The notes beneath the pieces were generated by a model that was not told where the DNA came from, ran no database searches, and saw only the letters and a program-made list of their open reading frames with translations. Both the position numbers and the translations under genes were made by a program. From positions 62,001 through 126,000 of the IMG/VR virus record IMGVR_UViG_3300005613_000006: 64,000 nucleotides of DNA; one strand, written 5' to 3'. This stretch comes from a virus. Below, one piece after another: positions 1 through 64,000 of the stretch (position 1 is the first letter of the stretch; each line of letters opens with the position of its first letter).

Positions 1-1
1 C

Positions 2-154
2 AATACATGCAACGAATGTGAGGAGTTTTACAGCGAGGGGCGGTGCCTGCATCCTCAATGCGGGTGTTTCTTGTCGAATAAGGCTTGGTGGGCTAGCGAA
101 AACTGCCCAATAGGAAAGTGGCCGAATCAGGAAAACGGCTCAAATGGTGTATAA
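2..154 (+). CDS. C-terminal end of a Cys-rich small protein (partial)
   Basis: An open frame runs in from the left edge for 50 codons to a TAA at 152-154. It has seven cysteines in CxxC, CGC and CP spacings and ends with a CPIGKW segment, so it is probably a small zinc-binding protein. The start lies outside the window. The stop codon sits inside the -10 box that serves the next gene. No function can be given. Confidence 0.6.
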   Translation, partial: NTCNECEEFYSEGRCLHPQCGCFLSNKAWWASENCPIGKWPNQENGSNGV

Positions 155-155
155 T
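146..155 (+). promoter_or_regulatory. Promoter -10 region, GGTGTATAAT type
   Basis: GGTGTATAAT lies 30 bp before the ATG at 185. The same 10-mer recurs 13 times in the window, always just upstream of a gene or RNA. No -35 box is visible here. It overlaps the stop codon of the previous gene. Confidence 0.65.
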
Positions 156-184
156 ACAGTAGTTCCAAAACGGAGACAGAGCAA

Positions 185-814
185 ATGGCAAGTATTGACT
201 TCTATGTGTATACAGGTTCGGATTTCGACCTGTCTCTTGCGGGCTCAGGACTAGGGTTCTACGGCTCAGGAGGCTTCGGTGCTTCTATCGCCGTGGGAGA
301 ATGGCAAGGTAACACCTACGTCACTGATGGCAACGGCCTCACTCAAGGCCCGCAAGCAAACAACGTAAAATGGCGACACGCGAACAGCGGTGAAGTAGCC
401 GGTGCGACTGTGCTGAATCTACAGTACATTCCAAACTATCAAGCTACATTGAACCCACGCTTTGTGCATAGCACTGGTGTGAAGGTACAGAATGTTGAGG
501 CTCGTATCTACGACCGCAACAACATCAATGTTGGGGCCACTGGCGTAACAACCAAGGCCGCAGAATTGATTCACCCATCTGTGTCACAAGCTGTTCAAGG
601 TTCCGGCGACCCCGCCTGGATTACCCCAGAGGGTTCGGCGGTCACTGTACCGCTAGCGCAAAGCCCAGGTCTATCTGGCCTGTACGCTGGCGATGGTACG
701 ACCTCATTGGTGCCCGACGACCGCCACGACTGGTATCTGGCATTAAGTGCATCGCCTGACAGCGTTGGGTCGAAGACACAGTATGGACTTTTTGTGAGCT
801 TGGAGTACCTGTAG
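185..814 (+). CDS. Hypothetical Gly/Ser-rich protein, possibly virion-associated
   Basis: This is a complete 209-residue protein with its own promoter and a GGAG ribosome site 11 bases before the ATG. The N-terminal 50 residues are rich in Gly, Ser and aromatic residues. The rest looks like beta-strand sequence, with short hydrophobic stretches and many Asn, Thr and Val, and there is no signal peptide or membrane segment. This composition is common in phage decoration or minor structural proteins, but I recognise no family. It is one of very few plus-strand genes and may be the end of a structural module lying to the left. The structural role is inference only. Confidence 0.55.
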   Translation: MASIDFYVYTGSDFDLSLAGSGLGFYGSGGFGASIAVGEWQGNTYVTDGNGLTQGPQANNVKWRHANSGEVAGATVLNLQYIPNYQATLNPRFVHSTGVKVQNVEARIYDRNNINVGATGVTTKAAELIHPSVSQAVQGSGDPAWITPEGSAVTVPLAQSPGLSGLYAGDGTTSLVPDDRHDWYLALSASPDSVGSKTQYGLFVSLEYL

Positions 815-850
815 GGCATACGGAGTTTTCGATTCTTTACGATATTTTAC

Positions 851-880
851 TTGATTTTTCCACCCCTTCTCGTGTATAAT
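851..880 (+). promoter_or_regulatory. Promoter with -35 TTGATT and -10 TATAAT
   Basis: TTGATT at 851-856 and TATAAT at 875-880 are separated by 18 bp, 42 bp before the HNH gene at 922. The -10 is in a CGTGTATAAT context, one base different from the common GGTGTATAAT box. Confidence 0.7.
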
Positions 881-921
881 AGTAGTAGACAAACACTACT
901 CTACACGAAAGGGGTTTTCTT

Positions 922-1716
922 ATGCCTGGACGACAATGGACGAAGGATGAGGTGGCATTTTTGCGTGAGCATTATCAAACAAAGAGCCTATCTCAGCTTG
1001 CGCAGGATTTAGACAGAACCATGAAGGCAGTGCAACACAAATTGTCTCTGTTGAAATTGGAGCGACCGAAACCGCAGCCGGGAGATGAGTTTCATAGATT
1101 AACCATAGAGGAGTTGTATACTATTCACAAGTATGGTCAACACATCACAATGGCTAAATGCGTGTGTCAATGCGGCAATCAATATGTTGGTAAGTTGACT
1201 GCTATTGTTACGGGACATGTAAAAAGTTGTGGATGTTTGAAAAGGGAAACATCTCGTGATAACGCTATTAAACGCAATTTAACGCATGGTTGTAGCTCCA
1301 CAAAATTGTATAAAGTATGGGCTGGTGCTAAAAATAGGTGTAATAACCCATGTAATGCTTCCTATAATGACTATGGTGGTCGCGGTATTACTATGTGTCA
1401 GAAGTGGCAGGAAGATTTTGACACATTTCAGAAATGGGCATTGGCAAATGGATATGTGGAGGGTTTAACTTTGGACCGCATTGATGTGAATGGTAATTAC
1501 GAACCGAAAAATTGTAGATGGATTACTATGTATGAACAGAGTATGAACCGTCGTAACTCTCTCAAGGTTAGCATTACTGCATTTAATGAAACCAAAAATA
1601 TTCATGCTTGGGTTGAAGATAAGAGATGTGTAGTTTCTACCACTACATTGTGTTATCGCATAGGAGCAGGATGGAAGCCAGAAGACGCCATCACCAAACC
1701 AAGCGAACGCCGCTGA
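922..1716 (+). CDS. HNH homing endonuclease with N-terminal HTH (AP2/HNH-like type)
   Basis: A stand-alone mobile endonuclease of 264 residues. Residues 1-50 form a SANT/HTH-like DNA-binding segment (WTKDEVAFLREHY). Residues about 72-106 hold a CxC...CGC zinc knuckle ending in KSCGCL. Residues about 135-200 carry the YGGRGI and LDRIDVNGNYEPKNCRW signatures of phage HNH nucleases. It has its own promoter and a GGGG ribosome site. It lies between a plus-strand structural-type gene and the convergent minus-strand block, with no intron visible around it. It is more AT-rich than the gene before it, which fits horizontal mobility. Confidence 0.85.
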   Translation: MPGRQWTKDEVAFLREHYQTKSLSQLAQDLDRTMKAVQHKLSLLKLERPKPQPGDEFHRLTIEELYTIHKYGQHITMAKCVCQCGNQYVGKLTAIVTGHVKSCGCLKRETSRDNAIKRNLTHGCSSTKLYKVWAGAKNRCNNPCNASYNDYGGRGITMCQKWQEDFDTFQKWALANGYVEGLTLDRIDVNGNYEPKNCRWITMYEQSMNRRNSLKVSITAFNETKNIHAWVEDKRCVVSTTTLCYRIGAGWKPEDAITKPSERR

Positions 1717-1732
1717 ACGCCTCAAAAGAAAA

Positions 1733-1755
1733 GCCCCGTTTTACCGGAGCCTTTT
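1733..1755. terminator. Bidirectional rho-independent terminator between convergent genes
   Basis: GCCCCG (1733-1738) pairs with CGGAGC (1745-1750), with one G-T pair. A CTTTT follows on the plus strand and TTTTCTTTT on the minus strand. It sits between the plus-strand HNH gene and the convergent membrane-protein gene, whose stop codon lies inside the hairpin. Confidence 0.75.
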
Positions 1756-1965
1756 GGCATCACATGGCACTTGTAGAATGTAGATTAACGTAGGGACGAC
1801 TGACACGAATTGTGAGAGCCACTTGATTCGTTCAGCGCCCAGGCAGCAAAGCGTGAAACTAATCACGGCCCCATCCCAGTGTTGCGTAGTCAGACACAAA
1901 AACAGTGACACTGCGCCACCGCATATTACCCCCACAGCAATACATAGCCAATCATCTGCGCTCAT
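1741..1965 (-). CDS. Small membrane protein
   Basis: A 74-residue protein starting MSADDW. I chose this start because GGAG lies six bases upstream; a start 18 bases earlier has no such site. Two hydrophobic stretches (about residues 6-24 and 28-44) suggest two membrane segments. It is last in a tightly overlapping run of small membrane genes and ends in the shared terminator. The function is unknown. Confidence 0.55.
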   Translation of the reverse strand: MSADDWLCIAVGVICGGAVSLFLCLTTQHWDGAVISFTLCCLGAERIKWLSQFVSVVPTLIYILQVPCDAKRLR

Positions 1966-2158
1966 GTAGTTCTCCACTGGCAAACAACGCGCACAATAAA
2001 AGTGGCCACAATAAAGCGAACTGTATTGTACGACATAGAAAAAACCAGAAGTCTCTACGGTCTGGACTATACTTCCACAGATTGTAGAGAAACCAGGGCG
2101 TTGTTGCTAGGGCTCCGACCGCCCAAATAAATTCCAGTATCATCAGTGCGTAAATCAT
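1952..2158 (-). CDS. Small membrane protein
   Basis: A 68-residue protein starting MIYALM, whose ATG overlaps the upstream stop codon (ATGA). It has hydrophobic segments at about 2-24 and 43-60, separated by a charged loop (YSPDRRDF). It is probably an inner-membrane protein made by translational coupling. Phage genes of this size and place often affect lysis or host membrane functions, but nothing specific supports that here. Confidence 0.6.
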   Translation of the reverse strand: MIYALMILEFIWAVGALATTPWFLYNLWKYSPDRRDFWFFLCRTIQFALLWPLLLCALFASGELHERR

Positions 2159-2361
2159 GGTTTGCGTATCACCTCTTTGAAATTGGGGTCTGGTCCCCAT
2201 TTCCAATCCCTGTTACCAGTTTGTGCATTGACAATCCAGTGGCCAGCATTGGCTTTGGCGGCAGATTTCCTTGCGCTTTCGTATCCAGCGTCGAATACCA
2301 TTACCCCTATCCAGATTAGGCAAATGACAATCGTTATTGACCCAAAAATTACATCCATCAT
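2155..2361 (-). CDS. Small protein with one N-terminal membrane anchor
   Basis: A 68-residue protein. Residues 3-24 are strongly hydrophobic and the remaining 44 are hydrophilic and basic, ending KEVIRKP. It overlaps the genes on both sides by 4 bases, so it belongs to one polycistronic unit. No family was recognised. Confidence 0.6.
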   Translation of the reverse strand: MMDVIFGSITIVICLIWIGVMVFDAGYESARKSAAKANAGHWIVNAQTGNRDWKWGPDPNFKEVIRKP

Positions 2362-2870
2362 TTCTTGAACTCCTGGCGAATCGCCTTCATTTCATCTGTA
2401 TAGTCCTGCCATCCATAGTAGGCACTGATGAAATCTTGAAGCAAAGTAGAAAGAACAATACACTCACCGGGCGCTACCATGAGGCCAACGCGGGTCAGCT
2501 TCTTGTCTCGCTGCGAACTGACGTTCAACGCCATCTTGTCGTCCAACTTCTTCAAGCTGACGGTGACGTTGCCCTTGTCGTTCTTGTGGAACAGTTTGCC
2601 CTCGTTCTTGTGACGACGTAGGGCAAGCAGTAGTTCGGACACGTCTGGGATACCCAGTTTCACCGTGACACTTTGGCCGGTGCTGTTGTCCTGACCCGCC
2701 CAGTCGAACGAGGCATTGTCGTTGGCATCCACGCCAGTCTGGTTGGCCATTTCCAAGAACAACATTGGCTCTGGAAACTTGCCTTCACGACGGGCTTTAA
2801 CTACGAACTGAAACTTGGCGGCAGCGCCCTTCTCGTCTTTCTTTGGTTTGTAAATTCGGAACTCTTTCAT
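2358..2870 (-). CDS. Possible ssDNA-binding protein of PC4/Whirly-like type
   Basis: A 170-residue soluble protein starting MKEFRIYK after GGAG. The order of segments is a basic strand-rich N terminus, LFLEMANQTG at about 41-50, a FDWAGQDN stretch, a KLGIPDVSELLLALR helix and a GNVTVSLKK strand near the middle. This resembles phage and archaeal proteins with a PC4/Whirly-like fold that bind single-stranded DNA, but I cannot confirm it by eye. It lies directly after a possible annealing protein, which would suit a role in recombination. Confidence 0.45.
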   Translation of the reverse strand: MKEFRIYKPKKDEKGAAAKFQFVVKARREGKFPEPMLFLEMANQTGVDANDNASFDWAGQDNSTGQSVTVKLGIPDVSELLLALRRHKNEGKLFHKNDKGNVTVSLKKLDDKMALNVSSQRDKKLTRVGLMVAPGECIVLSTLLQDFISAYYGWQDYTDEMKAIRQEFKK

Positions 2871-3832
2871 TTGTCTCTCCAATTCGATTTGTATTCACCA
2901 ACATCCTTTGGAACAGGGTACTTACCCCGTTGAATGTTGTTGAGATATTGCAGCATCTTCTGGGCTGTTGCCCGTGATACGGCCTCAATAGCCTCGTACT
3001 TGTTGTCTCCAAGGTTAATCACTTCCATGACGTTCATGTTCTTGCGACCGCAGATAATGTCGATAGCTTGAATCTGTTCATCACTGATGGGTTCCGAGGG
3101 TGCCCATCCTTCCTCAAACGGATTGTCCTTCTCTGCAATCTCGCTGTCTTCCTCCGCTGTGATTGTGTTGGTGAGGTCCAACAGCTTGCGGTAGATACGC
3201 CCTGCGGCCCTGGTTGCCGCTGTAGCAGATTGGTGCTTACAGTAGGGAGCATCGGTGTTTTCTTTGTTCACGTCGGCAATGTCTTCCAGATGGATAGTTT
3301 GACCTACCGCCGGGTGAGTGTCATTGGTAACTTGAACATCCACACTAACAACAACCGTAGCTGTGCCCAGGTTGTCTTTGGTGGGTGGGTCGTGGTCTGG
3401 AATGCGTGTGTCTACAATGGGGCCAATCAATAACCCTACCAGTCGATGACATCCAACGCATGTAGGACACCCATCTGTAAGTTCACTTTCGCGAAACTGA
3501 CGCATGACATAATCTTGCCATTCCTCCGACCCGAAAGCTGGTACTATTTCTGGAACCGGAATCTCGCCATCCTCATCAGGGTCCGTTGAAACAATGTGAG
3601 CGTCCTCTTCCTCGGCGGCGCTGAACATGTCGTCCGTTGCCTCGTCAGTCATTTCGGGGACAGCTTCGGCTTCCGCTGCCACGGCAGCCAGTTCCTCTTC
3701 CAAGCCCATCAGCAAAGCTACCAAGGGTTTCTTTGTCTGTCCCAGCACTTCCTCGTCTACAATCTTGTGCTTCTCACGAAGAATCTCGCGGATTTCGTCA
3801 ATGCCAGTTTGTTCATAACCAGTCTTAGCCAT
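2867..3832 (-). CDS. Possible single-strand annealing or recombination protein
   Basis: A 321-residue protein. Residues 60-100 are very acidic (low complexity). A Cys cluster (CPTCVGC) follows near 122. The segment ATRAAGRIYRKLLDL near 210 resembles the TRAxGRxxRKxLGL stretch seen in several phage annealing proteins. The last about 60 residues (ISDEQIQAIDIICGRKN...) resemble the small helical module often found at the C terminus of phage recombination proteins. The combination suggests a Sak/Erf/RecT-type role, but each resemblance is short. It overlaps the ssDNA-binding candidate by 4 bases. Confidence 0.4.
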   Translation of the reverse strand: MAKTGYEQTGIDEIREILREKHKIVDEEVLGQTKKPLVALLMGLEEELAAVAAEAEAVPEMTDEATDDMFSAAEEEDAHIVSTDPDEDGEIPVPEIVPAFGSEEWQDYVMRQFRESELTDGCPTCVGCHRLVGLLIGPIVDTRIPDHDPPTKDNLGTATVVVSVDVQVTNDTHPAVGQTIHLEDIADVNKENTDAPYCKHQSATAATRAAGRIYRKLLDLTNTITAEEDSEIAEKDNPFEEGWAPSEPISDEQIQAIDIICGRKNMNVMEVINLGDNKYEAIEAVSRATAQKMLQYLNNIQRGKYPVPKDVGEYKSNWRDK

Positions 3833-3834
3833 CG

Positions 3835-4617
3835 TTATACCTCAATTTCTATGAGCCGTTTGTTTTTCGCAGGAACTTTCCTGCGTATTTTCTCCAACGC
3901 TTTATGCACAGCCTCAAACACATCCCGTTCTAACTTAGCGGATACGTTCTTGTGTAAGTGCTTCACACGAATGATACACATTTTGTGCGCCAGCACAAGA
4001 CCCGTTTTCTGCAAGTCGGACTTGATGTTCTTCTTGAGTTTCTCTTCACCCCAGATGGGCAAGAAGTGGGCCGGGCCATCAATCTCAATGACTGTCCTCA
4101 ACTCAGGAATGAAAAGGTCGAGTTGCAACTTGGGGTTTGGGATAATATCATCCCTATGGAAATATACAGTAAAACCCGCGTCTGTCAAGTTATCTCGCAG
4201 GCTTTTCTCCAATTTTGAGCCTTCTTTTGAGGTTCTCCGAACCCCCTCTGCTGCCGCCGCGCGAAGCGCTTCTTGCTCGGCCTTGCTCATTTTGTCCCAC
4301 TGTTTTCTGGCGACCTCACTACGAGACCGCAACTTTTCTTCATCAGACTCGGCCCAGTCCTTCGCCACGCCCTCAGATATGCGAATCTTGGTCTCAGAAG
4401 ACCGCTCAGAACCGGCTGTAGGGTGCCTAGCGCGTCCAGATTTTAATGCCGACGCCTGTGCGGCACTCTTATCCCTCAGTTCTACGCCGTCTTTAATGAG
4501 AGCCCGTCTGACGGCATTTGGATAAGTTCCCAGTTCGCGGGCAATGTCGGCAATCGACCGTTCTTTGGTGACGTATTGCTTGAACCGCCACTTTTCTGTC
4601 TTGAGTTTGTTAGCCAC
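3835..4617 (-). CDS. Vsr/EDxHD-like endonuclease with N-terminal HTH
   Basis: A 260-residue protein. Residues 15-50 form an HTH (SIADIARELGTYPNAVRRAL). A charged helical linker follows, then a C-terminal nuclease domain of the restriction-endonuclease fold: QLDLFIPELRTVIEIDGPAH (about 165-185) followed by KSDLQKTGLVLAHKMCIIRVKHL. The Asp and the Glu of IEIDG needed for catalysis in this family are present, unlike in the paralog at 20874. Such proteins act as homing endonucleases in phages. It starts inside the end of the epimerase gene and stops 2 bases before the next start. It has no promoter of its own. Confidence 0.65.
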   Translation of the reverse strand: MANKLKTEKWRFKQYVTKERSIADIARELGTYPNAVRRALIKDGVELRDKSAAQASALKSGRARHPTAGSERSSETKIRISEGVAKDWAESDEEKLRSRSEVARKQWDKMSKAEQEALRAAAAEGVRRTSKEGSKLEKSLRDNLTDAGFTVYFHRDDIIPNPKLQLDLFIPELRTVIEIDGPAHFLPIWGEEKLKKNIKSDLQKTGLVLAHKMCIIRVKHLHKNVSAKLERDVFEAVHKALEKIRRKVPAKNKRLIEIEV

Positions 4618-5554
4618 GGATATGCTCCCTCCACCAATCGACAGTCATGCTCAAACCTTGGTTCAACGATACTTCGTTGAGGAAACCAAAGCCTGCCCTG
4701 GCTTTCTGAATGTTCAGACAACGCCGTGGTTGACCGTCTGGTTTACTTTTGTCATAGATGATGTTGTACTGATTGCATCTCATCCCTAATGTAGAACAGA
4801 TACGCTCAGCCAAGTTGTGAATGAATATCTCTTCGCCGGAACCAATGTTCACCGGCTCTGCGCCGTTATAGTTTTCCATTGCTAAACGAATGGCGCGGGC
4901 ACACTCTCCAACGTAGAGGAATTCCCTGCTGACTTTCCCGGTTCCCCATAGTTTGATGATGCCATCGGTTTCACAGGCTACTGCTGCCTTGTTGATAATG
5001 GCTGGAATTACATGGGAAGTGTACGGATGGAAGTTGTCATTTGGTCCATACATATTTGTAGGAATCAACGTGATGCAGTTGAACCCATACTGTTCTCTGT
5101 ATCCCTGCCCCATGAGCATCAGAGATTTCTTGGCGATGCCATACGGCGCATTAGTTTCTTCGGGGAATCCATCCCAGAGTTCCTCTTCCACAAACGGAAT
5201 AGTTTTGGGAACCTTGGGATAGGCACATACTGTTCCTATGTTGATGAACTTCTCGCACTTCCACTTGCGGGCGGTCTCCATAACATTGAGGCCCATCTGC
5301 ATATTCTCGTAGAAGAACCGTCCTGGGTTGTCTTGGTTGGCCCCGATGCCACCGACCGCTGCTGCCAAGTGAATTACCACTCTGGGTTTCTCGGCGTAGA
5401 ACATGAACTTCACGGACTCTTTGTTGAGCAAGTCACACTGACCGTGAGTCAGCGCAATGACATTCTTGTATTTGCGACACGCCAGTTCTTCTTGCAGGGC
5501 CGTACCCAGAAAACCATGTCCACCTGTTATCAATATCCTGCTATCTTTGTTCAT
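4610..5554 (-). CDS. fcl: GDP-L-fucose synthase-like NAD-dependent epimerase/reductase
   Basis: A 314-residue short-chain dehydrogenase/epimerase of full family length. It has the NAD(P)-binding GGHGFLG near residue 11, the HLAAAVGGIGAN stretch typical of GDP-fucose synthases near 62-73, and the catalytic YxxxK as YGIAKK near 138. In the family the enzyme epimerises and reduces GDP-4-keto-6-deoxymannose to GDP-fucose. No GDP-mannose dehydratase is visible in this window, so the substrate may come from the host. It opens a run of sugar genes and overlaps its neighbours at both ends. Confidence 0.85.
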   Translation of the reverse strand: MNKDSRILITGGHGFLGTALQEELACRKYKNVIALTHGQCDLLNKESVKFMFYAEKPRVVIHLAAAVGGIGANQDNPGRFFYENMQMGLNVMETARKWKCEKFINIGTVCAYPKVPKTIPFVEEELWDGFPEETNAPYGIAKKSLMLMGQGYREQYGFNCITLIPTNMYGPNDNFHPYTSHVIPAIINKAAVACETDGIIKLWGTGKVSREFLYVGECARAIRLAMENYNGAEPVNIGSGEEIFIHNLAERICSTLGMRCNQYNIIYDKSKPDGQPRRCLNIQKARAGFGFLNEVSLNQGLSMTVDWWREHIRG

Positions 5555-6029
5555 TACACTCTCTCCCTATTACATCAATGAATTGCAATACTGAACAATC
5601 TTCCACTACATGAGAAACTTTGACGTTGAAGCACTGGCTAATGACCTTTTGGTGTTGTTCGCACCTCGCTATCAGCGTCAAGTTCTCATGCGTAAAGACA
5701 TCCTCAAAAATTCCCCACACTCTCTGCGGTCCCCTCATCCACTCCATATCCCACACGTAGAAGAACTTCATTTGGGGGCCAGGAAAGTCTACCAATTTGA
5801 TGGCGGTTGCAATCGACGTAGCAATGGTTGGCCCCGTTTGACACCACGCCTCGGCCATCTGCATGATGGTGAAGTTGGGCATCATACATTGTCGGTGCAT
5901 GTTATCGTAGAAAACAATGATGTCGGTGTCGTGGTGTGTCACCACATAATCATTGATGCTGGTGCCAAGTTGGAGTGCCATTTGTCCTGCGCCCAAATTG
6001 TCTACTAGTATGTTGATGTTTCTAAACAT
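5541..6029 (-). CDS. Hypothetical protein in the glycan locus
   Basis: A 162-residue soluble protein rich in aromatic residues and Met (FYVWDMEWMRG near the middle), with scattered Cys. It overlaps the epimerase and a glycosyltransferase by 8-14 bases, so it is co-translated with sugar genes. Its alternating strands and helices would fit a glycosyltransferase-like fold, but no diagnostic motif is visible. Confidence 0.55.
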   Translation of the reverse strand: MFRNINILVDNLGAGQMALQLGTSINDYVVTHHDTDIIVFYDNMHRQCMMPNFTIMQMAEAWCQTGPTIATSIATAIKLVDFPGPQMKFFYVWDMEWMRGPQRVWGIFEDVFTHENLTLIARCEQHQKVISQCFNVKVSHVVEDCSVLQFIDVIGRECNEQR

Positions 6030-6837
6030 GGCATTCCTCCCATTGAAGGTCTATTTCTTGGTGACAGCTAGTTACCTCTAGGTCTTTTACTGTCTTGTCT
6101 AAACTAAGCCGGTCACCCCCCAAAAACCTTCGGTTCATTTCCGCCGCCTTGTACTCTTCCTTGTTGCCCACCTTGTTTGGAAATAGGCTTTGTACGCGAT
6201 TGACGGCGGCATTGACGAAAACACTTATCGGGGGACACAACATCAATGGCTCAACGCTGGAAACAAAGGCTTGTAGTTGAGCCTCTAGTTGATTCGGCTG
6301 TGTGAACTGCGCCTTTTCCAACAAGCACAGGATTTCATCGCGGCGGAATATGTGGGCGTCTACCGATAACGGATAATTGTAGTTCGTGTATGGGTCGCAT
6401 GTATTCCTGTTCCAAAGTAGGAACGGCCCTGCGTCTTGAAAGTTGGGCTGGCGAATACTGCGGTGTGACTGGTATTGCCATGCGGTGTTACGCCCTAATC
6501 TCAACGACAAACATGATGCTTTTGGATGTGCAACCATTGCTTTTTTGACATGTTCATGGTTGAATCCTGGCTTGCGCCACATGATTTGGTCGTCTACAAG
6601 AAAACAAAACAATGGACCACAGTTTCGCACAGCTTCCATTACATCGAATTTCAGCTTGGTTTCTTCTTGAAAGTGGGCTCCATCCAGATGCGTGTAGGCT
6701 TGGGCGTAGTCGGCATCGGACGCGCGATACAAAATCAGCGGCTCATTGAATATCCCCTCGCCATTGATATGCAATGACTGCAATAGGAGGTCCAGTTGTG
6801 CCGCACGGTCTTTCGAGAAAACGATTGCGTCTATCAT
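6022..6837 (-). CDS. Glycosyltransferase-like protein (GT-A fold)
   Basis: A 271-residue protein. It begins IDAIVFSKDRAAQLDLLLQS, the usual first strand and helix of GT-A enzymes, and has a metal- and nucleotide-binding DxD-like LVDDQ near residue 96. A later DAHIFRRDEI stretch fits the acceptor side. It probably transfers a sugar from a nucleotide-sugar donor in the cytoplasm. It overlaps both neighbours. Confidence 0.6.
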   Translation of the reverse strand: MIDAIVFSKDRAAQLDLLLQSLHINGEGIFNEPLILYRASDADYAQAYTHLDGAHFQEETKLKFDVMEAVRNCGPLFCFLVDDQIMWRKPGFNHEHVKKAMVAHPKASCLSLRLGRNTAWQYQSHRSIRQPNFQDAGPFLLWNRNTCDPYTNYNYPLSVDAHIFRRDEILCLLEKAQFTQPNQLEAQLQAFVSSVEPLMLCPPISVFVNAAVNRVQSLFPNKVGNKEEYKAAEMNRRFLGGDRLSLDKTVKDLEVTSCHQEIDLQWEECHV

Positions 6838-7574
6838 TTGAACACGGTCTCCAAAATGTGCTTAACGAGAATGGTGTATGTTGCCTTTTCCATTGCTGGA
6901 TAGTGGGCGTCAACCCACTCTTGACATTCTTCGGGCTCCTGTAGACAGTGAGACACCATACCATACAAGTCTTCCAAGTCTCCCTCTTCTACCCGAGGTA
7001 TCTCCAATTCTTCCGCCACTTCCTTTCGGTCGGTCAGACAGAACGCTTTGCAGTTAATGGCCCTCATCCCCTCTACTATATTTGTCACAAAGGCTATCTT
7101 GGTTGATGAATATGCCTGACAGTGTTCCTCAGTTTGAACGAAGCCCACGTATTGTGGAATAGGCCATGTCCACGGCCCGAAAATCTTCAAGTTGAACTTA
7201 CCCACGGGCCACGCGAGAGACATTACCATAGGATTGGGAGACCCAATGTAGACAACATCTGATTCCATGTGTGGGTTAGGGTCTACATGGTGGAATGTAA
7301 TGTCATCTACCACGTTGGGCAACTCCATTTCTTCTCCATCGAGTATCCATATATTCTGGTCCACCTGGACCATTGTGTGCATATCTGGACGCGCCTCAAT
7401 ACACTTCTCCATCGCACGGTCGGCCTTGGTGGTTAGGATGAATACATCGGGGTTGATTTCATCAAATATGTCGAAGGCTGGTGTATTCTGCCACAAGAAA
7501 GTCTCATGCCCCAGCTTCTCGAACGCCACTGCTAATCCCATTATGTCGGGATGGTGTTTACACAGTATCTTCAT
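6834..7574 (-). CDS. Glycosyltransferase-like protein (GT-B type, probable)
   Basis: The protein is about 246 residues if it starts at MKILCKHHPDIMGLA. I chose this ATG because GGAGG lies six bases upstream. The N terminus (AVAFEKLGHETFLW) and the C-terminal EGMRAINCKAFCLTDRKEV stretch resemble the two domains of a group 1 glycosyltransferase, where the second segment holds the donor site. It is shorter than most enzymes of the family. It overlaps the genes on both sides. Confidence 0.55.
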   Translation of the reverse strand: MKILCKHHPDIMGLAVAFEKLGHETFLWQNTPAFDIFDEINPDVFILTTKADRAMEKCIEARPDMHTMVQVDQNIWILDGEEMELPNVVDDITFHHVDPNPHMESDVVYIGSPNPMVMSLAWPVGKFNLKIFGPWTWPIPQYVGFVQTEEHCQAYSSTKIAFVTNIVEGMRAINCKAFCLTDRKEVAEELEIPRVEEGDLEDLYGMVSHCLQEPEECQEWVDAHYPAMEKATYTILVKHILETVFK

Positions 7575-7956
7575 CCTCATCCTCCCAGAGTTCAAAATTC
7601 CACGACCCATCTGGCGCGACCACCTTGCATGATTGAACGATGGTAGTAGTGCGAGTGCCTCCGTCGTCCAGTTTTTGGAATTCCATGTGCATACCCTTGC
7701 CAATGTGTCCAATTTTCAAACAAGAACCGCCCCATGTACAACCATTGAATCGTCTTTCGACTTCTTCCAAGTAGGTAGTTCCATTGCGAACTCGCACAAT
7801 GCCATTTGTTGGGTCTACGAAGGTAATTTCGTACACGTTGTTAAGTGTTTCGGCGTATAGCTTTGTGCCTTCCTCGAACTTGCACGTGTCAACGCAACCC
7901 TTTTCAGCTTTGGAATTTAGCTGTGCTTGTAGTTTCTTGTCAATATGGTCGCTCAT
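7558..7956 (-). CDS. Hypothetical protein
   Basis: A 132-residue hydrophilic protein with five cysteines, a strand-rich middle and a very acidic C terminus (EDEDEDTV). Its tail overlaps the start of the next gene. It lies between two sugar-related genes; no family was recognised. Confidence 0.5.
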   Translation of the reverse strand: MSDHIDKKLQAQLNSKAEKGCVDTCKFEEGTKLYAETLNNVYEITFVDPTNGIVRVRNGTTYLEEVERRFNGCTWGGSCLKIGHIGKGMHMEFQKLDDGGTRTTTIVQSCKVVAPDGSWNFELWEDEDEDTV

Positions 7957-8696
7957 ATCATCCTCGCCTGCTCAAGTTCTTTGGGGGTATCCACTTCTGC
8001 AATCCGCATGTGCTGCGGCTCTATTGCGGAGAAGACTCCTCCTCTATTGATGACGTTGTTTAACACTTCGTACCCAAACCATTTCTCTGTTTCGGTATTG
8101 AAGACAGATGTTTCAAACAGGCGTAGTTCTTCGTCAATCAGGTAGACCATCTGGCCCCATTTAGTATCGAGACCATAGGACAGATTGGTGACTACACCTT
8201 CGTGCGTCTGTACTCCAACCTCTTCTGCCTTAAAGTGGTTCTTGGAATCCACCAGCAGGGCTGATGGACCAGTGGCCAATGTGCGAATCGCGTTGGCATT
8301 GAACACTAAATCTCCGTACACTATCAACACGCGCGGCGAGATAGTCGCTTGCATAGCCAGTTGTAAACTATATGCCACATTGGTGTCTTCGTAAAACGGG
8401 TTGGTGATGAAACGAACCGGCATAATGCCGCGAAATTGTTTCCTCACCTTGTCTCCCTGGAACCCAATAACAACAACGATTTCAGCTTGTGGATACTCTG
8501 CCCACAGCATTTTCAGTTGGCGTTCCAGTATTGTTATGCCCCGGTTTAATGACAGCAGAGCCTTGGGGCCAAGCGACTTCATGCGCTTGCCTACGCTCGC
8601 TGCCGGAATTATGATAGTTAAGGCGTCGTTATTGCTTGAACTTGGGGCTACCCTCTTCGTAGAGGTAATGTGTCGTGAAGCACTATTGTTGCCCAT
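7953..8696 (-). CDS. MobA-like nucleotidyltransferase (sugar- or choline-phosphate type)
   Basis: A 247-residue protein. After a 25-residue polar leader comes IIIPAASVGKRM...GPKALL, the nucleotide-binding signature of NTP transferases. VIVYGDLVF near 125 matches the metal-binding Asp region, and IAEVDTPKELEQA at the end is typical of the family. It would activate a sugar phosphate or similar compound with CTP or UTP for the transferases around it. The substrate cannot be told from the sequence. Confidence 0.75.
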   Translation of the reverse strand: MGNNSASRHITSTKRVAPSSSNNDALTIIIPAASVGKRMKSLGPKALLSLNRGITILERQLKMLWAEYPQAEIVVVIGFQGDKVRKQFRGIMPVRFITNPFYEDTNVAYSLQLAMQATISPRVLIVYGDLVFNANAIRTLATGPSALLVDSKNHFKAEEVGVQTHEGVVTNLSYGLDTKWGQMVYLIDEELRLFETSVFNTETEKWFGYEVLNNVINRGGVFSAIEPQHMRIAEVDTPKELEQARMI

Positions 8697-9492
8697 GTCT
8701 CTCCCTTAGTTTTCGTTGCACAGTTTGCCAGTCTTCTCTCCAGCGGGCTTCCTTTACGGTGTCAGTTGCGTTGAAGCCTGTCACGGTGTAGACTTGCAAC
8801 GCTTCTGGAATATGGATAGCTGCATAGCGTTCGGTAATCCGCAGCCACAAGTCCCAATCTTCACACGTTCGTAAATCCTCATCATATACTCCAACTTCAT
8901 CCAAAGCCTTCTTGCTGATAAGCGGTGAGTTGGAAATGATGTTCTCTCTCTCAAGTTTCGAGCGATGAAACGGCTGGCGAAATTCGTGCATTATGACGCC
9001 AGTGTGCAGATTGTTAATCAGTACATCGCTGTATACCATGCCAATACGGTCGGTATCTTTAACCCACTGGTCGATGGATTTCTGTAGTTTGCCGGGGAGC
9101 CATTCATCGTCAGCATCGAGGACGCCGTATACGTCAGTCATGTTCCAGCCAAACTTGATGCCGATATTGCGAGCCGCCGAAGGCCCGGTCGGCTGCTCAT
9201 TGCGGAAGAGGTATACTGGCCGATTGTCTACCAGTCCACCCAAGACGTTCTCCAACGGAGTCTCTATATATTCCTCAAAGAGTTCACAGACACGCTCATG
9301 TGAGTTGTCTTCGGAGCCATCGTCTATGACGCACACAATCAAGTGGTCAAACTCTTGCTGTGTGGCACTTTGAATGGCTTGTTGTACGAAGTCGGCGTGG
9401 TTATGGCATGGGATTACCACGCACACAATCGGTTCTAGCGGCTTGGCATCGTCGGGACGATTTCCTCGACCGGCTTTATTAGATACTGACAT
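8683..9492 (-). CDS. GT2 family glycosyltransferase
   Basis: A 269-residue GT2 enzyme. VCVVIPCHNHADFVQQAIQS and VCVIDDGSEDNS form the N-terminal donor site, VLDADDEWLPGKL carries the DxD metal site, and CEDWDLWLRI near 215 is the usual ED acceptor motif. There is no membrane segment. It adds a sugar from a nucleotide donor to an acceptor. Its start overlaps the end of the upstream gene by about 58 bases. Confidence 0.9.
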   Translation of the reverse strand: MSVSNKAGRGNRPDDAKPLEPIVCVVIPCHNHADFVQQAIQSATQQEFDHLIVCVIDDGSEDNSHERVCELFEEYIETPLENVLGGLVDNRPVYLFRNEQPTGPSAARNIGIKFGWNMTDVYGVLDADDEWLPGKLQKSIDQWVKDTDRIGMVYSDVLINNLHTGVIMHEFRQPFHRSKLERENIISNSPLISKKALDEVGVYDEDLRTCEDWDLWLRITERYAAIHIPEALQVYTVTGFNATDTVKEARWREDWQTVQRKLRERHGQQ

Positions 9493-10244
9493 TCTTGTTT
9501 CTCCGCTACTTTCTCAATCTTTTCAATGGCGTTTGTGTCGTCAATGCTCCCACGAACCAACTTCACGGTATTTCGCTGTAGAACAAAACCGTTGCCGTCG
9601 TCTAATCCTTTCAATACCAAGAAGCGCTGGAGTTGGTCATTCAGGAAGCTGTCAATGCAATACAGGAAGTTGTCGGGCGGCTCGTAGCCTGCGTAGAACA
9701 GGGCGAAGTATGTCGTCTTTGACTTTTGGGTAGCCAAGTCGATGTACTGCAAGTGCCCCTTCTTTTTACCCATGATAACTTCAAACTGCCAGGGTATTTC
9801 CAACGTGTTTGCCCAGTGGAAAAAATCGCTGGGGCGAATGTGTGGGTACGTCAGGAATATGATGCGATTTGGTTTTACTCTACCTCTCTTTAATGCTTCA
9901 ACTGTGCGAAGGGCATCGTCCAGAGTTTCATCTAAGCCAATAACAACCACAGCATCACACCGAAACGTGACTTCCTTACGGACTGCCACAGCACACTGGT
10001 CGAAATCAAGCAACTGTTTGTCGGTTGCCCACTTCTGAGGTCGGCAGTAGACGCACACACGTCCAGGCAACGTGTTGTATGTACGACCGTTCACGTCGGT
10101 TATCTCTTTGATTTTCGCGCCCTGGTCACGATAACGCTCCAGCACACGCATCTGACAGCCAACCTGTTTCTCGTCTTCCCAATCGACAAAAACACACTCA
10201 CTACAGATTGTCTCTACTTGTTCTTGTTCGTATTTTGCACTCAT
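9435..10244 (-). CDS. Hypothetical protein with Cys-rich N terminus, weakly glycosyltransferase-like
   Basis: A 269-residue protein. Residues 14-75 contain CxxC, CQ and CVYC cysteines that could bind zinc. From about residue 98, VVVIGLDETLDDALRTVEALK followed by RIIFLTYPH looks like the first half of a GT2 fold, but no DxD or ED motif is clear. It sits between a GT2 enzyme and a methyltransferase in the same overlapping operon. Confidence 0.5.
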   Translation of the reverse strand: MSAKYEQEQVETICSECVFVDWEDEKQVGCQMRVLERYRDQGAKIKEITDVNGRTYNTLPGRVCVYCRPQKWATDKQLLDFDQCAVAVRKEVTFRCDAVVVIGLDETLDDALRTVEALKRGRVKPNRIIFLTYPHIRPSDFFHWANTLEIPWQFEVIMGKKKGHLQYIDLATQKSKTTYFALFYAGYEPPDNFLYCIDSFLNDQLQRFLVLKGLDDGNGFVLQRNTVKLVRGSIDDTNAIEKIEKVAEKQECQYLIKPVEEIVPTMPSR

Positions 10245-10720
10245 GGTCTTTTAGCCTCCACGATGAAATGGTATCCTGTGACACGCTTTTTGATGATAGT
10301 CAATCCCATTGTCGCAAGAAAATTTGATAGACCCAAAGCTGTCAGCGTTATCTTCTTGACAAACTGTGGATTATCGGCGGCGTGTCCGTGCAAATGCGCG
10401 TTGGCTTGATGCACGTCAATCGCATAGGTTGTGAAACCCTTGCAGACCTCATACAAGTCGGTGCCTCCGATAATAAGTGTGCCACCGTGGCGCAGTTTGG
10501 CAACCCAGTGTGACAGTACATCCATCACAATATCTGCTGGCAGATAATCAATCACGTCGTTGGCAACGATTTCTGTGGCCTCGGCGTCGTCCACCCACGC
10601 ACTAAGTTTGAATGTTGGGTCACCAATCTTGAGTTCGTCCGTTTCCTCGGTAGCAAATGGACTGACATTTAGGTAACCGCTTCGCGGTTCCTCTTCTGTG
10701 TACAACAGGTTTATTCTCAT
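10241..10720 (-). CDS. SAM-dependent methyltransferase-like protein
   Basis: A 159-residue protein starting MRINLLYTEEE, with its ATG overlapping the upstream stop. It lacks a clear glycine-rich SAM loop but has VIDYLPADIVMDVLSHWVAKLRHGG and TLIIGGTDLYE, the acidic turn and post-motif strand of small predicted methyltransferases found in sugar clusters. It probably methylates a sugar or is an inactive relative. Confidence 0.5.
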   Translation of the reverse strand: MRINLLYTEEEPRSGYLNVSPFATEETDELKIGDPTFKLSAWVDDAEATEIVANDVIDYLPADIVMDVLSHWVAKLRHGGTLIIGGTDLYEVCKGFTTYAIDVHQANAHLHGHAADNPQFVKKITLTALGLSNFLATMGLTIIKKRVTGYHFIVEAKRP

Positions 10721-11727
10721 AGCGTCACCGCCTTCCTGAATATCTCGTCCCACTTATGTGTGAATCTTTCTAGCGAGAACTTCTCTTCTACAGTTCTACG
10801 TCCTGCCTCCCCAATCTCACGCGCCATAGTTGGGTTGTCCAACAGGGTTTGTGTGTACGCGCGCAACTCTTGAAGGTCGTTCGACACGAATCCATTGACT
10901 CCATGCTCAATCACAATCTCAGGAATGAGACACGTCGCCGTGGACACTACCGGAGTACCACACGCCATCGCTTCCAGAATAACAGTAGGAAGGGAGGACA
11001 CGGTTGTTGTGTTGAGGTAGACCGAGGCGGTGTTGTAGGCTTCAATCAGGGCCTCGACCGACTCAGCCGGTTCGGACAATCCTGGTGTACCGCCCAAAAC
11101 CTTGACTGGAATTATCGAGCCCTTGCCGGTAACTTGCTCCCAGATACGGTAGCCACAGCACCAATCCCTATTTATCCAGTCGTTACACACCGACAAAACT
11201 ACCTTTTCACGCTCCATATCCAGCGGTCGGAACATTTCCAGGTCAAGACCAGTGTGGTTCACTTCGCCGTGGTCGTCTGGGAAGCCCCAGGCTTGGCGAC
11301 CGTACTCGCTCACGAACACGTCAATGTCGCCACTCATTTCCCTGGCTTGCGCCTTCTGGACCTCAGTGTATTCCGGCATGGGCAGTGTATGTTCCATACT
11401 GATAAGTGGCACCTTCAATAGGTTGGATAACGCCTGCCCATACTGGAATTGTCCTACTTTGTTTTGTGATAGTATCACGTCAATGTCAACCCAGTGTGGA
11501 ATCTGGTCGTCGCCCATGCGCGAATCAAGCAGCATGTAGTTGGGTGGCACCGGAGCGTAGTCTTTGTTCCAGTCCTTAATCCCTTCTGCTCTCCACGCAT
11601 AGAAGTTGTGACCACACTGACACATCATGGTTTCGTAGCGCTCATGCGTCGGAAACGTCAGGATGTTCAAGGGTTCATCTTCGCCGCGCGTGGCGTAGCG
11701 AAGGAGTGTGTGTATTTGACTTGGCAT
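10717..11727 (-). CDS. GT4-type glycosyltransferase
   Basis: A 336-residue GT-B enzyme. The donor-binding C-terminal half is clear: KVLGGTPGLSEPAESVEALIEAYNTASV, then EAMACGTPVVSTATC with the conserved E of the E-x7-E motif region, then IVIEHGVNGFV. It transfers sugars from activated donors. It is one of at least six glycosyltransferase-like genes in this locus and overlaps the methyltransferase by 4 bases. Confidence 0.88.
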   Translation of the reverse strand: MPSQIHTLLRYATRGEDEPLNILTFPTHERYETMMCQCGHNFYAWRAEGIKDWNKDYAPVPPNYMLLDSRMGDDQIPHWVDIDVILSQNKVGQFQYGQALSNLLKVPLISMEHTLPMPEYTEVQKAQAREMSGDIDVFVSEYGRQAWGFPDDHGEVNHTGLDLEMFRPLDMEREKVVLSVCNDWINRDWCCGYRIWEQVTGKGSIIPVKVLGGTPGLSEPAESVEALIEAYNTASVYLNTTTVSSLPTVILEAMACGTPVVSTATCLIPEIVIEHGVNGFVSNDLQELRAYTQTLLDNPTMAREIGEAGRRTVEEKFSLERFTHKWDEIFRKAVTL

Positions 11728-12063
11728 TCAATCTTCCTTCCTGTGAATCTGCAACATACGACCATCTTGCAAAGCAATTTCTCCTGGTCTCTTTCCATGC
11801 CCACAACAACTTCCCCTCATATCAATGCCTGCGGCTTGTAGCGCGGCTACTATTGGGGCAACACATGCGTCGATTTGTGCAAATTTCCATTTTTCTTTTC
11901 CGGTACAACTTAGGTCGGCGGGAATCTTGACGTATACACCAACGGGCTGTTTTCCACATCGCTTACACGGGCGAACACCGGCTGTTTCACCTGTGTCTAC
12001 CCAGACCCATTGTGAACCATTCCACACAATTTCATGTCCGTGTGATTCGCTAGTTGCTGTCAT
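11728..12063 (-). CDS. Hypothetical phage protein with zinc-ribbon-like cysteines
   Basis: A 111-residue protein. CKRCGKQPVG near residue 34 and the conserved-looking IDACVAPIVAALQAAGI and SCCGHGKRPGEI stretches resemble a small phage protein that I have seen without known function. The HG and CC residues could bind a metal. It is not itself sugar-related and starts a short group of accessory genes within the locus. Confidence 0.55.
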   Translation of the reverse strand: MTATSESHGHEIVWNGSQWVWVDTGETAGVRPCKRCGKQPVGVYVKIPADLSCTGKEKWKFAQIDACVAPIVAALQAAGIDMRGSCCGHGKRPGEIALQDGRMLQIHRKED

Positions 12064-12542
12064 TGAAAATCTGCTTTTAATATCCTCTTGGCCGCTTCTC
12101 TATCCATCATTGCAAGGCTCAAATCTACGTTATGTTCTTCCCAGCCGTAAAAGCCAGCACGTCGCGGTTCGCCTATCCCAAATACTTTTTGAACAGCGGC
12201 TTCACTGACAATACCGTGGTCTCTAGCCAGTAGGATTTCCCTTCGAGTCTGCTCATCCATTTGGTCACACCCCCAGAGGCGCATCTCTTCCATTGCCTCG
12301 GGGCTAACGAACAAGTCGTTTAACTTTGAGGTATCTGGTTGGGGCAGCTTGGCAGTACGCTCAAGAATCTCTCGTAGCTCTTGCTTAGATAGAGTCCGAC
12401 AATCACATAGGAGACCTGGGCCAGGATTGGGGTTCCACCCATCATCAGTCACAACCACCTTCGGTGTTTCTTCGGCCTTGACCAGCGCTGCCGGTGCAAG
12501 CAGGGCAGCCACACAGGCTTTGAGAAAGTTACGTCTTTGCAT
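12060..12542 (-). CDS. Tat-type signal peptide protein, function unknown
   Basis: A 160-residue protein. The N terminus has a twin-arginine motif (RRNFLKA) followed by a hydrophobic Ala/Leu stretch and a likely cleavage site after LVKA. The mature part is hydrophilic and helical. Export by the host Tat pathway is predicted. It is a paralog in layout of the next gene (12529), so a tandem duplication of the leader is likely. Confidence 0.6.
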   Translation of the reverse strand: MQRRNFLKACVAALLAPAALVKAEETPKVVVTDDGWNPNPGPGLLCDCRTLSKQELREILERTAKLPQPDTSKLNDLFVSPEAMEEMRLWGCDQMDEQTRREILLARDHGIVSEAAVQKVFGIGEPRRAGFYGWEEHNVDLSLAMMDREAAKRILKADFQ

Positions 12543-13134
12543 GGTCTTTGTCCTTCAAAAAGTCTAACGGAAACTCAGGACAAGCCATAGGCGGAAGCCG
12601 TTGAATGTCAAACCCTTTTGTGTCCTCAACAAACTGCATGTAGTCTGCTACATATCTATCAGCGGCTTTCTGGTCCACAATCTCAATCTCCGAAGTAACC
12701 TCTACCGGAAAGTCTACCATTCGGTGGTACGGCGCGCGGCGTCCAAGTTCCCAAAGTTCTTCCCTCTCCATCTGTTCGACTGTCTTCCACTGATGGTGAG
12801 CAAGCATGTCTGAAAATTCACCATCGGGCACTATACATTTGTCAATGTCCTCCTCTTTGAAGACGGCGTTAGGGCGATAGTCTTGATATACGCGCTCACA
12901 CTCTTCCAAAAACGCTTTCAGTCCCTCGTTGGCATGGTTTGTTGCCTCGATATTCTTCTCGAAACTCTTTCTCAGCAGACTCATAGCCCGCTCAACACCC
13001 TCCCACCGTGGTTCTTTGACGTTATCCAGCACAAAATCAACTGGTGGTTCAGGCTTTGCAGTCACGGTCTTGACCAACGCTAGCGGAGCCAGCAGGGCAG
13101 CCGCCGCAGCCTTTAGGAAACCTCTTCGTTCCAT
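12529..13134 (-). CDS. Tat-type signal peptide protein, function unknown
   Basis: A 201-residue protein starting with RRGFLKAAAAALLAPLALVK, a twin-arginine signal very similar to that of the neighbour at 12060. The mature part (about residues 27-201) is acidic, helical and rich in Arg, Glu and Asp, with no recognised domain. A second exported or periplasmic phage protein is inferred. Its start overlaps the end of the next glycosyltransferase. Confidence 0.6.
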   Translation of the reverse strand: MERRGFLKAAAAALLAPLALVKTVTAKPEPPVDFVLDNVKEPRWEGVERAMSLLRKSFEKNIEATNHANEGLKAFLEECERVYQDYRPNAVFKEEDIDKCIVPDGEFSDMLAHHQWKTVEQMEREELWELGRRAPYHRMVDFPVEVTSEIEIVDQKAADRYVADYMQFVEDTKGFDIQRLPPMACPEFPLDFLKDKDHAKT

Positions 13135-14378
13135 TTGTCTATTCCTTCGATGCTGTGTTGTTGAGTTACGTCTACCAGTCTCCCCTTGCCAGACCAGTAT
13201 TGATAATATGGTCCTTTACTCCCCAGTTCTCCCTCAAGGGCTTCCTTCATTTGCTCGCCCACCGCTTGATAGGAGAAGTCATAAGCGCGGTCAATACCAA
13301 TGTCAGCCCTTTGTTTTCTTTTATCCTCCTGCTCGAACGCTTCACGCATGGCTCTCTGCAATCCGCGAATGCTGATGCTTTCCCAATTCTCGTTTCCTTG
13401 GAAAAGGTCGGGCATGATGTTGTCGGCGGTCATACCGAAACAGGGCTCTGTGTGTGTGGGAACCAACCACCCGCCCAAACCGCCACCCTTTTCTCCAGCG
13501 GGTCGGTAGATGAATTCGCTCATGCCTCCAACTTGAGAACAGATTGGAGTCTTTCCCATTGCCATAGCGTCAAACGCTGGGATACACCAGCTTTCACCAT
13601 AGGACGGCATCACGAAGCAGTCACACGTATTGTGTAGCATCATCATCTTCTGTTCGTCAAACCGTTGCGTGATGATGATTTCGCCAAGGAAATCATCCTC
13701 GTTGGGATACAGCTTCAACTCTCGTTTGATTTGGACACAGATTTCCTGCACATGTTTGTCGCACTCGCCAGCGGGCATACCGCTTAGATTAGCCTTAATC
13801 ACTAGCGTAACAGGCTCCGACTTACGGAATTCTAAATGATAGGCTTTCAGCAGAGCGGCCAAGTTCTTGCGCCTCGTCACTTCGCCAATCGTGTAGAACA
13901 CAAACTTGCCGCGAAGTTGTGGTATCTTGATTTTCTCGTAGTGACGAGCATACTTGCTTGGGTCACATGGAACTGGCATCACACGCATTGGTCTTTGAAC
14001 ATAACTGTTGGTCGAAGCGCGTAGCATTTGTTCATTGCATACCCATGCTTCATCCATCAAGTTCAATCGCTCGGCCCAGAAGGCGTTGCGGAAGTGGCTG
14101 GTTTCACTATGGAACAACCCGATATTCTTATCAAAGTGTCCACAGTAATCCATCATGTGTGGCAGTATATGTTGAATCACAACATCACAGCCTTCATCAC
14201 TCTGGGCTTCCAGTTCTACGATACGCTCTGGCACTTCAACCTCGGCGTCGTTCAACTTGATTGGTCGAGGCACAACCTCAACGCCTGCGGCATCCAGTGC
14301 GAGGATGTAGTTTTCAGCCGCGTGACTCCATCCGGTGCCATCTCGATAAACACCCAAAAATAAAACTTTATTTGACAT
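13113..14378 (-). CDS. GT4-type glycosyltransferase
   Basis: A 421-residue GT-B enzyme of normal family length. It has FYTIGEVTRRKNLAALLKAY at the start of the donor domain and HNTCDCFVMPSYGESWCIPAFDAMAMGK, the EAMA-type loop, near 260-287. It is predicted to be cytoplasmic. The HNH gene upstream ends 11 bases inside it. Confidence 0.88.
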   Translation of the reverse strand: MSNKVLFLGVYRDGTGWSHAAENYILALDAAGVEVVPRPIKLNDAEVEVPERIVELEAQSDEGCDVVIQHILPHMMDYCGHFDKNIGLFHSETSHFRNAFWAERLNLMDEAWVCNEQMLRASTNSYVQRPMRVMPVPCDPSKYARHYEKIKIPQLRGKFVFYTIGEVTRRKNLAALLKAYHLEFRKSEPVTLVIKANLSGMPAGECDKHVQEICVQIKRELKLYPNEDDFLGEIIITQRFDEQKMMMLHNTCDCFVMPSYGESWCIPAFDAMAMGKTPICSQVGGMSEFIYRPAGEKGGGLGGWLVPTHTEPCFGMTADNIMPDLFQGNENWESISIRGLQRAMREAFEQEDKRKQRADIGIDRAYDFSYQAVGEQMKEALEGELGSKGPYYQYWSGKGRLVDVTQQHSIEGIDKWNEEVS

Positions 14379-14919
14379 GTTGAGTTACCTTCTTGCACAA
14401 TGCGACGAATTCATCATGTGTTAGATTCCATTTCATCGTCTGGATTGATTTGTATATCCAATGGATGTTATTTTTAGTGTAGCCTTTAGAAGAGTCGATG
14501 CGGTCTAATGACGCCAAGTTGTCTTTTTTGTTATCTCTTTTTGTTACACCCTTGGGTAGCGTTAAGCATAAGCCAGTATATGGACAAACGCCACCTTGTT
14601 TTATCCACTGTTTCCATAAGTCTTTTGGCATCACTTTGACAGCAATATCTCGCTTATTGGCATTTCGTTGGACACGATTAAAGTATGCGCCATATATCCC
14701 TTCGTGTCCAGAAAATCCAGATGCGTTTTTACCGCGAGATAGACAACCACAGCTTCGTGTTTTGTTGCCAGTTAAGTGATACTTCTTAACTTCTGTAGTA
14801 TTGCCACATTCACATTGACATAACCACCATTCGTGTCGCTTGCGTGTTTTTGCTATTTTGATTGCTGTTAATAGACCAAACTTCTGACCAGCAATGTCTT
14901 TCCAATTCTTGTGTCTCAT
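14368..14919 (-). CDS. Stand-alone HNH homing endonuclease
   Basis: A 183-residue protein. An N-terminal zinc knuckle (CQCECGN...SCGCL) is followed by the HNH core, LDRIDSSKGYTKNNIHWIYKSIQTMKWNL, at about 140-168. GGAG lies just before the ATG. It has its own GGTGTATAAT promoter and its stop codon lies 11 bases inside the downstream glycosyltransferase gene. It is AT-rich compared with both neighbours. Confidence 0.85.
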   Translation of the reverse strand: MRHKNWKDIAGQKFGLLTAIKIAKTRKRHEWWLCQCECGNTTEVKKYHLTGNKTRSCGCLSRGKNASGFSGHEGIYGAYFNRVQRNANKRDIAVKVMPKDLWKQWIKQGGVCPYTGLCLTLPKGVTKRDNKKDNLASLDRIDSSKGYTKNNIHWIYKSIQTMKWNLTHDEFVALCKKVTQHVK

Positions 14920-14954
14920 TGTACTTCTCCGTGTTGATGTAATGTACCCAATAT

Positions 14955-14964
14955 ATTATACACC
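14955..14964 (-). promoter_or_regulatory. GGTGTATAAT promoter of the HNH gene
   Basis: TTTGGTGTATAAT on the minus strand, about 36 bp before the ATG at 14919. There is no clear -35 box. Confidence 0.7.
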
Positions 14965-14983
14965 AAACTACGGACTGGGGACA

Positions 14984-15406
14984 TTATTTGAGAACCTCAA
15001 GAACCTCATCCATGTTGATGCAAATATGGTCACACATTTTGACCATCAACTCTGGTTCACCATTGTCCAAAAGTAGGATGGTGAACTTGCCAGCCCCGGC
15101 TCCCCAACCCAGTTCAAGCGAAGCCGACCGACCAAACGGCTGTACCGCCACGATAGTGTCGCACCATTCCAGCGCGTCCATGTCTCGCGCGAAACCGAAT
15201 TCTGCAAGGTGGTGCGTCAATTTGTCCCGATACTGTTCCGGTGTCCACGACTGCCAGTCTGGGTCAATTTGTGACCAATGAAATCCGCTGTCGCCTTGAC
15301 GTGGATGGCGGAAATCGTATACATCATGCCCAGCGTTGTGAAGTAGTCGCACTACTTCGGGTTGGCGTTCATTGCGCCATGAACTTGCTACGTAAATCTT
15401 ACTCAT
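14984..15406 (-). CDS. Nucleoside 2-deoxyribosyltransferase-like protein
   Basis: A 140-residue protein. It begins IYVASSWRN, the usual first strand and loop of this family, and has FARDMDALEWCDTIVAVQPFGRSASLELGWGAG at about 78-110, where the family has its catalytic Glu and substrate loop. Family members move deoxyribose between bases or hydrolyse nucleotides, so a role in nucleotide salvage or base modification is plausible. A neighbouring Nudix hydrolase supports a nucleotide role. Confidence 0.75.
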   Translation of the reverse strand: MSKIYVASSWRNERQPEVVRLLHNAGHDVYDFRHPRQGDSGFHWSQIDPDWQSWTPEQYRDKLTHHLAEFGFARDMDALEWCDTIVAVQPFGRSASLELGWGAGAGKFTILLLDNGEPELMVKMCDHICINMDEVLEVLK

Positions 15407-15407
15407 G

Positions 15408-15833
15408 TTACACCTGTGCGTGAAATGGGTCTAGCCCTTGGTCTCGTAAAATGGCACAGCCTTGCATGAGCGGGGCGGGCACATGTTCCCACCTGTACCA
15501 ATCCCAATACTCACACTTGTCTTTCTCCATCACTTTCGGTTCTCCCTCTATGTAATCACAAACATAGAAGAGAACTACGTAATGTTTTCCTTCGTCGTAA
15601 AAGCGGGTGTTGGTCATCGCCCAAAACTTAGGATGAGTAACCTTTATATCTTCCCCGGCCTCTTCGCGTAGCTCTCGAATGGCTGTCTCGGCAGGGTCTT
15701 CCCACATTTCCAAGTGGCCTCCAGCAAAGGCGTGAGTCCCTGGCGCATGGTCCCCTTTACGTTTGTGCATCAGCACACTACTATCCGAATGACGACGAAC
15801 CACACACGCAACTCCAACTAATGGCCTATCCAT
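15408..15833 (-). CDS. Nudix hydrolase
   Basis: A 141-residue single-domain protein. The Nudix box reads GHLEMWEDPAETAIRELREE plus AGE, matching the G-x5-E-x7-REUxEE pattern completely, at about residues 39-61. It hydrolyses a nucleoside diphosphate linked to another group; the substrate is unknown. Nudix hydrolases in sugar loci may act on nucleotide sugars. It overlaps the large glycosyltransferase by 8 bases. Confidence 0.9.
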   Translation of the reverse strand: MDRPLVGVACVVRRHSDSSVLMHKRKGDHAPGTHAFAGGHLEMWEDPAETAIRELREEAGEDIKVTHPKFWAMTNTRFYDEGKHYVVLFYVCDYIEGEPKVMEKDKCEYWDWYRWEHVPAPLMQGCAILRDQGLDPFHAQV

Positions 15834-17571
15834 TACTTGCTTCCTTTTTGTTAGCGATGAACAACGGCTTCGACATTGCCAGTCTTGCTGTCCTTCTTTC
15901 TTCCCACTTCGTATCCAACTGATTGTAATGTATCATCTTGTGAACAGCATCTTCCGCAGTGAACGGAAGATAGTGGTTCTTGTTTGCCAACAGACTACCC
16001 TCGTTGAACTTGGTGTCACCAGTATCAGTAATGGCAAAGCCGTAGTTCAAGTCTCGCATCATCTTGAGGGCCGCATAGCTGGTTACCATGTCTGGCCGTC
16101 CCCAAATGTTGGCAAAGCCCCATGTTACCAGTTGCTCGTAGCTAAGCCCCTGTGGTATCTTCAAATCAGGCTGGTGAATGCGAGCGGGCGAGTCCCATGT
16201 CTTGGCTTGGTCGGGCACTTCCAGACTGTCAAAGTATTTTTCCCATACCTTGGCTGTCTTATCCCACGAATAGTGTTTTCGCGCAGCTTTATATGTCTCG
16301 CGACCCCTTTTCAACCTCATTGCTTCTGGCTGGCGCAGAAACTTGGACAACTGGGTTATCAAGTCTCGGTTGTCAGGCACAGCCCGGTACGCATGTGTCT
16401 CAGATTCGCGTGTGACACACAAGGGCTTAATCGGAATGCCCTTGACGTTGCGAAGCACAGACGACATAGCCGAATAATCAACGGCCATGATGGGCACACC
16501 ACAGGCGGCTGCTTCCAACTGGGGCATACCGAAGCCTTCACAGATGGAGTATTGTACATACACGTCCATTACGTTGAGTATGTCGGACAGTTGTTCTTTA
16601 CTCACGCCAGCTTGAGTGCTGGGCAACTCAGCCTTGGGTCTACCGCAGTTGAGACAGGTCGTCCTGGCGTCTTGGAAGAACAGCGGTTGTACATTTCCAC
16701 AGTGGCTACACACATAGGTGAATAGAACTTTGTGGCCAAGGTGTTCCTCTCGCAGCAAACGTGGCATGTCCCAACCTATATCGGGATAGCTCGTATGAAT
16801 GTAGAGAAATGTGCGGTCGGCCAACGCCGGGTTTTCTTCCAGCATGATGCGGAATGAACGAAGCAACTCAGCATACATTTTGCGCTTCTGGTTCCGCATA
16901 ACGGTTCCTACAATCAGCACCTTGTCTTTGAAGGCCATCATGGACTTGTGCTGGGCTTTGTTGCGCACTGGTTTCAGCACATCAAAGTCGGCGGCTGGCG
17001 GCGCAAGGGCAAACACCTTGCCGATTCTAGCGTTTTGAATCTCGGTGTTCCAGGCGGTGCCGGGCACAACAATCTCTTTGCCTTCCAATACATCGCGACC
17101 AAATTCGCTGTAAGCACACAAGGCATCGGCGTTGCGGTAGCTGTATACCCAACGGTCGGGCAGCGGCGCAGAGTCAACTGTGGGCATGATTACCCACTTG
17201 TAGAAGTCTCGGAACGGAGAATGCTCTGCAAACTCCATCATCCACCAATCGCGTATGTCCCACACCACGTCTGGTCGGAAGTCCAAACAGGTTTCCTCGA
17301 ACTTCCAGCATCCGAACTGGTTTAGATTGCTGGCAAGGTAGGTGTCTTCATCGTCGGGCGTGTCGGGCAAGTTACCATAGAACGTCCAGGGGATGCTTAG
17401 CCGTCGCTTGTCATTCCAGTGTCCGTAGCTAGCCAACTCTGCTATCTCGTACTTGCCAGTCTCATGTAGACGAGACAATACCTCTCGGTCGTATACTCCA
17501 TATCCTGTGTTGAGGTAAGCCGCCTCACCGCACCAGAGTATCCTAAGTTTCCTTTTGTTCTTCGTCGTCAT
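15826..17571 (-). CDS. Large glycosyltransferase with an inserted zinc ribbon
   Basis: A 581-residue GT4-type protein. The N-terminal domain begins LRILWCGEAAYLNTGYG. KVLIVGTVMRNQKRKMYAELLRSF starts the donor domain. A zinc-ribbon-like insert (CSHCG...CLNCG) lies at about 295-320, and YSICEGFGMPQLEAAACGVP is the donor loop. It is about 200 residues longer than most of the family, with an extra helical C terminus. It is upstream of all the other sugar genes on this strand. Confidence 0.82.
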   Translation of the reverse strand: MTTKNKRKLRILWCGEAAYLNTGYGVYDREVLSRLHETGKYEIAELASYGHWNDKRRLSIPWTFYGNLPDTPDDEDTYLASNLNQFGCWKFEETCLDFRPDVVWDIRDWWMMEFAEHSPFRDFYKWVIMPTVDSAPLPDRWVYSYRNADALCAYSEFGRDVLEGKEIVVPGTAWNTEIQNARIGKVFALAPPAADFDVLKPVRNKAQHKSMMAFKDKVLIVGTVMRNQKRKMYAELLRSFRIMLEENPALADRTFLYIHTSYPDIGWDMPRLLREEHLGHKVLFTYVCSHCGNVQPLFFQDARTTCLNCGRPKAELPSTQAGVSKEQLSDILNVMDVYVQYSICEGFGMPQLEAAACGVPIMAVDYSAMSSVLRNVKGIPIKPLCVTRESETHAYRAVPDNRDLITQLSKFLRQPEAMRLKRGRETYKAARKHYSWDKTAKVWEKYFDSLEVPDQAKTWDSPARIHQPDLKIPQGLSYEQLVTWGFANIWGRPDMVTSYAALKMMRDLNYGFAITDTGDTKFNEGSLLANKNHYLPFTAEDAVHKMIHYNQLDTKWEERRTARLAMSKPLFIANKKEASNG

Positions 17572-17926
17572 CTTCTTTTTTCTTTCTGACTAAAGCAAGT
17601 CCTATATTGCTAGGGAAGTCAAACTTCTCTATCCGAAACACAATCTTGCTGATTGTCTGTCCAGTCTTCTTGTCTTCGTAGATGTTGTTCCGCGCAGACG
17701 AGTCGTTGACGATAAGCACGTCGCCTTTGTGACAGTATTGCACAATGACCTCTGCCGCGCTGTCCCATATCTCAAAGTCCAGAAAGTTGACCTTAGATTT
17801 ACCCTTGAATCTGCGTTGTACCGCCAAGGTGAATCGTGCGACACATGTATCGTCACCATCATCCTTCTCGATTCTACGCAGGGCTGGGTCTGCGGTAAAG
17901 CGTCCTATAAATGTGCAGTTGTTCAT
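17543..17926 (-). CDS. ssb: Single-stranded DNA-binding protein (SSB)
   Basis: A 127-residue OB-fold SSB. It starts MNNCTFIGRFTADPALRRI, has VARFTLAVQRRF and VNFLDFEIWDSAAEVI in the usual order, and a strand-rich end. The C-terminal tail is highly charged (KKKEDDDEEQKET) but lacks the terminal DDIPF seen in bacterial SSBs, so it may not dock host SSB partners. Its gene opens the replication module next to the split polymerase. Confidence 0.9.
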   Translation of the reverse strand: MNNCTFIGRFTADPALRRIEKDDGDDTCVARFTLAVQRRFKGKSKVNFLDFEIWDSAAEVIVQYCHKGDVLIVNDSSARNNIYEDKKTGQTISKIVFRIEKFDFPSNIGLALVRKKKEDDDEEQKET

Positions 17927-18456
17927 TACGACATGTCTCCCTGACAGACCCTACATACTATGTTATAACCCACCAATACTCCATATTGGTCTGCCGCTTG
18001 CAAGAGACCGTCAGAAAAACCATTCTGATATGCTTGTTGAATCAATGCTTTCAACGCCTTCTCTTTCTCTAACATCTCTGGCGTTTCTTCATCGCCCCCA
18101 TCTATGCCCCTTAAAAGTGTGCCTTCATCTACCTCAGTATCATCAATGAAGTATTTCAACAACGTCGCGTTGTATTGTAGATATGAGCAACAAAAGATGG
18201 TATCACAAATTATGCAGGACTTTCGTGCATAAGGTGGACATTCAATGTCGAAACCGTCGCGCAACTCTTCTCCATGCCAAGCCTGTATGGATATACCCTC
18301 GGGAGTTAGCTGGTAGTCCCGTCTAAATCCATTGCTGCGCGGCTCTAAGAGGCGCGGCGGATAGTAGAATGAACACCCAGCCTGTGTGAGTTTCCCATAG
18401 ACATAGTAATCATGGTCTTGTAGGAGTTGCTGTGCTGCTTTGTGGTAGTCTTGCAT
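17926..18456 (-). CDS. Hypothetical protein
   Basis: A 176-residue protein with seven or more cysteines (KSCIICDTIFCCS near the middle, CRVC near the end) and a helical C terminus. The cysteine spacing suggests metal binding. It overlaps SSB by one base and lies just after the polymerase C-half, so it belongs to the replication operon. No function is recognised. Confidence 0.55.
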   Translation of the reverse strand: MQDYHKAAQQLLQDHDYYVYGKLTQAGCSFYYPPRLLEPRSNGFRRDYQLTPEGISIQAWHGEELRDGFDIECPPYARKSCIICDTIFCCSYLQYNATLLKYFIDDTEVDEGTLLRGIDGGDEETPEMLEKEKALKALIQQAYQNGFSDGLLQAADQYGVLVGYNIVCRVCQGDMS

Positions 18457-18492
18457 ATCTTATAGTACCAGCCAATCCAGCCAAATATAAAG

Positions 18493-20214
18493 CTAAATCT
18501 GCCAAACTTTCTCGATAATCGAGGAGTCACTTGAGTTGCTTCGCTTTACTTGTATGAGGACTGTATTGCCCTGATACAGAAGACTTTGTGCCATCTTCCA
18601 CTTATCGGGGAAACACACAAGGTCGTCCAAAGCACAGGTGTTGTCTTCGGCGGTTATAAACGCCATCGCTTGCCCAGGAGTCTTGCCGCGTTTGGTGAAG
18701 ACCTTCTTCACATTCGTAATCTCCACGGCCACCAGCATATAGTCGGCCTTGGCCCCCTCGGCTATTTCCTTGCATGTGTGATTTGCTTTACTCGCATCCA
18801 TGCATCCATCTACCCTACTGTACGTAATCCCTGCACCCAGATAGCGTTCTTCGTCAAACGCGATTTCGTCTGGCGGGTCTTCCAGTGAGTTTGGAGGACA
18901 CTGCAACAGATTGCGAATACTTAGCACCACGTCTACCCGCTTGGCCGTATGACAACCGCCGCCTTCCTTTTTAGTGCGGGCACAGTCAGTCAGCGCATGA
19001 GCAAGACTAGGCCAATGTTGTATTGCCGTATCTCCGTTCTGATAGTCTTCTACCATCCAAGGATACTGCCGTTGCACAACCCAATCGCGTTCCTTATCTG
19101 TCAACTGGCTCCATCGCGCTATCTCAAACTTCATGCGACGGCGCGGAACACCTAAGAAGTCTATTGCTCCCGCCGCAATAAGGGCGACGTTAACAGTCGA
19201 AGGAATCTTATCCGAGAAGTACATCAGGTAGTCTTCCCAGGTCCAATCCTTGACGTTCTTTCGCAGAATAAGTTCTGCCTCTTTGACGTGGCGATGCAGC
19301 CTATTCAGCGCCGCTTCACCCACCTGTTTGATGTTGGAGAGGCCAAAGCGCAACTGGTCGTCAACAATATGAAACTCTTCCTGACGAGTTCGCAAGTCTG
19401 GTGTGCAGATGTTGATACCAGTTTGTCTGGCGTCAGAAACCAGTTCCTTAATCTCGGCAAACTTGTCTTGTTTCCAAGCAGAGCCGCGTAGATATGAACA
19501 GTAAAACTGTAGAGGCATGTGGGCCTTGCAGTATGCTGACCAGTATGCACCCTCGCCATAGCAAACGGCGTGAGACTTGTTGAAGCTGTATCGCTGTGAC
19601 TCTCGAATCCACCCAAAGATTTCCTCGGCTTGTTCTGGATTGACGATGCCGGTCGCTTTGCAGCCGTCAATGAAACCCCCTTGCACCTTGGCCATAACGT
19701 CGGCTTTCTTCTTGCCGATGGCTTTTCTCAACACGTCAGCCTCTTGCTCATTAAAACCAGCCAGCGCCACGGATATTTTCATGGCCTGTTCTTGGTACGT
19801 TAGTACCCCATAGGTCTTGTTCAGCAATGGCTCTAGTGATGGATGGAGATACTCGACCTCTTCCAACAGATTCTTGCGGTCGGCGTATCGTTGGGTCATG
19901 GACTTGGGTGGGTCTCCACTCATAGCACGAAGACAACCGGGGCGCAGCAGAGCTACGAGAGCCCCGAGGTCTTCCAACGAGGTCGGCTGCACCTTCTTTG
20001 CCCAGATTTTGCCCAAGTGTCCTTCCAACTGGAAGATACCCTTAGTCTGACCTGATGCGAATAGTTGCCATGTGCGGGGGCAATCAAAGGGAATCTGGAA
20101 AATGTCCACGTCACACAGGGGTAACCTGGGGATTGCCTCGTATACTTGCATGTCGGGGGCTTCGGGGTCCACTATATTGAACGCACACCCACAATCAAAA
20201 TGTACTTTACCCAT
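18493..20214 (-). CDS. dnaE: DNA polymerase III alpha subunit, C-terminal half (split gene)
   Basis: A 573-residue separate gene that begins where the polymerase domain continues after its catalytic part. KGIFQLEGHLGKIWAKKVQP, LVALLRPG, GVLTYQEQAMKISVALAGF, DVLRKAIGKKK and RYSFNKSHAV follow in the order of bacterial DnaE. It carries the fingers and downstream region but none of the three catalytic aspartates, which are all in the N-half at 21941. A real ATG and an 8-base overlap with the exonuclease gene show it is translated on its own. The two halves presumably assemble into one enzyme. Confidence 0.9.
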   Translation of the reverse strand: MGKVHFDCGCAFNIVDPEAPDMQVYEAIPRLPLCDVDIFQIPFDCPRTWQLFASGQTKGIFQLEGHLGKIWAKKVQPTSLEDLGALVALLRPGCLRAMSGDPPKSMTQRYADRKNLLEEVEYLHPSLEPLLNKTYGVLTYQEQAMKISVALAGFNEQEADVLRKAIGKKKADVMAKVQGGFIDGCKATGIVNPEQAEEIFGWIRESQRYSFNKSHAVCYGEGAYWSAYCKAHMPLQFYCSYLRGSAWKQDKFAEIKELVSDARQTGINICTPDLRTRQEEFHIVDDQLRFGLSNIKQVGEAALNRLHRHVKEAELILRKNVKDWTWEDYLMYFSDKIPSTVNVALIAAGAIDFLGVPRRRMKFEIARWSQLTDKERDWVVQRQYPWMVEDYQNGDTAIQHWPSLAHALTDCARTKKEGGGCHTAKRVDVVLSIRNLLQCPPNSLEDPPDEIAFDEERYLGAGITYSRVDGCMDASKANHTCKEIAEGAKADYMLVAVEITNVKKVFTKRGKTPGQAMAFITAEDNTCALDDLVCFPDKWKMAQSLLYQGNTVLIQVKRSNSSDSSIIEKVWQI

Positions 20215-20884
20215 TTTTGAAACAGTCTTTCATTTCCATCCTACGGCGACCCGTAGTCTCATTCAAATCAGTCAAAGAGCGACACGCATTCAACAGCCGT
20301 ATCGCTATTCTTGCAGTCCATTTTGCATCAAACAACGCATCATGTGCGTTTTCCAAAACCTTCTTGTCTACTCCCATGTACTCCAAAATCGTTGGCAGCT
20401 TGATGTTCTTTATCTCTGGGTTGTTGTGAAACCACATCCACATTTCGTCTTGTACGTCGATGGCGAAGGCCGGGTTGAACAGGTTGGCCTCTTCTCTCTT
20501 GGCATCCCACTGTCCGTATTGCTGACAATACCGGCTCGTAATAATGCTGTCAAACCGTCTGATACCATAGCCTCCTCCAATGGGATAGGTAAACGAGTTG
20601 TCTCCCTTTCCCATACAGTGGCGTCGAACAAATGCCACAAACGAGGGCCAGACTACTTTCATTTCCGGCGCGGCCTCCAACCTTTCCATCGTAAACTTGT
20701 TGACCTTCAACGCCCCTGGCTCTACGGCGTCGAAATCTTCTGGCTTGCAATCACATACGAACTCATCCTTGATTTTCAAGTTGTAGCGGTTAACCGCAAC
20801 GGCCCCAATCTGGCAAATTTCACAGCTATGTGGGTTCTTGGCCACGGTCTCGTAGTCGTATATGATGTAGTGTCTATAGTCCAT
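20207..20884 (-). CDS. dnaQ: DnaQ-like 3'-5' exonuclease (DEDDh)
   Basis: A 225-residue proofreading-type exonuclease. IIYDYETVA near residue 6 is motif I (DxE), SFTYPIGGGYGIRRFDSII gives the second Asp region, and ENAHDALFDAKWT near 190 supplies the His-Asp pair of motif III. It is expected to remove mispaired 3' ends for the phage polymerase. It lies between the two polymerase halves and overlaps both neighbours, so the three proteins are probably made together. Confidence 0.85.
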   Translation of the reverse strand: MDYRHYIIYDYETVAKNPHSCEICQIGAVAVNRYNLKIKDEFVCDCKPEDFDAVEPGALKVNKFTMERLEAAPEMKVVWPSFVAFVRRHCMGKGDNSFTYPIGGGYGIRRFDSIITSRYCQQYGQWDAKREEANLFNPAFAIDVQDEMWMWFHNNPEIKNIKLPTILEYMGVDKKVLENAHDALFDAKWTARIAIRLLNACRSLTDLNETTGRRRMEMKDCFKNG

Positions 20885-21941
20885 GCTGTACCTTCGGTAT
20901 CTTGAGCTTGGGTATGTTTCCGTTCACCACTATGTCGGTGACGATTTCTTCTAGTGTTTCGCGTTTGAAGTATGTGTAGGGGATTTCAATGTAGGTGATG
21001 CCGTGTTCTTTGCAGTATGCGCGTTTGCGACGGTCGTGTTCTATTGTTTCGGCAAACTTGTGAGCCCAGCCCCATTCACATCTGTAGTGTTGCGAACCAT
21101 TGGCTGCTATCATTAGATTGTGGTCTGGAAGATAGAAGTCGGGACGCAACTTCCTTCCGCCAATACCTCGCAAGTCATCTGATATGCCTCGATTGTGTAT
21201 GTGGTTAGTTTTTAATTTTGTTAGCACTTGTAGAATCACATATTCTGCTGCACTACTTAGGCATCCACATGATTTGACTTTGCCGTTCGCAATTCTACTA
21301 AAGTATATTGGTCCTATTTCGTTGCCGCACTCACATTGCGCCCACACACTACAACTATTATTACCAGACTTGACTTTTGTAATAGTTAACAAAGAGTGTA
21401 TATCTCCAATCTCTGGGTCTTGACAGTGCCCACATGATTTTGTTCCGTTGGGTCTGGTTATGTTGTTCAACGAAGCCAGAAAAATTGTTCCACAACGCGG
21501 GCATTCAAATTCAGTTTTTGTGTTGGCCTTAATATATTGTCCAACCAAACGAATACCAGCCGCCAATGCCCTGGCTTCTGCTTCTTCTTGTGTTAGCTTG
21601 TCGGGGCCTTTTAGTAATAAGCACCCACAAGACTTTGTGTTGCGAGATGCTATAGACTCCAATGTGCAAGGAAAAATTGTTCCACAGTATGGACATTCAA
21701 ATTCAGTTTGTGTGTAGTTGTTAATATATTGTCCAACCAAACGAACACCAACGGTTAGTGCTTTAGCTTCTGCTTCTTTCTGTGTGTGGTTCAGTGAACG
21801 TCCAACAAGATTTAATTTATTCAATTTGTTCTTCACCGAACTGCGACTTCGCCCCAACTTATTCATACAATACTCAACGCCATGTTGTAAATAATTTGAG
21901 TACAAAAAGTCTACTTCTGCCTGTGTCCATTCTCTTGCCAT
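20874..21941 (-). CDS. EDxHD/Vsr-like homing endonuclease in the polymerase split, active site apparently lost
   Basis: A 355-residue protein. Residues 1-48 form an HTH. Two similar zinc-knuckle repeats (FECPYCGTIF and FECPRCGTIF, each after an LVGQYI segment) and a third CGNE...SCGCL unit follow. The C terminus has the Vsr-like nuclease fold: LRPDFYLPDHNLMIAANGSQ, then HDRRKRAYCKEHGITYIEIPY. The Glu expected after the first Ile of IExDG is Ala here (codon GCA) and the Asp is Asn, so it is probably inactive as a nuclease. The gene lies exactly at the break in the polymerase gene. Confidence 0.75.
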   Translation of the reverse strand: MAREWTQAEVDFLYSNYLQHGVEYCMNKLGRSRSSVKNKLNKLNLVGRSLNHTQKEAEAKALTVGVRLVGQYINNYTQTEFECPYCGTIFPCTLESIASRNTKSCGCLLLKGPDKLTQEEAEARALAAGIRLVGQYIKANTKTEFECPRCGTIFLASLNNITRPNGTKSCGHCQDPEIGDIHSLLTITKVKSGNNSCSVWAQCECGNEIGPIYFSRIANGKVKSCGCLSSAAEYVILQVLTKLKTNHIHNRGISDDLRGIGGRKLRPDFYLPDHNLMIAANGSQHYRCEWGWAHKFAETIEHDRRKRAYCKEHGITYIEIPYTYFKRETLEEIVTDIVVNGNIPKLKIPKVQHGL

Positions 21942-23908
21942 TAGAAGTGCCCCGTCTTGAGTAACTGCAAAGCCCCTCGAACCTTATCCAACATGGCAAT
22001 TCCAAGTATATCAAACTTCACCATGCCGATTTGTTCAAGGTCATTCATTTCCATCCCCGCGATAATCTCTCCCGTGGTCTTGTCGAAAACCATCGGACAA
22101 ACTTCATTGAGCGGTTCTGGTGAGATAACAACACCCGCCGCATGTTTGCTTTGTGAGCGCTTCGTTCCTTCCATCCTAATTGCCTGGGCAAAGTGTGGGG
22201 CCAACGGCCCTTGCAGATTGCCTTCGCTATCCAGGTACGCCCACTGCTTGAGTTCCTCATCGTTGTTCTCCAAGGCCCATTGGATAATAGATGCATCGCC
22301 GTCGCCGCCAGCTTCTTCGTCAGCCTTTCTCATCGCCTGTAACTGGTCCGAAATTTCTGCCTCGTCTGGAATGAACATCGTAATCCGATTCATTTCATCG
22401 AAGCCACATGCGTTGTGGGCTCGCAGCACGTCTTTCAACGCACCGCGCCCCTGCATACGTGTAAATGTAAGCATCTGTGCTACGCGGTCGCGTCCATAGC
22501 GGTCCCGTATGTATTCGATTATGTCGCCCCTGTGCTTAATCTCAAAGTCCATATCAACATCAGGCAACGAGGTCCACTCCGGTGTGTTGCGCCCGGCGTT
22601 GTAGAACCGTTCAAACAATAGGTCGAACTCGATGGGGTTTGGATGGGTGACGCTCAACAGATATAGCACAATCGTACCGGCAGCAGACCCACGACCCGCG
22701 CCAACTAGCCAACCCTGACTCTTGGCGTATGCCACTATGTCTTCCACAATCAGGAAGTAGTCGCTCAATGTGCTTTCACCCAGCTTGGTTTCCGACAACA
22801 CCTTAAACTCTTTCTTAAAGCGGTCGCCGTAATCCTTCTTGGTAAACTCGCTGTTGGCAATATGTCTCTCAATCTCCGGTTGTCGTTTCCTCCATCCCTC
22901 TCTACATTTTTCTTTCAAGTAATCGTTGGAAGACTCTCCATTAGGAGTTGGAAAACATGGAATGGCAGGGTGTCGCGTAATGTCGTAGACTTCGCACATG
23001 TCGGCAATGTCAAGCGTGGTCTTTAGCTCTGCCTCAGTGTGGCCTACGTCTATCATATCCTGGTAAGTAGGAATGTGGTAGTTGTTGCTGCGGAAGAATG
23101 ACCCTAGAGAAATATCCTCGTTTTGGATGCGTTGTTTGGTTACCTCGCGGAAGGTAATGTCCAGCTTGTTGCAGAGTAACACTCGCTGGTCTTCGGCGTC
23201 TTCGCGACGTGCGTAGTGGGCGTCGGGGACAGCAGCACAGGGAATACCGGCGTGACTACTAATGTGGCGCAAGCAGTCGGCCAGGACAATGAGAGCGGGC
23301 ATGTTCTTGCGGTCAATCAGAGGAACCTCAAGATAGAAGTTGCCTTTGCCAAACATGGATTCAAAGCGCTGGGCCACAGCGATACCGGCGCTATCCCAGT
23401 TGGGATTCAGATGGTTCTTGGCCATGTTGACACCGTGGGCCGAGGCAACCATCTTCATATCTGGAAAGATAACGCTAGCCATATCGCTGCCCATGTGACC
23501 ACTGAGACCAATGACGTTGCCATCAAGGAATTGGTCCAGAGTTTCCATATCCAGTCGTGGCTTGTAATAGAAGTTCTCAGGTTTGTTGGCTTCGCTAGTG
23601 AGTTCGATAAGCCTGCGCCAACCCTCGATGTTTTTGGCCAACAGAACAAGATGGGTCAGATATTTATTGCTCCGAAGATGTGGTTCTTCGTGGCATACGT
23701 AGAACTCGCAACCGATGATAGGTTTGAGGTTGCGCTTCTTCATGGCACCCAAGAAGGCAATCGCGCCAGCCAAACTGCCGTGGTCAGTCATAGCAGAGCC
23801 GGGAAGATTTGCTTCCACGCAACGCTTAGCTATGTCTTTGGGCTTGCTGAGGCCATCGAGTAATGAGTAGTGCGAATGACAATGGAGAGGAAAATATGTG
23901 TTTTTCAT
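21941..23908 (-). CDS. dnaE: DNA polymerase III alpha subunit, N-terminal half (split gene)
   Basis: A 655-residue protein. It has an N-terminal PHP domain (HCHSHYSLLDG, AMTDHGSLAGA, PIIGCEFYV). The polymerase core has GRGSAAGTIVLYLLSVT, the double catalytic Asp in PDVDMDFE, GRGALKDVLR and SKHAAGVVISP. The third catalytic Asp is in VKFDILG, about 20 residues before the end. It stops at TGHF, where unsplit relatives continue into the fingers. Its TAA overlaps the endonuclease ATG by one base (TAATG). It replicates the phage genome with the C-half at 18493. Confidence 0.92.
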   Translation of the reverse strand: MKNTYFPLHCHSHYSLLDGLSKPKDIAKRCVEANLPGSAMTDHGSLAGAIAFLGAMKKRNLKPIIGCEFYVCHEEPHLRSNKYLTHLVLLAKNIEGWRRLIELTSEANKPENFYYKPRLDMETLDQFLDGNVIGLSGHMGSDMASVIFPDMKMVASAHGVNMAKNHLNPNWDSAGIAVAQRFESMFGKGNFYLEVPLIDRKNMPALIVLADCLRHISSHAGIPCAAVPDAHYARREDAEDQRVLLCNKLDITFREVTKQRIQNEDISLGSFFRSNNYHIPTYQDMIDVGHTEAELKTTLDIADMCEVYDITRHPAIPCFPTPNGESSNDYLKEKCREGWRKRQPEIERHIANSEFTKKDYGDRFKKEFKVLSETKLGESTLSDYFLIVEDIVAYAKSQGWLVGAGRGSAAGTIVLYLLSVTHPNPIEFDLLFERFYNAGRNTPEWTSLPDVDMDFEIKHRGDIIEYIRDRYGRDRVAQMLTFTRMQGRGALKDVLRAHNACGFDEMNRITMFIPDEAEISDQLQAMRKADEEAGGDGDASIIQWALENNDEELKQWAYLDSEGNLQGPLAPHFAQAIRMEGTKRSQSKHAAGVVISPEPLNEVCPMVFDKTTGEIIAGMEMNDLEQIGMVKFDILGIAMLDKVRGALQLLKTGHF

Positions 23909-23909
23909 T

Positions 23910-24611
23910 CTATTTATCCTTGGAATTATATACTACGACAGCCCGGCATAATTCTAACAATCTATCTAGTGATAGGTCCATTTTCATTTTGTTTACATCT
24001 TTATGAACCCACCACACATTGTCTTTTGTGTAGCCCCCGCAACTGTCAATCCGGTCTAGTGAGGCACTATTGTATAACACTATTGACAAGCCTGAAATAG
24101 CACACGCACCTTCTTGTTTCAACCATAATTCCCATAAAAACTTAGCGTCTAAATCAAACGTAAATTTCTTTTTTCTTGCACGACATCGTATATCTGCCAC
24201 CAAAGAGCCGTTAATGTCACAATATCCAGTCCAGCGGTGATTCTTTTTTCGTTTACGATAACACCCACAGCTTTTAGCACGCCCACTTTTCAAACGAGAG
24301 GTTGGCACTGTTGAAGTATTATCACATTGACATCGACATAACCAATTGATGCTTCCGTTGGCTGTTTTACCTACGGGTTTTATTGTGGTAAGTAAACCAA
24401 ATTGCATTCCTGGTTCTATTTGCCCTCGTAAATCTTGCTTGGGAATACCATGATGTTCAAGGTAGTCATATACCAACCGTACACTACAACCAACTTCGTC
24501 GGCAATGATATATGGAGATTTTTTGAGTTGAGTATATTGCTTCGACAGAAATTCTTTTGTTAATATGTCTTGATATACTGGGCTGAAACGGCCATTTTCT
24601 AATCGTGACAT
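23910..24611 (-). CDS. Stand-alone HNH homing endonuclease upstream of the polymerase gene
   Basis: A 233-residue protein. It has an HTH at about 30-60, a zinc knuckle (CRCQCDN...SCGCY) at about 92-118 and an HNH core (LDRIDSCGGYTKDNVWWVHK) at about 185-205. GGAG precedes the ATG. Its stop codon is one base from the polymerase ATG. It carries its own GGTGTATAAT promoter, which would also read into the polymerase gene. It is clearly AT-rich. Confidence 0.85.
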   Translation of the reverse strand: MSRLENGRFSPVYQDILTKEFLSKQYTQLKKSPYIIADEVGCSVRLVYDYLEHHGIPKQDLRGQIEPGMQFGLLTTIKPVGKTANGSINWLCRCQCDNTSTVPTSRLKSGRAKSCGCYRKRKKNHRWTGYCDINGSLVADIRCRARKKKFTFDLDAKFLWELWLKQEGACAISGLSIVLYNSASLDRIDSCGGYTKDNVWWVHKDVNKMKMDLSLDRLLELCRAVVVYNSKDK

Positions 24612-24652
24612 GTTTGTTCTCCGTTAAATGTAAGGAAGTTATCCACTACATT

Positions 24653-24662
24653 ATTATACACC
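24653..24662 (-). promoter_or_regulatory. GGTGTATAAT promoter of the HNH gene
   Basis: TTTGGTGTATAAT on the minus strand, 42 bp before the ATG at 24611. There is no clear -35 box. Confidence 0.7.
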
Positions 24663-24690
24663 AAACATGTTTAGATTGTAGAAATAGTGA

Positions 24691-25134
24691 CTATGGACAT
24701 GCAGGGGGAAATACGTGTTCATCTAGTTTCTCCAAAGTCTCATGCATCCACGACTCATCAAATGTGAAGGAAAGCTGACTTTTACCCCGTTGTGCTGCGG
24801 GTACTGTACTAGCATTCCTCATTATGTGGTTCAACAAGTCGCGTGTGAATTTCACCAAATTCTGATTGTACTCAACCTCGTTTGCGGGAGGTTTGTCAAC
24901 CATGTTCAAATCTTCGGCCACTTGCTGACAGCGAGCGGCGAGGTCCACCAGAGCATTCGTCCCCCCAATCTGGCGGCGCATCAAGTCGGTTGTCGAGACT
25001 TCTGGCCAAAAAGCCTCTAGCCCCTCTTCTAATATAGCCCGCGCGGCGTAAAAGTCAAGTACGACGGCGGGATTTTGCCATTCTAACCTTCGGATTTTTA
25101 GTTGGTCGCGTTGCTGTTCGGCAAATTGTCTCAT
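24691..25134 (-). CDS. Hypothetical protein
   Basis: A 147-residue helical hydrophilic protein (ARAILEEGLEAFWPE and LVDLAARCQQVAEDL), ending FPPACP. It overlaps the next upstream gene by 4 bases and belongs to a group of three small unknown genes before the Cas4-like nuclease. Confidence 0.5.
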   Translation of the reverse strand: MRQFAEQQRDQLKIRRLEWQNPAVVLDFYAARAILEEGLEAFWPEVSTTDLMRRQIGGTNALVDLAARCQQVAEDLNMVDKPPANEVEYNQNLVKFTRDLLNHIMRNASTVPAAQRGKSQLSFTFDESWMHETLEKLDEHVFPPACP

Positions 25135-25421
25135 ACTATCAACTCCAATTTCTGCAAGAGACCTTCCACTTCTTTCCTATTCCCTTTTTGATGAGCCTGC
25201 ACCAACGCCATACACAGATAGCGCAGCTTCCACAAGTCGTTGACAATCATGTGCATTGCGTTGCCAGAGATAACGTGGTCAGGTCCCTTAATCTCTTGAT
25301 TGATAGCCACAAGAGTGTCCAAATCCATAATGCGACGATTGAACGTCAGCTTCGGAGTGGCTGGTCCTGGTTCTGGTTTTGGCTTGTCGCTTGGTGGCGG
25401 CGTTGGCGCTTTAGCACCCAT
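25131..25421 (-). CDS. Hypothetical protein with Pro-rich N terminus
   Basis: A 96-residue protein starting MGAKAPTPPP. The ATG forms TAATG with the upstream stop, which supports this start over an earlier one. The first 20 residues are Pro/Lys-rich and the rest is helical (MHMIVNDLWKLRYLCMALVQ). No family is recognised. Confidence 0.5.
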   Translation of the reverse strand: MGAKAPTPPPSDKPKPEPGPATPKLTFNRRIMDLDTLVAINQEIKGPDHVISGNAMHMIVNDLWKLRYLCMALVQAHQKGNRKEVEGLLQKLELIV

Positions 25422-25936
25422 TAGAATGCTCCCATTATTATCGTATCTGGTCTGGTACAAACCACACCAAGAGACATGTTTCCATAGTTGTGTACTTCCA
25501 ACTGTTTGTTCTCTGGTATCAACGTAAGAAAGGAACTGACCTTAGTGCAATCGAGATAAACAGCCAAATGCTTCTTCCCAACCGGGAGTGAACCGGCTAA
25601 CTCATTAACGAAGAAGTTGTACAACTCTTGGTCTGGGTCGAGGTCCATCATATCGTGCACAGTCACATGGGAACTCATCGCCGTTACGTAGCGATAAAGT
25701 TCATCACTACCAAAAGCATCATCCCAAGCATCAGTTCCGATAGCAACGTCGGTGATTCTATGCGTCCCATTTCTTCTCGCTACAGTCTTGCACAACGCAG
25801 ATAGGCGTGGGGTAAATTGTCCACACTTTGCCTCGTCGTCATACACCATTATGTTGCGATGCGTTCCAGATGCCAGTATGGTGTGCCACTGGTCACAGAA
25901 AATCTTGCGAACAAAGGATTTGTTGAAGAGTTCCAA
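25421..25936 (-). CDS. Hypothetical protein
   Basis: A 171-residue protein of mixed strands and helices (HRNIMVYDDEAKCG, YLDCTKVSSFLTLIP, LEVHNYGNMSLGVV), with no membrane segment. The C-terminal strands would fit a phage jelly-roll or enzyme fold, but I cannot name one. It is co-translated with the genes on both sides. Confidence 0.5.
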   Translation of the reverse strand: MELFNKSFVRKIFCDQWHTILASGTHRNIMVYDDEAKCGQFTPRLSALCKTVARRNGTHRITDVAIGTDAWDDAFGSDELYRYVTAMSSHVTVHDMMDLDPDQELYNFFVNELAGSLPVGKKHLAVYLDCTKVSSFLTLIPENKQLEVHNYGNMSLGVVCTRPDTIIMGAF

Positions 25937-25951
25937 ACCACGACCTCATTT

Positions 25952-26974
25952 CTAACTCCCTGGATTTTGGTAATGCCCAATCTCGAACCCTGGATGGGTG
26001 TCTTCTTCCATTACCTTATCTATTCCTTGCGTCAACAACTTCTGATGTAAGTAGGAACAGATGGTGTGAGGTTGCCCAGTTCTGTTATTCAACTTGGTTG
26101 GGCTATATGCTTTCTTTCCGTAATAACACACGCGGTTGCAGAACCACCTATCGGTACGTTTCAGTGCAGGCCGCATCATGTTAGCAATAATGTCGAATCG
26201 TTTGTGCAACATGTCCAACGTGTACTTGCGGTCTTCTTCACTAAAAGCCATTGTGAAGGGACCACCATCCCTGACAAAGTGGATGGTCATTAACGTCTGC
26301 ATGTCTGGATACATGGTCTCAGCGGCATAGTTGTACATGAGCAACTGTGGGTCTTTGGTTAACTTCCAGAAGTCTTTTCTTTCTCCTGTCGCCCAGTCTT
26401 TCCGTTGACCACTCTTCCAGTCAATGATTTCGTAACGATGGTCGTCAAGTTTGGTAACAAGGTCAATCGTGCCCTTGATACATAGCTGCCCGTCTAGTGT
26501 TTTTCCGTTTGGCAAAGCAAAGTTGTAGTATGCCCACGGTTCTTCAATCGGTATGTTGAAGTGTGGCTCGGCAGCTATTACGTGAAGGTTGCGAGGGTCG
26601 AACATTTCCTCTCGGACAACATTTCCAACCCACTCTGTACAATCTCTTTTGTCGCGAGGATACCATTTGTGGGGCGACTTACCCACGTAATGGTCGTATG
26701 CTTTATCTATGAGGTACTGTACGTAACTAGCTCCGTACATGTACTCATGGTCCACTTTCATAGTTCCAAAAGTGTCATCCTTGAACGACTTTGTGCCCTT
26801 CTGATGGCACAACTTGGCATTCGCTAAACACTCGAATACCTTGTGAACTATCGTTCCCATTTCAGCCCTTTTGCCAGTCACAGCCGGTAATCCCAACACA
26901 TAGGTCAGGAAATACTGCATCTGGCAAATGCTGAACCCATTGTAGCTTGAGCTACGAAAGTAAGGTATTATCAT
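25952..26974 (-). CDS. Cas4/RecB-like PD-(D/E)XK nuclease with likely Fe-S cluster
   Basis: A 340-residue nuclease. GTIVHKVFE near residue 41 supplies the motif His, IKGTIDLV the metal-binding Asp, and YEIIDWKSGQRK the D-x-K catalytic residues, all in RecB-nuclease order. One Cys lies near residue 17 (CQMQYF) and three follow near the end (CNRVCYYG and CSYLHQ), the arrangement that holds a 4Fe-4S cluster in Cas4 and AddB. It probably processes DNA ends during phage recombination together with RecA. There are no cas genes nearby, so a CRISPR role is unlikely. Confidence 0.8.
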   Translation of the reverse strand: MIIPYFRSSSYNGFSICQMQYFLTYVLGLPAVTGKRAEMGTIVHKVFECLANAKLCHQKGTKSFKDDTFGTMKVDHEYMYGASYVQYLIDKAYDHYVGKSPHKWYPRDKRDCTEWVGNVVREEMFDPRNLHVIAAEPHFNIPIEEPWAYYNFALPNGKTLDGQLCIKGTIDLVTKLDDHRYEIIDWKSGQRKDWATGERKDFWKLTKDPQLLMYNYAAETMYPDMQTLMTIHFVRDGGPFTMAFSEEDRKYTLDMLHKRFDIIANMMRPALKRTDRWFCNRVCYYGKKAYSPTKLNNRTGQPHTICSYLHQKLLTQGIDKVMEEDTHPGFEIGHYQNPGS

Positions 26975-27846
26975 TTGGTTGCCACATTAAGGGACTCTTC
27001 TCCTACTGTTACGAAACCCCACTCTTCTAGCTTCTCCGCAACTGCGCGGTTCTGCTCTGGGATGCTCATTTCGCGATTGTCAATCACGGCATCGAAGTCT
27101 TCAAGTGGAAAATCGTCCAAAGCGGTCTCACTCTCATGTTCATCCTCGCCCGCCATCGGTGCCCGCAAGAATCGAATCATCTTGCCACCGGCAGCTTGAA
27201 TACCCACAACCTCGTTGGGGAATCGGCAGTCTGTCACCACGGCCAAGGCTGGCATGGTCTTGCGAATCTCGCGAATCAGCGAGTCAACCCAACAGTTTCC
27301 ATACAGGCGACGGCATACATTGGTGCCAAACATTTGCATGACTTGTCGGGCGGTCATAAAGCCCGGCTCATGGTAAGTGAGAACAAAGTTCTCGTCGGTG
27401 TACGTATTGGGCACTTCTTCGACAAGGTGGTTGATTTCATGGGTCACGTCGTTGAACAAATACTCGTTCGTCATAACCCCAGGAAAATCTTCCCATCTGA
27501 TTTTGGTTAGGCTGTCCTTGTCCTCATTGCGACCGTAACACTGTGGATAGGTCAACCCCAACACATTGATGAGGAATTGCTTCAACGCATCAGCATTGCT
27601 GTACAACCGCAGGGCAAAGCCGATAGACTCGTTAAGCCACGCCTTCGTCTTCTCACTCTCGGGGTTAATCATGGCTTCTTGGAGCCCATGTTCCTCATCA
27701 TAGGCCGGTACTTCCAACTCACCCTTGGTGTTAATCTTCATCCACTCGATGAGGTCGAGGGACTTCATTACGTTACCCAGAATGAAGTTCGCAGAAGTAT
27801 TCTTTCCCGACATTTTTTTGCCGGAAAATCCTAATATTTGAGTCAT
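26971..27846 (-). CDS. Deoxynucleoside monophosphate kinase (phage type)
   Basis: A 291-residue P-loop kinase. GFSGKKMSGKNT near residue 6 is the Walker A loop, MTARQVMQMFGTNVCRRLYG near 175 is the lid-like segment seen in phage dNMP kinases, and VVTDCRFPNEV near 215 is the substrate-binding stretch. It phosphorylates dNMPs for dNTP supply, fitting the ThyX, dCMP deaminase and ribonucleotide reductase genes nearby. Its start codon is fused to the stop of the upstream LAGLIDADG gene (TAATG). Confidence 0.85.
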   Translation of the reverse strand: MTQILGFSGKKMSGKNTSANFILGNVMKSLDLIEWMKINTKGELEVPAYDEEHGLQEAMINPESEKTKAWLNESIGFALRLYSNADALKQFLINVLGLTYPQCYGRNEDKDSLTKIRWEDFPGVMTNEYLFNDVTHEINHLVEEVPNTYTDENFVLTYHEPGFMTARQVMQMFGTNVCRRLYGNCWVDSLIREIRKTMPALAVVTDCRFPNEVVGIQAAGGKMIRFLRAPMAGEDEHESETALDDFPLEDFDAVIDNREMSIPEQNRAVAEKLEEWGFVTVGEESLNVATK

Positions 27847-28658
27847 TACATCATCTCCTCAAAAATTTTCTTTTTACGGTTTAGAGACCAACATTTACCA
27901 TCATACAATAGATGATATATTTCTAAGATTTTTTTACGACTACATACATACCACACATGCCAACTATTACTTTTGATTATATTTCCATATTGCTGCATAC
28001 TACAGTAGTTTCTAAGTTTGTCTAATGTTAAATATTGTTTTGCAACAATGTGCCACTTATAGTCTCGGCAAAAATACTTACCTCTGGTTCTTGTGTATGT
28101 GGCCACACATCCATCTCCATCAAACACACCTAATAAAAAATATTTCCTGAACCGTTTTGGTATTGTGGGTATCGTTGTTAAATATGTTTTTCTTGGTTTA
28201 ATACCCACATTAACTAATGCAGTTATCATGTGTTTGGAATCTATGGTAAACCAGCATGAATGATATTTACTACTCACTTGTTTTTTTATAATGGGTAAAT
28301 TGCCACCAAGTTCTAAATTGATAAAATCCAAAACACATTTATCTTTTTGAGATAAGCCAATGGTTAGTCTATATTTACCATCTTTCAGATAGATATTTCC
28401 ATCTGCAAAAATAAAGCCAACTATATATGCCTTGTTTGGTGTATCTATGGTATCAAAGTAGTGATGATTAAATGTATATTTATACTTGCGTTGATACTGG
28501 CCCTTGGGTTTATGAAGTAATGGAATATGGTGTAACTTAGCAAGATATTCTACTTGTTTAACCGTTAAATTTAGGTTGGTTGCTATGTCTTGTCGGAAAT
28601 CATGCTGGGCGCGGTCCACGATGTACTGGATTTGTTGTTCTGAAAATTTGTGATGCAT
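27846..28658 (-). CDS. Stand-alone LAGLIDADG homing endonuclease
   Basis: A 270-residue protein starting MHHKFSEQQ. An HTH at about 5-50 (DIATNLNLTVKQVEYLAKLH) precedes two LAGLIDADG helices: YIVGFIFADGNI (about 79-90) and FLLGVFDGDGCV (about 175-186), each ending in the catalytic acidic residue. It is strikingly AT-rich next to the genes on either side. It has its own GGTGTATAAT promoter, and its stop overlaps the dNMP kinase start by one base. No intron sequence is apparent around it. Confidence 0.85.
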   Translation of the reverse strand: MHHKFSEQQIQYIVDRAQHDFRQDIATNLNLTVKQVEYLAKLHHIPLLHKPKGQYQRKYKYTFNHHYFDTIDTPNKAYIVGFIFADGNIYLKDGKYRLTIGLSQKDKCVLDFINLELGGNLPIIKKQVSSKYHSCWFTIDSKHMITALVNVGIKPRKTYLTTIPTIPKRFRKYFLLGVFDGDGCVATYTRTRGKYFCRDYKWHIVAKQYLTLDKLRNYCSMQQYGNIIKSNSWHVWYVCSRKKILEIYHLLYDGKCWSLNRKKKIFEEMM

Positions 28659-28691
28659 AATATGTCTCCTGGAATAAGTTTGCCACATAGT

Positions 28692-28701
28692 ATTATACAC
28701 C
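28692..28701 (-). promoter_or_regulatory. GGTGTATAAT promoter of the LAGLIDADG gene
   Basis: TTTTGGTGTATAAT on the minus strand, about 34 bp before the ATG at 28658. It lies in the short gap after the primase gene. Confidence 0.7.
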
Positions 28702-28707
28702 AAAATC

Positions 28708-29820
28708 CTACTTTATACTCCTCACAAAATCGTGTAATGGCCCTACGTCCATTGCTCCTGTGTCTTTAGCTGGTAGCTCAGGAATGAATAGCTCGTATTG
28801 CCGATGTAGTTTTTCTTGCCAATCTTTCTTGGCTTTTTGGCCCGCTTCGTCGTTATCCGCGAGTATGATAATAGAAAGGTACGACCCGAGGCGGCGTAGC
28901 GCCACCAGTTGTTCCTCTGTTAATTCCGTTCCAAAAACCGCCAACGCATAATGGATTCCAGCCATTTCTAACTTCCACACGTCGCCCGGCCCCTCCACTA
29001 GAATGATGGTGCCTTCTTGGAAAATATGCTGCTTGGCAAACCAAGTATTGTAGAGATAGTGACTGCGATTGAAGCCATCGTTGTTCTTCCACTTTCCAGC
29101 GTTGATGATTCCTGCAATGTCAGTGGGACACGGTTCATCCGGCATGTGATACAAGTTGCACTTGGGGCACTTGTCAAACATGGTGCGGGCGGTGAAGCCG
29201 ATGATTTTGGTGTACAAATCATCATAGATGGGCACGACGATTCTTTTACTCTTGTAATGAAATCCCACATCGTACTTATCCAAAACCTCTTTCGAGTACC
29301 CTCTGTTCACATAGTATGGGGCTGGTATGTCCAGGCCCTCTCGTATTTTTACCCTGTCCCATTCGGTGTCAACCGGCGTCGGTGCCAGTCTCAGCTTATT
29401 CATCAAGGTCGTTTGTTTGCGTCGTTCGACTTCCGCATCTTCTGGGCGAGGAACATCCAACAGGCTATCATATCCCAGAAATGTCGCCACCCAGTCAATC
29501 GCTTCGGTCCACGGTATCTCTTGGCCACGCTGCCTCGACAACACGCCCCACACGAACCCGAATAGCGTTTTCTTCCACTTCTTCTCACAGTGGTGTGTCC
29601 TACATTTCCAGTGCCCACGCACTTCATCCCCATCTGGATACAAGTTCCAAGCCGTGGGGTTGTCTCCTCCATGTACAGGACACGGCCCACACACGAAACG
29701 ACGAGACTTGCTGTACTCTACACCTAACTCAAACAACAACTCTTCGATGTTGTCACAAGCTATGTTAGCGAGTTCATTCAGCCTCGGGTAATCCCTGTAC
29801 TTCTCCAGGGGGAGTTTCAT
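28708..29820 (-). CDS. dnaG: DnaG-like primase (zinc-binding plus TOPRIM)
   Basis: About 370 residues from MKLPLEKYRD; an in-frame start 24 bases earlier is possible. A CPVHGGD...CRTHHC zinc-binding module lies near the N terminus. The TOPRIM core has ILVEGPGDVWKLEMAG and IIILADNDEAGQKAKKDW, with the catalytic acidic residues in EGPGD and DNDE. A second Cys pair (CPKCNLYH...PCP) lies in the middle. It makes RNA primers for the phage fork. Its 5' end overlaps the helicase gene. Confidence 0.88.
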   Translation of the reverse strand: MKLPLEKYRDYPRLNELANIACDNIEELLFELGVEYSKSRRFVCGPCPVHGGDNPTAWNLYPDGDEVRGHWKCRTHHCEKKWKKTLFGFVWGVLSRQRGQEIPWTEAIDWVATFLGYDSLLDVPRPEDAEVERRKQTTLMNKLRLAPTPVDTEWDRVKIREGLDIPAPYYVNRGYSKEVLDKYDVGFHYKSKRIVVPIYDDLYTKIIGFTARTMFDKCPKCNLYHMPDEPCPTDIAGIINAGKWKNNDGFNRSHYLYNTWFAKQHIFQEGTIILVEGPGDVWKLEMAGIHYALAVFGTELTEEQLVALRRLGSYLSIIILADNDEAGQKAKKDWQEKLHRQYELFIPELPAKDTGAMDVGPLHDFVRSIK

Positions 29821-31300
29821 TGTCATCATCCTTTGGTGGTTCAAACGGAACGTCTTGGGAGTCGTCTACTGCTCTCTGTTGAGCTAATCGTTTCAAGTTG
29901 CTGCGTGTGTCTCCCTCGTATACCTTCCCGAATTTCCCCTCAAAGAAAATGTTGATGTAGTCCCCACGTTGCATTCCTCCTCCATGTCGGGCTTTAACCA
30001 CAACCATCTTGCGATTGCCGTGGTGTAATCCCATGTCGGCAATCTCTTCATCGCTCTTGCATTTGAAAATGGCACAGTTGGTTACCAACCACAAGAGTCG
30101 GTCGCTGCCAGCAATCACTCCAGAATGTTCACCGTCGATACCATCACGGTTCAGTTGTGTGAATGCTCCAATGGAAATGTCGTGACGTACCGCAAAGTTG
30201 TGCAACGCGGTAATCATAAATCCAAGTTGTTGGTATTCGGCAAGGTTACCGTGTAGCTTCATGCCATCCATCAGTTTCAGATAATCATAGATGATAACGC
30301 ACGGTAGGCGGTTACCGTCTTCGTCAAAACCCACGTTCTTCTTAATCCACCGTCGCATAACGGCAATCGAGTCCTCAAAGCTGCGGCCAGATATATTCAG
30401 GTAGTGATATGGAATGTTTTCCAAGTCCTCCTGTGCTTCTCTGACCTTCTGTCTCTTTGAATCGCTGAAAGAATACTTGCCGGTCTCCACTTCATTGATG
30501 GTAACACGACCACCACTCCCGTAGACCAGATTGGGAATAAGGCGCGCCCAATGGTCTTCATCGGCCATTTCCGTATCCAGTTGTAGGACTGGAATACCCA
30601 GTTTCTTCGCAATGTGCAAAGCGATGTTGTCAGCCACCATCGTTTTGCCCACTCCCATTCGAGCCCCTATAAGGGATACTGTCTTACGTCGCCAACCCCC
30701 ACCAATAGCTGCATCGTACAATGGAAAGCCGGTACTGATGCCAACCATTTCGACCGGATGCGCTTCTATGTGGTCGAGAAAGTCATTCAGACCGTCGCTA
30801 ATTGGGTGTGGGTCTCGACTATCCACGTCCTGCAACAACAGCGTGAAGTCCAGCACGGCGTTCTCCGCAATCCCGATAATCTCTTCGATAGGTTCGCGGC
30901 CACTTATTTCCTCAAGGCTAATGCCAGCCTGTCGAAGTTGTTCGTGCATCAGGCGAGCAACGTGCAACTTGCGAATCTGCCCAGCCCACACCCTTACATT
31001 CTCCACATTGATTACGTTCTCGGCAAACAGGCCACGCAAGTGACGCTGTTCCTCTGGTTTCTCGAATAGGCTTGTGTATCCCAGATGCTCCGCTGCCGAT
31101 ATGACAGACGCAGCATCTATCGTTGACAAGTTCTTCTCTTCGTATAGGTATTTGAAACAGTTGTACAACGCCTGATTGGTTGTATCTGTAAACGTGTCTG
31201 CCTGTAGGAAATCAGCCACGTCTAAATAAGCATCTTCACCACAGTGGAAAAGACCGCTGAGTACAGCGAATTCCGACTTCAAATCCGTCAACCTATTCAT
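29774..31300 (-). CDS. dnaB: DnaB-like replicative helicase
   Basis: A 508-residue RecA-fold helicase. It has an N-terminal helical domain (about 1-170), then GISTGFPLYDAAIGGGWRRK, Walker A SLIGARMGVGKT near 213, LQLDTEMADEDHWARL, and Walker B CVIIYDYLKLM near 340. FTQLNRDG and ARHGGGMQ follow in DnaB order. It unwinds DNA at the fork. The acidic C-terminal tail (PPKDDDNETPPGE) extends past the core. It is coupled to the primase. Confidence 0.92.
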   Translation of the reverse strand: MNRLTDLKSEFAVLSGLFHCGEDAYLDVADFLQADTFTDTTNQALYNCFKYLYEEKNLSTIDAASVISAAEHLGYTSLFEKPEEQRHLRGLFAENVINVENVRVWAGQIRKLHVARLMHEQLRQAGISLEEISGREPIEEIIGIAENAVLDFTLLLQDVDSRDPHPISDGLNDFLDHIEAHPVEMVGISTGFPLYDAAIGGGWRRKTVSLIGARMGVGKTMVADNIALHIAKKLGIPVLQLDTEMADEDHWARLIPNLVYGSGGRVTINEVETGKYSFSDSKRQKVREAQEDLENIPYHYLNISGRSFEDSIAVMRRWIKKNVGFDEDGNRLPCVIIYDYLKLMDGMKLHGNLAEYQQLGFMITALHNFAVRHDISIGAFTQLNRDGIDGEHSGVIAGSDRLLWLVTNCAIFKCKSDEEIADMGLHHGNRKMVVVKARHGGGMQRGDYINIFFEGKFGKVYEGDTRSNLKRLAQQRAVDDSQDVPFEPPKDDDNETPPGEVQGLPEAE

Positions 31301-31303
31301 CCA

Positions 31304-32062
31304 CTAATCCCTTCCAGCTTTGCCACCCTTCGCGCAACAATCGTTACACTTATACCTGTTGTACTCAGGATTGCGGTTGTATCCTGTTGCCAATGAGGCG
31401 GCGATTTTCTCTTTCTTTCCACACCCTTTACAGGTTACACTAACTTTCTTGCTGGTGTCGGGCGCTTCGCTATCGCTGCTACGGCCCGTTGCCACCTGGA
31501 CGCCTAGTGGTTTACCCTTCTCGTCGTGAGTATGTTTTGTCACGTCTTGACGAGAGAACGCACGGCGGTCGTCCTTAAATTTGTTCTTCCGCTTCCCTTG
31601 CTTGGGCTTGCGGAACGGCTCTCGTTTGCACTTCTCTCCTAGTTCTTCATTGCTTCCCTTGAGTGCATCGTTGGTGCCATCGCCCTTGGTCCTAACAACA
31701 CAATCCGCAAACTCTTCGGGAATCTCTTCTTCCTCTACTTCGTTCCCTGGTTCCAAGTCCTCTTCATCATATTCAATGTCGTGTATCAGTTGAATACCGT
31801 GTGCCGCATTAGACCCTTCTTCCTCTTCCTCTTCTTCTTCCGGCTGTCGCAACTCGGGCGGTAGCTGCATTCCTGGCAATCCATCGGCGGCAACAGGCGT
31901 CGGCTGGATTGGTAACTCAATGTCTATATCCATGTCGGCCAACAACTGCGCCTCTGTCTTCGGTGGCGACAGTGGCTTTCCTGTAATCGCCGTATACACC
32001 TTGCAGACTGCCTCCCAGTCCTGCTGTTCTACAGCTATCTTTAACACATCTGGTAGTTTCAT
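31304..32062 (-). CDS. Hypothetical acidic protein with C-terminal zinc ribbon
   Basis: A 252-residue protein. A short helical N terminus is followed by long acidic low-complexity stretches (Glu runs at about 75-120), a basic linker (KPKQGKRKNKFKDDRR) and a zinc ribbon (CKGCGKKE...CNDCC) at the end. It lies between the DnaB helicase and another unknown gene, so a helicase-loading or DNA-bridging role is possible but unproven. Confidence 0.5.
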   Translation of the reverse strand: MKLPDVLKIAVEQQDWEAVCKVYTAITGKPLSPPKTEAQLLADMDIDIELPIQPTPVAADGLPGMQLPPELRQPEEEEEEEEGSNAAHGIQLIHDIEYDEEDLEPGNEVEEEEIPEEFADCVVRTKGDGTNDALKGSNEELGEKCKREPFRKPKQGKRKNKFKDDRRAFSRQDVTKHTHDEKGKPLGVQVATGRSSDSEAPDTSKKVSVTCKGCGKKEKIAASLATGYNRNPEYNRYKCNDCCAKGGKAGRD

Positions 32063-32568
32063 GTTCTCGCTCCCTTCGCTCTCTGCAACGCTATGAATGA
32101 TTCGGACAACGAACGTAGCTGCTGTGGGACAAACGACAAAAGGTCAAGCCGTAGTCGCGTGTCCATTAGTGCTTGTTGAAACTTCATCGCTACGTCGTCG
32201 CCCTTGATTGCTGCTGCTCTCTTGTGTTCTTTGGACATAAACTGACTGTACTGTTCTACGGTGCTTGCAACACAAAAGTCAATGGATTCCTTGCACCAGT
32301 TGAGCCGGGCGGTCAGTCTGCCAATTTCTAATTGTATGTGGAGAGCGGATTGGTTGAGGATGGCCGAGGCTTCCCCGCACTCTTCTTGGTTTAGCTTACG
32401 TATTTGGGCAGGCGTCATGTTAATGAAGCGCTCTACCTCGTTCTGAACCGAAGGGTATCCCAACCCAACTTTTCGATGGTACTCGGTGAAAATTTCATCA
32501 AGCTCCTTCAACCTCTGTTCCACCTTCGACCGATTCTTCTCCCTCGATTCGTCGCTGCCACTCATCAT
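32059..32568 (-). CDS. Hypothetical coiled-coil protein
   Basis: A 169-residue, almost wholly helical, charged protein (KVEQRLKELDEIFTEYHRKV, QEECGEASAILNQSALHIQ). It overlaps the acidic protein by 4 bases and the Vsr-like gene by about 70 bases. Its position between replication genes suggests an accessory replication role. No family is recognised. Confidence 0.5.
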   Translation of the reverse strand: MMSGSDESREKNRSKVEQRLKELDEIFTEYHRKVGLGYPSVQNEVERFINMTPAQIRKLNQEECGEASAILNQSALHIQLEIGRLTARLNWCKESIDFCVASTVEQYSQFMSKEHKRAAAIKGDDVAMKFQQALMDTRLRLDLLSFVPQQLRSLSESFIALQRAKGART

Positions 32569-32935
32569 CGTCCTCCGTATATGGAAGGTGTACTATCTCT
32601 ATGTTGTTGGCCTCGCACCACGCCACTTTGCGGCGGTCATTGGCCTGGGCTCGCTTGAATTCAGCTATGGTGTGATGGAAGTGGGCAACAAACTCAGTGT
32701 GTTGTCTTCCCTGTACTTCAATCACCAATTCTCTCAGCGGTAGATAGAAGTCTATCGTCAGGTTCTCACTTGGCAGCGGAACCTCTTCCAAGATTCGCTG
32801 TGTCGGATACAGGCTTCGCAGCAACTCGCGGCATCGCAAGTGCAACTCTGAACGAGGCCGCTTGTCGTTGAAGTCCACCTGATGGCCAGATGGTGGCCAG
32901 TTGTGGGTGTAGCCGTTCTTATCAGTTACTTTCAC
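32498..32935 (-). CDS. Vsr/EDxHD-like endonuclease
   Basis: A 145-residue protein carrying only the nuclease domain. LTIDFYLPLRELVIEVQGRQ has the Asp and the catalytic Glu in place, and AQANDRRKVAWCEANNIEIV supplies the Asp and basic residues of the last motif. Unlike the copy at 20874, the active-site Glu is kept. The acidic tail is unusual. Such genes can be homing endonucleases or repair nucleases. It is embedded in the operon without its own promoter. Confidence 0.65.
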   Translation of the reverse strand: MKVTDKNGYTHNWPPSGHQVDFNDKRPRSELHLRCRELLRSLYPTQRILEEVPLPSENLTIDFYLPLRELVIEVQGRQHTEFVAHFHHTIAEFKRAQANDRRKVAWCEANNIEIVHLPYTEDDDEWQRRIEGEESVEGGTEVEGA

Positions 32936-33321
32936 TGTATCACCTTCACAAAGACTTTCAACCCTTCTTTCTTGGCAAAGTTAATCATGGCCTTGGTGCC
33001 TTTCGACTTCCCGTCCCAAACTGCTACGAGTGCGTCAGCGTGTTTCTCCATCTTCCAGTTGCGTTGCATACCGGCCTTGGCATTGTAGGCACCATAACTG
33101 TTGTACTTGACTAGAGCGCCGGGAACACTAATGTCTTCCCAATCGGCAGGAAACTCTGCAACCGAAACTCCAATCTCTGCGGCATAATCTTCACCCAGAC
33201 TATCCACCCCCCTGGCTTTGCCAGACACAACCTCGGTGAACTCAAACTGTGACTCCACACACGCGGCCTTGACCACTTCGTAGTCCGTAATCCCACGGCT
33301 ACCAGCGATAATCACTTTCAT
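32932..33321 (-). CDS. SLOG-superfamily (DUF2493-like) protein
   Basis: A 129-residue Rossmann-like protein. KVIIAGSRGITDYEVV at the start and VSGKARGVDSLGEDYAAEIG are the two nucleotide-binding stretches of the YspA/DUF2493 family, and ADALVAVWDGKSKGTKAMI the third. Members bind nucleotide-derived ligands and appear often in phages with unknown purpose. It overlaps the Vsr-like gene by 4 bases and lies just after RecA. Confidence 0.75.
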   Translation of the reverse strand: MKVIIAGSRGITDYEVVKAACVESQFEFTEVVSGKARGVDSLGEDYAAEIGVSVAEFPADWEDISVPGALVKYNSYGAYNAKAGMQRNWKMEKHADALVAVWDGKSKGTKAMINFAKKEGLKVFVKVIQ

Positions 33322-33323
33322 GG

Positions 33324-35414
33324 CTACGCCCCCATCATCTGATGCAAAGCATCTTCTAAGTGTTTGAACTCTTCGGGATTCTCACGAAGCCGGTTGGTCA
33401 GGTTCTCTTTGCCCTGTACCTGATAGGGCCTCAGACTATCCTTGTCCTCAAAATCTAGGTCCAAAACGTCTGCCATGAAGTTCAACCTGAACCATGCGCC
33501 ACGTTGTTCGATGAATCCAAAGTCAATTCCAATGTCCACAATCTCCTGCAATTCGTCAATACCAATTCCATACCGGATAATCGACGTGGTTTTCTGCCCA
33601 GGAGCAGCGTTCAAAGCCGTGGACGTGGTAATCCAGTCTACCGTTTGTCCGATAACCGGCCCTTCTTCTCCACCCTCATGGATGAACTTGAAACTCTTGC
33701 ATTCAAGCCCAACATCACAAGCATACTGAATCTTGCGGCCACCGCTGGCAATCTTCCACTTGCCCATGCCGCTGACGTTGGAAATGAAATGTTGGATTCC
33801 CACAAGGATTATGTCATTGATTGGAATAACATTGCTCAAACGCTTGCAGAACTTGGCCATGAGGATTGCTCCACTTGCCCGGTCCATTTCTCCTAATTCC
33901 AATTCCATTTCCTTGTCGGTTGCCAACTGCGAAATCGAATCAATGACAATCACAGCACCAGGGACATTGTGTATGGTATGTTCTGCCGCCGTAAGGAACT
34001 CTCTAGCAGTAAGGATGCGAGTCTTGCCATTCTCGTCCTTGTAGGACCGCACGATGTTTAGTTTATCCAGGTCGAGACCCTTAATACCCCTCAAGTCCCG
34101 CGTCTTTATTCTTCCTTCTACATTCAAAAAGTAGGTAGGTCTGCCTACTGCTTGTGCCTTTGCCAATATGTGTAGGGAGGTAACCGTGTTGTGTGTAATT
34201 ACATGATTATCAGTTATGTATAGATGGTCTGGATGGTCAACTTGAATACATACTGCCTTTTTTTTGCCCAGATATGTAACCTTTACTATTTTGCGAGTAA
34301 TATCACTTTTTTTTCTGCGTTTGCATCGTTTTAATTTTTCAGGATGACGAAATAAAACACTAGTATCATTGATTCTAATGTGGCATCTATAAGACTGAAA
34401 TTGTTTTCCGTTACAAGTAGTGTGACGAAGCACAATCTTACATAATCCTCCTATAGATTGTATAAGCTGCTTGAAATCATTGGCCAAGTTTTCTGATGCA
34501 GTTGTTAGAGAACAGTGACCTCTCTTACTTATTGTGCCATCTGTATCCATCAATCCCTGTATAAGTGCCACTCTTACATTATATGAATTGTATAGATACG
34601 ATTTTGGAATAAACTTCTTATGAGAATTACAGCCCAACAATGCTAATCCGTCTAACTTATCTGCATAAATGTTGCGTTGTCCATTACAACGTAAATCATA
34701 ATCTTTTACTGAATTAGCCTGTAGTTTGAGGAAGAATCCTGGCTCCAATTCAGCTTCAAAGTTTTTCAGCACTGCGTTATTGGTATTGGTAAAAGTGATG
34801 TTTCTTCTGGTTATTCCGCCATCACCCAATAGTAGTCCTAACAAATATGGAGATATTGGAATGTGTTGCGAGTGATAACATGTATAATCTGGTAACGGTA
34901 CTTGCCACTTGGGTCTATCGCTGTAAAACAAATCATCCATGAAATCTGACAGTTGCAGGACTTCATATTCATGTCGTTGTTGTGCCTTAACCTTCCACAA
35001 GTGTTCGTTACATGACCGCACCACATCGCCATTATCAAACTCAATTTCATATATTGGTTTGACTCCCTGTGGAAAAATCCTTGTCACTTGCGCGCTGCTA
35101 CTATCTGGTGTGCATACTACATCACCGGCTTTAATATCCCCAATGCGTTTAGGCCCATTGGGTGTATGGATAATAGAATCTATGTCTTGGCATTTACCAC
35201 ACTTGGGGTCTCCCGCAATCGTTACTACGCTGCCGCCTGGAATACCTCCCCCAAGCACCAAGTCTAGTTTAGGGCTAACGTGTACGAGGTCGTGCTGTGC
35301 ATCTTCCAGTTGTGCCCCGGTGATAAACGCCCCTGCTCCCAACTTCTTGATTAAGTCCTGACTAGTTTGTGGTCTCTTTGGTTTCTCTTTGCTCTCTTGT
35401 TTCTTCTTGGCCAT
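33324..35414 (-). CDS. recA: RecA-like recombinase interrupted by an intein
   Basis: The precursor is 696 residues from ATG; a TTG two codons earlier is less likely. The exteins (361 residues together) form a RecA/UvsX-type strand-exchange ATPase. LVLGGGIPGGSVVTIAGDPK begins the core and GDPKCGK is the Walker A loop at about 68-74. The intein (335 residues, own entry) follows that Lys, and the P-loop Thr is the first residue after it. GAVIVIDSISQLATD is Walker B, and GIQHFISNV with ASGGRKIQYACDV follow as the DNA-binding loops. ATPase activity therefore requires splicing. The gene lies in the recombination module. Confidence 0.9.
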   Translation of the reverse strand: MAKKKQESKEKPKRPQTSQDLIKKLGAGAFITGAQLEDAQHDLVHVSPKLDLVLGGGIPGGSVVTIAGDPKCGKCQDIDSIIHTPNGPKRIGDIKAGDVVCTPDSSSAQVTRIFPQGVKPIYEIEFDNGDVVRSCNEHLWKVKAQQRHEYEVLQLSDFMDDLFYSDRPKWQVPLPDYTCYHSQHIPISPYLLGLLLGDGGITRRNITFTNTNNAVLKNFEAELEPGFFLKLQANSVKDYDLRCNGQRNIYADKLDGLALLGCNSHKKFIPKSYLYNSYNVRVALIQGLMDTDGTISKRGHCSLTTASENLANDFKQLIQSIGGLCKIVLRHTTCNGKQFQSYRCHIRINDTSVLFRHPEKLKRCKRRKKSDITRKIVKVTYLGKKKAVCIQVDHPDHLYITDNHVITHNTVTSLHILAKAQAVGRPTYFLNVEGRIKTRDLRGIKGLDLDKLNIVRSYKDENGKTRILTAREFLTAAEHTIHNVPGAVIVIDSISQLATDKEMELELGEMDRASGAILMAKFCKRLSNVIPINDIILVGIQHFISNVSGMGKWKIASGGRKIQYACDVGLECKSFKFIHEGGEEGPVIGQTVDWITTSTALNAAPGQKTTSIIRYGIGIDELQEIVDIGIDFGFIEQRGAWFRLNFMADVLDLDFEDKDSLRPYQVQGKENLTNRLRENPEEFKHLEDALHQMMGA
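34188..35192 (-). mobile_element. Intein with LAGLIDADG endonuclease inside the RecA P-loop
   Basis: 335 residues, starting at Cys (CQDIDSII) and ending VITHN, followed by extein Thr. That gives Cys1, the penultimate His-Asn, and Thr as the +1 nucleophile, all needed for splicing. Block A-like and B-like sequences frame two LAGLIDADG helices (YLLGLLLGDGGI and LIQGLMDTDGTI). The DNA is AT-rich compared with the exteins. The insertion point, after the invariant Lys of GKT, is a conserved and essential site, so loss without precise excision would kill RecA. Confidence 0.92.
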
Positions 35415-35877
35415 GTTCAATCTCTCTCAATTTACCAAATAGTGATTGACCGCGCGGCTTTGAAGGTTTACGCGGTTCTGATGTTGTTGAAACTGTCTCC
35501 ACAGCTTCCGCCAAAGCCTGTTTGTTTAGGGCGTCTATCTCCTTCTTCTTACGTTGTATAACTGGTTCGATGATGAACGTCGCACGGAACGACCGCATAC
35601 GTTTGCAACGCTTGTCCTTGAGTGCCGCGACCACGGCTTCCGCCCCATACTTGTTGATGAGAGCATTGACCGGCTTCGATTGCTGCGAGAAGAATCGAGC
35701 CCACTTCTTGTCGGCCTTCCAAAACTCGGGAGGAAGGGTCTGCTTGTTTTGGTGTGCGATAAGGGCGCAGAGTTGTTCTATGCAGTATTGTGCTGCTGTG
35801 ATATAGCGTGGACTACCATCGTCATTCGTGCCATACTGTGAGGGCCACCTACTTTTTTCAGTTTGATTTTTGCCCAT
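35362..35877 (-). CDS. Hypothetical protein
   Basis: A 171-residue basic protein (KDKRCKRMRSFRATFIIEPVI, then a Lys/Arg- and Glu-rich tail). Its first codons overlap the end of a decayed HNH gene in another frame, so the original upstream sequence may have been replaced. The end overlaps the RecA start. No family is recognised. Confidence 0.5.
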   Translation of the reverse strand: MGKNQTEKSRWPSQYGTNDDGSPRYITAAQYCIEQLCALIAHQNKQTLPPEFWKADKKWARFFSQQSKPVNALINKYGAEAVVAALKDKRCKRMRSFRATFIIEPVIQRKKKEIDALNKQALAEAVETVSTTSEPRKPSKPRGQSLFGKLREIEHGQEETREQRETKETTN

Positions 35878-36007
35878 AGTGTTCTACTACTTTGCAACAC
35901 CAATCTAAGAAATTATCCTGATGTAGGTCTGACTTCATTGCGTTAATGTCTTTATGTACCCATTGTACATTGCCAGAAACATATCCTTGTGTGTTGTCTA
36001 TTCTAGA
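35858..36007 (-). pseudogene. Remnant of an HNH homing endonuclease (C-terminal end only)
   Basis: Read on the minus strand, the frame gives RIDNTQGYVSGNVQWVHKDI, then NAMKSDLHQDNFLDWC, ending at TGA at 35858. This matches the C-terminal HNH signature of the intact gene at 23910 (RIDSCGGYTKDNVWWVHKDV). No start or N-terminal part is present; upstream DNA is radical-SAM coding sequence. It is the leftover of an insertion followed by deletion. Confidence 0.75.
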
Positions 36008-36260
36008 ATGGAAAATAGCTGTGTCCAACCGTAAGATAACTGGTAATTTGTCGGGGATATATCAAGGGCTCGCCCTTGCCGGTCAACAGCATCGTGCTGA
36101 CCCCACCATCCCTAGCAAACCGACAACCAATCTCAAAGTTGCGCCAGTTTATCTCTGGCGAAGCGGGCGCGTTCTGCGCCGTCATTTTGGATACACAAAA
36201 AGGGCAGGCTGCATCACAAGCAGCCGTGCCCACAACAACGCTGAACGTCCCAATTTTCAT
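36003..36260 (-). pseudogene. Truncated radical SAM protein (N-terminal 85 residues)
   Basis: The frame starts MKIGTFSVVVGTAACDAACP, with the CDAACPFC motif that holds the radical-SAM 4Fe-4S cluster, then continues through TMLLTGKGEPLIYP, the usual GEP motif. It stops at TAG just where the HNH remnant begins. Radical SAM enzymes need about 200 more residues to form their barrel, so it is probably a broken gene. Its ATG overlaps the upstream zinc-ribbon gene. What the full enzyme did cannot be told. Confidence 0.75.
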
Positions 36261-36469
36261 GGTGTTACGCACTCCGTAACTAGATTCAACCGATTGATTG
36301 CTCCACAGGCTGGACAAACAATAGTAGGATGGTCTACCACTGGAATTCTTTTCTTGAACACATGCGGGCAGTTGCCACACCAGATAGTTAGTTTGGGGCC
36401 ACAGAACATATTTAGGGTCCAACTCATGCTCATGCCCTCAAAACGTCGTGGCTCAACTACTGTTGGCAT
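36257..36469 (-). CDS. Zinc-ribbon small protein
   Basis: A 70-residue protein. CGNCPHVF and CPACGAINRL give two CxxC pairs about 23 residues apart, a rubredoxin-like zinc ribbon. The start forms TAATG with the GroES stop. It was presumably co-translated with the radical SAM gene before that was lost. Confidence 0.6.
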   Translation of the reverse strand: MPTVVEPRRFEGMSMSWTLNMFCGPKLTIWCGNCPHVFKKRIPVVDHPTIVCPACGAINRLNLVTECVTP

Positions 36470-36768
36470 TAGTCTTCCTCTTCTACAACTGCGATAATCG
36501 CGGTAAACATGACAAGGTGTACGTCCTCGCCATCAATGTGCAACTTCGTTGTTGAGTAGGGCTGGAAGATAACCACGTCGCCTTTCTTGACTGGAATTAC
36601 GTAGTGTTCGGGATGAGGGTGGCCGTGTTTCAGCCCAGGCCCCACTTCCAAAACTCTTCCCTTCTTCAACTTATCCGCCACCTTATCCGGCAGATAGATT
36701 CCACCCTTGCTCTTTACCTCTTTGATGGGCTCGATTACGACCCACTCTCCTATTGGATTCAGTTTTAT
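36469..36768 (-). CDS. groES: GroES-like co-chaperonin, apparently started by AUA
   Basis: 99 residues when read from ATA at 36768-36766: an N-terminal KLNPIGEWVVIEP strand, GGIYLPDKVADKLKKGRVLE, EVGPG, VKKGDVVIFQPYSTTKLHID and a terminal AVVEEED. This is the whole Cpn10 fold, including the loop that binds GroEL. No ATG, GTG or TTG exists upstream in frame; the first is a GTG that would remove the first third. The ATA overlaps the ThyX stop in the position normally taken by ATG (TAATA), 10 bases after AGGAG. Phage GroES proteins adapt host GroEL for folding phage proteins. Confidence 0.75.
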   Translation of the reverse strand: MKLNPIGEWVVIEPIKEVKSKGGIYLPDKVADKLKKGRVLEVGPGLKHGHPHPEHYVIPVKKGDVVIFQPYSTTKLHIDGEDVHLVMFTAIIAVVEEED

Positions 36769-37442
36769 TACTCTATCTCTCCTATGTTATCAAAAACAAC
36801 TGGAATGAGAAGCCGCATTTCCTTGAGCAGCGGTTTCATTACCTCTCGAATCTGCGGGTGGGCGGCGTGTGCTGTGCGTAGGTTGAATACGTGCCGCCAC
36901 TCCCGCAAGTTGTATGTCGCCACGATTTCAGTCTTGAGACTGTTGGGTAAGACGCTACGAGCCTCTTGTGCTGCCCACTTGAAATGTTTGCGAAGGGTAT
37001 GATACCAATGCTCAGCATCTAGCATTGCGATTATCCAAGCTGCGCCTGGGGTATTGGCATCGGCGTGAACACCCCCGCCCTCATAGGTTCCTGGGGCTAT
37101 ATCCAGCCACAGCGGCTTGATGAACTTGATATGCTCACCACCGTAGTCACAATAGCGGGTAGACTCCTGTGAGTACGCTGCCAACCTGTGTCGCACAAGT
37201 TCGTGACTTATGCCTCGGTCAATAACAAAGCGAACGCTCACACTCTCATGCTCAAGAACACTATGGTGTCCTCGCGCAATAATCTTCCGCACAAATTCAC
37301 GGGCGGAATCGTTGGTGATTGCTGCCTCACTCTTGTAACAGGTACGACCGGCTGCTTCAATGCGTTTGAGCATGTCCACGCCGGTCATTCCCTGCTTATG
37401 CAACGGAGTCAGAATCTCACAGCTAGGTAGTACGACTTCCAT
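36768..37442 (-). CDS. thyX: Flavin-dependent thymidylate synthase
   Basis: A 224-residue ThyX of normal length. The signature RHRLAAYSQES matches RHR-x7-S, with the FAD/dUMP-binding Arg, His and Ser in place at about 79-89. It makes dTMP from dUMP using methylene-tetrahydrofolate and FAD. Together with dCMP deaminase (which provides dUMP), dNMP kinase and ribonucleotide reductase, it supplies dTTP for phage DNA. The start MEVVLPSCEI overlaps the zinc-ribbon gene upstream. Confidence 0.93.
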   Translation of the reverse strand: MEVVLPSCEILTPLHKQGMTGVDMLKRIEAAGRTCYKSEAAITNDSAREFVRKIIARGHHSVLEHESVSVRFVIDRGISHELVRHRLAAYSQESTRYCDYGGEHIKFIKPLWLDIAPGTYEGGGVHADANTPGAAWIIAMLDAEHWYHTLRKHFKWAAQEARSVLPNSLKTEIVATYNLREWRHVFNLRTAHAAHPQIREVMKPLLKEMRLLIPVVFDNIGEIE

Positions 37443-37638
37443 GCTTTGCCTTCCACTTCTTATCTAGGGCTGCTAGTTTAGCGTCAAGGTCTGCCTTAGC
37501 CCGTTTCTTTTCGTTCCATTGGTGCCCACAAGTTAGACAATAGTAGTCGTTAAGGCGTCGAATGTCACCCCGACGATGGGTGCGCCTTTTATTACAGCGA
37601 GGACACCTGGGATGAAATCTAGGAGTAGGTGGCATCAT
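37423..37638 (-). CDS. Zinc-ribbon small protein
   Basis: 71 residues from MMPPTPRFHP; the ATG forms TAATG with the upstream stop. CPRCNKRRTHRRGD and CLTCGHQW supply two CxxC pairs, and the C terminus is a basic helix (KKRAKADLDAKLAALDKKWK). It may bind nucleic acid. It lies between the ThyX gene and a secreted-protein gene. Confidence 0.6.
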   Translation of the reverse strand: MMPPTPRFHPRCPRCNKRRTHRRGDIRRLNDYYCLTCGHQWNEKKRAKADLDAKLAALDKKWKAKHGSRTT

Positions 37639-39533
37639 TAGTAGATTCCCTTCGGCTTCGCCGTTTCCTTCGCATTGTCCCACAGCATTCTCGGGCCAAT
37701 CACGAAGTCGTTAACACGTTCCTTCTCCCACTGGAAGAGACTACGAATATCGTCGGTTTCATCGTCATAAAGTAGGAACCAGGGCTGGGCTACCGCAGCA
37801 TCGCCATCGCGGGCAGCGACCGCCAGTGAACCAGCGGGACCAAACGACAATATGCCTTGGTTGTACAGGCTTTTGCCGGGTGGCAGTCGTAGTTTACGCT
37901 GCAACTCTTCACCCTCCAACACGTAGATTTGGTTGGGTGTCTGGGTTGCTGCCCACTTCAAGCTGGCTGGGTCTGCGGCCACGCCGCCCACACCAGGAAG
38001 GACACGGCTTTCGCCACGAAAGATGCCGGTGTCGTCGCCCCAGACTCCATGCTTGTCACTGGTTACAGCAACCGACATGTTCTGGGCCGTCCACTTCTGT
38101 CCTTCAAACCGTTCGTAAACCTTTGGCTTGATTCCGCCTATGGATGTAGCGACGATAACATCACCGATATTATCAGCCACCAATATGCTGTCACTGCCAC
38201 CGCCAATACCAACGTCAACCGGATGTACCAGCGTAGTTTGCTTTTCCAAGAGGACATTTTGTTTACCTGCCTCGTTTATGCGGATTATTTTCCCGCCGTT
38301 ACGGGGCAAGGCAACTACGAGTCCGTTGTCACGGTGCAACGCAATGCCGGTGGGCGCACTTGATACGCTAATCCACCCCAAAATCCTACCATGTTCATTC
38401 ACTTGGTAGACCTTGCCGGTCTCACCACTATCGCTGTCGCCAGTCGCAACGTACAAGACAAACGCTGGCGTTTGCTCTTTGTTGCCGGGTGGCTGTGCGC
38501 CAAGCTGGGGCTGCGTACCAGGGCCAGGAGTAGGTCCAATGCCTAAACCGTTGGGGCCAGGGCCGGTAGCTGGAGTTCCAGGGCCACCAGGACCGGGACC
38601 GCCTGGACCTGGGGCAGCGCCTTTCGCGGCGGGACCATCGACTGGTGCGCCGGGAGTATTACCTTCGCCAGGGGGAGGACCAGGGCCAGCACCAGGACCG
38701 AGACCTAGCACATCGCCAGGAGGGCCTTCTTCTGGAGCCGTTGGCCCTGATTCCTCGCCCTTGCCAGGACCGGGGGCAGACCCGATTGCCTTACCCCCGG
38801 CCTCGGCCTTCTCACCATCACCGCACTCACACCCTTCACCGACAGAGGCATCAGGACCGGGACTTGAAGAACCTTCAATGACGATATGTCTGCCCGGCCC
38901 CAATACCTTTGTTCCATCTGGACGTGTCACAGTTGTGGGTGTCCCATTACGAAGGACGATTGTATGGTTGTCTTTTTGAATGACAGTCGTAGTACCATCG
39001 CGTAGAATGATTCCACTGCCATCGGTTCCTCTGGGTATGATAGTGGTGTCTTCTTGTTCACTATATGTGTGAATCAATCGCTTTGGAATGACAGTTACAT
39101 CATTCGGCTTGACATACCTGTTCCACTTAACTGAATTTGGTTCATTCAGTATGTATCGCTTCGTTTTCATGTCTAGGCTTAACGGATAGACATATTGTGA
39201 ATACCCATCTTCCCAGATAGCCCCAGACACAGGCTTGAAGAGTGGTCTACGATGCCCGTCACCATCTAAGTAGAGGCCAGCGAAACGCTGACGCACGATG
39301 GCATCCCAATCGCCCTCAAAGATGAGCATATCGCCCTTGTATCCGTACAGACTACCAACTTTTTCACCCCTCACATTGGTGATTTTGAAGTTGTAGGCTT
39401 TCTGGGGGGTCTTGGTGACGTGAATTGTAAGTTGCTTACCCATTTGGGTGACGCGGGCCACGTCCCAATCCGCCGCCAACGCGGCAGATACCAACAAAAG
39501 GACCGCGATTGCGGCCAAAAGTGCCTTTTTCAT
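37638..39533 (-). CDS. Secreted Pro/Gly-rich protein with propeller-like C terminus
   Basis: A 631-residue protein. A classical signal peptide (KKALLAAIAVLLLVSAALA) is followed by a beta-rich domain, then repeats of the type TTVI.KDN.TIVLRNGTP near 180-210. A long segment of PGP, GPG and PGG runs lies at about 225-350, and a C-terminal region (LYVATGDSDSGETGKVYQVN, GIALHRDNGLVVALPRNGGK) resembles NHL/six-bladed propeller strands. It has a strong promoter of its own. It could be an extracellular or envelope protein; the function is not known. Confidence 0.65.
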   Translation of the reverse strand: MKKALLAAIAVLLLVSAALAADWDVARVTQMGKQLTIHVTKTPQKAYNFKITNVRGEKVGSLYGYKGDMLIFEGDWDAIVRQRFAGLYLDGDGHRRPLFKPVSGAIWEDGYSQYVYPLSLDMKTKRYILNEPNSVKWNRYVKPNDVTVIPKRLIHTYSEQEDTTIIPRGTDGSGIILRDGTTTVIQKDNHTIVLRNGTPTTVTRPDGTKVLGPGRHIVIEGSSSPGPDASVGEGCECGDGEKAEAGGKAIGSAPGPGKGEESGPTAPEEGPPGDVLGLGPGAGPGPPPGEGNTPGAPVDGPAAKGAAPGPGGPGPGGPGTPATGPGPNGLGIGPTPGPGTQPQLGAQPPGNKEQTPAFVLYVATGDSDSGETGKVYQVNEHGRILGWISVSSAPTGIALHRDNGLVVALPRNGGKIIRINEAGKQNVLLEKQTTLVHPVDVGIGGGSDSILVADNIGDVIVATSIGGIKPKVYERFEGQKWTAQNMSVAVTSDKHGVWGDDTGIFRGESRVLPGVGGVAADPASLKWAATQTPNQIYVLEGEELQRKLRLPPGKSLYNQGILSFGPAGSLAVAARDGDAAVAQPWFLLYDDETDDIRSLFQWEKERVNDFVIGPRMLWDNAKETAKPKGIY

Positions 39534-39570
39534 GGTATTTCCTCGGCTAGGTATGTGTAAACGCTACTGT

Positions 39571-39598
39571 AATATAGCGTGTCGGCGGGGTTTGTCAA
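39571..39598 (-). promoter_or_regulatory. Strong sigma-70 promoter: TTGACA-N16-TATATT
   Basis: On the minus strand TTGACA (39593-39598) and TATATT (39571-39576) are 16 bp apart, 38 bp before the secreted-protein ATG at 39533. The -35 box overlaps the stop codon of the upstream gene. It has no GGTG extension, so it looks like a plain host-type promoter. Confidence 0.75.
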
Positions 39599-40053
39599 GG
39601 TTGAATCGGGGGATTTTGAAAGAACCAAGGAGGTTCGGCTTCGTCCACCGGAATGATGGCATCCCGCTCCATAAGTAGCTCAGGAGTTTTGTACCATCGC
39701 TTGAGTATTGAATCCCCTATTTGAACTCCAGCCACTAAGTAGTGTTTGTTCTTAGAGCCCACTGCACAGTCACGCCGAATTCCCCGCGCGAAGTAGTAGC
39801 CTGGGGCATCGGGCGGCAAGGGCACAATATGCGACCTAAACCGCAGTTCCATTCCTACTATTCCTAAACCACTCTCCCCAAGATAATGACCGAGGCGTAT
39901 CCAAGCGCTAGGCTCGTCCACGCCCGGTCTTTCATCGTCCTGGTATACCTTTGTGCCGTCCGACAAAGTGGCTATCCAGATGGCCTTTTCCTCTAAGAAG
40001 TCATCTGGTTTTGTACATAGGTTATTGGACGGGTTTATCTGGGTCCATGACAT
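39595..40053 (-). CDS. Hypothetical protein
   Basis: 152 residues from MSWTQINPSN; an earlier start would deepen the overlap with the neighbour. The sequence is mixed (AIWIATLSDGTKVYQDDERP, MELRFRSHIVPLPP) with no known motif, and fits a small beta-rich protein. It overlaps the next gene by 32 bases. Confidence 0.5.
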   Translation of the reverse strand: MSWTQINPSNNLCTKPDDFLEEKAIWIATLSDGTKVYQDDERPGVDEPSAWIRLGHYLGESGLGIVGMELRFRSHIVPLPPDAPGYYFARGIRRDCAVGSKNKHYLVAGVQIGDSILKRWYKTPELLMERDAIIPVDEAEPPWFFQNPPIQP

Positions 40054-40402
40054 GGAGTCGGTCCTTGTTGCCTTTGATGTAGTTGGTGCGAGACATGCGC
40101 TTCTCACGATTGGCGTCAGCCATTTCGCTTGCGCCCGGCGTCATCATCACGGCTCGCTTCTTGTCGTCGCGAGCAAACATCTTGCCGGTTCTATCTCTCT
40201 TGACCTTCTGCAACTTCTCTTTCCGGTCCTCGATGCTATCATCGGGGTCTGGAAGTGGCGGCAGTTCCTCAATGAACGCCTGGACTGTTTTCTCGCCAAC
40301 ACCCTTGGCGTTCATTTCCTTGGCGATTTCTTCCGCCGACATGGTGAGATAGTGATTCTCGATGAAAAACTTCTCTGGTTCGCTAAGTTCTCTCTTAGAC
40401 AT
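40022..40402 (-). CDS. Hypothetical basic protein
   Basis: A 126-residue protein. An N-terminal HTH-like helical segment (EIAKEMNAKGVGEKTVQAF) is followed by a Lys/Arg-rich tail (KKRAVMMTPGASEM, REKRMSRTNYIKG). This suggests a DNA- or RNA-binding protein, but nothing identifies it further. It overlaps both neighbours. Confidence 0.5.
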   Translation of the reverse strand: MSKRELSEPEKFFIENHYLTMSAEEIAKEMNAKGVGEKTVQAFIEELPPLPDPDDSIEDRKEKLQKVKRDRTGKMFARDDKKRAVMMTPGASEMADANREKRMSRTNYIKGNKDRLHVMDPDKPVQ

Positions 40403-40919
40403 TTCTTACCTCTCTTTCCGCGTTAAGCAGATATGCCTTGTTTCTTGAACGCAGGAAGTTCAAGTAGTATTTGAAGCACAACTCGGTCACTCTACGATAT
40501 TTCCAGGCAGACTGTCCTGCATGTCTAGCATACTTGTGGTTTTGGCCTTCTGTGTATATGCCCCACGGGTCATAGAGTTCGCCCTTGGTACTCATCTTGA
40601 TGTAGTAGGCGACCACTCTTTCTCGGGGCTTTGGCTTGATTCTGACCTCTCGGCTGCGAGGAGGCTGTTGCTCATGGATGATGCGCTTCATAGCAATACA
40701 GTCGGGGTTGTCTACCAACTGTTTGATTTTAGGATTGCTGTCCTTGATTTTTACGGGAACAGTGATATTGGCCATGTTTCCCTGTTCATTACGTAGGCCA
40801 CCAGCCGCGTAACCGATTTCTTCGGTGTCGGACTCTGGCACAACAAATCCAGGCGCTTGTGGGGCATCGCCATCTTTGGGGCGGTGAATAGCGTTGAGCG
40901 CTTCTTCTCTCTTACTCAT
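40395..40919 (-). CDS. Hypothetical protein
   Basis: 174 residues from MSKREEALNA. The middle is basic (PRSREVRIKPKPRERVVAYY) and the C terminus helical (WKYRRVTELCFKYYLNFLRS). No cysteine pairs or membrane segments are seen. It is co-translated with the zinc-ribbon gene upstream. The function is unknown. Confidence 0.5.
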   Translation of the reverse strand: MSKREEALNAIHRPKDGDAPQAPGFVVPESDTEEIGYAAGGLRNEQGNMANITVPVKIKDSNPKIKQLVDNPDCIAMKRIIHEQQPPRSREVRIKPKPRERVVAYYIKMSTKGELYDPWGIYTEGQNHKYARHAGQSAWKYRRVTELCFKYYLNFLRSRNKAYLLNAEREVRNV

Positions 40920-41295
40920 AAGGTTCATCTCCCTTGACTGTTTTCAGTAGTATCTTTTGCACAAGCGTACCATCTTCCAGAGTCTCCATTTCTAACTCTT
41001 GGTTGACGATGGATGTGCAGTCGGTTTGCCCTAGATGGAACTTGCCCTGTAACTCGGTGATGTAAGACTTGTCTCCGCAGTGGGGACACTCGGCCACAAC
41101 CTCAGATTTGATTTTCATTTCTGGGCGTGTAATCCAGAGTTCAGCTAGCGGGGCGTTGCAGTTGGAGCAATACACGAAAACATCACCGCCGTCATACACA
41201 TAGATAGACTCGGCATCTACTTGGTCGGCTAGTCGCTGCTGGTCGGTGTCTCGGTGGACGATGATTCGTCGCTTTTTTGGTCTTCCTGTGTCCAT
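40912..41295 (-). CDS. Zinc-ribbon protein, function unknown
   Basis: A 127-residue protein with YCSNCNAPLAEL and ECPHCGDKSYI (two CxxC pairs) flanked by strands. It begins with a basic peptide (GRPKKRRIIVHRD). The layout is that of a small nucleic-acid-binding or adaptor protein. It overlaps the genes on both sides. Confidence 0.55.
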   Translation of the reverse strand: MDTGRPKKRRIIVHRDTDQQRLADQVDAESIYVYDGGDVFVYCSNCNAPLAELWITRPEMKIKSEVVAECPHCGDKSYITELQGKFHLGQTDCTSIVNQELEMETLEDGTLVQKILLKTVKGDEPYE

Positions 41296-41486
41296 GCTTT
41301 TTCAATCGCTTTCAGCCTCTTCTTCAAGTCGGCAATGCACTCTTCTTCTGTCTCTCCCACAACCTTCAAAATGAACCTATCGTGATGCACGGCTCTTGGA
41401 TGCCATGTTCCATCTGGGTTCTGTTTGTTCACGACAGCGTTGAGAACCACGACAGCTTGGTGTGGTATTTGTCCTTCGCTAGCCAT
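41229..41486 (-). CDS. Hypothetical small protein
   Basis: 85 residues from MASEGQIPHQ, following a GGAG-type site in the upstream gene. Strands (AVVVLNAVVNK) are followed by a helix (EECIADLKKRLKAIEKAW) and a Ser/Thr/Glu tail. No family is recognised. Confidence 0.5.
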   Translation of the reverse strand: MASEGQIPHQAVVVLNAVVNKQNPDGTWHPRAVHHDRFILKVVGETEEECIADLKKRLKAIEKAWTQEDQKSDESSSTETPTSSD

Positions 41487-41886
41487 CTTTGTCTCCTGTT
41501 TCCATGTAGTTCTTCTGTTGCTCTTGGTCCATCTGGGCAACCTTTTCGGTGGGTTCGGTCTGTCCTGGCCATTCCTTCTTTTCCGGCTTCTCCCTCTCAT
41601 CACGCCTCATGCCGCCTGGGAGTTCGTGTTTGACCTGTTTGGCGGTCCTTTGTTGCCGTGCAAGTTCCTGCATTTCATCCTTCGACATGCGGGATGCGTT
41701 CTTGTCTGCCAACGCCCCTAAAGTGGTCGTCCCACCACTGACTTGAATCAGCATAGGAGCCCCAATCACGCGATGCCATGTTTCACTGCCACATTCAGGG
41801 CATTTCTCGGTCGGCTCAGCGTGAATCGACTGAAATTCTTCCTCTTCGTGCTTACAATCGTCACAACTATACTGATAAATAGGCAT
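41479..41886 (-). CDS. FmdB-like zinc-ribbon protein
   Basis: A 135-residue protein. It starts MPIYQYSCDDCKHEEEEF and continues KCPECGSETWHRVIGAP, the CxxC...CxxC ribbon of the FmdB family, which is common in phages and bacteria with a proposed regulatory role. The rest is charged and helical. Its ribosome site lies within the end of the LAGLIDADG gene upstream, which overlaps it by 20 bases. Confidence 0.7.
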   Translation of the reverse strand: MPIYQYSCDDCKHEEEEFQSIHAEPTEKCPECGSETWHRVIGAPMLIQVSGGTTTLGALADKNASRMSKDEMQELARQQRTAKQVKHELPGGMRRDEREKPEKKEWPGQTEPTEKVAQMDQEQQKNYMETGDKDG

Positions 41887-42604
41887 TCACCATCTCCTTT
41901 TTTCTATCAAGGAACACATGTGAACCTTGATACATATACTGCAAACATTTTCTGACCTGAATATTTCCATGTATACACAATACATAGGCATTAGATGGCT
42001 TTTGTAATTTTACAGATGTTCCAAGGGCGTTTTGTATGGTATCTAACACCATATATGTACCAACAAATTGCAATTTGGCATTTTTGGTTTTAGGGTTGAG
42101 ATAGAATGAACCATCGCCATCAAAATAACCCCTAATAACATGCCGTATTAAATCTAGCGACACATTGGGAAATGTCAACACAAGACTTTTGCGTGGAACA
42201 CATCCCAATTTAATCAAATCATCACACATCTTAGTAGAATAGTGAGTGCTAGATACTGTATTGTGAATATGAGATAAATTGATTTTTACTATCGAATCTA
42301 TTGCGGAATGCCATTTGACTATATGGTTATAATCTTTTTTGTGTAATCGAATTTGTACCTTTGGACTTTGGCTAATAGACACACAACCATCGGCCATAAT
42401 AAACCCTAACCAGTATGCTTTGAATTCGCTGTCTATATCTGCAAAGAAATCGTGATTGAATTTCAACCTTTGTGATTGGATGCCGTGATTTTTTAACTTA
42501 CGATGTATAGTATTTCTACTAACGCAAAATTTGGATGCAATACTGGTGATAGTATACCCTTGTTGTATCAATGTGACCACTTTTTGTATATCAATATCAA
42601 TCAT
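41867..42604 (-). CDS. Stand-alone LAGLIDADG homing endonuclease
   Basis: 245 residues from MIDIDIQKVV. An HTH at about 10-40 (TITSIASKFCVSRNTIHRKL) precedes the two nuclease helices YWLGFIMADGCV (about 64-75) and VIRGYFDGDGSF (about 155-166). Strongly AT-rich. It has its own GGTGTATAAT promoter. It is similar in layout to the gene at 27846. Confidence 0.85.
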   Translation of the reverse strand: MIDIDIQKVVTLIQQGYTITSIASKFCVSRNTIHRKLKNHGIQSQRLKFNHDFFADIDSEFKAYWLGFIMADGCVSISQSPKVQIRLHKKDYNHIVKWHSAIDSIVKINLSHIHNTVSSTHYSTKMCDDLIKLGCVPRKSLVLTFPNVSLDLIRHVIRGYFDGDGSFYLNPKTKNAKLQFVGTYMVLDTIQNALGTSVKLQKPSNAYVLCIHGNIQVRKCLQYMYQGSHVFLDRKKEMVNAYLSV

Positions 42605-42636
42605 AATAATACTCCTACGCACAATTTGGCTATTAT

Positions 42637-42646
42637 ATTATACACC
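42637..42646 (-). promoter_or_regulatory. GGTGTATAAT promoter of the LAGLIDADG gene
   Basis: TTTTGGTGTATAAT on the minus strand, about 33 bp before the ATG at 42604. Confidence 0.7.
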
Positions 42647-42690
42647 AAAATGTGCATAGATAACTATTTATAATTGCGCCTTTTACCCAT

Positions 42691-42727
42691 AAAAAACTGG
42701 TCCGTACACTATTATACAGACCAGTTT
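42691..42727 (-). terminator. Rho-independent terminator after the HNH gene
   Basis: On the minus strand AAACTGGTC pairs perfectly with GACCAGTTT (9 bp), with a 16-base loop, and six T follow. The loop contains TGTATAAT, a -10-like sequence. It ends the ribonucleotide reductase/HNH transcript before the next endonuclease cassette. Confidence 0.75.
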
Positions 42728-42736
42728 GCGTGAAAA

Positions 42737-43423
42737 TCAAGTCAATTTTCGGTCACTTATGATATAAGCGACGTAGGTTTCCCATTCGGGTGGAATCTCC
42801 ATCTGATTCAAACCCAATACGATTTCCTGGTACGACGGCTGCTTGGGCCGCTTGTAGAACACCGTTCGTCCATTCACTTCCTTGCGAAGTTGCATATCCG
42901 CCTGTTCGGGGGTTCGGTTATCCTTCACACGGTTGCATTTGACGCAAGCACAAACGATGTTTTTCCAGTTGGTCGGGGTGTCTTGACCCTGCCCCTGCCA
43001 CATTGAACGAGGTACAACGTGGTCGATGGTCAAATTAGCGCGAGTGGGCTTCTTGCCACAGTATTGACAAGTATGGTTGTCTCTACGGTAGACGTTGACC
43101 TTGCTGAACATAATCTTACGGAAGGCCCGAGAAACGTGGTTGCGGTTGGCAATCACAGCAGGAATGGGCCATTCGTTGCCACGACCGTCACGGGCCGAGA
43201 AGTCGTAGTATTCAACCACTTCGGCTGGTCGCAAGTAGCCTTGGCCGTTGCAGTACGCACAGTTTGATATGTGGGCAGCAACACGAATAATCCCAGTACC
43301 TTCGCAGTGTTCACATTTCGTGTTATAAAGAGTCTTCTTAAAACCCTTCTTCCACGATACCGTGTTCAAAGGTATTCGGTCATCGTTCAAAACCAGTGTT
43401 TTGGTTCCTATTGGTACTGGCAT
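42737..43423 (-). CDS. HNH endonuclease with DnaJ-type zinc fingers
   Basis: A 228-residue protein. CEHCEGTGIIRV and CAYCNGQGYLRP are two CxxCxGxG repeats of the kind found in DnaJ. The nuclease core has CQYCGKKP, LTIDHVVPRS and NIVCACVKCNRVK, a complete McrA-like HNH with the zinc cysteines. It has no promoter of its own and follows ribonucleotide reductase in the same operon. It may be a free-standing mobile gene or a packaging-type HNH protein; the zinc fusion is unusual. Confidence 0.75.
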   Translation of the reverse strand: MPVPIGTKTLVLNDDRIPLNTVSWKKGFKKTLYNTKCEHCEGTGIIRVAAHISNCAYCNGQGYLRPAEVVEYYDFSARDGRGNEWPIPAVIANRNHVSRAFRKIMFSKVNVYRRDNHTCQYCGKKPTRANLTIDHVVPRSMWQGQGQDTPTNWKNIVCACVKCNRVKDNRTPEQADMQLRKEVNGRTVFYKRPKQPSYQEIVLGLNQMEIPPEWETYVAYIISDRKLT

Positions 43424-43438
43424 GTAACTGTCCTTTCA

Positions 43439-45913
43439 CTACAAGCATTTGGACCATCCACAGGCAAGGCACTTTTTGCAGCCTTCCTCACGTATCAGGG
43501 GTTCCGCCCCACATGTTTCACATGGTTCTCCCACATCCTCAGTCCCGTCTGGTATGTACTTCTTGAGAGTACGGGCCATAGCTCTGGCAAAGCTATTCAT
43601 TTCTGTGTTCTCTCCTACTTTCTCCAACTGCTTCACAACAAAGTACATTTCTGCGCCATGTCGTAGTGCCGTGGAGGTCAATCGTGTAATCACTTCTTCC
43701 TGCGTGTTCATCATCGCCGTAATCGGTGAAAACTCCACGTCAGTACCTTCAAAAGAGACAGTATAGAAGTTCTTACGACGGCGTACAATAGTTCCACGTT
43801 TGACATTGCTGTTGATGTGTCCATTTCTGAGGGCAAATACCTCGTATGGGTCGCCCCCGTACAGCCCAACCAAGACGAGATAAGGCTCATGTTTGACTTT
43901 AACGTGATAGACTTCACAAGGGAGTTCCCGAGGGCGCTTCGGGGCCACTGTATGTATTATACCCCCTGATTTCGATTTGTCAAGCGACTTAATTACATTT
44001 TCTCTAGCCCCATCCCGATAGACAGTAATCCCCTTGCAACCAGCTTTCCACGCAGCGAGGTAGATGTTACCCACCTGGGTAGGGGTGGCGTTGGAGGGGA
44101 GATTGACAGTAGAGGAAATGGAATGGTCGATATGACGCTGCATCAGCGCTTGCATGGCGATGCGTTGTTTCCAGGGAACGTCATGCGCCTCATGTCCAGC
44201 CCACGGTGACTTGCTGAAATCTTTCTCGCCGGTCACGTCCCTCCATATACGAGCGGTCGGATGGATAGATTCAAACTCCATCCAATGGTCACCACTATCA
44301 TCTACAAAGTCTGTTCGGAAACCTTCGTCGCCAGGATTCCCCTTCTTTCTTCGCATGAATTGTATCGCCATAATCGGCTCACCCGCTGCGCTGCATCGAG
44401 CCTCAATCGCGCAGGAACCAGTGGGTGATTGGGTGAGGTTAGCAATGTTGCGTCGTCCGTAGCGCCCCATGCGGTTGTATATGGCCTCGCCTTTAATCAC
44501 ACGACCATCTTCAAGGTCAACTTCCTCTTCCTTAAAGCGGAGCAGGAATGGGTGGTCCTTTTCTTTGGCCCACTGCCACACAGGAAATGCCCCAAGGTCT
44601 TTTGCCATCTCTGTTGATGACCAGTATGAGGCGAACTTGAGTGTCCGATACGCTCGTTCTGTGAAGGTCAACGCCTCTCTACTATTGAAACCTATGCCCA
44701 GAGCGGCAAGCGTGTCGGCTAGACCTACTAAGCCCAAGCCTGTTCGTCGCCCATTGTAACACATGGCCTCAATGTGTTCCCAAAGTTCAAGTTCTGCTCG
44801 CTTGATATGGTCAGGCTCAGGGTCATCTTTGATTTTCTGAATAATGCGTCGGATGCACTCCAACTCCAAATCAATGATGTCGTCTAACAATCGTTGTGCC
44901 AAAATGGCATCGTCGTAGAATGCAGCCCAATCGAATCTCGCATTGTCTGTGAAAGGGTCAATAATGTAGGAGAGCAGACGCAGTATCAACAGCCGACAAG
45001 AATCGCCAGCCGGAAGCGGTAGTTCGCTACATGGGTTCGTTGCTACCGTTTTGAATTCATCCTCACAATAGCAGTCAGCGGGACTCTCTCGAATGACGGT
45101 ATCCCAAAACAAAAGCCCCGGCTCCGCGTGTGCATGTGCGTTATTGATAATGTCTTTCCAAACAACGCGGGCCGGGACTCTGTTCTTAATCACAGGTTGG
45201 TTGCCCTCGACGGGCCACTGTTGGGTGTAATCCTTGTTGTTGACGACCGCTTTCATAAATTGGTCCGTCAGACGAACAGATAGATTTGCTCCCGTAACCT
45301 GTGTTTTGTCTGTTTTGCAGCGAGCAAAGTCCACTACGTCGGGATGATTGACGTGTAGCGACAACATGAGTGCGCCACGTCTTCCATCCTGTCCGACCTC
45401 TCGTATGCTATGAGAGAATCGACCGGCGAAGCATACTGGACCTGTGCTGGTGCGCGAGGAGTTGCGAGTTGGAGCCGTATTGGGTCTCAACTCTGAAATA
45501 TCTGTGCCGCAGCCGCCTCTTCGCTTACTGATTTGCGTGATTTGCTGGTCAGTATAGTGGATGCCTCCGTAACTATCCAAAGGCGGGTCTATGGCGTAGC
45601 AATTCGATAGCGTGACGAACTGTTGAGTGTTTCCAATACCATACATACACCCGCCCTGTGGAATGATGCGCTTGAAGCCATCAAGTAAGTCGAAGATTTG
45701 GTCTTCGGTCAGGGCGTTATCACCATATTTCTTACGTTCGACGCGAGCAAATTCCTTTGCCATGCGTCGGTGCATATCGGTCGGTGTGAGTTCTAGGATT
45801 CGTTTCTTTTCGTCGCGTAGGGCATATTTGTCTACCCAAACTTGTGCCGCTAGGTCATTGCCGTCGAAGTATTTAATGGAGGCATCAAGAGCTTTTTTGT
45901 AGCTGTGAGCCAT
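43439..45913 (-). CDS. nrdJ: Ribonucleotide reductase, class II (adenosylcobalamin-dependent)
   Basis: An 824-residue single-chain enzyme. NCYAIDPPLDSYGG and GGCGTDISELRP mark the substrate Cys region, NPCSELPLPAGDSC has the radical-site N-x-C-x-E, GRRTGLGLVGLADTLAALG and PTGSCAIEARCSAAGEPIMA follow in family order, and the C-terminal CETCG...CLACGWSKC zinc tail carries the redox cysteines. It reduces ribonucleotides to deoxyribonucleotides and needs vitamin B12 from the host. It is full length with no gap. No small-subunit gene is present or needed. Confidence 0.92.
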   Translation of the reverse strand: MAHSYKKALDASIKYFDGNDLAAQVWVDKYALRDEKKRILELTPTDMHRRMAKEFARVERKKYGDNALTEDQIFDLLDGFKRIIPQGGCMYGIGNTQQFVTLSNCYAIDPPLDSYGGIHYTDQQITQISKRRGGCGTDISELRPNTAPTRNSSRTSTGPVCFAGRFSHSIREVGQDGRRGALMLSLHVNHPDVVDFARCKTDKTQVTGANLSVRLTDQFMKAVVNNKDYTQQWPVEGNQPVIKNRVPARVVWKDIINNAHAHAEPGLLFWDTVIRESPADCYCEDEFKTVATNPCSELPLPAGDSCRLLILRLLSYIIDPFTDNARFDWAAFYDDAILAQRLLDDIIDLELECIRRIIQKIKDDPEPDHIKRAELELWEHIEAMCYNGRRTGLGLVGLADTLAALGIGFNSREALTFTERAYRTLKFASYWSSTEMAKDLGAFPVWQWAKEKDHPFLLRFKEEEVDLEDGRVIKGEAIYNRMGRYGRRNIANLTQSPTGSCAIEARCSAAGEPIMAIQFMRRKKGNPGDEGFRTDFVDDSGDHWMEFESIHPTARIWRDVTGEKDFSKSPWAGHEAHDVPWKQRIAMQALMQRHIDHSISSTVNLPSNATPTQVGNIYLAAWKAGCKGITVYRDGARENVIKSLDKSKSGGIIHTVAPKRPRELPCEVYHVKVKHEPYLVLVGLYGGDPYEVFALRNGHINSNVKRGTIVRRRKNFYTVSFEGTDVEFSPITAMMNTQEEVITRLTSTALRHGAEMYFVVKQLEKVGENTEMNSFARAMARTLKKYIPDGTEDVGEPCETCGAEPLIREEGCKKCLACGWSKCL

Positions 45914-46166
45914 CTGTCTTTTTCTTCCGTTGCAAAGTCTTTTTCTTCGTGTTGTTTTTCTTTCTGCGCCTTCGCAGCGGTGGCAATGAATTCTTGAAGA
46001 ACCAACCAGCTAGCGATGAAGGCTTGTGAGTTTTGTAGCGCTTCCTACGCCCTGTTGGGTTACCCGCGCCATCCCTTTCGCAAATGTCCAGTTCATACAT
46101 CGGGATGAAGATTTCCTCTTCTTCCGGTGCTTCTTGCTCAACGTCGAGTTTGAGTTCTTCGGTCAT
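45885..46166 (-). CDS. Hypothetical protein with basic C terminus
   Basis: 93 residues from MTEELKLDVE. The N half is acidic and the C half very Lys/Arg-rich (PPLRRRRKKNNTKKK), suggesting nucleic-acid binding. It overlaps the dCMP deaminase by 4 bases and the reductase start by 29. No family is recognised. Confidence 0.5.
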   Translation of the reverse strand: MTEELKLDVEQEAPEEEEIFIPMYELDICERDGAGNPTGRRKRYKTHKPSSLAGWFFKNSLPPLRRRRKKNNTKKKTLQRKKKTDGSQLQKSS

Positions 46167-46690
46167 TTCCTGTGTTCCCGTATGGTTAGTTGGTGTGACA
46201 TAAGCCACGCAAGCACTTCAAAGTTCAGCTTGCGAGTCTCGTTCTCTGTCATTGATGCCTTATCTACGTCGTGTATGACTTCCACGATTCCCACTTGCCA
46301 CAACTTGCTCAGACATGGCACACATGGTTTGATGGTAACGTAAGCAATGCCACCTTCTGGGCGGTGTTCACAGTTGAGAATAGCATTCTCTTCGCCGTGA
46401 ATCATAAACGGATATTTCTCGTCGCGCATATTGGGCAACATCGAGTCATCAATAGCGCGGGGAAAACTGTTGTATCCGATACCCAAAATTTGATGGTTTG
46501 GATTGGTGATAACGCAGCCACACTGCGTTTGTGCGTCCATACTACGCTTCTTTACGACGTGTGCTATTTCCATCATCACGTCGTCCCAAGATGGGCGCTC
46601 AACTGGCTGAATCTTCCCCCCATCTTTCCATTTCTGGATGTGATTCAGCACTCTCAGACTTGGCTTCTGCAATAACTCTTTCCAATTCAT
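46163..46690 (-). CDS. dCMP deaminase
   Basis: 175 residues. The zinc site HGEENAIL (His and catalytic Glu) and IKPCVPCLSKLW (two Cys) are complete, at about 98-130. The family's PSWDDVMMEIAHVVKKRS N-terminal helix is present. It converts dCMP to dUMP, the substrate of ThyX. The N terminus is about 30 residues longer than usual and overlaps the next gene by about 90 bases, so a later non-ATG start is possible. Confidence 0.88.
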   Translation of the reverse strand: MNWKELLQKPSLRVLNHIQKWKDGGKIQPVERPSWDDVMMEIAHVVKKRSMDAQTQCGCVITNPNHQILGIGYNSFPRAIDDSMLPNMRDEKYPFMIHGEENAILNCEHRPEGGIAYVTIKPCVPCLSKLWQVGIVEVIHDVDKASMTENETRKLNFEVLAWLMSHQLTIREHRK

Positions 46691-46874
46691 CTGTTTCCTT
46701 CCTTACGTTCTTTTCCACGCATCTGCAAAATACCACCTTGTCTCCTGTGACTGGGTGATTGAAGGTTTGATAACCTTTGCCATAGCAGTGCTTGCAATTT
46801 TCCTTGGCATAAAAAACAATCAGTTGAGGGTCATTACGTAAGTCCCTCAACCGATTTGCGTACTCTTTGCTCAT
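46599..46874 (-). CDS. Small protein with DnaJ-type zinc motif
   Basis: 91 residues from MSKEYANRL. CKHCYGKGYQTF and VFCRC form a DnaJ-like CxxCxGxG zinc unit near the middle. The C terminus is acidic and helical. It is one of several small zinc proteins in this operon. The function is unknown. Confidence 0.55.
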   Translation of the reverse strand: MSKEYANRLRDLRNDPQLIVFYAKENCKHCYGKGYQTFNHPVTGDKVVFCRCVEKNVRKETDELERVIAEAKSESAESHPEMERWGEDSAS

Positions 46875-46899
46875 TTTCTCGTCCTCTTTCTTATCCAGA

Positions 46900-47298
46900 C
46901 TACTCTTCTTCGTCGTCGTCCAGTCCCTCAATCTCAATCTCTGGATGCTCCGCTGCCTCTTCCAGAGAGTCGATAACTTCATCCACCCTGCGCTGTTGCA
47001 GGTTGGTTTCAATGGCCTCGTCGGTCTCTGGAGCCTCCGCTATTTCTGGCTCTTGCTGTTCATCGTCGTCGTCGTCAAACACAAGGGGATTCTTGTGGAG
47101 TTCAAGCAAGTCTCTTTGGACGCCCTTCACCACACGCTTGTCTTTGAAGTACAGATTGGCATATCCATCGGCACATATCCCTACTTTGTCTACCCGATGT
47201 AGTTCTCCAAAGCCGAAAAACTGGTTGCGAACTATGCCGTCTGGACAGTCTACGTCCAGATACATATTCGCCATGAATCTTACTCTTCCATTGCTCAT
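46900..47298 (-). CDS. Hypothetical acidic protein
   Basis: A 132-residue protein. The first 75 residues are strand-rich (GIVRNQFFGFGELHRVDKVG), and then very acidic runs (DDDDDEQQEPE, EIEGLDDDEEE) fill the C terminus. It overlaps the next gene by 4 bases. No family is recognised. Confidence 0.5.
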   Translation of the reverse strand: MSNGRVRFMANMYLDVDCPDGIVRNQFFGFGELHRVDKVGICADGYANLYFKDKRVVKGVQRDLLELHKNPLVFDDDDDEQQEPEIAEAPETDEAIETNLQQRRVDEVIDSLEEAAEHPEIEIEGLDDDEEE

Positions 47299-47588
47299 TT
47301 TGGTCTCCCTTTACCGCAGCCTCCACAGCCAGCTTTTGCTGGGGGAGCGCCCGGCGGTTGCATAGTTTCTACGAGGTCTTTACTTAGATTGTGAACAACC
47401 CCGCGTATATGTCCTACGTTGTCGGGGAATTCAATGTCAACGGTTGTTGCTGATGGGGTGATGGCTTTGACAGGATAGCTTTGGCCGAATTCAATATGAT
47501 ATTGATTCTCGCGAGTGCGCATCTTGCCCTTGTCTAGGTATGTCTCAATGGTAAACAGGACAAACTGTTGAACAAACCGAACATTCAT
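47295..47588 (-). CDS. Hypothetical protein with Gly/Cys-rich tail
   Basis: A 97-residue beta-rich protein ending AGCGGCGKGRPK. It begins MNVRFVQQFVLFTIE and has no membrane segment. It sits between an FkbM methyltransferase and an acidic protein in an overlapping operon. The function is unknown. Confidence 0.5.
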   Translation of the reverse strand: MNVRFVQQFVLFTIETYLDKGKMRTRENQYHIEFGQSYPVKAITPSATTVDIEFPDNVGHIRGVVHNLSKDLVETMQPPGAPPAKAGCGGCGKGRPK

Positions 47589-48250
47589 TGTCGAACCGCC
47601 AAGTAGTTGTTGGTGTGCCTGTGTTTGGTATAGTCTGTCAACGGTGGACCAAACTTGCCTCCCTTATGCATCATACCAAGTTCAAAGCCATGCTCCTCAA
47701 GCAACTGTTGAATCATTTCCCATGTGTATCCGCTGTCCTCTGAGGTATATCCGTACTCAAACTGAATCACGTCGATGTTGCGTTTGAGAAGCTGAAAGGT
47801 AGCCCCCTGCATTACTGGGTATTCATATCCCTCTACATCAATCTTCAAGAAATGTATGTGGTTAATGTTGTTGTTAATGCAGTAGGCGTCAATAGTAGTC
47901 ATTGGAACTTCGACTGTTCCATTCTTGACTATTTTGGGGGCGGTCTTCTGTCGTGGATTGAGGCAGCTTGTGCCAAAGAAACGCTTCTTAGTTCCCAGGA
48001 TATACAAGGTGCGCTTTCCTGGTACGTCTAAGACACCCACGTTGTTGGTGGTAACATTGACCTTTGCAGCGAACGTCTTCTCCAACTGTGGATAGGTGTG
48101 AGGAGAAGGCTCGAACGCATGTACGGTCACCGCTGGAAAATTTTGTGTGACCTTAGCCGACCATTCACCGATACAAGCCCCGACATCAAACACAGTTTGA
48201 CCGGGGCGAATGTACTTCTCAATGGCCATGACTTCAAACGGGTCGTTCAT
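47585..48250 (-). CDS. FkbM-family methyltransferase
   Basis: 221 residues from MNDPFEVMAI. TVFDVGACIGEWS is the SAM-binding glycine loop, VHAFEPSPHTY the acidic motif II, and IHFLKIDVEGYEYPVMQGA the FkbM signature. Members methylate hydroxyl groups, often on sugars. Its start lies 15 bases after a tRNA-Leu gene, so the tRNA transcript probably runs into it. A second FkbM gene is at 59474. Confidence 0.85.
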   Translation of the reverse strand: MNDPFEVMAIEKYIRPGQTVFDVGACIGEWSAKVTQNFPAVTVHAFEPSPHTYPQLEKTFAAKVNVTTNNVGVLDVPGKRTLYILGTKKRFFGTSCLNPRQKTAPKIVKNGTVEVPMTTIDAYCINNNINHIHFLKIDVEGYEYPVMQGATFQLLKRNIDVIQFEYGYTSEDSGYTWEMIQQLLEEHGFELGMMHKGGKFGPPLTDYTKHRHTNNYLAVRQ

Positions 48251-48264
48251 CACAACTCCCTCAG

Positions 48265-48346
48265 TAGCCGCCGCGAGAGTCGAACTCGCACGCCTCGAAG
48301 GCACCACTTTTTGAGAGTGGCGTGTATACCATTTCACCAGACGGCC
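48265..48346 (-). tRNA. tRNA-Leu (anticodon CAA)
   Basis: An 82-nt class II cloverleaf. The acceptor GGCCGTC pairs with GGCGGCT (with wobbles), the anticodon loop is CTCAAAA, the long variable arm is GCCT/AGGC, the T-loop is TTCGACT and A73 is followed by CT. CCA is not encoded. Confidence 0.9.
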
Positions 48347-48352
48347 ATGTTT

Positions 48353-48362
48353 GGTGTATAAT
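48353..48362 (+). promoter_or_regulatory. GGTGTATAAT promoter of the plus-strand HNH gene
   Basis: TTTGGTGTATAAT on the plus strand, 44 bp before the ATG at 48406, immediately beside the 5' end of tRNA-Leu on the other strand. Confidence 0.7.
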
Positions 48363-48405
48363 AAAGGTAGACAAGTTCATTGAACCACACCAAGGAGTCT
48401 ACCCC

Positions 48406-48918
48406 ATGTCTCGCAAACGAAATTGGACTGACCAACAACTACGCCAAGCGGTTGGTGTATCACATTCTGTTGCACAAGTTCTATCTGCTTTGGGCTTACA
48501 AGCCAACGGCGGAAACTACAAGTCGTTCTATCATCATTGTAATAGACTGGGCCTTGACTATAATCACTTTACAGGACAAGGACATTTGAAGGGCCGAACT
48601 CACCATTGGAAACCTCGCATTCCGTTACAGGAGGTTATGGTTGCCGACTCTTCATATCGCAATTTAACCAGTCTCAAAAAACGAATAGTTGAAAGCGGTT
48701 TGATAGATTACGTGTGTTCTGAATGTGGACAGGAACCGATATGGAATAACAAGCCTCTGGTGTTAATACTAGACCACATCAATGGCATCAACAACGACCA
48801 TCGACTTGAAAACCTGCGATTTCTATGTCCAAATTGTAATGCTCAACAACCAACTTTTGCTGGTCGCAACAAAGGCAAAGCATCCCCACGGGGAATCGAA
48901 CCCCGGTCACTAGTCTGA
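48406..48918 (+). CDS. Stand-alone HNH homing endonuclease, antisense in the tRNA array
   Basis: 170 residues from MSRKRNWTDQ after GGAG. An N-terminal HTH precedes a compact HNH: CSECGQEPIW, LILDHINGINNDHRLENLRF and CPNCNAQQPTFAGR. Its last codons run through tRNA-Glu on the opposite strand. It has its own promoter and lies between two tRNA genes. Confidence 0.85.
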   Translation: MSRKRNWTDQQLRQAVGVSHSVAQVLSALGLQANGGNYKSFYHHCNRLGLDYNHFTGQGHLKGRTHHWKPRIPLQEVMVADSSYRNLTSLKKRIVESGLIDYVCSECGQEPIWNNKPLVLILDHINGINNDHRLENLRFLCPNCNAQQPTFAGRNKGKASPRGIEPRSLV

Positions 48919-48952
48919 GAAACTAGTATCCTAGCCGCTAGAAGATGGGGAC
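48881..48952 (-). tRNA. tRNA-Glu (anticodon CTC)
   Basis: A 72-nt cloverleaf. The acceptor GTCCCCA pairs with TGGGGAT, the anticodon stem is CTAGT/ACTAG with loop TTCTCAG, the T-loop is TTCGATT and G73 is followed by CT. The 3' end of the antisense HNH gene overlaps it. Confidence 0.9.
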
Positions 48953-48954
48953 GT

Positions 48955-49013
48955 AAAAAAAGCGGCAGTATGCTTCAACCATGTGGGAAGCGCGCGAACT
49001 AACCAACTGCCGC
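48955..49013 (-). ncRNA. Truncated tRNA-like hairpin followed by seven T
   Basis: GCGGCAGT (48962-48969) pairs with ACTGCCGC (49006-49013), 8 bp. The interior has a D-arm-like GTTGGTTAGTTC stretch and a GCTTC/GAAGC arm, and TTTTTTT follows on the minus strand just before tRNA-Glu. It looks like a shrunken tRNA gene now acting as, or resembling, a terminator. Confidence 0.45.
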
Positions 49014-49019
49014 TTTACG

Positions 49020-49061
49020 GTGCTTTTCGGTTCACTCGCCTAAACGAGCCGGAAAAGCCAC
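49020..49061 (-). ncRNA. Stable hairpin of unknown role in the tRNA array
   Basis: GTGCTTTTCGG (from 49020) pairs with CCGGAAAAGCCAC (to 49061) over 11 bp with two bulges, and an inner CTCG/CGAG stem closes a 6-base loop. Both strands would fold; given its neighbours it is expected on the minus-strand transcript. Confidence 0.4.
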
Positions 49062-49085
49062 TGTCAAAACTGGTTAGTCCCAGAG

Positions 49086-49155
49086 TAGCGATGGAGGAAA
49101 TCGAATCCTCTTGGTGTCCGTATGAAAGACACTGAGTTACCAAACACACATCGCT
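49086..49155 (-). tRNA. tRNA-Met (anticodon CAT)
   Basis: The acceptor AGCGATG pairs with CATCGCT, the anticodon loop is TTCATAC, the T-stem GAGGA/TCCTC is perfect with T-loop TTCGATT, and A73 is followed by CT. It could be elongator Met or an Ile tRNA with modified C34. Confidence 0.85.
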
Positions 49156-49158
49156 ATG

Positions 49159-49231
49159 GTCGCGCGACAGGTTTCGACGCTGTATCGCCGGTCTAATCAG
49201 GACCAGAGTGTTGCCATTACACCACGCGCGC
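49159..49231 (-). tRNA. tRNA, probably Ile (anticodon GAT)
   Basis: The acceptor GCGCGCG largely pairs with CGCGCG, the D-arm is GTGT/ACAC and the anticodon stem TGGTC/GACCG has loop CTGATTA. The T-arm has one C-C mismatch and loop GTCGAAA. The end may encode CCA, unlike its neighbours. The odd anticodon arm makes the identity less certain. Confidence 0.6.
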
Positions 49232-49387
49232 TTTTACAACACCGTCTTTAATCAGACGTTGCATATGAACGCTATTGCCTTTTGGGTAATCACAAGCAAT
49301 ACAACGATACCTCATGCCTCCACGTAGGGCTGGATGAAAATATCGGCATTGTGGTGGATGGCCACAAGGTAATAGTTTATCGTTCAT
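49217..49387 (-). CDS. Small zinc-binding protein (putative)
   Basis: 56 residues from MNDKLLPCGH. The cysteines and histidines (PCGHPPQCRYFH and YRCIACDYP) could bind one zinc. The stop lies inside the tRNA at 49159-49231. It sits between tRNA genes and is short, so it may not be expressed. Confidence 0.45.
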   Translation of the reverse strand: MNDKLLPCGHPPQCRYFHPALRGGMRYRCIACDYPKGNSVHMQRLIKDGVVKARVV

Positions 49388-49426
49388 AGAGTCCTCCATA
49401 CGGAATCGAACTGTTTATACCTTTTT

Positions 49427-49436
49427 GGTGTATAAT
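49427..49436 (+). promoter_or_regulatory. GGTGTATAAT promoter of the plus-strand HNH gene
   Basis: TTTTGGTGTATAAT on the plus strand, 96 bp before the ATG at 49532. The mRNA leader runs antisense through tRNA-Thr. Confidence 0.68.
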
Positions 49437-49457
49437 AAAATACGGCTCGATTCAAAG

Positions 49458-49525
49458 AGCCTCACCGGGGAATCGAACCCCGTTATCTCGGGTACAAACC
49501 GAAACTTAGACCCATCTAGCAAGGC
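49458..49525 (-). tRNA. tRNA-Thr (anticodon TGT)
   Basis: The acceptor GCCTTGC pairs with GTGAGGC, the anticodon stem TTCGG/CCGAG has loop TTTGTAC, the T-loop is TTCGATT and T73 is followed by CT. It lies between the promoter and the start codon of an antisense HNH gene. Confidence 0.85.
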
Positions 49526-49531
49526 AAAGTT

Positions 49532-50029
49532 ATGTATCAATGTTTACACTGCGGCAAAGACACCAACAATCCTAAGTTTTGTTCAAGGTCATGTTCTGTT
49601 TCTTACAATAACAAAACCACAAAGCGAAAACATTCCCAACAACAATGTCCTAATTGTTCAAAATCAATTGAAAGCAGGGCCACCTATTGTTCTATGCAAT
49701 GTTGTCACGAACATAAGCGCAAATTGCGTTTTCGAGAGATAGAAAAAGTTCAAGCAGTTAATGTGCGAGACCCAAGACGTTGGGCCAAACTTTATCTATT
49801 CCACATTTATGGAGACAGATGCCAAATTTGCGGCATTGAAACTTGGCAAAGCAAACCAATCATTAAAATCTTAGACCATATTGATGGCAATGCTGACAAC
49901 TGGAAGCTGTCTAATCTTCGTTTGGTCTGCTCAAACTGTGACTCGCAACTGCCAACTTATAAGTCCAAAAATAGAGGCAACGGAAGACATCTCAGGCGTC
50001 AACGCTATGCCGAAGGCCAAAGTTACTAA
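49532..50029 (+). CDS. Stand-alone HNH homing endonuclease, antisense in the tRNA array
   Basis: A 165-residue protein. The N-terminal zinc knuckles CLHCGKDTNNPKFCSRSC and CPNCSKSIES are followed by the HNH core CQICGIETW, IKILDHIDGNADNWKLSNLR and VCSNCDSQLPTY. It stands between a tRNA-array promoter (50096) and its first tRNA, on the opposite strand. Its N-terminal layout matches the HNH gene at 56607. Confidence 0.85.
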   Translation: MYQCLHCGKDTNNPKFCSRSCSVSYNNKTTKRKHSQQQCPNCSKSIESRATYCSMQCCHEHKRKLRFREIEKVQAVNVRDPRRWAKLYLFHIYGDRCQICGIETWQSKPIIKILDHIDGNADNWKLSNLRLVCSNCDSQLPTYKSKNRGNGRHLRRQRYAEGQSY

Positions 50030-50040
50030 AGCAAAACAAA

Positions 50041-50090
50041 TACGGGATGCAAAATCTCCGAGAACGCATTCGCGGAGGGCCGCGTCCGTA
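50041..50090 (-). ncRNA. Three-way-junction RNA at the start of the tRNA transcript
   Basis: On the minus strand TACGG/CCGTA (50041-50045 with 50086-50090) closes two arms: CGCGG/CCGCG with a CCCT loop, and ATGC/GCAT with a 15-base loop. It begins 6 bases after the -10 box of the promoter at 50096, so it would be the very 5' end of the transcript. Confidence 0.55.
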
Positions 50091-50095
50091 CCTCT

Positions 50096-50123
50096 ATTAT
50101 ACACCGAAAATCGGTCTCGTCAA
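50096..50123 (-). promoter_or_regulatory. tRNA-array promoter: TTGACG-N16-GTG-TATAAT type
   Basis: On the minus strand TTGACG (50118-50123) and TATAAT (50096-50101), 16 bp apart, with the GGTG extension before the -10. It points into the first tRNA island (Thr, Ile, Met, Glu, Leu). Confidence 0.78.
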
Positions 50124-50125
50124 CC

Positions 50126-50794
50126 TCACCAGTCACATTTTAACGTGAAAAGATAATTCAACAGGTGAGACTTGGCGAGGTCGCCGGGCTCCATCCGGTT
50201 GTCAGAACGGTTCGGCATGAGGTCGTAGCCGCAGCCCAGGTTAAACGAAGCTGCCACGGCGGTCGAACACACCGGGTACACGTCGTTTATTTCCTTGGGC
50301 CTGTCGTCAATCGCCTCGTCGGTCACATACCACAGTCGAGCCCCCAAAAGGTGGTGCTTTGCTAACCACCACAAGCGGGACCAACCGTAGGGAAGGCCAG
50401 TCATTTTTCTCATGCAGTTGGTGACAGCCTTGGGGTTCAAGTGCATCGGCAGTTTGACTACCGAGTATGAATCCTCCAGGTGTACCAGCTTCAACACGTT
50501 GGTAGACGGCAAAGGACGATAAATGTCAATCTGTTCATCGTACTTCTCAACCTGTCTACTAAGGTTGCTGATGCGGCCTCCGCAACTTCCCTCACGAAAT
50601 TCAATACACTCCAAAATGGGGGGTTCGTCGCTGCCGTTGTGCCACGATGCCATAGCGGCATGGCTGTAACGGCTTCCACTGAATCGTTGGATGAGGCCCG
50701 AAATTATTCCCGTTCCTCGAAAAATCATCACGTCGGCTTCTTGAATTAAGTCGCGACCGATTGTCTTGTATGGAAGCATAACAGGTTCTATCAT
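50126..50794 (-). CDS. Permuted NlpC/P60-like (YiiX/YebB-type) cysteine hydrolase
   Basis: A 222-residue protein. VMIFRGTGIISGLIQRFSGS and SRYSHAAM carry the catalytic His, and VYPVCSTAVAASFN the catalytic Cys in the permuted order typical of YiiX/YebB. These papain-like enzymes cleave amide or ester bonds, and some act on peptidoglycan or lipids. Together with the small membrane protein upstream it could be part of a lysis or envelope function, but this is inference. Confidence 0.7.
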   Translation of the reverse strand: MIEPVMLPYKTIGRDLIQEADVMIFRGTGIISGLIQRFSGSRYSHAAMASWHNGSDEPPILECIEFREGSCGGRISNLSRQVEKYDEQIDIYRPLPSTNVLKLVHLEDSYSVVKLPMHLNPKAVTNCMRKMTGLPYGWSRLWWLAKHHLLGARLWYVTDEAIDDRPKEINDVYPVCSTAVAASFNLGCGYDLMPNRSDNRMEPGDLAKSHLLNYLFTLKCDW

Positions 50795-50796
50795 AG

Positions 50797-51147
50797 CTAA
50801 GCCTCCCCATGATGTCTGCGGTCAATTCTATCCATAGTGTTACCCATGCGCTCCATCGTTTCAGCCAACTTTTCTTGAGTGTGCGAAATTGATTGCACAG
50901 CCTCCAAGATTTCTTTCTGGGTTGATACCCATGAACGTGGCACATACCAAATGGGTGTACCGTCAGCGTCGTATTTGTTGTGCATTTCGTGCATCTTTAC
51001 ACACAATAGTTCTATGTTCTGGAGCTTAACCTTTTCGGCCATAGTTTCAGGATTGGCTTTCTTCAAGATGAACTCTATGAGCCACTTGATAATTTCTACC
51101 AATCCCAACACGACAGCCACTACGGCCCCGATTTCAAAAATGCCCAT
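50797..51147 (-). CDS. Small membrane protein with C-terminal coiled coil
   Basis: 116 residues from MGIFEIGAVVAVV. One hydrophobic segment (about 3-26) is followed by amphipathic helices with heptad character (EAVQSISHTQEKLAETMERM). It overlaps no gene but sits 3 bases from the hydrolase, in the same operon. A holin or spanin-like role is possible; nothing specific supports it. Confidence 0.5.
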   Translation of the reverse strand: MGIFEIGAVVAVVLGLVEIIKWLIEFILKKANPETMAEKVKLQNIELLCVKMHEMHNKYDADGTPIWYVPRSWVSTQKEILEAVQSISHTQEKLAETMERMGNTMDRIDRRHHGEA

Positions 51148-51231
51148 AGTTTCCCTCTTAGTGAAAAAGGGGTCGGCCACCGGCTAAACCGATAACGCGA
51201 CCCCAGATTGTACAATTCGTACCGCGAACGC

Positions 51232-51783
51232 TTAGCCAGTCTTCGCTTCGTACTCAAGAGATTCAGGCAACTTACCTGTCCAGAGTTCTACGAGTTGACC
51301 AGGAACCGCTCTTGTTGGAATGACTGGACCAGCCGCGTTGTCGTCACCAAATTGGTCTTCCGTTTCCTTTGGTACGTCATAGGTTGGTACGCCAGTGGCA
51401 TAGTCCCACGAAAGGATATGCACAGTCCAACGGCTGTTAAGGAAGTGGATGCTTTGACGTTGGCCAAAGTCGCTGCCGCCGCTCTTGAGAACGCGCGTTG
51501 CAACTCCACCCGCGAGGGTCTCAGCCACTCTACGAATCATCCATTCTTCTGGATTCATACGTGCCCAGATGCCAGCAGTGATAACCTTCTGGTTGCCGAG
51601 TACAGCACTCTCAACTGGACGGGGTTGCTCTCTGCGGCCAGCGCCTAGAATCTGAGCGCCGGGGGCGTTGGTAACGGCATTGGCTGGTTGCCCAATAGAT
51701 GGGGTAGTGTTTACGTTGCCGCCACCCAAAACGGTTCCACCATTGTTTCGTGGACCACCGCTTGTAACTGGTTGTGTAGACAT
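51232..51783 (-). CDS. Hypothetical protein with Gly/Asn/Pro-rich N terminus
   Basis: A 183-residue protein. The first 50 residues are low complexity (GGPRNNGGTVLGGGN, TNAPGAQILGAG). The rest has helices and strands (WMIRRVAETLAGGVATRVL, WTVHILSWDYATGV) and no known motif. It has its own GGTGTATAAT promoter, which elsewhere mostly serves endonuclease genes. The function is unknown. Confidence 0.5.
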   Translation of the reverse strand: MSTQPVTSGGPRNNGGTVLGGGNVNTTPSIGQPANAVTNAPGAQILGAGRREQPRPVESAVLGNQKVITAGIWARMNPEEWMIRRVAETLAGGVATRVLKSGGSDFGQRQSIHFLNSRWTVHILSWDYATGVPTYDVPKETEDQFGDDNAAGPVIPTRAVPGQLVELWTGKLPESLEYEAKTG

Positions 51784-51860
51784 TGCTTTTTCTTTCTTAA
51801 TGGCTACAAAACGAGTTCCTTTATTGTTCCTACCACTTTTATCCTAAGTCCTTCTACAGT

Positions 51861-51870
51861 ATTATACACC
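51861..51870 (-). promoter_or_regulatory. GGTGTATAAT promoter upstream of the hypothetical gene
   Basis: TGTTGGTGTATAAT on the minus strand, 78 bp before the ATG at 51783, overlapping the end of the sigma-like gene. There is no clear -35 box. Confidence 0.62.
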
Positions 51871-52377
51871 AACATCCACTTCTCGTAGCTCTTTCAGGGC
51901 TTTATTTATGATATATTGGATGCCCGGTGCGGTATAGCCGTACATGTCAGCTATTTCCTGCAAAGTGTGGTTGGATATGTAGCGGTCTCGCAGTATTTGG
52001 CGAGGCATTTCATCCAGGTATTCCAGCAGTTCTTCCACCAATATGGCATTCTGAACCGCAGAATCGTCAGCGGGTATGTCGCCACGTAAAGGCCCTGCTT
52101 GAATACGGTCGCCGTACTTAGCTCGCGCGGCGTTGTTGCATTCCCATTTGACAAATTTGAACAGAGAGGTAGTGAATTTTCGTTTGAAGCTGGGATTATG
52201 TGATTGAAGGGCTCGCCATAAGGCGTCTAGCCCGCATTGCTTGAGTTCATCGGAGGATAGGCTTGCCATATAATTGGTACATGCCGCGTGAATAATCTTC
52301 TGGTTATCTATGTTGTCTAGCGCTTCTTGAAACTCCTCATCTGTTATATGTCTCTTTCTACTCTTCCTCTTCTTCAT
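51862..52377 (-). CDS. Sigma-70-family-like protein
   Basis: A 171-residue protein. YMASLSSDELKQCGLDALWR followed by KFTTSLFKFVKWECNNAA resembles sigma region 2. YLDEMPRQILRDRYISNHTL followed by EIADMYGYTAPGIQYIINKALKEL is a clear region 4 HTH, which binds the -35 DNA. It is shorter than bacterial sigma factors and lacks regions 1 and 3. It could redirect host RNA polymerase to phage promoters. Its end overlaps the promoter at 51861. Confidence 0.7.
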   Translation of the reverse strand: MKKRKSRKRHITDEEFQEALDNIDNQKIIHAACTNYMASLSSDELKQCGLDALWRALQSHNPSFKRKFTTSLFKFVKWECNNAARAKYGDRIQAGPLRGDIPADDSAVQNAILVEELLEYLDEMPRQILRDRYISNHTLQEIADMYGYTAPGIQYIINKALKELREVDVGV

Positions 52378-53059
52378 AGTCTACCTTTAACATCTTGATA
52401 GTCTCGAACCCCTCATCGCCAAGCACGGCGTCCATGAGGCCCCATTCGACCGCCTCCCGCGCGGTCAAGTACACGTCGTCTTTGTATGCAATCTGCTTCT
52501 CAATCTCAGCCCGTATTTTCTCCTCAGTCCAGTTTTGAAACTTCTTGCCAGCCTTACACTTCTCCACGTATATGTCTATCATACGTGGATTCGCTACGTT
52601 CTTGTAGAAGTCCACCCCACTGAACACAGTCTTGACATTACCACTATCTCCATACTCACCATCGTGCATCATAAAATAGGAAGTGGGCATAATAACCCGG
52701 TACTTCGCCGCTTGGGGAATGATGCTCGACATAGAGCGGGCGTGGGCGTAAGACAAGGTGGACACGTTGGCCAGCTTCGGGTCGGCATTGCTATGCTCGA
52801 TGGCGTCGTAGATGCCCATTGCATAGTCCCAAGAGCCACCACAAGTGATAAGGTGGACTAGGATGGGTTCTTTGCTGATGCTGTTGAGTATTTGTAGGTT
52901 GATAAGAAACTGTCGCGTGGTGTCCCAGTCAATCATCAGCGTTTCTTCGCTAGGCGAAATGAAGATTTCTCTCGTATCCAATATGAAGCCAAAGTTGTGG
53001 GCATCATAAATCATTTCAGAGCGTTGACTTATTGTGCGACGTTTTACAGTAGCGGGCAT
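52358..53059 (-). CDS. clpP: ClpP-like serine protease
   Basis: A 233-residue protein. VHLITCGGSWDYAMGIYDAI (oxyanion region), AHARSMSSIIPQAA with the catalytic Ser, and YFMMHDGEYGDSG with the catalytic His, follow in ClpP order. The Glu-rich tail (EEEEE) is extra. Phage ClpP-like enzymes usually mature the head near the portal gene; here the gene is among regulatory and membrane genes, so it may serve another role. Its ATG is fused to the HNH stop upstream (TAATG). Confidence 0.8.
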   Translation of the reverse strand: MPATVKRRTISQRSEMIYDAHNFGFILDTREIFISPSEETLMIDWDTTRQFLINLQILNSISKEPILVHLITCGGSWDYAMGIYDAIEHSNADPKLANVSTLSYAHARSMSSIIPQAAKYRVIMPTSYFMMHDGEYGDSGNVKTVFSGVDFYKNVANPRMIDIYVEKCKAGKKFQNWTEEKIRAEIEKQIAYKDDVYLTAREAVEWGLMDAVLGDEGFETIKMLKVDYEEEEE

Positions 53060-53622
53060 TATTCATTACCTCTTGGTATCGAATGTTGTTTTAACCTCTC
53101 TATCCATTGTAAAAAATCTTTATATGATTGTTTTCTTTTGGCAAAATTACATTGATGACAACACGGAACACAATTATCAATTTGATAGCCCAACGCATTA
53201 TCTTTTCTATCAATGCCATTAACAATGATATTTCCATTCAATTTACCATTATTAGAACCTTTGGGAAAAATTGTTTGGGGTTGAATACCACAATAATGAC
53301 AACAAGATTGAGTCAGACGCTTAAATTCTGACAGAGATAACTGAAATGATAAATGTCTATTTTGTGCCCCTCGTTGATAAGCATTGTAATACGCATTATA
53401 TGCTGCAACTCCAACATCTTTGAGATTAGCTTCTCTCGCTCTATCTCTTTGTAAACAACCACAGCTTTGAGTATTGTTTCGTGTTAAAGAAGTGCCACGT
53501 ACAATAACTTTATTTCCACAGTCGCATCGACATTTCCACATTGCATTTCTTTTTTGAACACCTATATATTCAATCACAATTAAGCGACCAAAAGTTTGTC
53601 CAAGTAAATTTTTTACAGACAT
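53059..53622 (-). CDS. Stand-alone HNH homing endonuclease
   Basis: A 187-residue protein. The zinc knuckle CRCDCGN...SCGCLQ is followed by CCHYCGIQPQ, IVNGIDRKDNALGYQIDNC and CCHQCNFAKRKQ, an HNH with the extra zinc cysteines. Strongly AT-rich. It has its own promoter. Its stop overlaps the ClpP start by one base. Confidence 0.85.
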   Translation of the reverse strand: MSVKNLLGQTFGRLIVIEYIGVQKRNAMWKCRCDCGNKVIVRGTSLTRNNTQSCGCLQRDRAREANLKDVGVAAYNAYYNAYQRGAQNRHLSFQLSLSEFKRLTQSCCHYCGIQPQTIFPKGSNNGKLNGNIIVNGIDRKDNALGYQIDNCVPCCHQCNFAKRKQSYKDFLQWIERLKQHSIPRGNE

Positions 53623-53663
53623 ATTACAACCTCTTGTTTGAATTAGATTGCATCATATATTAT

Positions 53664-53673
53664 ATTATACACC
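53664..53673 (-). promoter_or_regulatory. GGTGTATAAT promoter of the HNH gene
   Basis: TTTTGGTGTATAAT on the minus strand, 42 bp before the ATG at 53622. Confidence 0.7.
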
Positions 53674-53695
53674 AAAAGAAGATTTATGATGCACC

Positions 53696-54307
53696 TTATT
53701 CAGAACTCAATACCTGACCTCCTACAAGCTGTTGTGCAGCCTCAAATACGCGAAGCTGTTCCATGAATTGGGGGTAGTCTGACTGCTTTTTGGCTGTAAC
53801 GATACTGATATTGCCATTCGGCAGCACATAAATTCCCCAGTAGTCGGCAGTACGAGATAAGTCCTTACATGCTTCCAAGGCCCTGGACACTACGTCAGCA
53901 TCAAAGACGATGAGTTTGTTGACGTAGTGCTTTTGGTCGGAGTCAATAAGGATTTCTTCTATGTGCTTGCGCACTGTCGCAACATCAAAAAGTCCTGAGC
54001 GTGGAAATCCTATTCTCATACGATACCGGGTAAACACTTCAAGTGTTTCTACCCCAGGCACCGTATCTATAAGCCGCTCTGTCTCTTCCGTTATGTCAAA
54101 GTTGGTATGTAGTACCCAAAAGTCGAAGCGATTGGATGCCTTGTTGTGTTCGTTTAGCATTAGGAAACCGAAGGGCGTGTGAACCATAGGCCCCCCAGTT
54201 TTGATGTAATCGTCGTCGTTATCGTGGAAGGGTAGCTTGTCGTATTGATTTATCTCTTCGGGGCTTATTGGGTCGTGCCACGGCTCCCATACAAATTGCT
54301 TTCTCAT
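53696..54307 (-). CDS. Hypothetical protein
   Basis: A 203-residue soluble protein. GGPMVHTPFGFLMLNEHN near the N terminus and NFDITEETERLIDTVPGVE near the middle suggest an alpha/beta fold. It overlaps the next gene by 4 bases in a run of unknown genes. No function is recognised. Confidence 0.5.
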   Translation of the reverse strand: MRKQFVWEPWHDPISPEEINQYDKLPFHDNDDDYIKTGGPMVHTPFGFLMLNEHNKASNRFDFWVLHTNFDITEETERLIDTVPGVETLEVFTRYRMRIGFPRSGLFDVATVRKHIEEILIDSDQKHYVNKLIVFDADVVSRALEACKDLSRTADYWGIYVLPNGNISIVTAKKQSDYPQFMEQLRVFEAAQQLVGGQVLSSE

Positions 54308-54681
54308 TGGTCAAAAACCTCACTAGGTTTGATGTATGAGGTACGGGCTTCTTTCATTTGTTGTCTAGTGTGAGCGCAATGTGTCAGCACATGCTGTGTT
54401 AACGCTCTGCGGTCATGTTCCATGCCAAATCGACGCACGGCGTCGGTGACGTGTAAATCTAAGGCACCGGCAGAAACAGCCGCCAACAACCCACCCATTA
54501 CATCAGTGACAACGTGTGGAGATTCATTGACGGGCCAATCCACTTCTACATGAACATCATTTCTCTCATCCACACTGAAAGTAACACTGTATGGATAGCT
54601 TGAGCTAGAATGCAAGTGTTTCTCTAAACACCCTGAAATGCTCTTTTCTAATTCGCTTTTGAGCGAGTCGAAGTTCTTCAT
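54304..54681 (-). CDS. Hypothetical protein
   Basis: A 125-residue protein. The N half is strand-rich (SYPYSVTFSVDERNDVHVEV) and the C half helical (ALTQHVLTHCAHTRQQMKEA). Its first 77 bases overlap the gene upstream; no nearer ATG is available. The function is unknown. Confidence 0.5.
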   Translation of the reverse strand: MKNFDSLKSELEKSISGCLEKHLHSSSSYPYSVTFSVDERNDVHVEVDWPVNESPHVVTDVMGGLLAAVSAGALDLHVTDAVRRFGMEHDRRALTQHVLTHCAHTRQQMKEARTSYIKPSEVFDQ

Positions 54682-55000
54682 AGCTAAACCATTGAATGCC
54701 TTTTCTCAGTCTCACAGTTTGTGGTATGGTGGCCTTGAAGACCAGCACGATTTCACGCCCTTCCGGCAGGGACATATCATAAAATCGCACCGGCCCAATA
54801 GTTATCCAGTTAAGGTCAGCCATGATATACCGACCGGCCAACTCGACGCAGGCCCCATACGCGGTTGTCTCGTTATCTATGTATCGTTCTGGAAGGCCCA
54901 ATATATTCTCTTCCTCGATGAATGCAAACCGCATTTTTTCCTGGTCGAGGGGGTCCACCGACATAATCATCAGATTAACGGCTACTTGAAATGTTTCCAT
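54605..55000 (-). CDS. Hypothetical protein
   Basis: A 131-residue alpha/beta protein (TFQVAVNLMIMSVDPL, YGACVELAGRYIMADLNW, LVFKATIPQTVRLRKG). The order of strands and an acidic-rich middle loosely recall a Nudix fold, but the Nudix box is missing. It overlaps both neighbours. Confidence 0.45.
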   Translation of the reverse strand: METFQVAVNLMIMSVDPLDQEKMRFAFIEEENILGLPERYIDNETTAYGACVELAGRYIMADLNWITIGPVRFYDMSLPEGREIVLVFKATIPQTVRLRKGIQWFSYEELRLAQKRIRKEHFRVFRETLAF

Positions 55001-55479
55001 ACCAATTCCCTAAGTTTCTTGGGGGATATGTCATCAATACGCACGAATGCTCTTGGTAGTATTACGTCACGTTGGAATAGTAGGATAGTGGCATTGCCGT
55101 CGCCGCCCTTCTCTATCGTGCGAAGAGGAGGGGTCTCATCTACAAACCTGCGGAGTTCTTCCACAGGTGTGAGCCAGACCGAATCCTGTAGTACATGACA
55201 CCAAAAATCAGCCCGAGTGATGCTAAGACCACTTGGCCGATTGCTTTTGGGGTTCCATGTTTCTATTGCAATGTTACCCGAACGGGTTGCGTACAAGTCA
55301 TATTTGACTTCCGTAGTGAATACCAGTGGCGCGGTGACGGTTTCAATATCATAGTATCGTCGCACGTCTTTGTCTTTGGGGTCAACCTTGTCGCAACCCC
55401 AACCACACGCTTTGTACAATTCAACTACTCTATCTTCCCCATTATCTCCGTTCGCTCTGTCACGTACAAATTTGCTCAT
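54982..55479 (-). CDS. Possible PD-(D/E)XK nuclease-like protein
   Basis: 165 residues from MSKFVRDRANG. NGDNGEDRVVELYKACGW near the start and YYDIETV followed by FTTEVKYDLYATRSGNIAIE give the D...E-x-K order of the PD-(D/E)XK fold near residues 46-80. The C half is strand-rich. It could be a DNA-repair or junction nuclease. It overlaps the sigma-like gene by about 20 bases. Confidence 0.5.
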   Translation of the reverse strand: MSKFVRDRANGDNGEDRVVELYKACGWGCDKVDPKDKDVRRYYDIETVTAPLVFTTEVKYDLYATRSGNIAIETWNPKSNRPSGLSITRADFWCHVLQDSVWLTPVEELRRFVDETPPLRTIEKGGDGNATILLFQRDVILPRAFVRIDDISPKKLRELVWKHFK

Positions 55480-56083
55480 TGACTGCAACCCGTATTTTTT
55501 CGAGTCCATTTTTGATGCAATGATGCACAGCTTGACGGCTGATACCCAGTTGGGCAGCAATGTCCGTTTGAGACACGCCTTCAAGGTAATGCCACTCCAA
55601 ACACTGGCGCTGATGGTCTGTCAATGTGCTGACATCCAAGCACTCACGGGCTTGTTCCATCACTTCACGCATACGCTCTTGTTCTTTGTGTCGAGCGTCT
55701 TCCGTGACTTCGTACAACTGCATTCGTCCGTCACCACGGTTTTGTAGGTTCAATGATATTGGTGGGTCTTTCGACTGCTGCTTGTTCCACGTAGCTATCC
55801 AACGGTGAATAGCCCATGAAGCACACTGCTTCAAGTATCCACGATGGTTGCCTCGCCCGTCCCAACGAGTCGTGCCCTCCATGAGACAGTGCATAACGTG
55901 AGCGATAGCGTCTTCGTCACGCAGCATGATGCGAGCAACAGGACCAGCGACCAACGTACCAATACATTGCTTAGCAATGCTTTCGTACTCTTCCAAACTC
56001 AGCATCTTTGCTTCAAGTTCGGGGCTAGTCTCCAAGTAGTTGTTTTCCCTCTTGTGAACATGAATGTCGTAGAGGTTAACCAT
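55460..56083 (-). CDS. Second sigma-factor-like protein
   Basis: 207 residues from MVNLYDIHVH. GPVARIMLRDEDAIAHVMHC with HRGYLKQCASWAIHRWI resembles region 2. LTDHQRQCLEWHYLEGVSQT followed by DIAAQLGISRQAVHHCIKNG is a typical region 4 HTH at the C terminus. It lies directly beyond the terminator of the tRNA island. With the protein at 51862 it makes two candidate phage sigma factors in one window. Confidence 0.7.
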   Translation of the reverse strand: MVNLYDIHVHKRENNYLETSPELEAKMLSLEEYESIAKQCIGTLVAGPVARIMLRDEDAIAHVMHCLMEGTTRWDGRGNHRGYLKQCASWAIHRWIATWNKQQSKDPPISLNLQNRGDGRMQLYEVTEDARHKEQERMREVMEQARECLDVSTLTDHQRQCLEWHYLEGVSQTDIAAQLGISRQAVHHCIKNGLEKIRVAVNEQICT

Positions 56084-56107
56084 AGCAATCTCCCAATCAA
56101 TGTGTCT

Positions 56108-56150
56108 CCAAAAATAACAAACCACTGATTCGTCCAGGCTGGCTCAGTGG
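56108..56150 (-). terminator. Rho-independent terminator ending the large tRNA island
   Basis: On the minus strand CCACTGA (56144-56150) pairs with TCAGTGG (56122-56128), enclosing an inner CCAG/CTGG element, and TTTGTTATTTTT follows. It comes after the last tRNA (Arg TCG) and before the sigma-like gene. Confidence 0.72.
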
Positions 56151-56163
56151 GAAGCCTTTATGG

Positions 56164-56187
56164 GAGCTATCGCCGCTGGCGTAGCTC
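56164..56187 (-). repeat. Perfect hairpin between tRNA-Arg and the terminator
   Basis: On the minus strand GAGCTA-CGCC-AGC-GGCG-A-TAGCTC folds as a 10-bp stem with a 3-base loop and one bulge. It may be a processing or protective element of the 3' end. Confidence 0.5.
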
Positions 56188-56189
56188 AG

Positions 56190-56261
56190 TAGCCCATCAG
56201 GGTTCCGCCCCCCGTCTAACGGTTCCGAAGACCGTTGTGCTGTCTATCACACTCATGGGCC
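56190..56261 (-). tRNA. tRNA-Arg-like cloverleaf (anticodon TCG), non-canonical core
   Basis: A 72-nt fold with a seven-pair acceptor (GGCCCAT/ATGGGCT), anticodon stem ACGGT/ACCGT with loop CTTCGGA, and A73 followed by CT. The D-loop GATAGACA lacks GG and the T-loop is GGCGGAA rather than TTCGANN. The base at position 8 is G. Confidence 0.7.
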
Positions 56262-56374
56262 TTAATGCAACAGGTCAATCTTACCCTTGCCTAACACTTG
56301 TTTCAGGCTGGCAGTTTTACCTGGACGATAGAGCGCAGCCGGTTTGTTGTTGTCCAAATGTTCTCCTAAGCGTG

Positions 56375-56459
56375 GGGTGGGAACGGCAGTCTCGCACTGC
56401 TATCTGTGGCGTTTTCGTTTTCTCGAACCGCTCTCGCTACGCGGAACCTCACCCACCCA
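56375..56459 (-). ncRNA. Four-way-junction RNA of tRNA size, no tRNA identity
   Basis: GGGTGGG/CCCACCC (7 bp) closes three arms: CCGC/GCGG, TTCG/CGAA and GCAGT/ACTGC. It has no recognisable anticodon arm or T-loop. It fills the slot between two Arg-type genes. In the neighbouring stretch 56262-56374 I see only weak pairing and make no call. Confidence 0.4.
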
Positions 56460-56461
56460 AG

Positions 56462-56533
56462 CAGGCCATCGAGGTTACGCTCCCCGTCTAAACGCTTAGA
56501 AGGCGCTTGTGCTGTCTATCACACTCATGGCCC
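56462..56533 (-). tRNA. tRNA-Arg-like cloverleaf (anticodon TCT), non-canonical core
   Basis: 72 nt. The acceptor GGGCCAT/ATGGCCT pairs fully, the anticodon stem AGCGC/GCGTT has loop CTTCTAA, and G73 is followed by CT. The D-loop is identical to that at 56190 (GATAGACA) and the T-loop is AGCGTAA. Confidence 0.7.
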
Positions 56534-56557
56534 GAATTACTCGAACCTGGGAAAAAT

Positions 56558-56567
56558 GGTGTATAAT
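56558..56567 (+). promoter_or_regulatory. GGTGTATAAT promoter of the plus-strand HNH gene
   Basis: AAATGGTGTATAAT on the plus strand, 40 bp before the ATG at 56607. Confidence 0.7.
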
Positions 56568-56606
56568 ATACTGAGGTTCCATTCTTTCAACAGTAGGAGA
56601 TTACCG

Positions 56607-57056
56607 ATGAAATGCCTAAATTGCCTCAAGGAAACACCAAATCCCAAGTTTTGTTCTCGTAGTTGCGCCGCTACCTACAACAATCGTAAACACCCAAAGC
56701 GCAAACCCGAGCATAAATGTACTATTTGTGGCGAACGCATAACCGCTGGTCGCTCACGATGCTCCCAACATCGTATTGGTCGTGACATGACCCTAGCGGA
56801 AGCAATCTACACCCAACATCATCGCAGCAGTGCCTTTGCGTTGGTACGTTCCAGAGCTAGAAAAGTTGCCCTGCAACTCGGTCGTACTACCTGTCAACAC
56901 TGCGGTTACAATTTACATGTTGAAGTTTGTCATCGTAAACCTATTGCAGACTTTCCAGAGGACACATTATTGAGTGTTGTCAATCATCCTGACAATCTAA
57001 TAGTTCTGTGTCCAAATCACCATTGGGAGTTTGACAACGGTTTATTACAACTGTAG
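56607..57056 (+). CDS. Stand-alone HNH homing endonuclease, antisense in the tRNA array
   Basis: 149 residues from MKCLNCLKET after AGGAG. The N-terminal knuckles CLNCLKETPNPKFCSRSC and CTICGERI are followed by CQHCGYNLHVEVCHRKPI and LCPNHHWEFDNG, an HNH core. Its stop codon touches the 3' end of tRNA-Arg(ACG) on the other strand. The N-terminal pattern matches the gene at 49532. Confidence 0.83.
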   Translation: MKCLNCLKETPNPKFCSRSCAATYNNRKHPKRKPEHKCTICGERITAGRSRCSQHRIGRDMTLAEAIYTQHHRSSAFALVRSRARKVALQLGRTTCQHCGYNLHVEVCHRKPIADFPEDTLLSVVNHPDNLIVLCPNHHWEFDNGLLQL

Positions 57057-57127
57057 TAGCCCTTGGGGGAATCGAACCCAACCCATCCAGGTTTCGTAGA
57101 CCCGGTGCTAAATCCATTAGAAAGGCT
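57057..57127 (-). tRNA. tRNA-Arg (anticodon ACG)
   Basis: The acceptor AGCCTTT pairs with AAGGGCT, the anticodon stem CGGGT/ACCTG has loop CTACGAA, the T-loop is TTCGATT, and A73 is followed by CT. The T-stem has two mismatches. A34 would be read as inosine after modification. Confidence 0.85.
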
Positions 57128-57137
57128 ATAGTAAATC

Positions 57138-57201
57138 AGAATGTTTTCGTAGAAAATGGCGACTAGGTTCGGAAAGACGGCGTATGTTGCACCAGCATTC
57201 T
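57138..57201 (-). ncRNA. tRNA-sized RNA element, unassigned
   Basis: AGAATG (57196-57201) pairs with CATTCT (57138-57143) and encloses 52 bases that include TTTTC-TAC-GAAAA. There is no anticodon arm. It fills the whole space between tRNA-Arg(ACG) and a damaged tRNA. Confidence 0.35.
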
Positions 57202-57202
57202 A

Positions 57203-57265
57203 GGCGGGGAATTGAACCCCGAACAATTCTTTTATAGAGAACATGTAGTCTTATCCAGGCATTCG
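57203..57265 (-). pseudogene. Damaged tRNA gene
   Basis: An intact T-arm (CGGGG-TTCAATT-CCCCG) and an anticodon arm (GTTCT/AGAAT, loop CTATAAA) are present, but no matching 5' acceptor strand can be found. It is a tRNA remnant, perhaps of tRNA-Tyr. Confidence 0.45.
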
Positions 57266-57269
57266 CCAG

Positions 57270-57342
57270 TGGTACATCGAGGAGTCGAACCTACGCACAA
57301 CTGCCTTATCAGGGCGGTTCGCACAACCGGCGCGCATGTACC
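57270..57342 (-). tRNA. tRNA-Ile (anticodon GAT)
   Basis: The acceptor GGTACAT pairs perfectly with ATGTACC, the anticodon stem CCGCC/GGCAG has one mismatch and loop CTGATAA, the T-loop is TTCGACT, and A73 is followed by CT. Confidence 0.85.
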
Positions 57343-57344
57343 AT

Positions 57345-58011
57345 AGTACGCACAACAGGTTGCACGTACTGTATAATAAATAGTGCCTATCACAAGTTCT
57401 CGGCAAAATCCGCGAGTGACTGGAGGTTTAGTATAGCGACAGTATTTCATGTACTCCATCTGTGAACACGGTAGTGAACCGCTTCACCCGCTTTGTCCCT
57501 GTTGTTGGGCGCTACCCCTCGCAACAGCACGACACTAGAGTGACACCTGTTCTGGGGTTCTCTCAGTGTAGTTGCAAGCTACCCTTGAGTCACTCCACAC
57601 AATCCTGCCACCCTCGGGCGGTAGCCGGTCTGTGTCCCTTTCGGGTTGGCGGTCTCGCCTTTCGGCTTGACCCGTAGACACTTCCAGTTGTCACACCCGC
57701 ATTTTAGGGGTTACCCCCATTTCCCGAGACTTGTTTATCTATTGCATAAATAGTCTGTAATCCGGTACTTCTGATAAATACGGAAAATCCACTATTCCTT
57801 CCAGTAGTATTCCATGAAAGGCCATGACTCTTACGTTCCGGCTACTCGGGCATTTCGTGGCACCCATACCACTTATCACCCACGCTACACGTTCCGTTGC
57901 CTGGGGTGTAACCCAGCCGTCAGAAACACGCTCTCGCATATTGGTCGGCAAGCCGACCGCCGTTCGCCCCGGTTAGGCAGAACAGTTTGAAAACCCTGCG
58001 ACAAAGGGTTT
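57345..58011 (-). ncRNA. Large ornate structured RNA (about 670 nt) in the tRNA array
   Basis: No credible protein gene lies here. On the minus strand many stems can be drawn: AACCCT/AGGGTT at the 5' end, GGTCGG-CTTG-CCGACC, CTGGG/CCCAG, GGGG-GTAA-CCCC, GCC-GAAA-GGC, CCC-GAAA-GGG, CTGTTG/CAACAG, a long-range GAGTGAC/GTCACTC, and GTACG/CGTAC at the 3' end. Three GNRA tetraloops appear only on the minus strand, which fixes the orientation. It fits exactly between tRNA-Cys and tRNA-Ile. Size, place and GNRA loops recall the GOLLD and ROOL phage RNAs; it may be one of them or a new class. Confidence 0.7.
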
Positions 58012-58013
58012 AG

Positions 58014-58084
58014 AGACAGCAGGGGGAATCGAACCCTCAAGTTACGGTGTTGCAGACCGCACGCCCGCCATGAGCATCACTGTC
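58014..58084 (-). tRNA. tRNA-Cys (anticodon GCA)
   Basis: The acceptor GACAGTG pairs with TGCTGTC (two wobbles), the anticodon stem GCGGT/ACCGT has loop CTGCAAC, the T-loop is TTCGATT, and T73 is followed by CT. Confidence 0.88.
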
Positions 58085-58113
58085 TTATTCTTTCAGGCAG
58101 CTTTGCTGCCCAG

Positions 58114-58184
58114 TACGGGTACTCGGAATTGCACCGAGACCAACAGCTTGGAAGGCTGTCGTGCTGCTATTACACCACACCCGC
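58114..58184 (-). tRNA. tRNA-Gly (anticodon TCC)
   Basis: The acceptor GCGGGTG pairs with TACCCGT, the anticodon stem ACAGC/GCTGT has loop CTTCCAA, the T-stem CTCGG/CCGAG has loop TGCAATT, and A73 is followed by CT. The 29-base spacer to tRNA-Cys holds a GGCAGC/GCTGCC hairpin. Confidence 0.88.
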
Positions 58185-58190
58185 ATATTG

Positions 58191-58287
58191 CCTACTTTCC
58201 AAGACCTAACACTGGATAAGGGTATTTCACCTTACCCAGGGTTTGCCCGAACATGCGTCGCTTATGTACCTTAGCGTAGAAAGTAAG
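58191..58287 (-). ncRNA. Cloverleaf-like RNA element of 97 nt, not a normal tRNA
   Basis: A 9-bp closing stem (CTTACTTTC with GAAAGTAGG) encloses CGCT/AGCG (with a GG-containing 10-base loop), GGG-CAAA-CCC and a 10-bp CTGGGTAAGG/CCTTATCCAG hairpin. It fills the gap between tRNA-Lys and tRNA-Gly with 2-6 bases to spare. No anticodon loop fits. Confidence 0.45.
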
Positions 58288-58289
58288 AG

Positions 58290-58361
58290 TGGCTCCCTTC
58301 GGACTTGAACCGAAACCTAACGCCTTAAGAGGGCGCAATGCTACATTGACACCAGAGAGCC
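58290..58361 (-). tRNA. tRNA-Lys (anticodon CTT)
   Basis: The acceptor GGCTCTC pairs with GGGAGCC, the anticodon loop is CTCTTAA, the T-stem TTCGG/CCGAA has loop TTCAAGT, and A73 is followed by CT. The HNH gene upstream ends 21 bases inside it on the same strand. Confidence 0.9.
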
Positions 58362-58808
58362 TTTGATTTTACATAAATGTTTTTTGTATACCTTTACCAA
58401 TCCAGCGTGGACTTTACGATGACAGTTAGCACAAATAACTGCGCACTTTCTGATTTCATCAAACACCTTGGGGCTTTTGTTGCGTGTCATTCGAGACACG
58501 CTTTGTTCCTTTTTGGTACTGTCTAGGTGATGAAAGTCTAAACATACAGGCTCGTTCTCACCACATAAACAACAAGTATTATCTTGTTTGATGTCGTTGA
58601 TTCGCTGCACAAACTTTTGCCGTTGTTTAGCAGCCCGAAGCGATGCTCTCTTGTCTTGTTTTTCCAAACGCTGATAAGAAGCGATAGCACCTTGCTTGGC
58701 ACAAATTTTACAGTACGAATGTCGGCCATCTTTGGTCGAGGCATTTTTATAGAATTCCGTTAAGGGCTTGGTTGCCCCACATTTGCGGCATTGTTTTGAT
58801 GTTGTCAT
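58341..58808 (-). CDS. Stand-alone HNH homing endonuclease within the tRNA array
   Basis: A 155-residue protein. The N-terminal knuckles CRKCGATKPLTEFYKN and YCKICAKQGA are followed by CCLCGENEPVCLDFHHLD and CAVICANCHRKVHAG, a compact HNH. It has its own promoter and its stop falls in the 5' part of tRNA-Lys(CTT), so mRNA and tRNA share bases. It separates two tRNA-Lys genes. Confidence 0.85.
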   Translation of the reverse strand: MTTSKQCRKCGATKPLTEFYKNASTKDGRHSYCKICAKQGAIASYQRLEKQDKRASLRAAKQRQKFVQRINDIKQDNTCCLCGENEPVCLDFHHLDSTKKEQSVSRMTRNKSPKVFDEIRKCAVICANCHRKVHAGLVKVYKKHLCKIKGSLVSM

Positions 58809-58831
58809 AGTAGAATCTTCTTTCTACTATA

Positions 58832-58841
58832 ATTATACACC
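58832..58841 (-). promoter_or_regulatory. GGTGTATAAT promoter of the HNH gene
   Basis: TTTTTGGTGTATAAT on the minus strand, 24 bp before the ATG at 58808. It would also transcribe the downstream half of the island. Confidence 0.7.
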
Positions 58842-58873
58842 AAAAATGTTAAAAGCCTCAACAAAATTCTAAG

Positions 58874-58946
58874 TGGACCCACTCGGAGTCGAACCGAGAT
58901 ACCTTGATTAAAAGTCAAGAATGTTAACCATTGACATTATAGGTCC
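58874..58946 (-). tRNA. tRNA-Lys (anticodon TTT)
   Basis: The acceptor GGACCTA pairs with TGGGTCC, the anticodon stem TTGA/TCAA has loop CTTTTAA, the T-stem CTCGG/CCGAG has loop TTCGACT, and A73 is followed by CT. Confidence 0.92.
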
Positions 58947-58947
58947 G

Positions 58948-59020
58948 AGGCGGGTACAGGAGTCGAGCCTGTGGCTCAGGGTTATGAACCCTGCATGTTT
59001 ACTACCTACACTAACCCGCT
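58948..59020 (-). tRNA. tRNA-Met (anticodon CAT), initiator-like
   Basis: The anticodon stem CAGGG/CCCTG has three G-C pairs next to loop TTCATAA, as in initiator tRNAs. With T-stem ACAGG/CCTGT the first acceptor pair is an A-C mismatch, also initiator-like, but the D-stem base 11 is T as in elongators. Only one base separates it from tRNA-Lys. Confidence 0.82.
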
Positions 59021-59025
59021 TCAAG

Positions 59026-59098
59026 TAGGTCGTCAGGGAGTCGAACCCCGCCCTTGAAACCTTATAAGAGTTTCTGGCACCACCGATGCCCACGACCC
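59026..59098 (-). tRNA. tRNA-Ile (anticodon TAT)
   Basis: The acceptor GGGTCGT pairs with ACGACCT, the anticodon stem AAACT/GGTTT has loop CTTATAA, the T-stem CGGGG/CCCTG has loop TTCGACT, and A73 is followed by CT. It would read the rare codon AUA. Confidence 0.85.
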
Positions 59099-59099
59099 A

Positions 59100-59360
59100 T
59101 ACGCACACGCTAAACTCTACGTCCCAATGGATTACGAACGCAAAACCGTGTGCGTCGATGGCATTCGCCATCCAAAGAGTCCTGACTGGTTCGCCTTCTG
59201 TGTTTATCCCTTGCAGCAACCCATAGGTGTCGCTTCAACTGCAAGGCCCAGTATCTCTCACCGTACATCTCAGGGCTGTTGCCAACCACGTTCGTCAGCT
59301 TACACCCAGGCTTTCGAGGCCCCCATCGGAAGACTACGGACTGCCGTTTTCTGGACTCAG
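59100..59360 (-). ncRNA. Second structured RNA (about 260 nt) in the tRNA array
   Basis: On the minus strand GAGTCC (59353-59358) pairs with GGACTC (59177-59182), closing a domain of about 180 nt that contains the 8-bp stem CCTTGCAG/CTGCAAGG (59209-59246). Next come the hairpin GATGGC-GAAT-GCCATC (59157-59172) and a domain closed by CGCACAC/GTGTGCG (59102-59154). These domains fill the space between tRNA-Ala and tRNA-Ile with almost no bases left over. Small open frames crossing it have no credible start or motif. I do not recognise the class. Confidence 0.6.
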
Positions 59361-59428
59361 TGGAGCGACGGGGACTCGAACCCCGCCTCCGACCGTGCAA
59401 AGGTCAGGTCTAGCCCTCTAGCCACCCC
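59361..59428 (-). tRNA. tRNA-Ala (anticodon TGC)
   Basis: The acceptor GGGGTGG pairs with TCGCTCC (three wobbles), the anticodon stem TGACC/GGTCG has loop TTTGCAC, the T-stem CGGGG/CCCCG has loop TTCGAGT, and A73 is followed by CT. It is the first gene after the island promoter. Confidence 0.85.
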
Positions 59429-59449
59429 TTTTTGCTCGTCGTACAAGGT

Positions 59450-59477
59450 ATTATACACCGGGAATTCGGTTTGTCAA
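59450..59477 (-). promoter_or_regulatory. Main tRNA-island promoter: TTGACA-N16-TATAAT
   Basis: TTGACA (59472-59477) and TATAAT (59450-59455) on the minus strand, 16 bp apart, with GGTG before the -10. The -35 overlaps the stop codon of the FkbM gene. It should drive the island from tRNA-Ala to the terminator at 56108. Confidence 0.85.
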
Positions 59478-60103
59478 CCAACTTTTTGAAGATTTTCATG
59501 GACAAACCAAGCATCCCAGCCAACTTCCCTCATCCAGGTGTATCCCTTATCCCTCAGAAAAGTGGTAATATCCTCCAAATACTTGCGGTCTCGCCCCTCA
59601 TGGCAGTTGTGTTCCACGGTGATAATTCCAAACACCCAGGTCCAGTCGTAGGATTTCAGAATGTCTAGCTCCGAGCCCTCTGTGTCGATGGACAGGTAGT
59701 TAACGTAGGAAGGAGCGCCGTGTTCGGCCAGGAGGTCATGTAACGTGACGCACGGAATCTCCACTTCCCTCCCAAACTGCTGTCTTTCTTTCTGATACGG
59801 CTGGTCGAGGTCAACAAACTCTGAAATGGTGGAGCAAACACCACCAGAAAAATCAACCTCGGTGAACTTCACGGTTCCGTTGTGGGTCCACACAGCCCGC
59901 TTGTCCCTCTTGCATGTACGCCCGAACTTGTCGTATTGTTCGTCGTTTATCAACGGGTCCACGCAAATTCCTTGCCACCCCGCCTCGTCTAACAAAAACG
60001 AGTTGCTGAAATGCTCCGCATGGCTTGCGCCGACCTCCACATAGAAGCCCTCGTTCCCTACTTTCTCCAACACGAACTTGTCCTGTCCTAACTGACTAGG
60101 CAT
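59474..60103 (-). CDS. FkbM-family methyltransferase
   Basis: A 209-residue protein. GFYVEVGASHAEHFSNSFLL is the SAM loop, ICVDPLINDEQY motif II, and YLSIDTEGSELDILKSYDW the FkbM signature. It probably methylates a sugar or similar hydroxyl group. It overlaps the sulfotransferase upstream by 8 bases. Confidence 0.87.
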   Translation of the reverse strand: MPSQLGQDKFVLEKVGNEGFYVEVGASHAEHFSNSFLLDEAGWQGICVDPLINDEQYDKFGRTCKRDKRAVWTHNGTVKFTEVDFSGGVCSTISEFVDLDQPYQKERQQFGREVEIPCVTLHDLLAEHGAPSYVNYLSIDTEGSELDILKSYDWTWVFGIITVEHNCHEGRDRKYLEDITTFLRDKGYTWMREVGWDAWFVHENLQKVG

Positions 60104-60719
60104 AACCCTTCTCCTTTAACCAAGGTCCAAAGGTGTCTTCAATCTGTTCTATCAACTTAGGGCTTAGAACTTCCTTGTAGTACCCAGGCACTCGCTTGGT
60201 GAAGTGTTGATGATGCAGCAAGTTCGTACTGTCATAGGTCGCGCTTGAATACTTGGAATGTTCCATGTCTTGCACAGCCCTCGCTATTGCCTGCGGTTCA
60301 CACCACAAGCCCATAACTTCGGCAATACTTTCAATCAACGAAACAGGCTCTCCTATCAGAAGTCGATACTCAAACTCGAACGTAGACAGGGGCCTGTAGT
60401 ATTCGTATCCCTCAACAGCGCTGTGTAATGCCCCTATTACATTGCTGGCGTTTACCCACTTCTTGAGCATGAGCGAGGCCGCAACGTCCCTCAAGTCGCG
60501 ATAGCAAGTAAAAATGACCGAACCCTCTACCAACTTAGGGGTCTTGTCATGCACCTTGATTACAGCCGCCTCAAAGTTTGCGCGCCAATCTGCCTGGAAA
60601 CTGGTGACGTATCCAACATGCACTGGGTCATAATGCTGCTCTGTCAACAGCCTCACGACGTTGTACAACCAAGTGCTGCCGCTTCGCGACATGCCAGCAC
60701 ATAGATACATTGGTTTCAT
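60096..60719 (-). CDS. Sulfotransferase-like protein
   Basis: A 207-residue protein. CAGMSRSGSTWLYNVV is the PAPS 5'-phosphosulfate loop and VIFTCYRDLRDVAASLMLKK the 3'-phosphate binding segment, in the order of the sulfotransferase family. The C terminus (LLHHQHFTKRVPGYYKEVLS) fits the substrate-side helix. It would move a sulfate from PAPS to a carbohydrate or other acceptor. Together with the FkbM and exostosin-like genes it suggests a modified glycan. Confidence 0.8.
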   Translation of the reverse strand: MKPMYLCAGMSRSGSTWLYNVVRLLTEQHYDPVHVGYVTSFQADWRANFEAAVIKVHDKTPKLVEGSVIFTCYRDLRDVAASLMLKKWVNASNVIGALHSAVEGYEYYRPLSTFEFEYRLLIGEPVSLIESIAEVMGLWCEPQAIARAVQDMEHSKYSSATYDSTNLLHHQHFTKRVPGYYKEVLSPKLIEQIEDTFGPWLKEKGYA

Positions 60720-60722
60720 AAG

Positions 60723-60795
60723 TACCCCGAGCAGGACTCGAACCTGCGGTCTTCGGATTAGGAATCCGCTGCGTTATCCTCTACGCCACCGGGGC
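60723..60795 (-). tRNA. tRNA-Arg (anticodon CCT)
   Basis: The acceptor GCCCCGG pairs with TCGGGGT, the anticodon stem CGGA/TCCG has loop TTCCTAA, the T-stem GCAGG/CCTGC has loop TTCGAGT, and A73 is followed by CT. The protein gene upstream ends inside it. Confidence 0.9.
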
Positions 60796-61033
60796 GTTGG
60801 TTTTTCAGAAGTTCTTTCATCTGTCTGTCTGCTTCCAGAGACATAACAAGGTCTACCGCGCTCTGGTAGATTTCATCTCCATACGTCTTACGAAGTATGT
60901 CATGCAAAATTCCACCGGCCTTGCCGAGAAATTCGGCATGAGTCCACATACTGGTCCCGCCGTTGTTGTCGATAACATGCGTCTTAGTTACCGTCAGCGT
61001 TCCGTGTTTCGTGTGCCAAATCTGTGGTTTCAT
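60758..61033 (-). CDS. Hypothetical small protein whose end lies in a tRNA gene
   Basis: A 91-residue protein. It starts MKPQIWHTKHGTLTVTKTHV and ends with a helix (DIYQ-like charged residues and ADRQMKELLKNQRPG). The last 12 codons are read from the tRNA-Arg sequence, which suggests the tRNA was inserted into, or captured from, the 3' end of this gene. The function is unknown. Confidence 0.55.
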   Translation of the reverse strand: MKPQIWHTKHGTLTVTKTHVIDNNGGTSMWTHAEFLGKAGGILHDILRKTYGDEIYQSAVDLVMSLEADRQMKELLKNQRPGGVEDNAADS

Positions 61034-61868
61034 TTTGCAACATCCTGAGAATGTGGTTATACGTTGCTTCTAGTGTGAAGTATTCCGGCCACACTTCTCT
61101 CACCCTCTCTTGCTTGCGAGCAATGTCGGCGCTGGTATGACTCCTCAATATGTCAGGCAGCCTGTCAATATCATCTATGTGACATTGAACACTGAACTCG
61201 CACCAATTCAAAACGTCAGCGTAAGGAAGCCATAACACATCGTAGATGTAAACTGGTATAGCTCCGTAGGCCAGTGCCTCGCATATACGAAATGAAGTTC
61301 TTCCATATCCGCGTGGGCACAGCGCGAAAATACACTTGCCCATTCTGTGCAAGGGGTCATGCTTAGTATCTTTGATGGAGAAATCTGAGAGCCCCTTCAA
61401 CGCCTCGTTCATGCGCCCCCGAACACCAGTCCGGTTGTTAGGAGGGTTTTTGATATGTCCAGCAAAGTAAGCAAATACATCTCGGTCTCCTTTAACCGGG
61501 ACGGTAACGATGTTGTACGTCAGAGGAATCGGTATATCCCCTTTGCCACCAGCTCCAAAAACCAACAAGTTTTCTGGGGGCTCCTCATACAAACCATCAT
61601 CGGCTTGTACTATAGTGAACGATGGTTCTGTGACCTGTTCGTTCATAAACTTTTGAAGTTCTCGACTGTACTCCTTGTTGGACCCAGGCCCAATGCCATA
61701 CTTGCAGTACACATGTGTCCAAAAGATTGGTAAGTAGTGACGCCGAATGTTGTCGGGCGGATTGTTCAGCCATCGCTCGTAGAAATAGTCTTCTATCTTT
61801 GGACCCACCTTTGGGTATCCTCGACACATACGAGACAATTCACGAAATCTGCCCAATGTATCAATCAT
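60984..61868 (-). CDS. Exostosin-like (GT47) glycosyltransferase
   Basis: A 294-residue protein. FALCPRGYGRTSFRICEALA near 195-215 and YGAIPVYIYDVLWLPYADVL next to it form the donor-binding signature of the exostosin family. There is no membrane anchor. Exostosin-type enzymes build sugar chains, unusual for a phage. It lies next to the sulfotransferase and FkbM genes. Confidence 0.8.
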   Translation of the reverse strand: MIDTLGRFRELSRMCRGYPKVGPKIEDYFYERWLNNPPDNIRRHYLPIFWTHVYCKYGIGPGSNKEYSRELQKFMNEQVTEPSFTIVQADDGLYEEPPENLLVFGAGGKGDIPIPLTYNIVTVPVKGDRDVFAYFAGHIKNPPNNRTGVRGRMNEALKGLSDFSIKDTKHDPLHRMGKCIFALCPRGYGRTSFRICEALAYGAIPVYIYDVLWLPYADVLNWCEFSVQCHIDDIDRLPDILRSHTSADIARKQERVREVWPEYFTLEATYNHILRMLQNETTDLAHETRNADGN

Positions 61869-61905
61869 AGTAATCTCCTATAGCCGGGATTCTGTGGTAG
61901 CTACG

Positions 61906-62118
61906 CTACCGCTCAACATTTATCTTAGCACCTACCCGAGCATCATCGGCCTGTTCATCGCCTAGCTCTGTTTGGCTTGCACCCTCGGTAGTGCAGTCGG
62001 ATGCTGGATGGCGTAACAAGAACATTTCTTTAGCAGCTTCTTCGTCGTACCCCCCTCCGAAACAATCGTCAAAAGAGTCTTCCAACATGTCAGCAAGTTT
62101 ACATCTTGATAATGCCAT
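61906..62118 (-). CDS. Hypothetical small protein
   Basis: 70 residues from MALSRCKLAD, chosen because AGGAGG lies six bases upstream. It is acidic with a few Cys (FDDCFGGGYDEEAAKEM). No motif is recognised. A GGTAGC/GCTACC hairpin overlaps its stop. Confidence 0.5.
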   Translation of the reverse strand: MALSRCKLADMLEDSFDDCFGGGYDEEAAKEMFLLRHPASDCTTEGASQTELGDEQADDARVGAKINVER

Positions 62119-62190
62119 CAGCATCCTCCTACCTTAAACAGTGGTGTCCTGAGCTTCCTGTAGGGCTACGCCCCACCGTTGAGCCAGAGA

Positions 62191-62499
62191 TTATCTGCGT
62201 GGTTGTGCCTGTTGTCTGTACTGCCACTTCCACCATCGCGCTCTCGCATACGGTCTCCAAACTGGTGGCGCGTATGGATAGCGTGGTACTACCTGTGGTG
62301 GCACCGGCCCAGGCTGGTAGAGCCAGGGTCGAATCCACGGACGGTATGGGTATGGGGCCACGTATGGCTGCGCGTATGGCTGGCCGTAGTATGGTCCCGG
62401 CTGTGGGCCTTGCGGAGCCTGTGGCTCTTGTGCGTCAACAACGCCACATAGCCCAATGCAAAGCAGCACGGCTGCTACGATTGCTAGAATGTTTTTCAT
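62191..62499 (-). CDS. Secreted Pro/Tyr-rich protein
   Basis: A 102-residue protein. A signal peptide (ILAIVAAVLLCIGLCGVVDA) is followed by about 80 residues of P, Y, Q, W and R in repeats such as PYYGQPYAQPY and PYPYRPW. It could be an extracellular or membrane-associated protein. No function is known. It is the second secreted low-complexity protein in the window. Confidence 0.6.
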   Translation of the reverse strand: MKNILAIVAAVLLCIGLCGVVDAQEPQAPQGPQPGPYYGQPYAQPYVAPYPYRPWIRPWLYQPGPVPPQVVPRYPYAPPVWRPYARARWWKWQYRQQAQPRR

Positions 62500-62711
62500 G
62501 GGTTCTTACTCCGTTCAAACTGTGTAATACAATCTTCTATTGTCGGTCCTATAAAGCTACGCACTTCTGCGCATTGATATGTGCCATCTGGTCGCCTAAT
62601 AGGTTTAGGCAGATTGCGCCAGATGCGCAACATCATATCGTTTCCTTGGGTCGGTGGGTCGTAGAAGATTCCCCACGACCATCCTTTTGGTACTTGTATC
62701 TTGATACTCAT
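62496..62711 (-). CDS. Hypothetical small protein
   Basis: A 71-residue beta-rich protein (SIKIQVPKGWSWGIFYDP, CAEVRSFIGPTIEDCITQF). It overlaps the secreted protein by 4 bases and starts 3 bases from tRNA-Leu(GAG). The function is unknown. Confidence 0.5.
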   Translation of the reverse strand: MSIKIQVPKGWSWGIFYDPPTQGNDMMLRIWRNLPKPIRRPDGTYQCAEVRSFIGPTIEDCITQFERSKNP

Positions 62712-62713
62712 AG

Positions 62714-62797
<84 letters not shown>

Positions 62798-62799
62798 AT

Positions 62800-63414
62800 T
62801 CACTTCGCTCTAACTAGATTGTCAATATCTCCATGTTTCCCAGGCAAAATGTAGATTACACCACGACGCCTACCAATAGCTTTGTCGTTATAATAGTGTG
62901 TGAAATTTTCTCCATAAATACCAACAACACTATCTCTGATATAGTGCCAATCTAAGCGACACTGCTTTTGTGCGCGAGGACATCTGTGTGCATCAAAGCC
63001 AAATCCACGGTATGGATTATGTATATCGTGTATTACTATAACTGAGTTGTCTTCTTTGTGCTTAGCAATCACATCTAGTTCATCTAACAAGGGCCAATCT
63101 GTTCGGTCGTGTGCGTCCAAGTAAAACAAAACAGGACGCTGGGTCTTCTCGTCAGACAAGATTTGCCCCAAAACAAATTGAGATGAGCCATGTTCAGCAT
63201 TGATGTTTTTATGGCCAAGGTCGTTGAAAAACTTTTGGGCCTCACAAAAATATCCCCTGTGCTTTTCAATGGTACACACCACAGGAACCATCTTTGCTAA
63301 GGCAACTGCGGTATGTCCTTTATCAGTTCCAGTTTCAACAATAGTTTGAATATCGAACTGGCAAACTAGCTTTTCAATGCTGTATCCTATGTGTGTGTCA
63401 TCTTCAAATGCCAT
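62800..63414 (-). CDS. SAM-dependent methyltransferase (CmcI/TylF-like)
   Basis: A 204-residue protein. TIVETGTDKGHTAVALAK is the SAM loop, CTIEKHRGYFCEAQKF motif II, and LFYLDAHDRTDWPLLDEL carries the metal-binding DxH typical of this class. It may methylate a sugar or a small molecule. Its ATG lies within the last codons of a truncated radical SAM gene. Confidence 0.72.
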   Translation of the reverse strand: MAFEDDTHIGYSIEKLVCQFDIQTIVETGTDKGHTAVALAKMVPVVCTIEKHRGYFCEAQKFFNDLGHKNINAEHGSSQFVLGQILSDEKTQRPVLFYLDAHDRTDWPLLDELDVIAKHKEDNSVIVIHDIHNPYRGFGFDAHRCPRAQKQCRLDWHYIRDSVVGIYGENFTHYYNDKAIGRRRGVIYILPGKHGDIDNLVRAK

Positions 63415-63595
63415 TTTGCGGCCCTTCTTTGATTGTATAATTAGAGATTTTTGTACACGAAATAAACTCGCGAACTTGTTCTAGTGTGAGTTGGTAGTCT
63501 TTGTTGTCGAGTCTTATTGATGTATTGACGCAATGAGGACACCTACACTGACATGCTGAACACACCTCAAACTTCATGTTGGGAATAACGCACAT
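63404..63595 (-). pseudogene. Truncated radical SAM protein (N terminus only)
   Basis: 63 residues from MCVIPNMKFE after GGAG. CSACQCRCPHCVNTS has the CxxxCxxC cluster motif. The frame stops after about 63 residues (KEGPQNGI), well before the GEP motif, and runs into the methyltransferase start. It is probably a gene remnant, or a small iron-sulfur protein. Confidence 0.6.
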
Positions 63596-63611
63596 TGCAA
63601 TCTCCAATCAG

Positions 63612-63686
63612 TGGGCCATACTGGATTTGAACCAGCGACTTCCGCGATGTCAACGCGACACTCTAACCGGACTGAGTTAACGGCCC
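63612..63686 (-). tRNA. tRNA-Val (anticodon GAC)
   Basis: The acceptor GGGCCGT pairs with ATGGCCC, the anticodon stem CGCG/CGCG has loop TTGACAT, the T-stem GCTGG/CCAGT has loop TTCAAAT, and A73 is followed by CT. Confidence 0.9.
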
Positions 63687-64000
63687 TACTGTACCCCTAA
63701 TATACTCTTACACCATTCTTTCCCGAAATGTGACCGGCAGAAGGCTCTCAGATTAGCCCCGTCTGGGCTCTGTCGCAGCCGTCCGAGCGTTTCTTTGGCA
63801 AATGAGGGGTTAATTACCTTGGAGCCCTGCGCTTTTAATAGAAGGGCTCTGGCGCGTTCACAGTGCCAGCGTATAAAAGTGGTCAACTCGGGGTCTTTAC
63901 CCCCCTCTAGCTGGGTAAGGACCAGAGCATAGTTGGTGAACTGAACCATCTTCTCAAGGTCGTGCCCGTAGCTCCGGTCGCCTCGTCGTAGCAATCCCTT
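63686..64000 (-). CDS. Hypothetical protein (partial at the right edge)
   Basis: An open frame of at least 104 codons continues past the window edge. It is helical and basic (RWHCERARALLLKAQGSKVI, FCRSHFGKEWCKSILGVQ). No ATG start is seen inside the window; a TTG near the edge is possible. Its stop touches the first base of tRNA-Val. The function is unknown. Confidence 0.55.
   Translation of the reverse strand, partial: KGLLRRGDRSYGHDLEKMVQFTNYALVLTQLEGGKDPELTTFIRWHCERARALLLKAQGSKVINPSFAKETLGRLRQSPDGANLRAFCRSHFGKEWCKSILGVQ

What the first reader, a model, noticed from the sequence alone, without database searches (positions are those of the whole stretch)
57345..58011. A ~670-nt ornate RNA inside the phage tRNA array
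A 667-nt stretch with no credible gene fits exactly between tRNA-Cys and tRNA-Ile. On the minus strand it offers at least nine hairpins, including GGGG-GTAA-CCCC (57707-57718), GCC-GAAA-GGC (57657-57666), CCC-GAAA-GGG (57636-57645) and GGTCGG-CTTG-CCGACC (57943-57958), plus long-range GAGTGAC/GTCACTC. The GNRA loops exist only in the orientation of the tRNAs. GOLLD and ROOL, two very large phage RNAs of unknown function, are known to sit beside phage tRNAs. This is either a diverged member or a new class.
Basis: partly seen in the sequence, partly recalled or inferred. Interest (0 to 1): 0.9.

Follow-up and report, generated by a model that had tools for sequence, protein, structure and literature searches.

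The report
Lone RNA-like gap in phage tRNAs
A 670-base stretch with no protein gene sits inside a phage's cluster of transfer-RNA genes and probably encodes a folded non-coding RNA, but it has no known relative, is not one of the two giant phage RNAs it was compared to (GOLLD and ROOL), and its folding signal is only moderately above background.

Summary
The 670-nt interval exists: 57343-58012 lies exactly between intact tRNA-Cys and tRNA-Ile on the minus strand, without a credible gene, in a 172.9-kb phage record dense with tRNAs. The quoted hairpins are there.

The excess structure is real but modest. On the tRNA strand 0 of 200 shuffles fold as well (z about -3.3; plus strand about -1.7). 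Coding windows of the same phage average -1.6, and 2 of 22 reach -3.3. A phage K gap I take to be a reported tRNA-linked lncRNA reached -5 to -6. The GNRA excess is not significant, and the 3' 40% has no local signal.

It is not a detectable GOLLD or ROOL. No homologue turned up in phages, plasmids, about 90 kin phage records, or scans with sequence patterns and two single-sequence covariance models, so covariation is untestable.

Best reading: a lineage-specific non-coding RNA co-transcribed with the tRNA operon and released by tRNA processing (about 0.5). Main rival: non-functional spacer (about 0.32).

Better supported, next door: a YrlA-type Y RNA candidate (57153-57269) right after tRNA-Ile, a second at record 140052-140190, and a Ro60/TROVE gene in the same phage. 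Myxococcus phage Mx1 carries a Ro60 gene and a Y RNA with the same stem plan.

The parts
57343..58012 (-). 670-nt candidate non-coding RNA filling the gap between tRNA-Cys and tRNA-Ile
   Evidence: No gene; fold z about -3.3 on this strand, 0/200 shuffles; no Rfam match
57991..58011 (-). 5'-end hairpin AAACCCU-TTGTCGC-AGGGTTT directly after tRNA-Cys; competes with a weak long-range closing stem (with 57388-57401)
   Evidence: sequence; pairing probabilities
57844..57985 (-). 5' domain: five predicted hairpins, including GGTCGG-CTTG-CCGACC (57943-57958) and a GAGA-loop hairpin (57925-57942)
   Evidence: pairing probabilities mostly >=0.9; local z -2.5 and -1.8 in the two overlapping windows, controls -0.5 +/- 1.1
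57597..57718 (-). central domain: GGGG-GTAA-CCCC, GGTC-AA-GCC-GAAA-GGC-GA-GACC, CCC-GAAA-GGG and an imperfect 39-nt hairpin
   Evidence: local z -1.9 to -2.6
57414..57595 (-). possible long-range helix GAGTGACT (57588-57595) with AGTCACTC (57414-57421); alternative partner GTCACTC at 57538-57544
   Evidence: MFE/MEA; not significant by itself
57345..57370 (-). 3'-end 11-bp hairpin AGTACGTGCAA-CCTG-TTGTGCGTACT just before tRNA-Ile; no U-run, so not an intrinsic terminator
58013..58084 (-). tRNA-Cys(GCA), upstream neighbour
   Evidence: ARAGORN
57269..57342 (-). tRNA-Ile(GAT), downstream neighbour
   Evidence: ARAGORN
57153..57269 (-). YrlA-type Y RNA candidate next to tRNA-Ile (separate element, not part of the 670-nt stretch)
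   Evidence: Rfam YrlA full-length 17 bits, sub-threshold; terminal GGCGA/TCGCC stem, 5-nt/7-nt internal loop; second copy and Ro60 gene in the same record
59450..59477 (-). perfect sigma-70-type promoter match (TTGACA-16-TATAAT) just upstream of tRNA-Ala(TGC), first tRNA of this unit
   Evidence: 12 of 12 matches; consensus match only

Best explanation
The stretch is a lineage-specific, long structured non-coding RNA of the tRNA operon. Inferred mechanism: transcription starts at the consensus promoter upstream of tRNA-Ala (59477-59450), possibly reinforced by a second promoter-like site at 58861-58832, runs through the tRNAs and reads through 57343-58012. Processing of the flanking tRNAs (3' maturation of tRNA-Cys, RNase P cut at the 5' end of tRNA-Ile) releases a ~670-nt RNA with a hairpin at each end, which folds into at least two domains and acts as a free RNA during infection, in the manner of the tRNA-linked GOLLD, ROOL and phage K RNAs. 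Shown here: position, strand, lack of coding, modest strand-specific folding excess. Inferred: transcription, processing, stability and any function.
For: Exact fit between two intact same-strand tRNAs. No coding signal in a genome that is roughly 83-90% covered by ORFs. Minus-strand folding better than all 200 shuffles, plus strand weaker; local signal in the 5' and central domains. 12/12 promoter match at the head of the tRNA unit. Precedents: GOLLD inside a 32-tRNA cluster with an HNH gene in mycobacteria (PMC6582537), two abundant lncRNAs near tRNA genes in phage K (PMC9241854), an ~800-nt non-coding transcript in ICP1 (PMC7567579). A control gap in phage K next to tRNA-Asp, which I take to be one of those lncRNAs, has no Rfam match at gathering score and shows the same strand bias, only stronger.
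Against: No homologue anywhere: phages and plasmids, kin phages by blastn, local nhmmer, single-sequence covariance models, five pattern scans of viral contigs. Folding z lies within the range of coding windows of the same phage (2 of 22 as low) and is weaker than the phage K control (-5 to -6). The last ~280 nt show no local structure signal. GNRA excess not significant. No expression data.
Confidence: 0.5

Rival explanations
1. Non-functional spacer: DNA left between tRNAs after insertion, deletion or decay in a fast-changing tRNA array (mobile HNH genes lie on both sides at 56406-57056 and 58341-58808); its folding energy is ordinary for this phage.
For: Coding windows of this phage reach the same z; no conservation in kin; HNH endonuclease genes nearby; the kin phages whose tRNAs were counted have 0 to about 25 tRNA genes against 41 here, so the array turns over fast.
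Against: ORF-free gaps this long are rare in the record; folding excess is on the tRNA strand; no tRNA or gene remnants found in it.
Confidence: 0.32
2. Highly diverged GOLLD or ROOL RNA that forms a multimeric cage.
For: Right size (ROOL env-120 is 659 nt; PMC12286853) and right place (tRNA islands).
Against: No match to either model in the whole record at E<=10 nor at E<=10 in an all-Rfam scan of the stretch alone.
Confidence: 0.05
3. Long untranslated or regulatory leader of the downstream tRNA-Ile / Y RNA unit (promoter, attenuator or processing elements) rather than an independent RNA.
For: 11-bp hairpin directly upstream of tRNA-Ile; AT-rich TATTTATTATACAG next to it; the 3' part lacks local structure.
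Against: The scan found no promoter-like or terminator-like site inside the interval.
Confidence: 0.08
4. One or more very short, unrecognised protein genes.
For: ORFs of up to 66-75 aa exist, as in random sequence.
Against: Codon scores near zero or negative, longest ORF equal to the shuffle mean; no Pfam matches.
Confidence: 0.05

Closest known systems
ROOL RNA (Rfam RF03087)
   Same: Large RNA of about 660 nt from phages, near tRNA genes
   Different: No covariance-model match here; no family, covariation or expression known here
GOLLD RNA (Rfam RF02032)
   Same: Large RNA in phages, often in tRNA islands; in mycobacteria inside a tRNA cluster with an HNH endonuclease gene (PMC6582537)
   Different: No match; GOLLD members often exceed 800 nt and have a universally conserved 3' region (PMC12286853)
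Staphylococcus phage K lncRNAs (PMC9241854)
   Same: Long non-coding stretch next to tRNAs, strand-specific folding excess, no Rfam match at gathering score
   Different: The phage K lncRNAs are reported as abundantly transcribed; the gap examined here (assumed to be one of them) folds more strongly against shuffles (z -5 to -6)

Membership tests
GOLLD (RF02032) | Covariance-model match at or above 150 bits | tested here: not met
   No match in the record at E<=10; none in all-Rfam scans. No positive control was run
GOLLD (RF02032) | Location in or next to a phage tRNA island | tested here: met
   Between tRNA-Cys and tRNA-Ile
GOLLD (RF02032) | Transcript rising during lysis; 14-mer cage | not testable with these tools
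   Needs RNA-seq and cryo-EM
ROOL (RF03087) | Covariance-model match at or above 99.1 bits | tested here: not met
   No match in the record at E<=10; none in all-Rfam scans. The control genomes did not ring, so this rests on the model search itself
ROOL (RF03087) | Length about 580-660 nt, near tRNAs | tested here: met
   670 nt between two tRNAs
Any structured RNA family | Covarying base pairs among homologues | not testable with these tools
   No homologue found
Any structured RNA family | Folding energy outside the background of the same genome | tested here: inconclusive
   z about -3.3; 2 of 22 coding windows as low
Bacterial Y RNA, YrlA (RF02553) | Rfam match for the 670-nt region | tested here: not met
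   No YrlA match in 57343-58012; the neighbour 57153-57269 is the candidate

The most novel reading that the evidence does not exclude
57343-58012 is the first seen member of a separate class of large structured phage RNA, unrelated by sequence to GOLLD and ROOL, made by processing of a tRNA operon that also carries a Y RNA, in a phage that encodes Ro60.
Probability: 0.25. Interest if true: 0.72.

Novelty: new member of a known kind. Interest (0 to 1): 0.4.

Why it matters
Large phage RNAs that travel with tRNA islands (GOLLD, ROOL, phage K lncRNAs) have no known function. A further, unrelated one would suggest that tRNA-rich phages repeatedly acquire big RNAs, and pairing it with a phage Ro60/Y RNA set would point to a shared RNA-handling role. 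As a single sequence it is a candidate, not a demonstration.

Tried and rejected
GOLLD/ROOL membership; RF01998 was searched by mistake in place of GOLLD. Homologues by blastn in phages and plasmids. Kin phages via the 774-aa protein of record 30234-32555 (I treated it as a portal protein, but it has no PHROG match) and via a glycosyltransferase profile, then blastn of whole records: the weak hits examined are short chance matches, for example L131 inside a coding ORF. Pattern scans CCGAAAGGCGAGACC, CGAAAGNNGAGACNNNNAANNCGAAAG, GGAAATNNNNGTAANNNNTAAAATG, CAACGGAACGTGTAGC, CCACGAAATGCCCGAG: matches had no flanking similarity. Single-sequence covariance models R1 and R2 over kin and Myxococcus phage Mx1; one hit in G013 (E 0.009) lacks the key hairpins. 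A kin phage with a 25-tRNA array (G086) has gaps that are short ORFs or differently structured. tRNA relics, intron or ribozyme: no Rfam match at E<=10. Genome-contig scan for a host: one MAG contig only.

Full report
What is there. The window is part of a 172,878-bp virus record with 41 tRNA genes by ARAGORN, most on the minus strand in the right half. Between tRNA-Cys (58013-58084) and tRNA-Ile (57269-57342), both complete and on the minus strand, lie exactly 670 bases. The order along the minus strand is: promoter match TTGACA-16-TATAAT (59477-59450), tRNA-Ala, tRNA-Ile(TAT), tRNA-Met, tRNA-Lys, an HNH gene, tRNA-Lys, tRNA-Gly, tRNA-Cys, the 670-nt interval, tRNA-Ile(GAT), then a Y-RNA-like element.

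Is it a gene? No protein signal was found. The longest ATG ORF equals the mean of shuffles, codon scores lie below those of the phage's own genes, and each frame holds at least five stops. No Pfam match for the ORFs scanned.

Is it structured? On the tRNA strand the minimum energy is -239 kcal/mol against about -216 in shuffles; none of 200 shuffles reached it, z -2.9 to -3.7 by batch. The plus strand gives about -1.7. But 22 coding windows of the same phage average -1.6 and two reach -3.3 or lower; an earlier run with 86 windows on both strands and fewer shuffles gave mean -0.9, s.d. 1.2. Local windows show signal in bases 1-175 and 246-455 of the RNA and none beyond about 386 when taken on their own. 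The GNRA hairpins are as stated, but 26 of 400 shuffles have as many. As a yardstick I took the gap next to tRNA-Asp in Staphylococcus phage K, which I take to be one of its reported lncRNAs: z -4.9 to -6.4 with the same strand bias, local mean -1.45, and no Rfam match at gathering score. The present interval is therefore suggestive, weaker than that control.

Is it known? Scans against 4,227 Rfam families, down to E<=10 on the stretch alone, give nothing. GOLLD and ROOL models find nothing in the record. No positive control for ROOL or GOLLD was run, so the exclusion rests on the models themselves.

Does it have relatives? Searches by blastn in phages and plasmids, in about 90 kin phage records reached through a 774-aa protein of the head-gene region (no PHROG match; 42-53% identity) and a glycosyltransferase (up to 54%), by nhmmer and by two single-sequence covariance models found none. 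Five pattern scans of 2.9 million viral contigs gave no matches or only matches without flanking similarity. Without relatives covariation cannot be tested.

How it most likely works. From the anatomy I infer read-through transcription in the tRNA unit and release by the enzymes that mature the flanking tRNAs, giving a ~670-nt RNA with a hairpin at either end. Literature offers close parallels: GOLLD within a 32-tRNA cluster with an HNH gene (PMC6582537), phage K lncRNAs near tRNAs (PMC9241854), an ~800-nt ICP1 transcript (PMC7567579). What such RNAs do is unknown; GOLLD and ROOL form RNA-only cages (PMC12286853). Whether this one assembles is untested.

What lies next door. Directly after tRNA-Ile, 57153-57269 aligns end to end with the YrlA Y-RNA model at 17 bits, sub-threshold, and folds into a 6-bp terminal stem, a 5-nt/7-nt internal loop and an inner stem. 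A second copy at record 140052-140190 scores 26.8 bits, E 1e-4; its predicted minimum-energy fold differs. The record encodes a Ro60 protein (vWA_Ro60 3.6e-21, TROVE 1.4e-7). The closest cultured-phage Ro60 found is that of Myxococcus phage Mx1 (44%), whose tRNA array also holds a YrlA match (E 3e-6) with the same stem/loop plan and a changed but paired terminal stem (GCCGA/TCGGC). Of 15 virus records of this group and Mx1 searched, only this phage and Mx1 carry the Ro60 vWA domain. Control genomes also ring weakly with the YrlA model, so the case for the Y RNAs rests on the combination of ends, fold, second copy and Ro60 gene. Phage TROVE proteins are known (PMC7824862). The 670-nt interval itself has no Y-RNA match.

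Verdict. A plausible but unproven large non-coding RNA, not a detectable GOLLD or ROOL. I score it as a candidate further member of the loose group of tRNA-linked phage RNAs.

Noticed in passing
window 57153-57269 (minus); record 140052-140190 (minus): Two YrlA-type Y RNA candidates inside the phage tRNA array, both beginning GGCGAATG and ending GTCGCC with a T-arm-like tRNA mimic inside; the first is adjacent to the finding.
   Followed up: partly
record 156923-158494 (L049:16923-18494, minus): Ro60/TROVE-domain protein, 44% identical to the one of Myxococcus phage Mx1; not found in the 14 kin phage records searched.
   Followed up: partly
record 156507-156922 (L049:16507-16922, minus): 416-nt ORF-poor gap directly downstream of the Ro60 gene with strong folding excess on the minus strand (z about -4 to -7 in small shuffle sets) and no Rfam match; its end looks tRNA-like by eye.
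   Followed up: partly
L049:6342-6441 (record 146342-146441, minus): wcaG RNA (RF01761, 47 bits, above cut-off) wedged between tRNA-Ala and tRNA-Glu.
   Followed up: no
window 57056-57130 (minus): A tRNA-Arg(ACG)-like sequence missed by ARAGORN, by eye complete.
   Followed up: no
window 59360-59772 (minus): ARAGORN's tmRNA call overlaps an FkbM methyltransferase gene (59474-60103) and is probably only the tRNA-Ala(TGC) at 59360-59428.
   Followed up: partly
L283 (IMGVR_UViG_3300009481_000010, bases 1-20000): A kin phage with about 25 tRNAs plus a genuine tmRNA match (13674-14009, 76 bits) in its array.
   Followed up: partly
L045:10234-12555 (record 30234-32555, plus): A 774-aa protein next to the terminase, without PHROG match, has over 600 relatives in viral contigs but none in the cultured-phage collection: a large uncultured phage group.
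   Followed up: no
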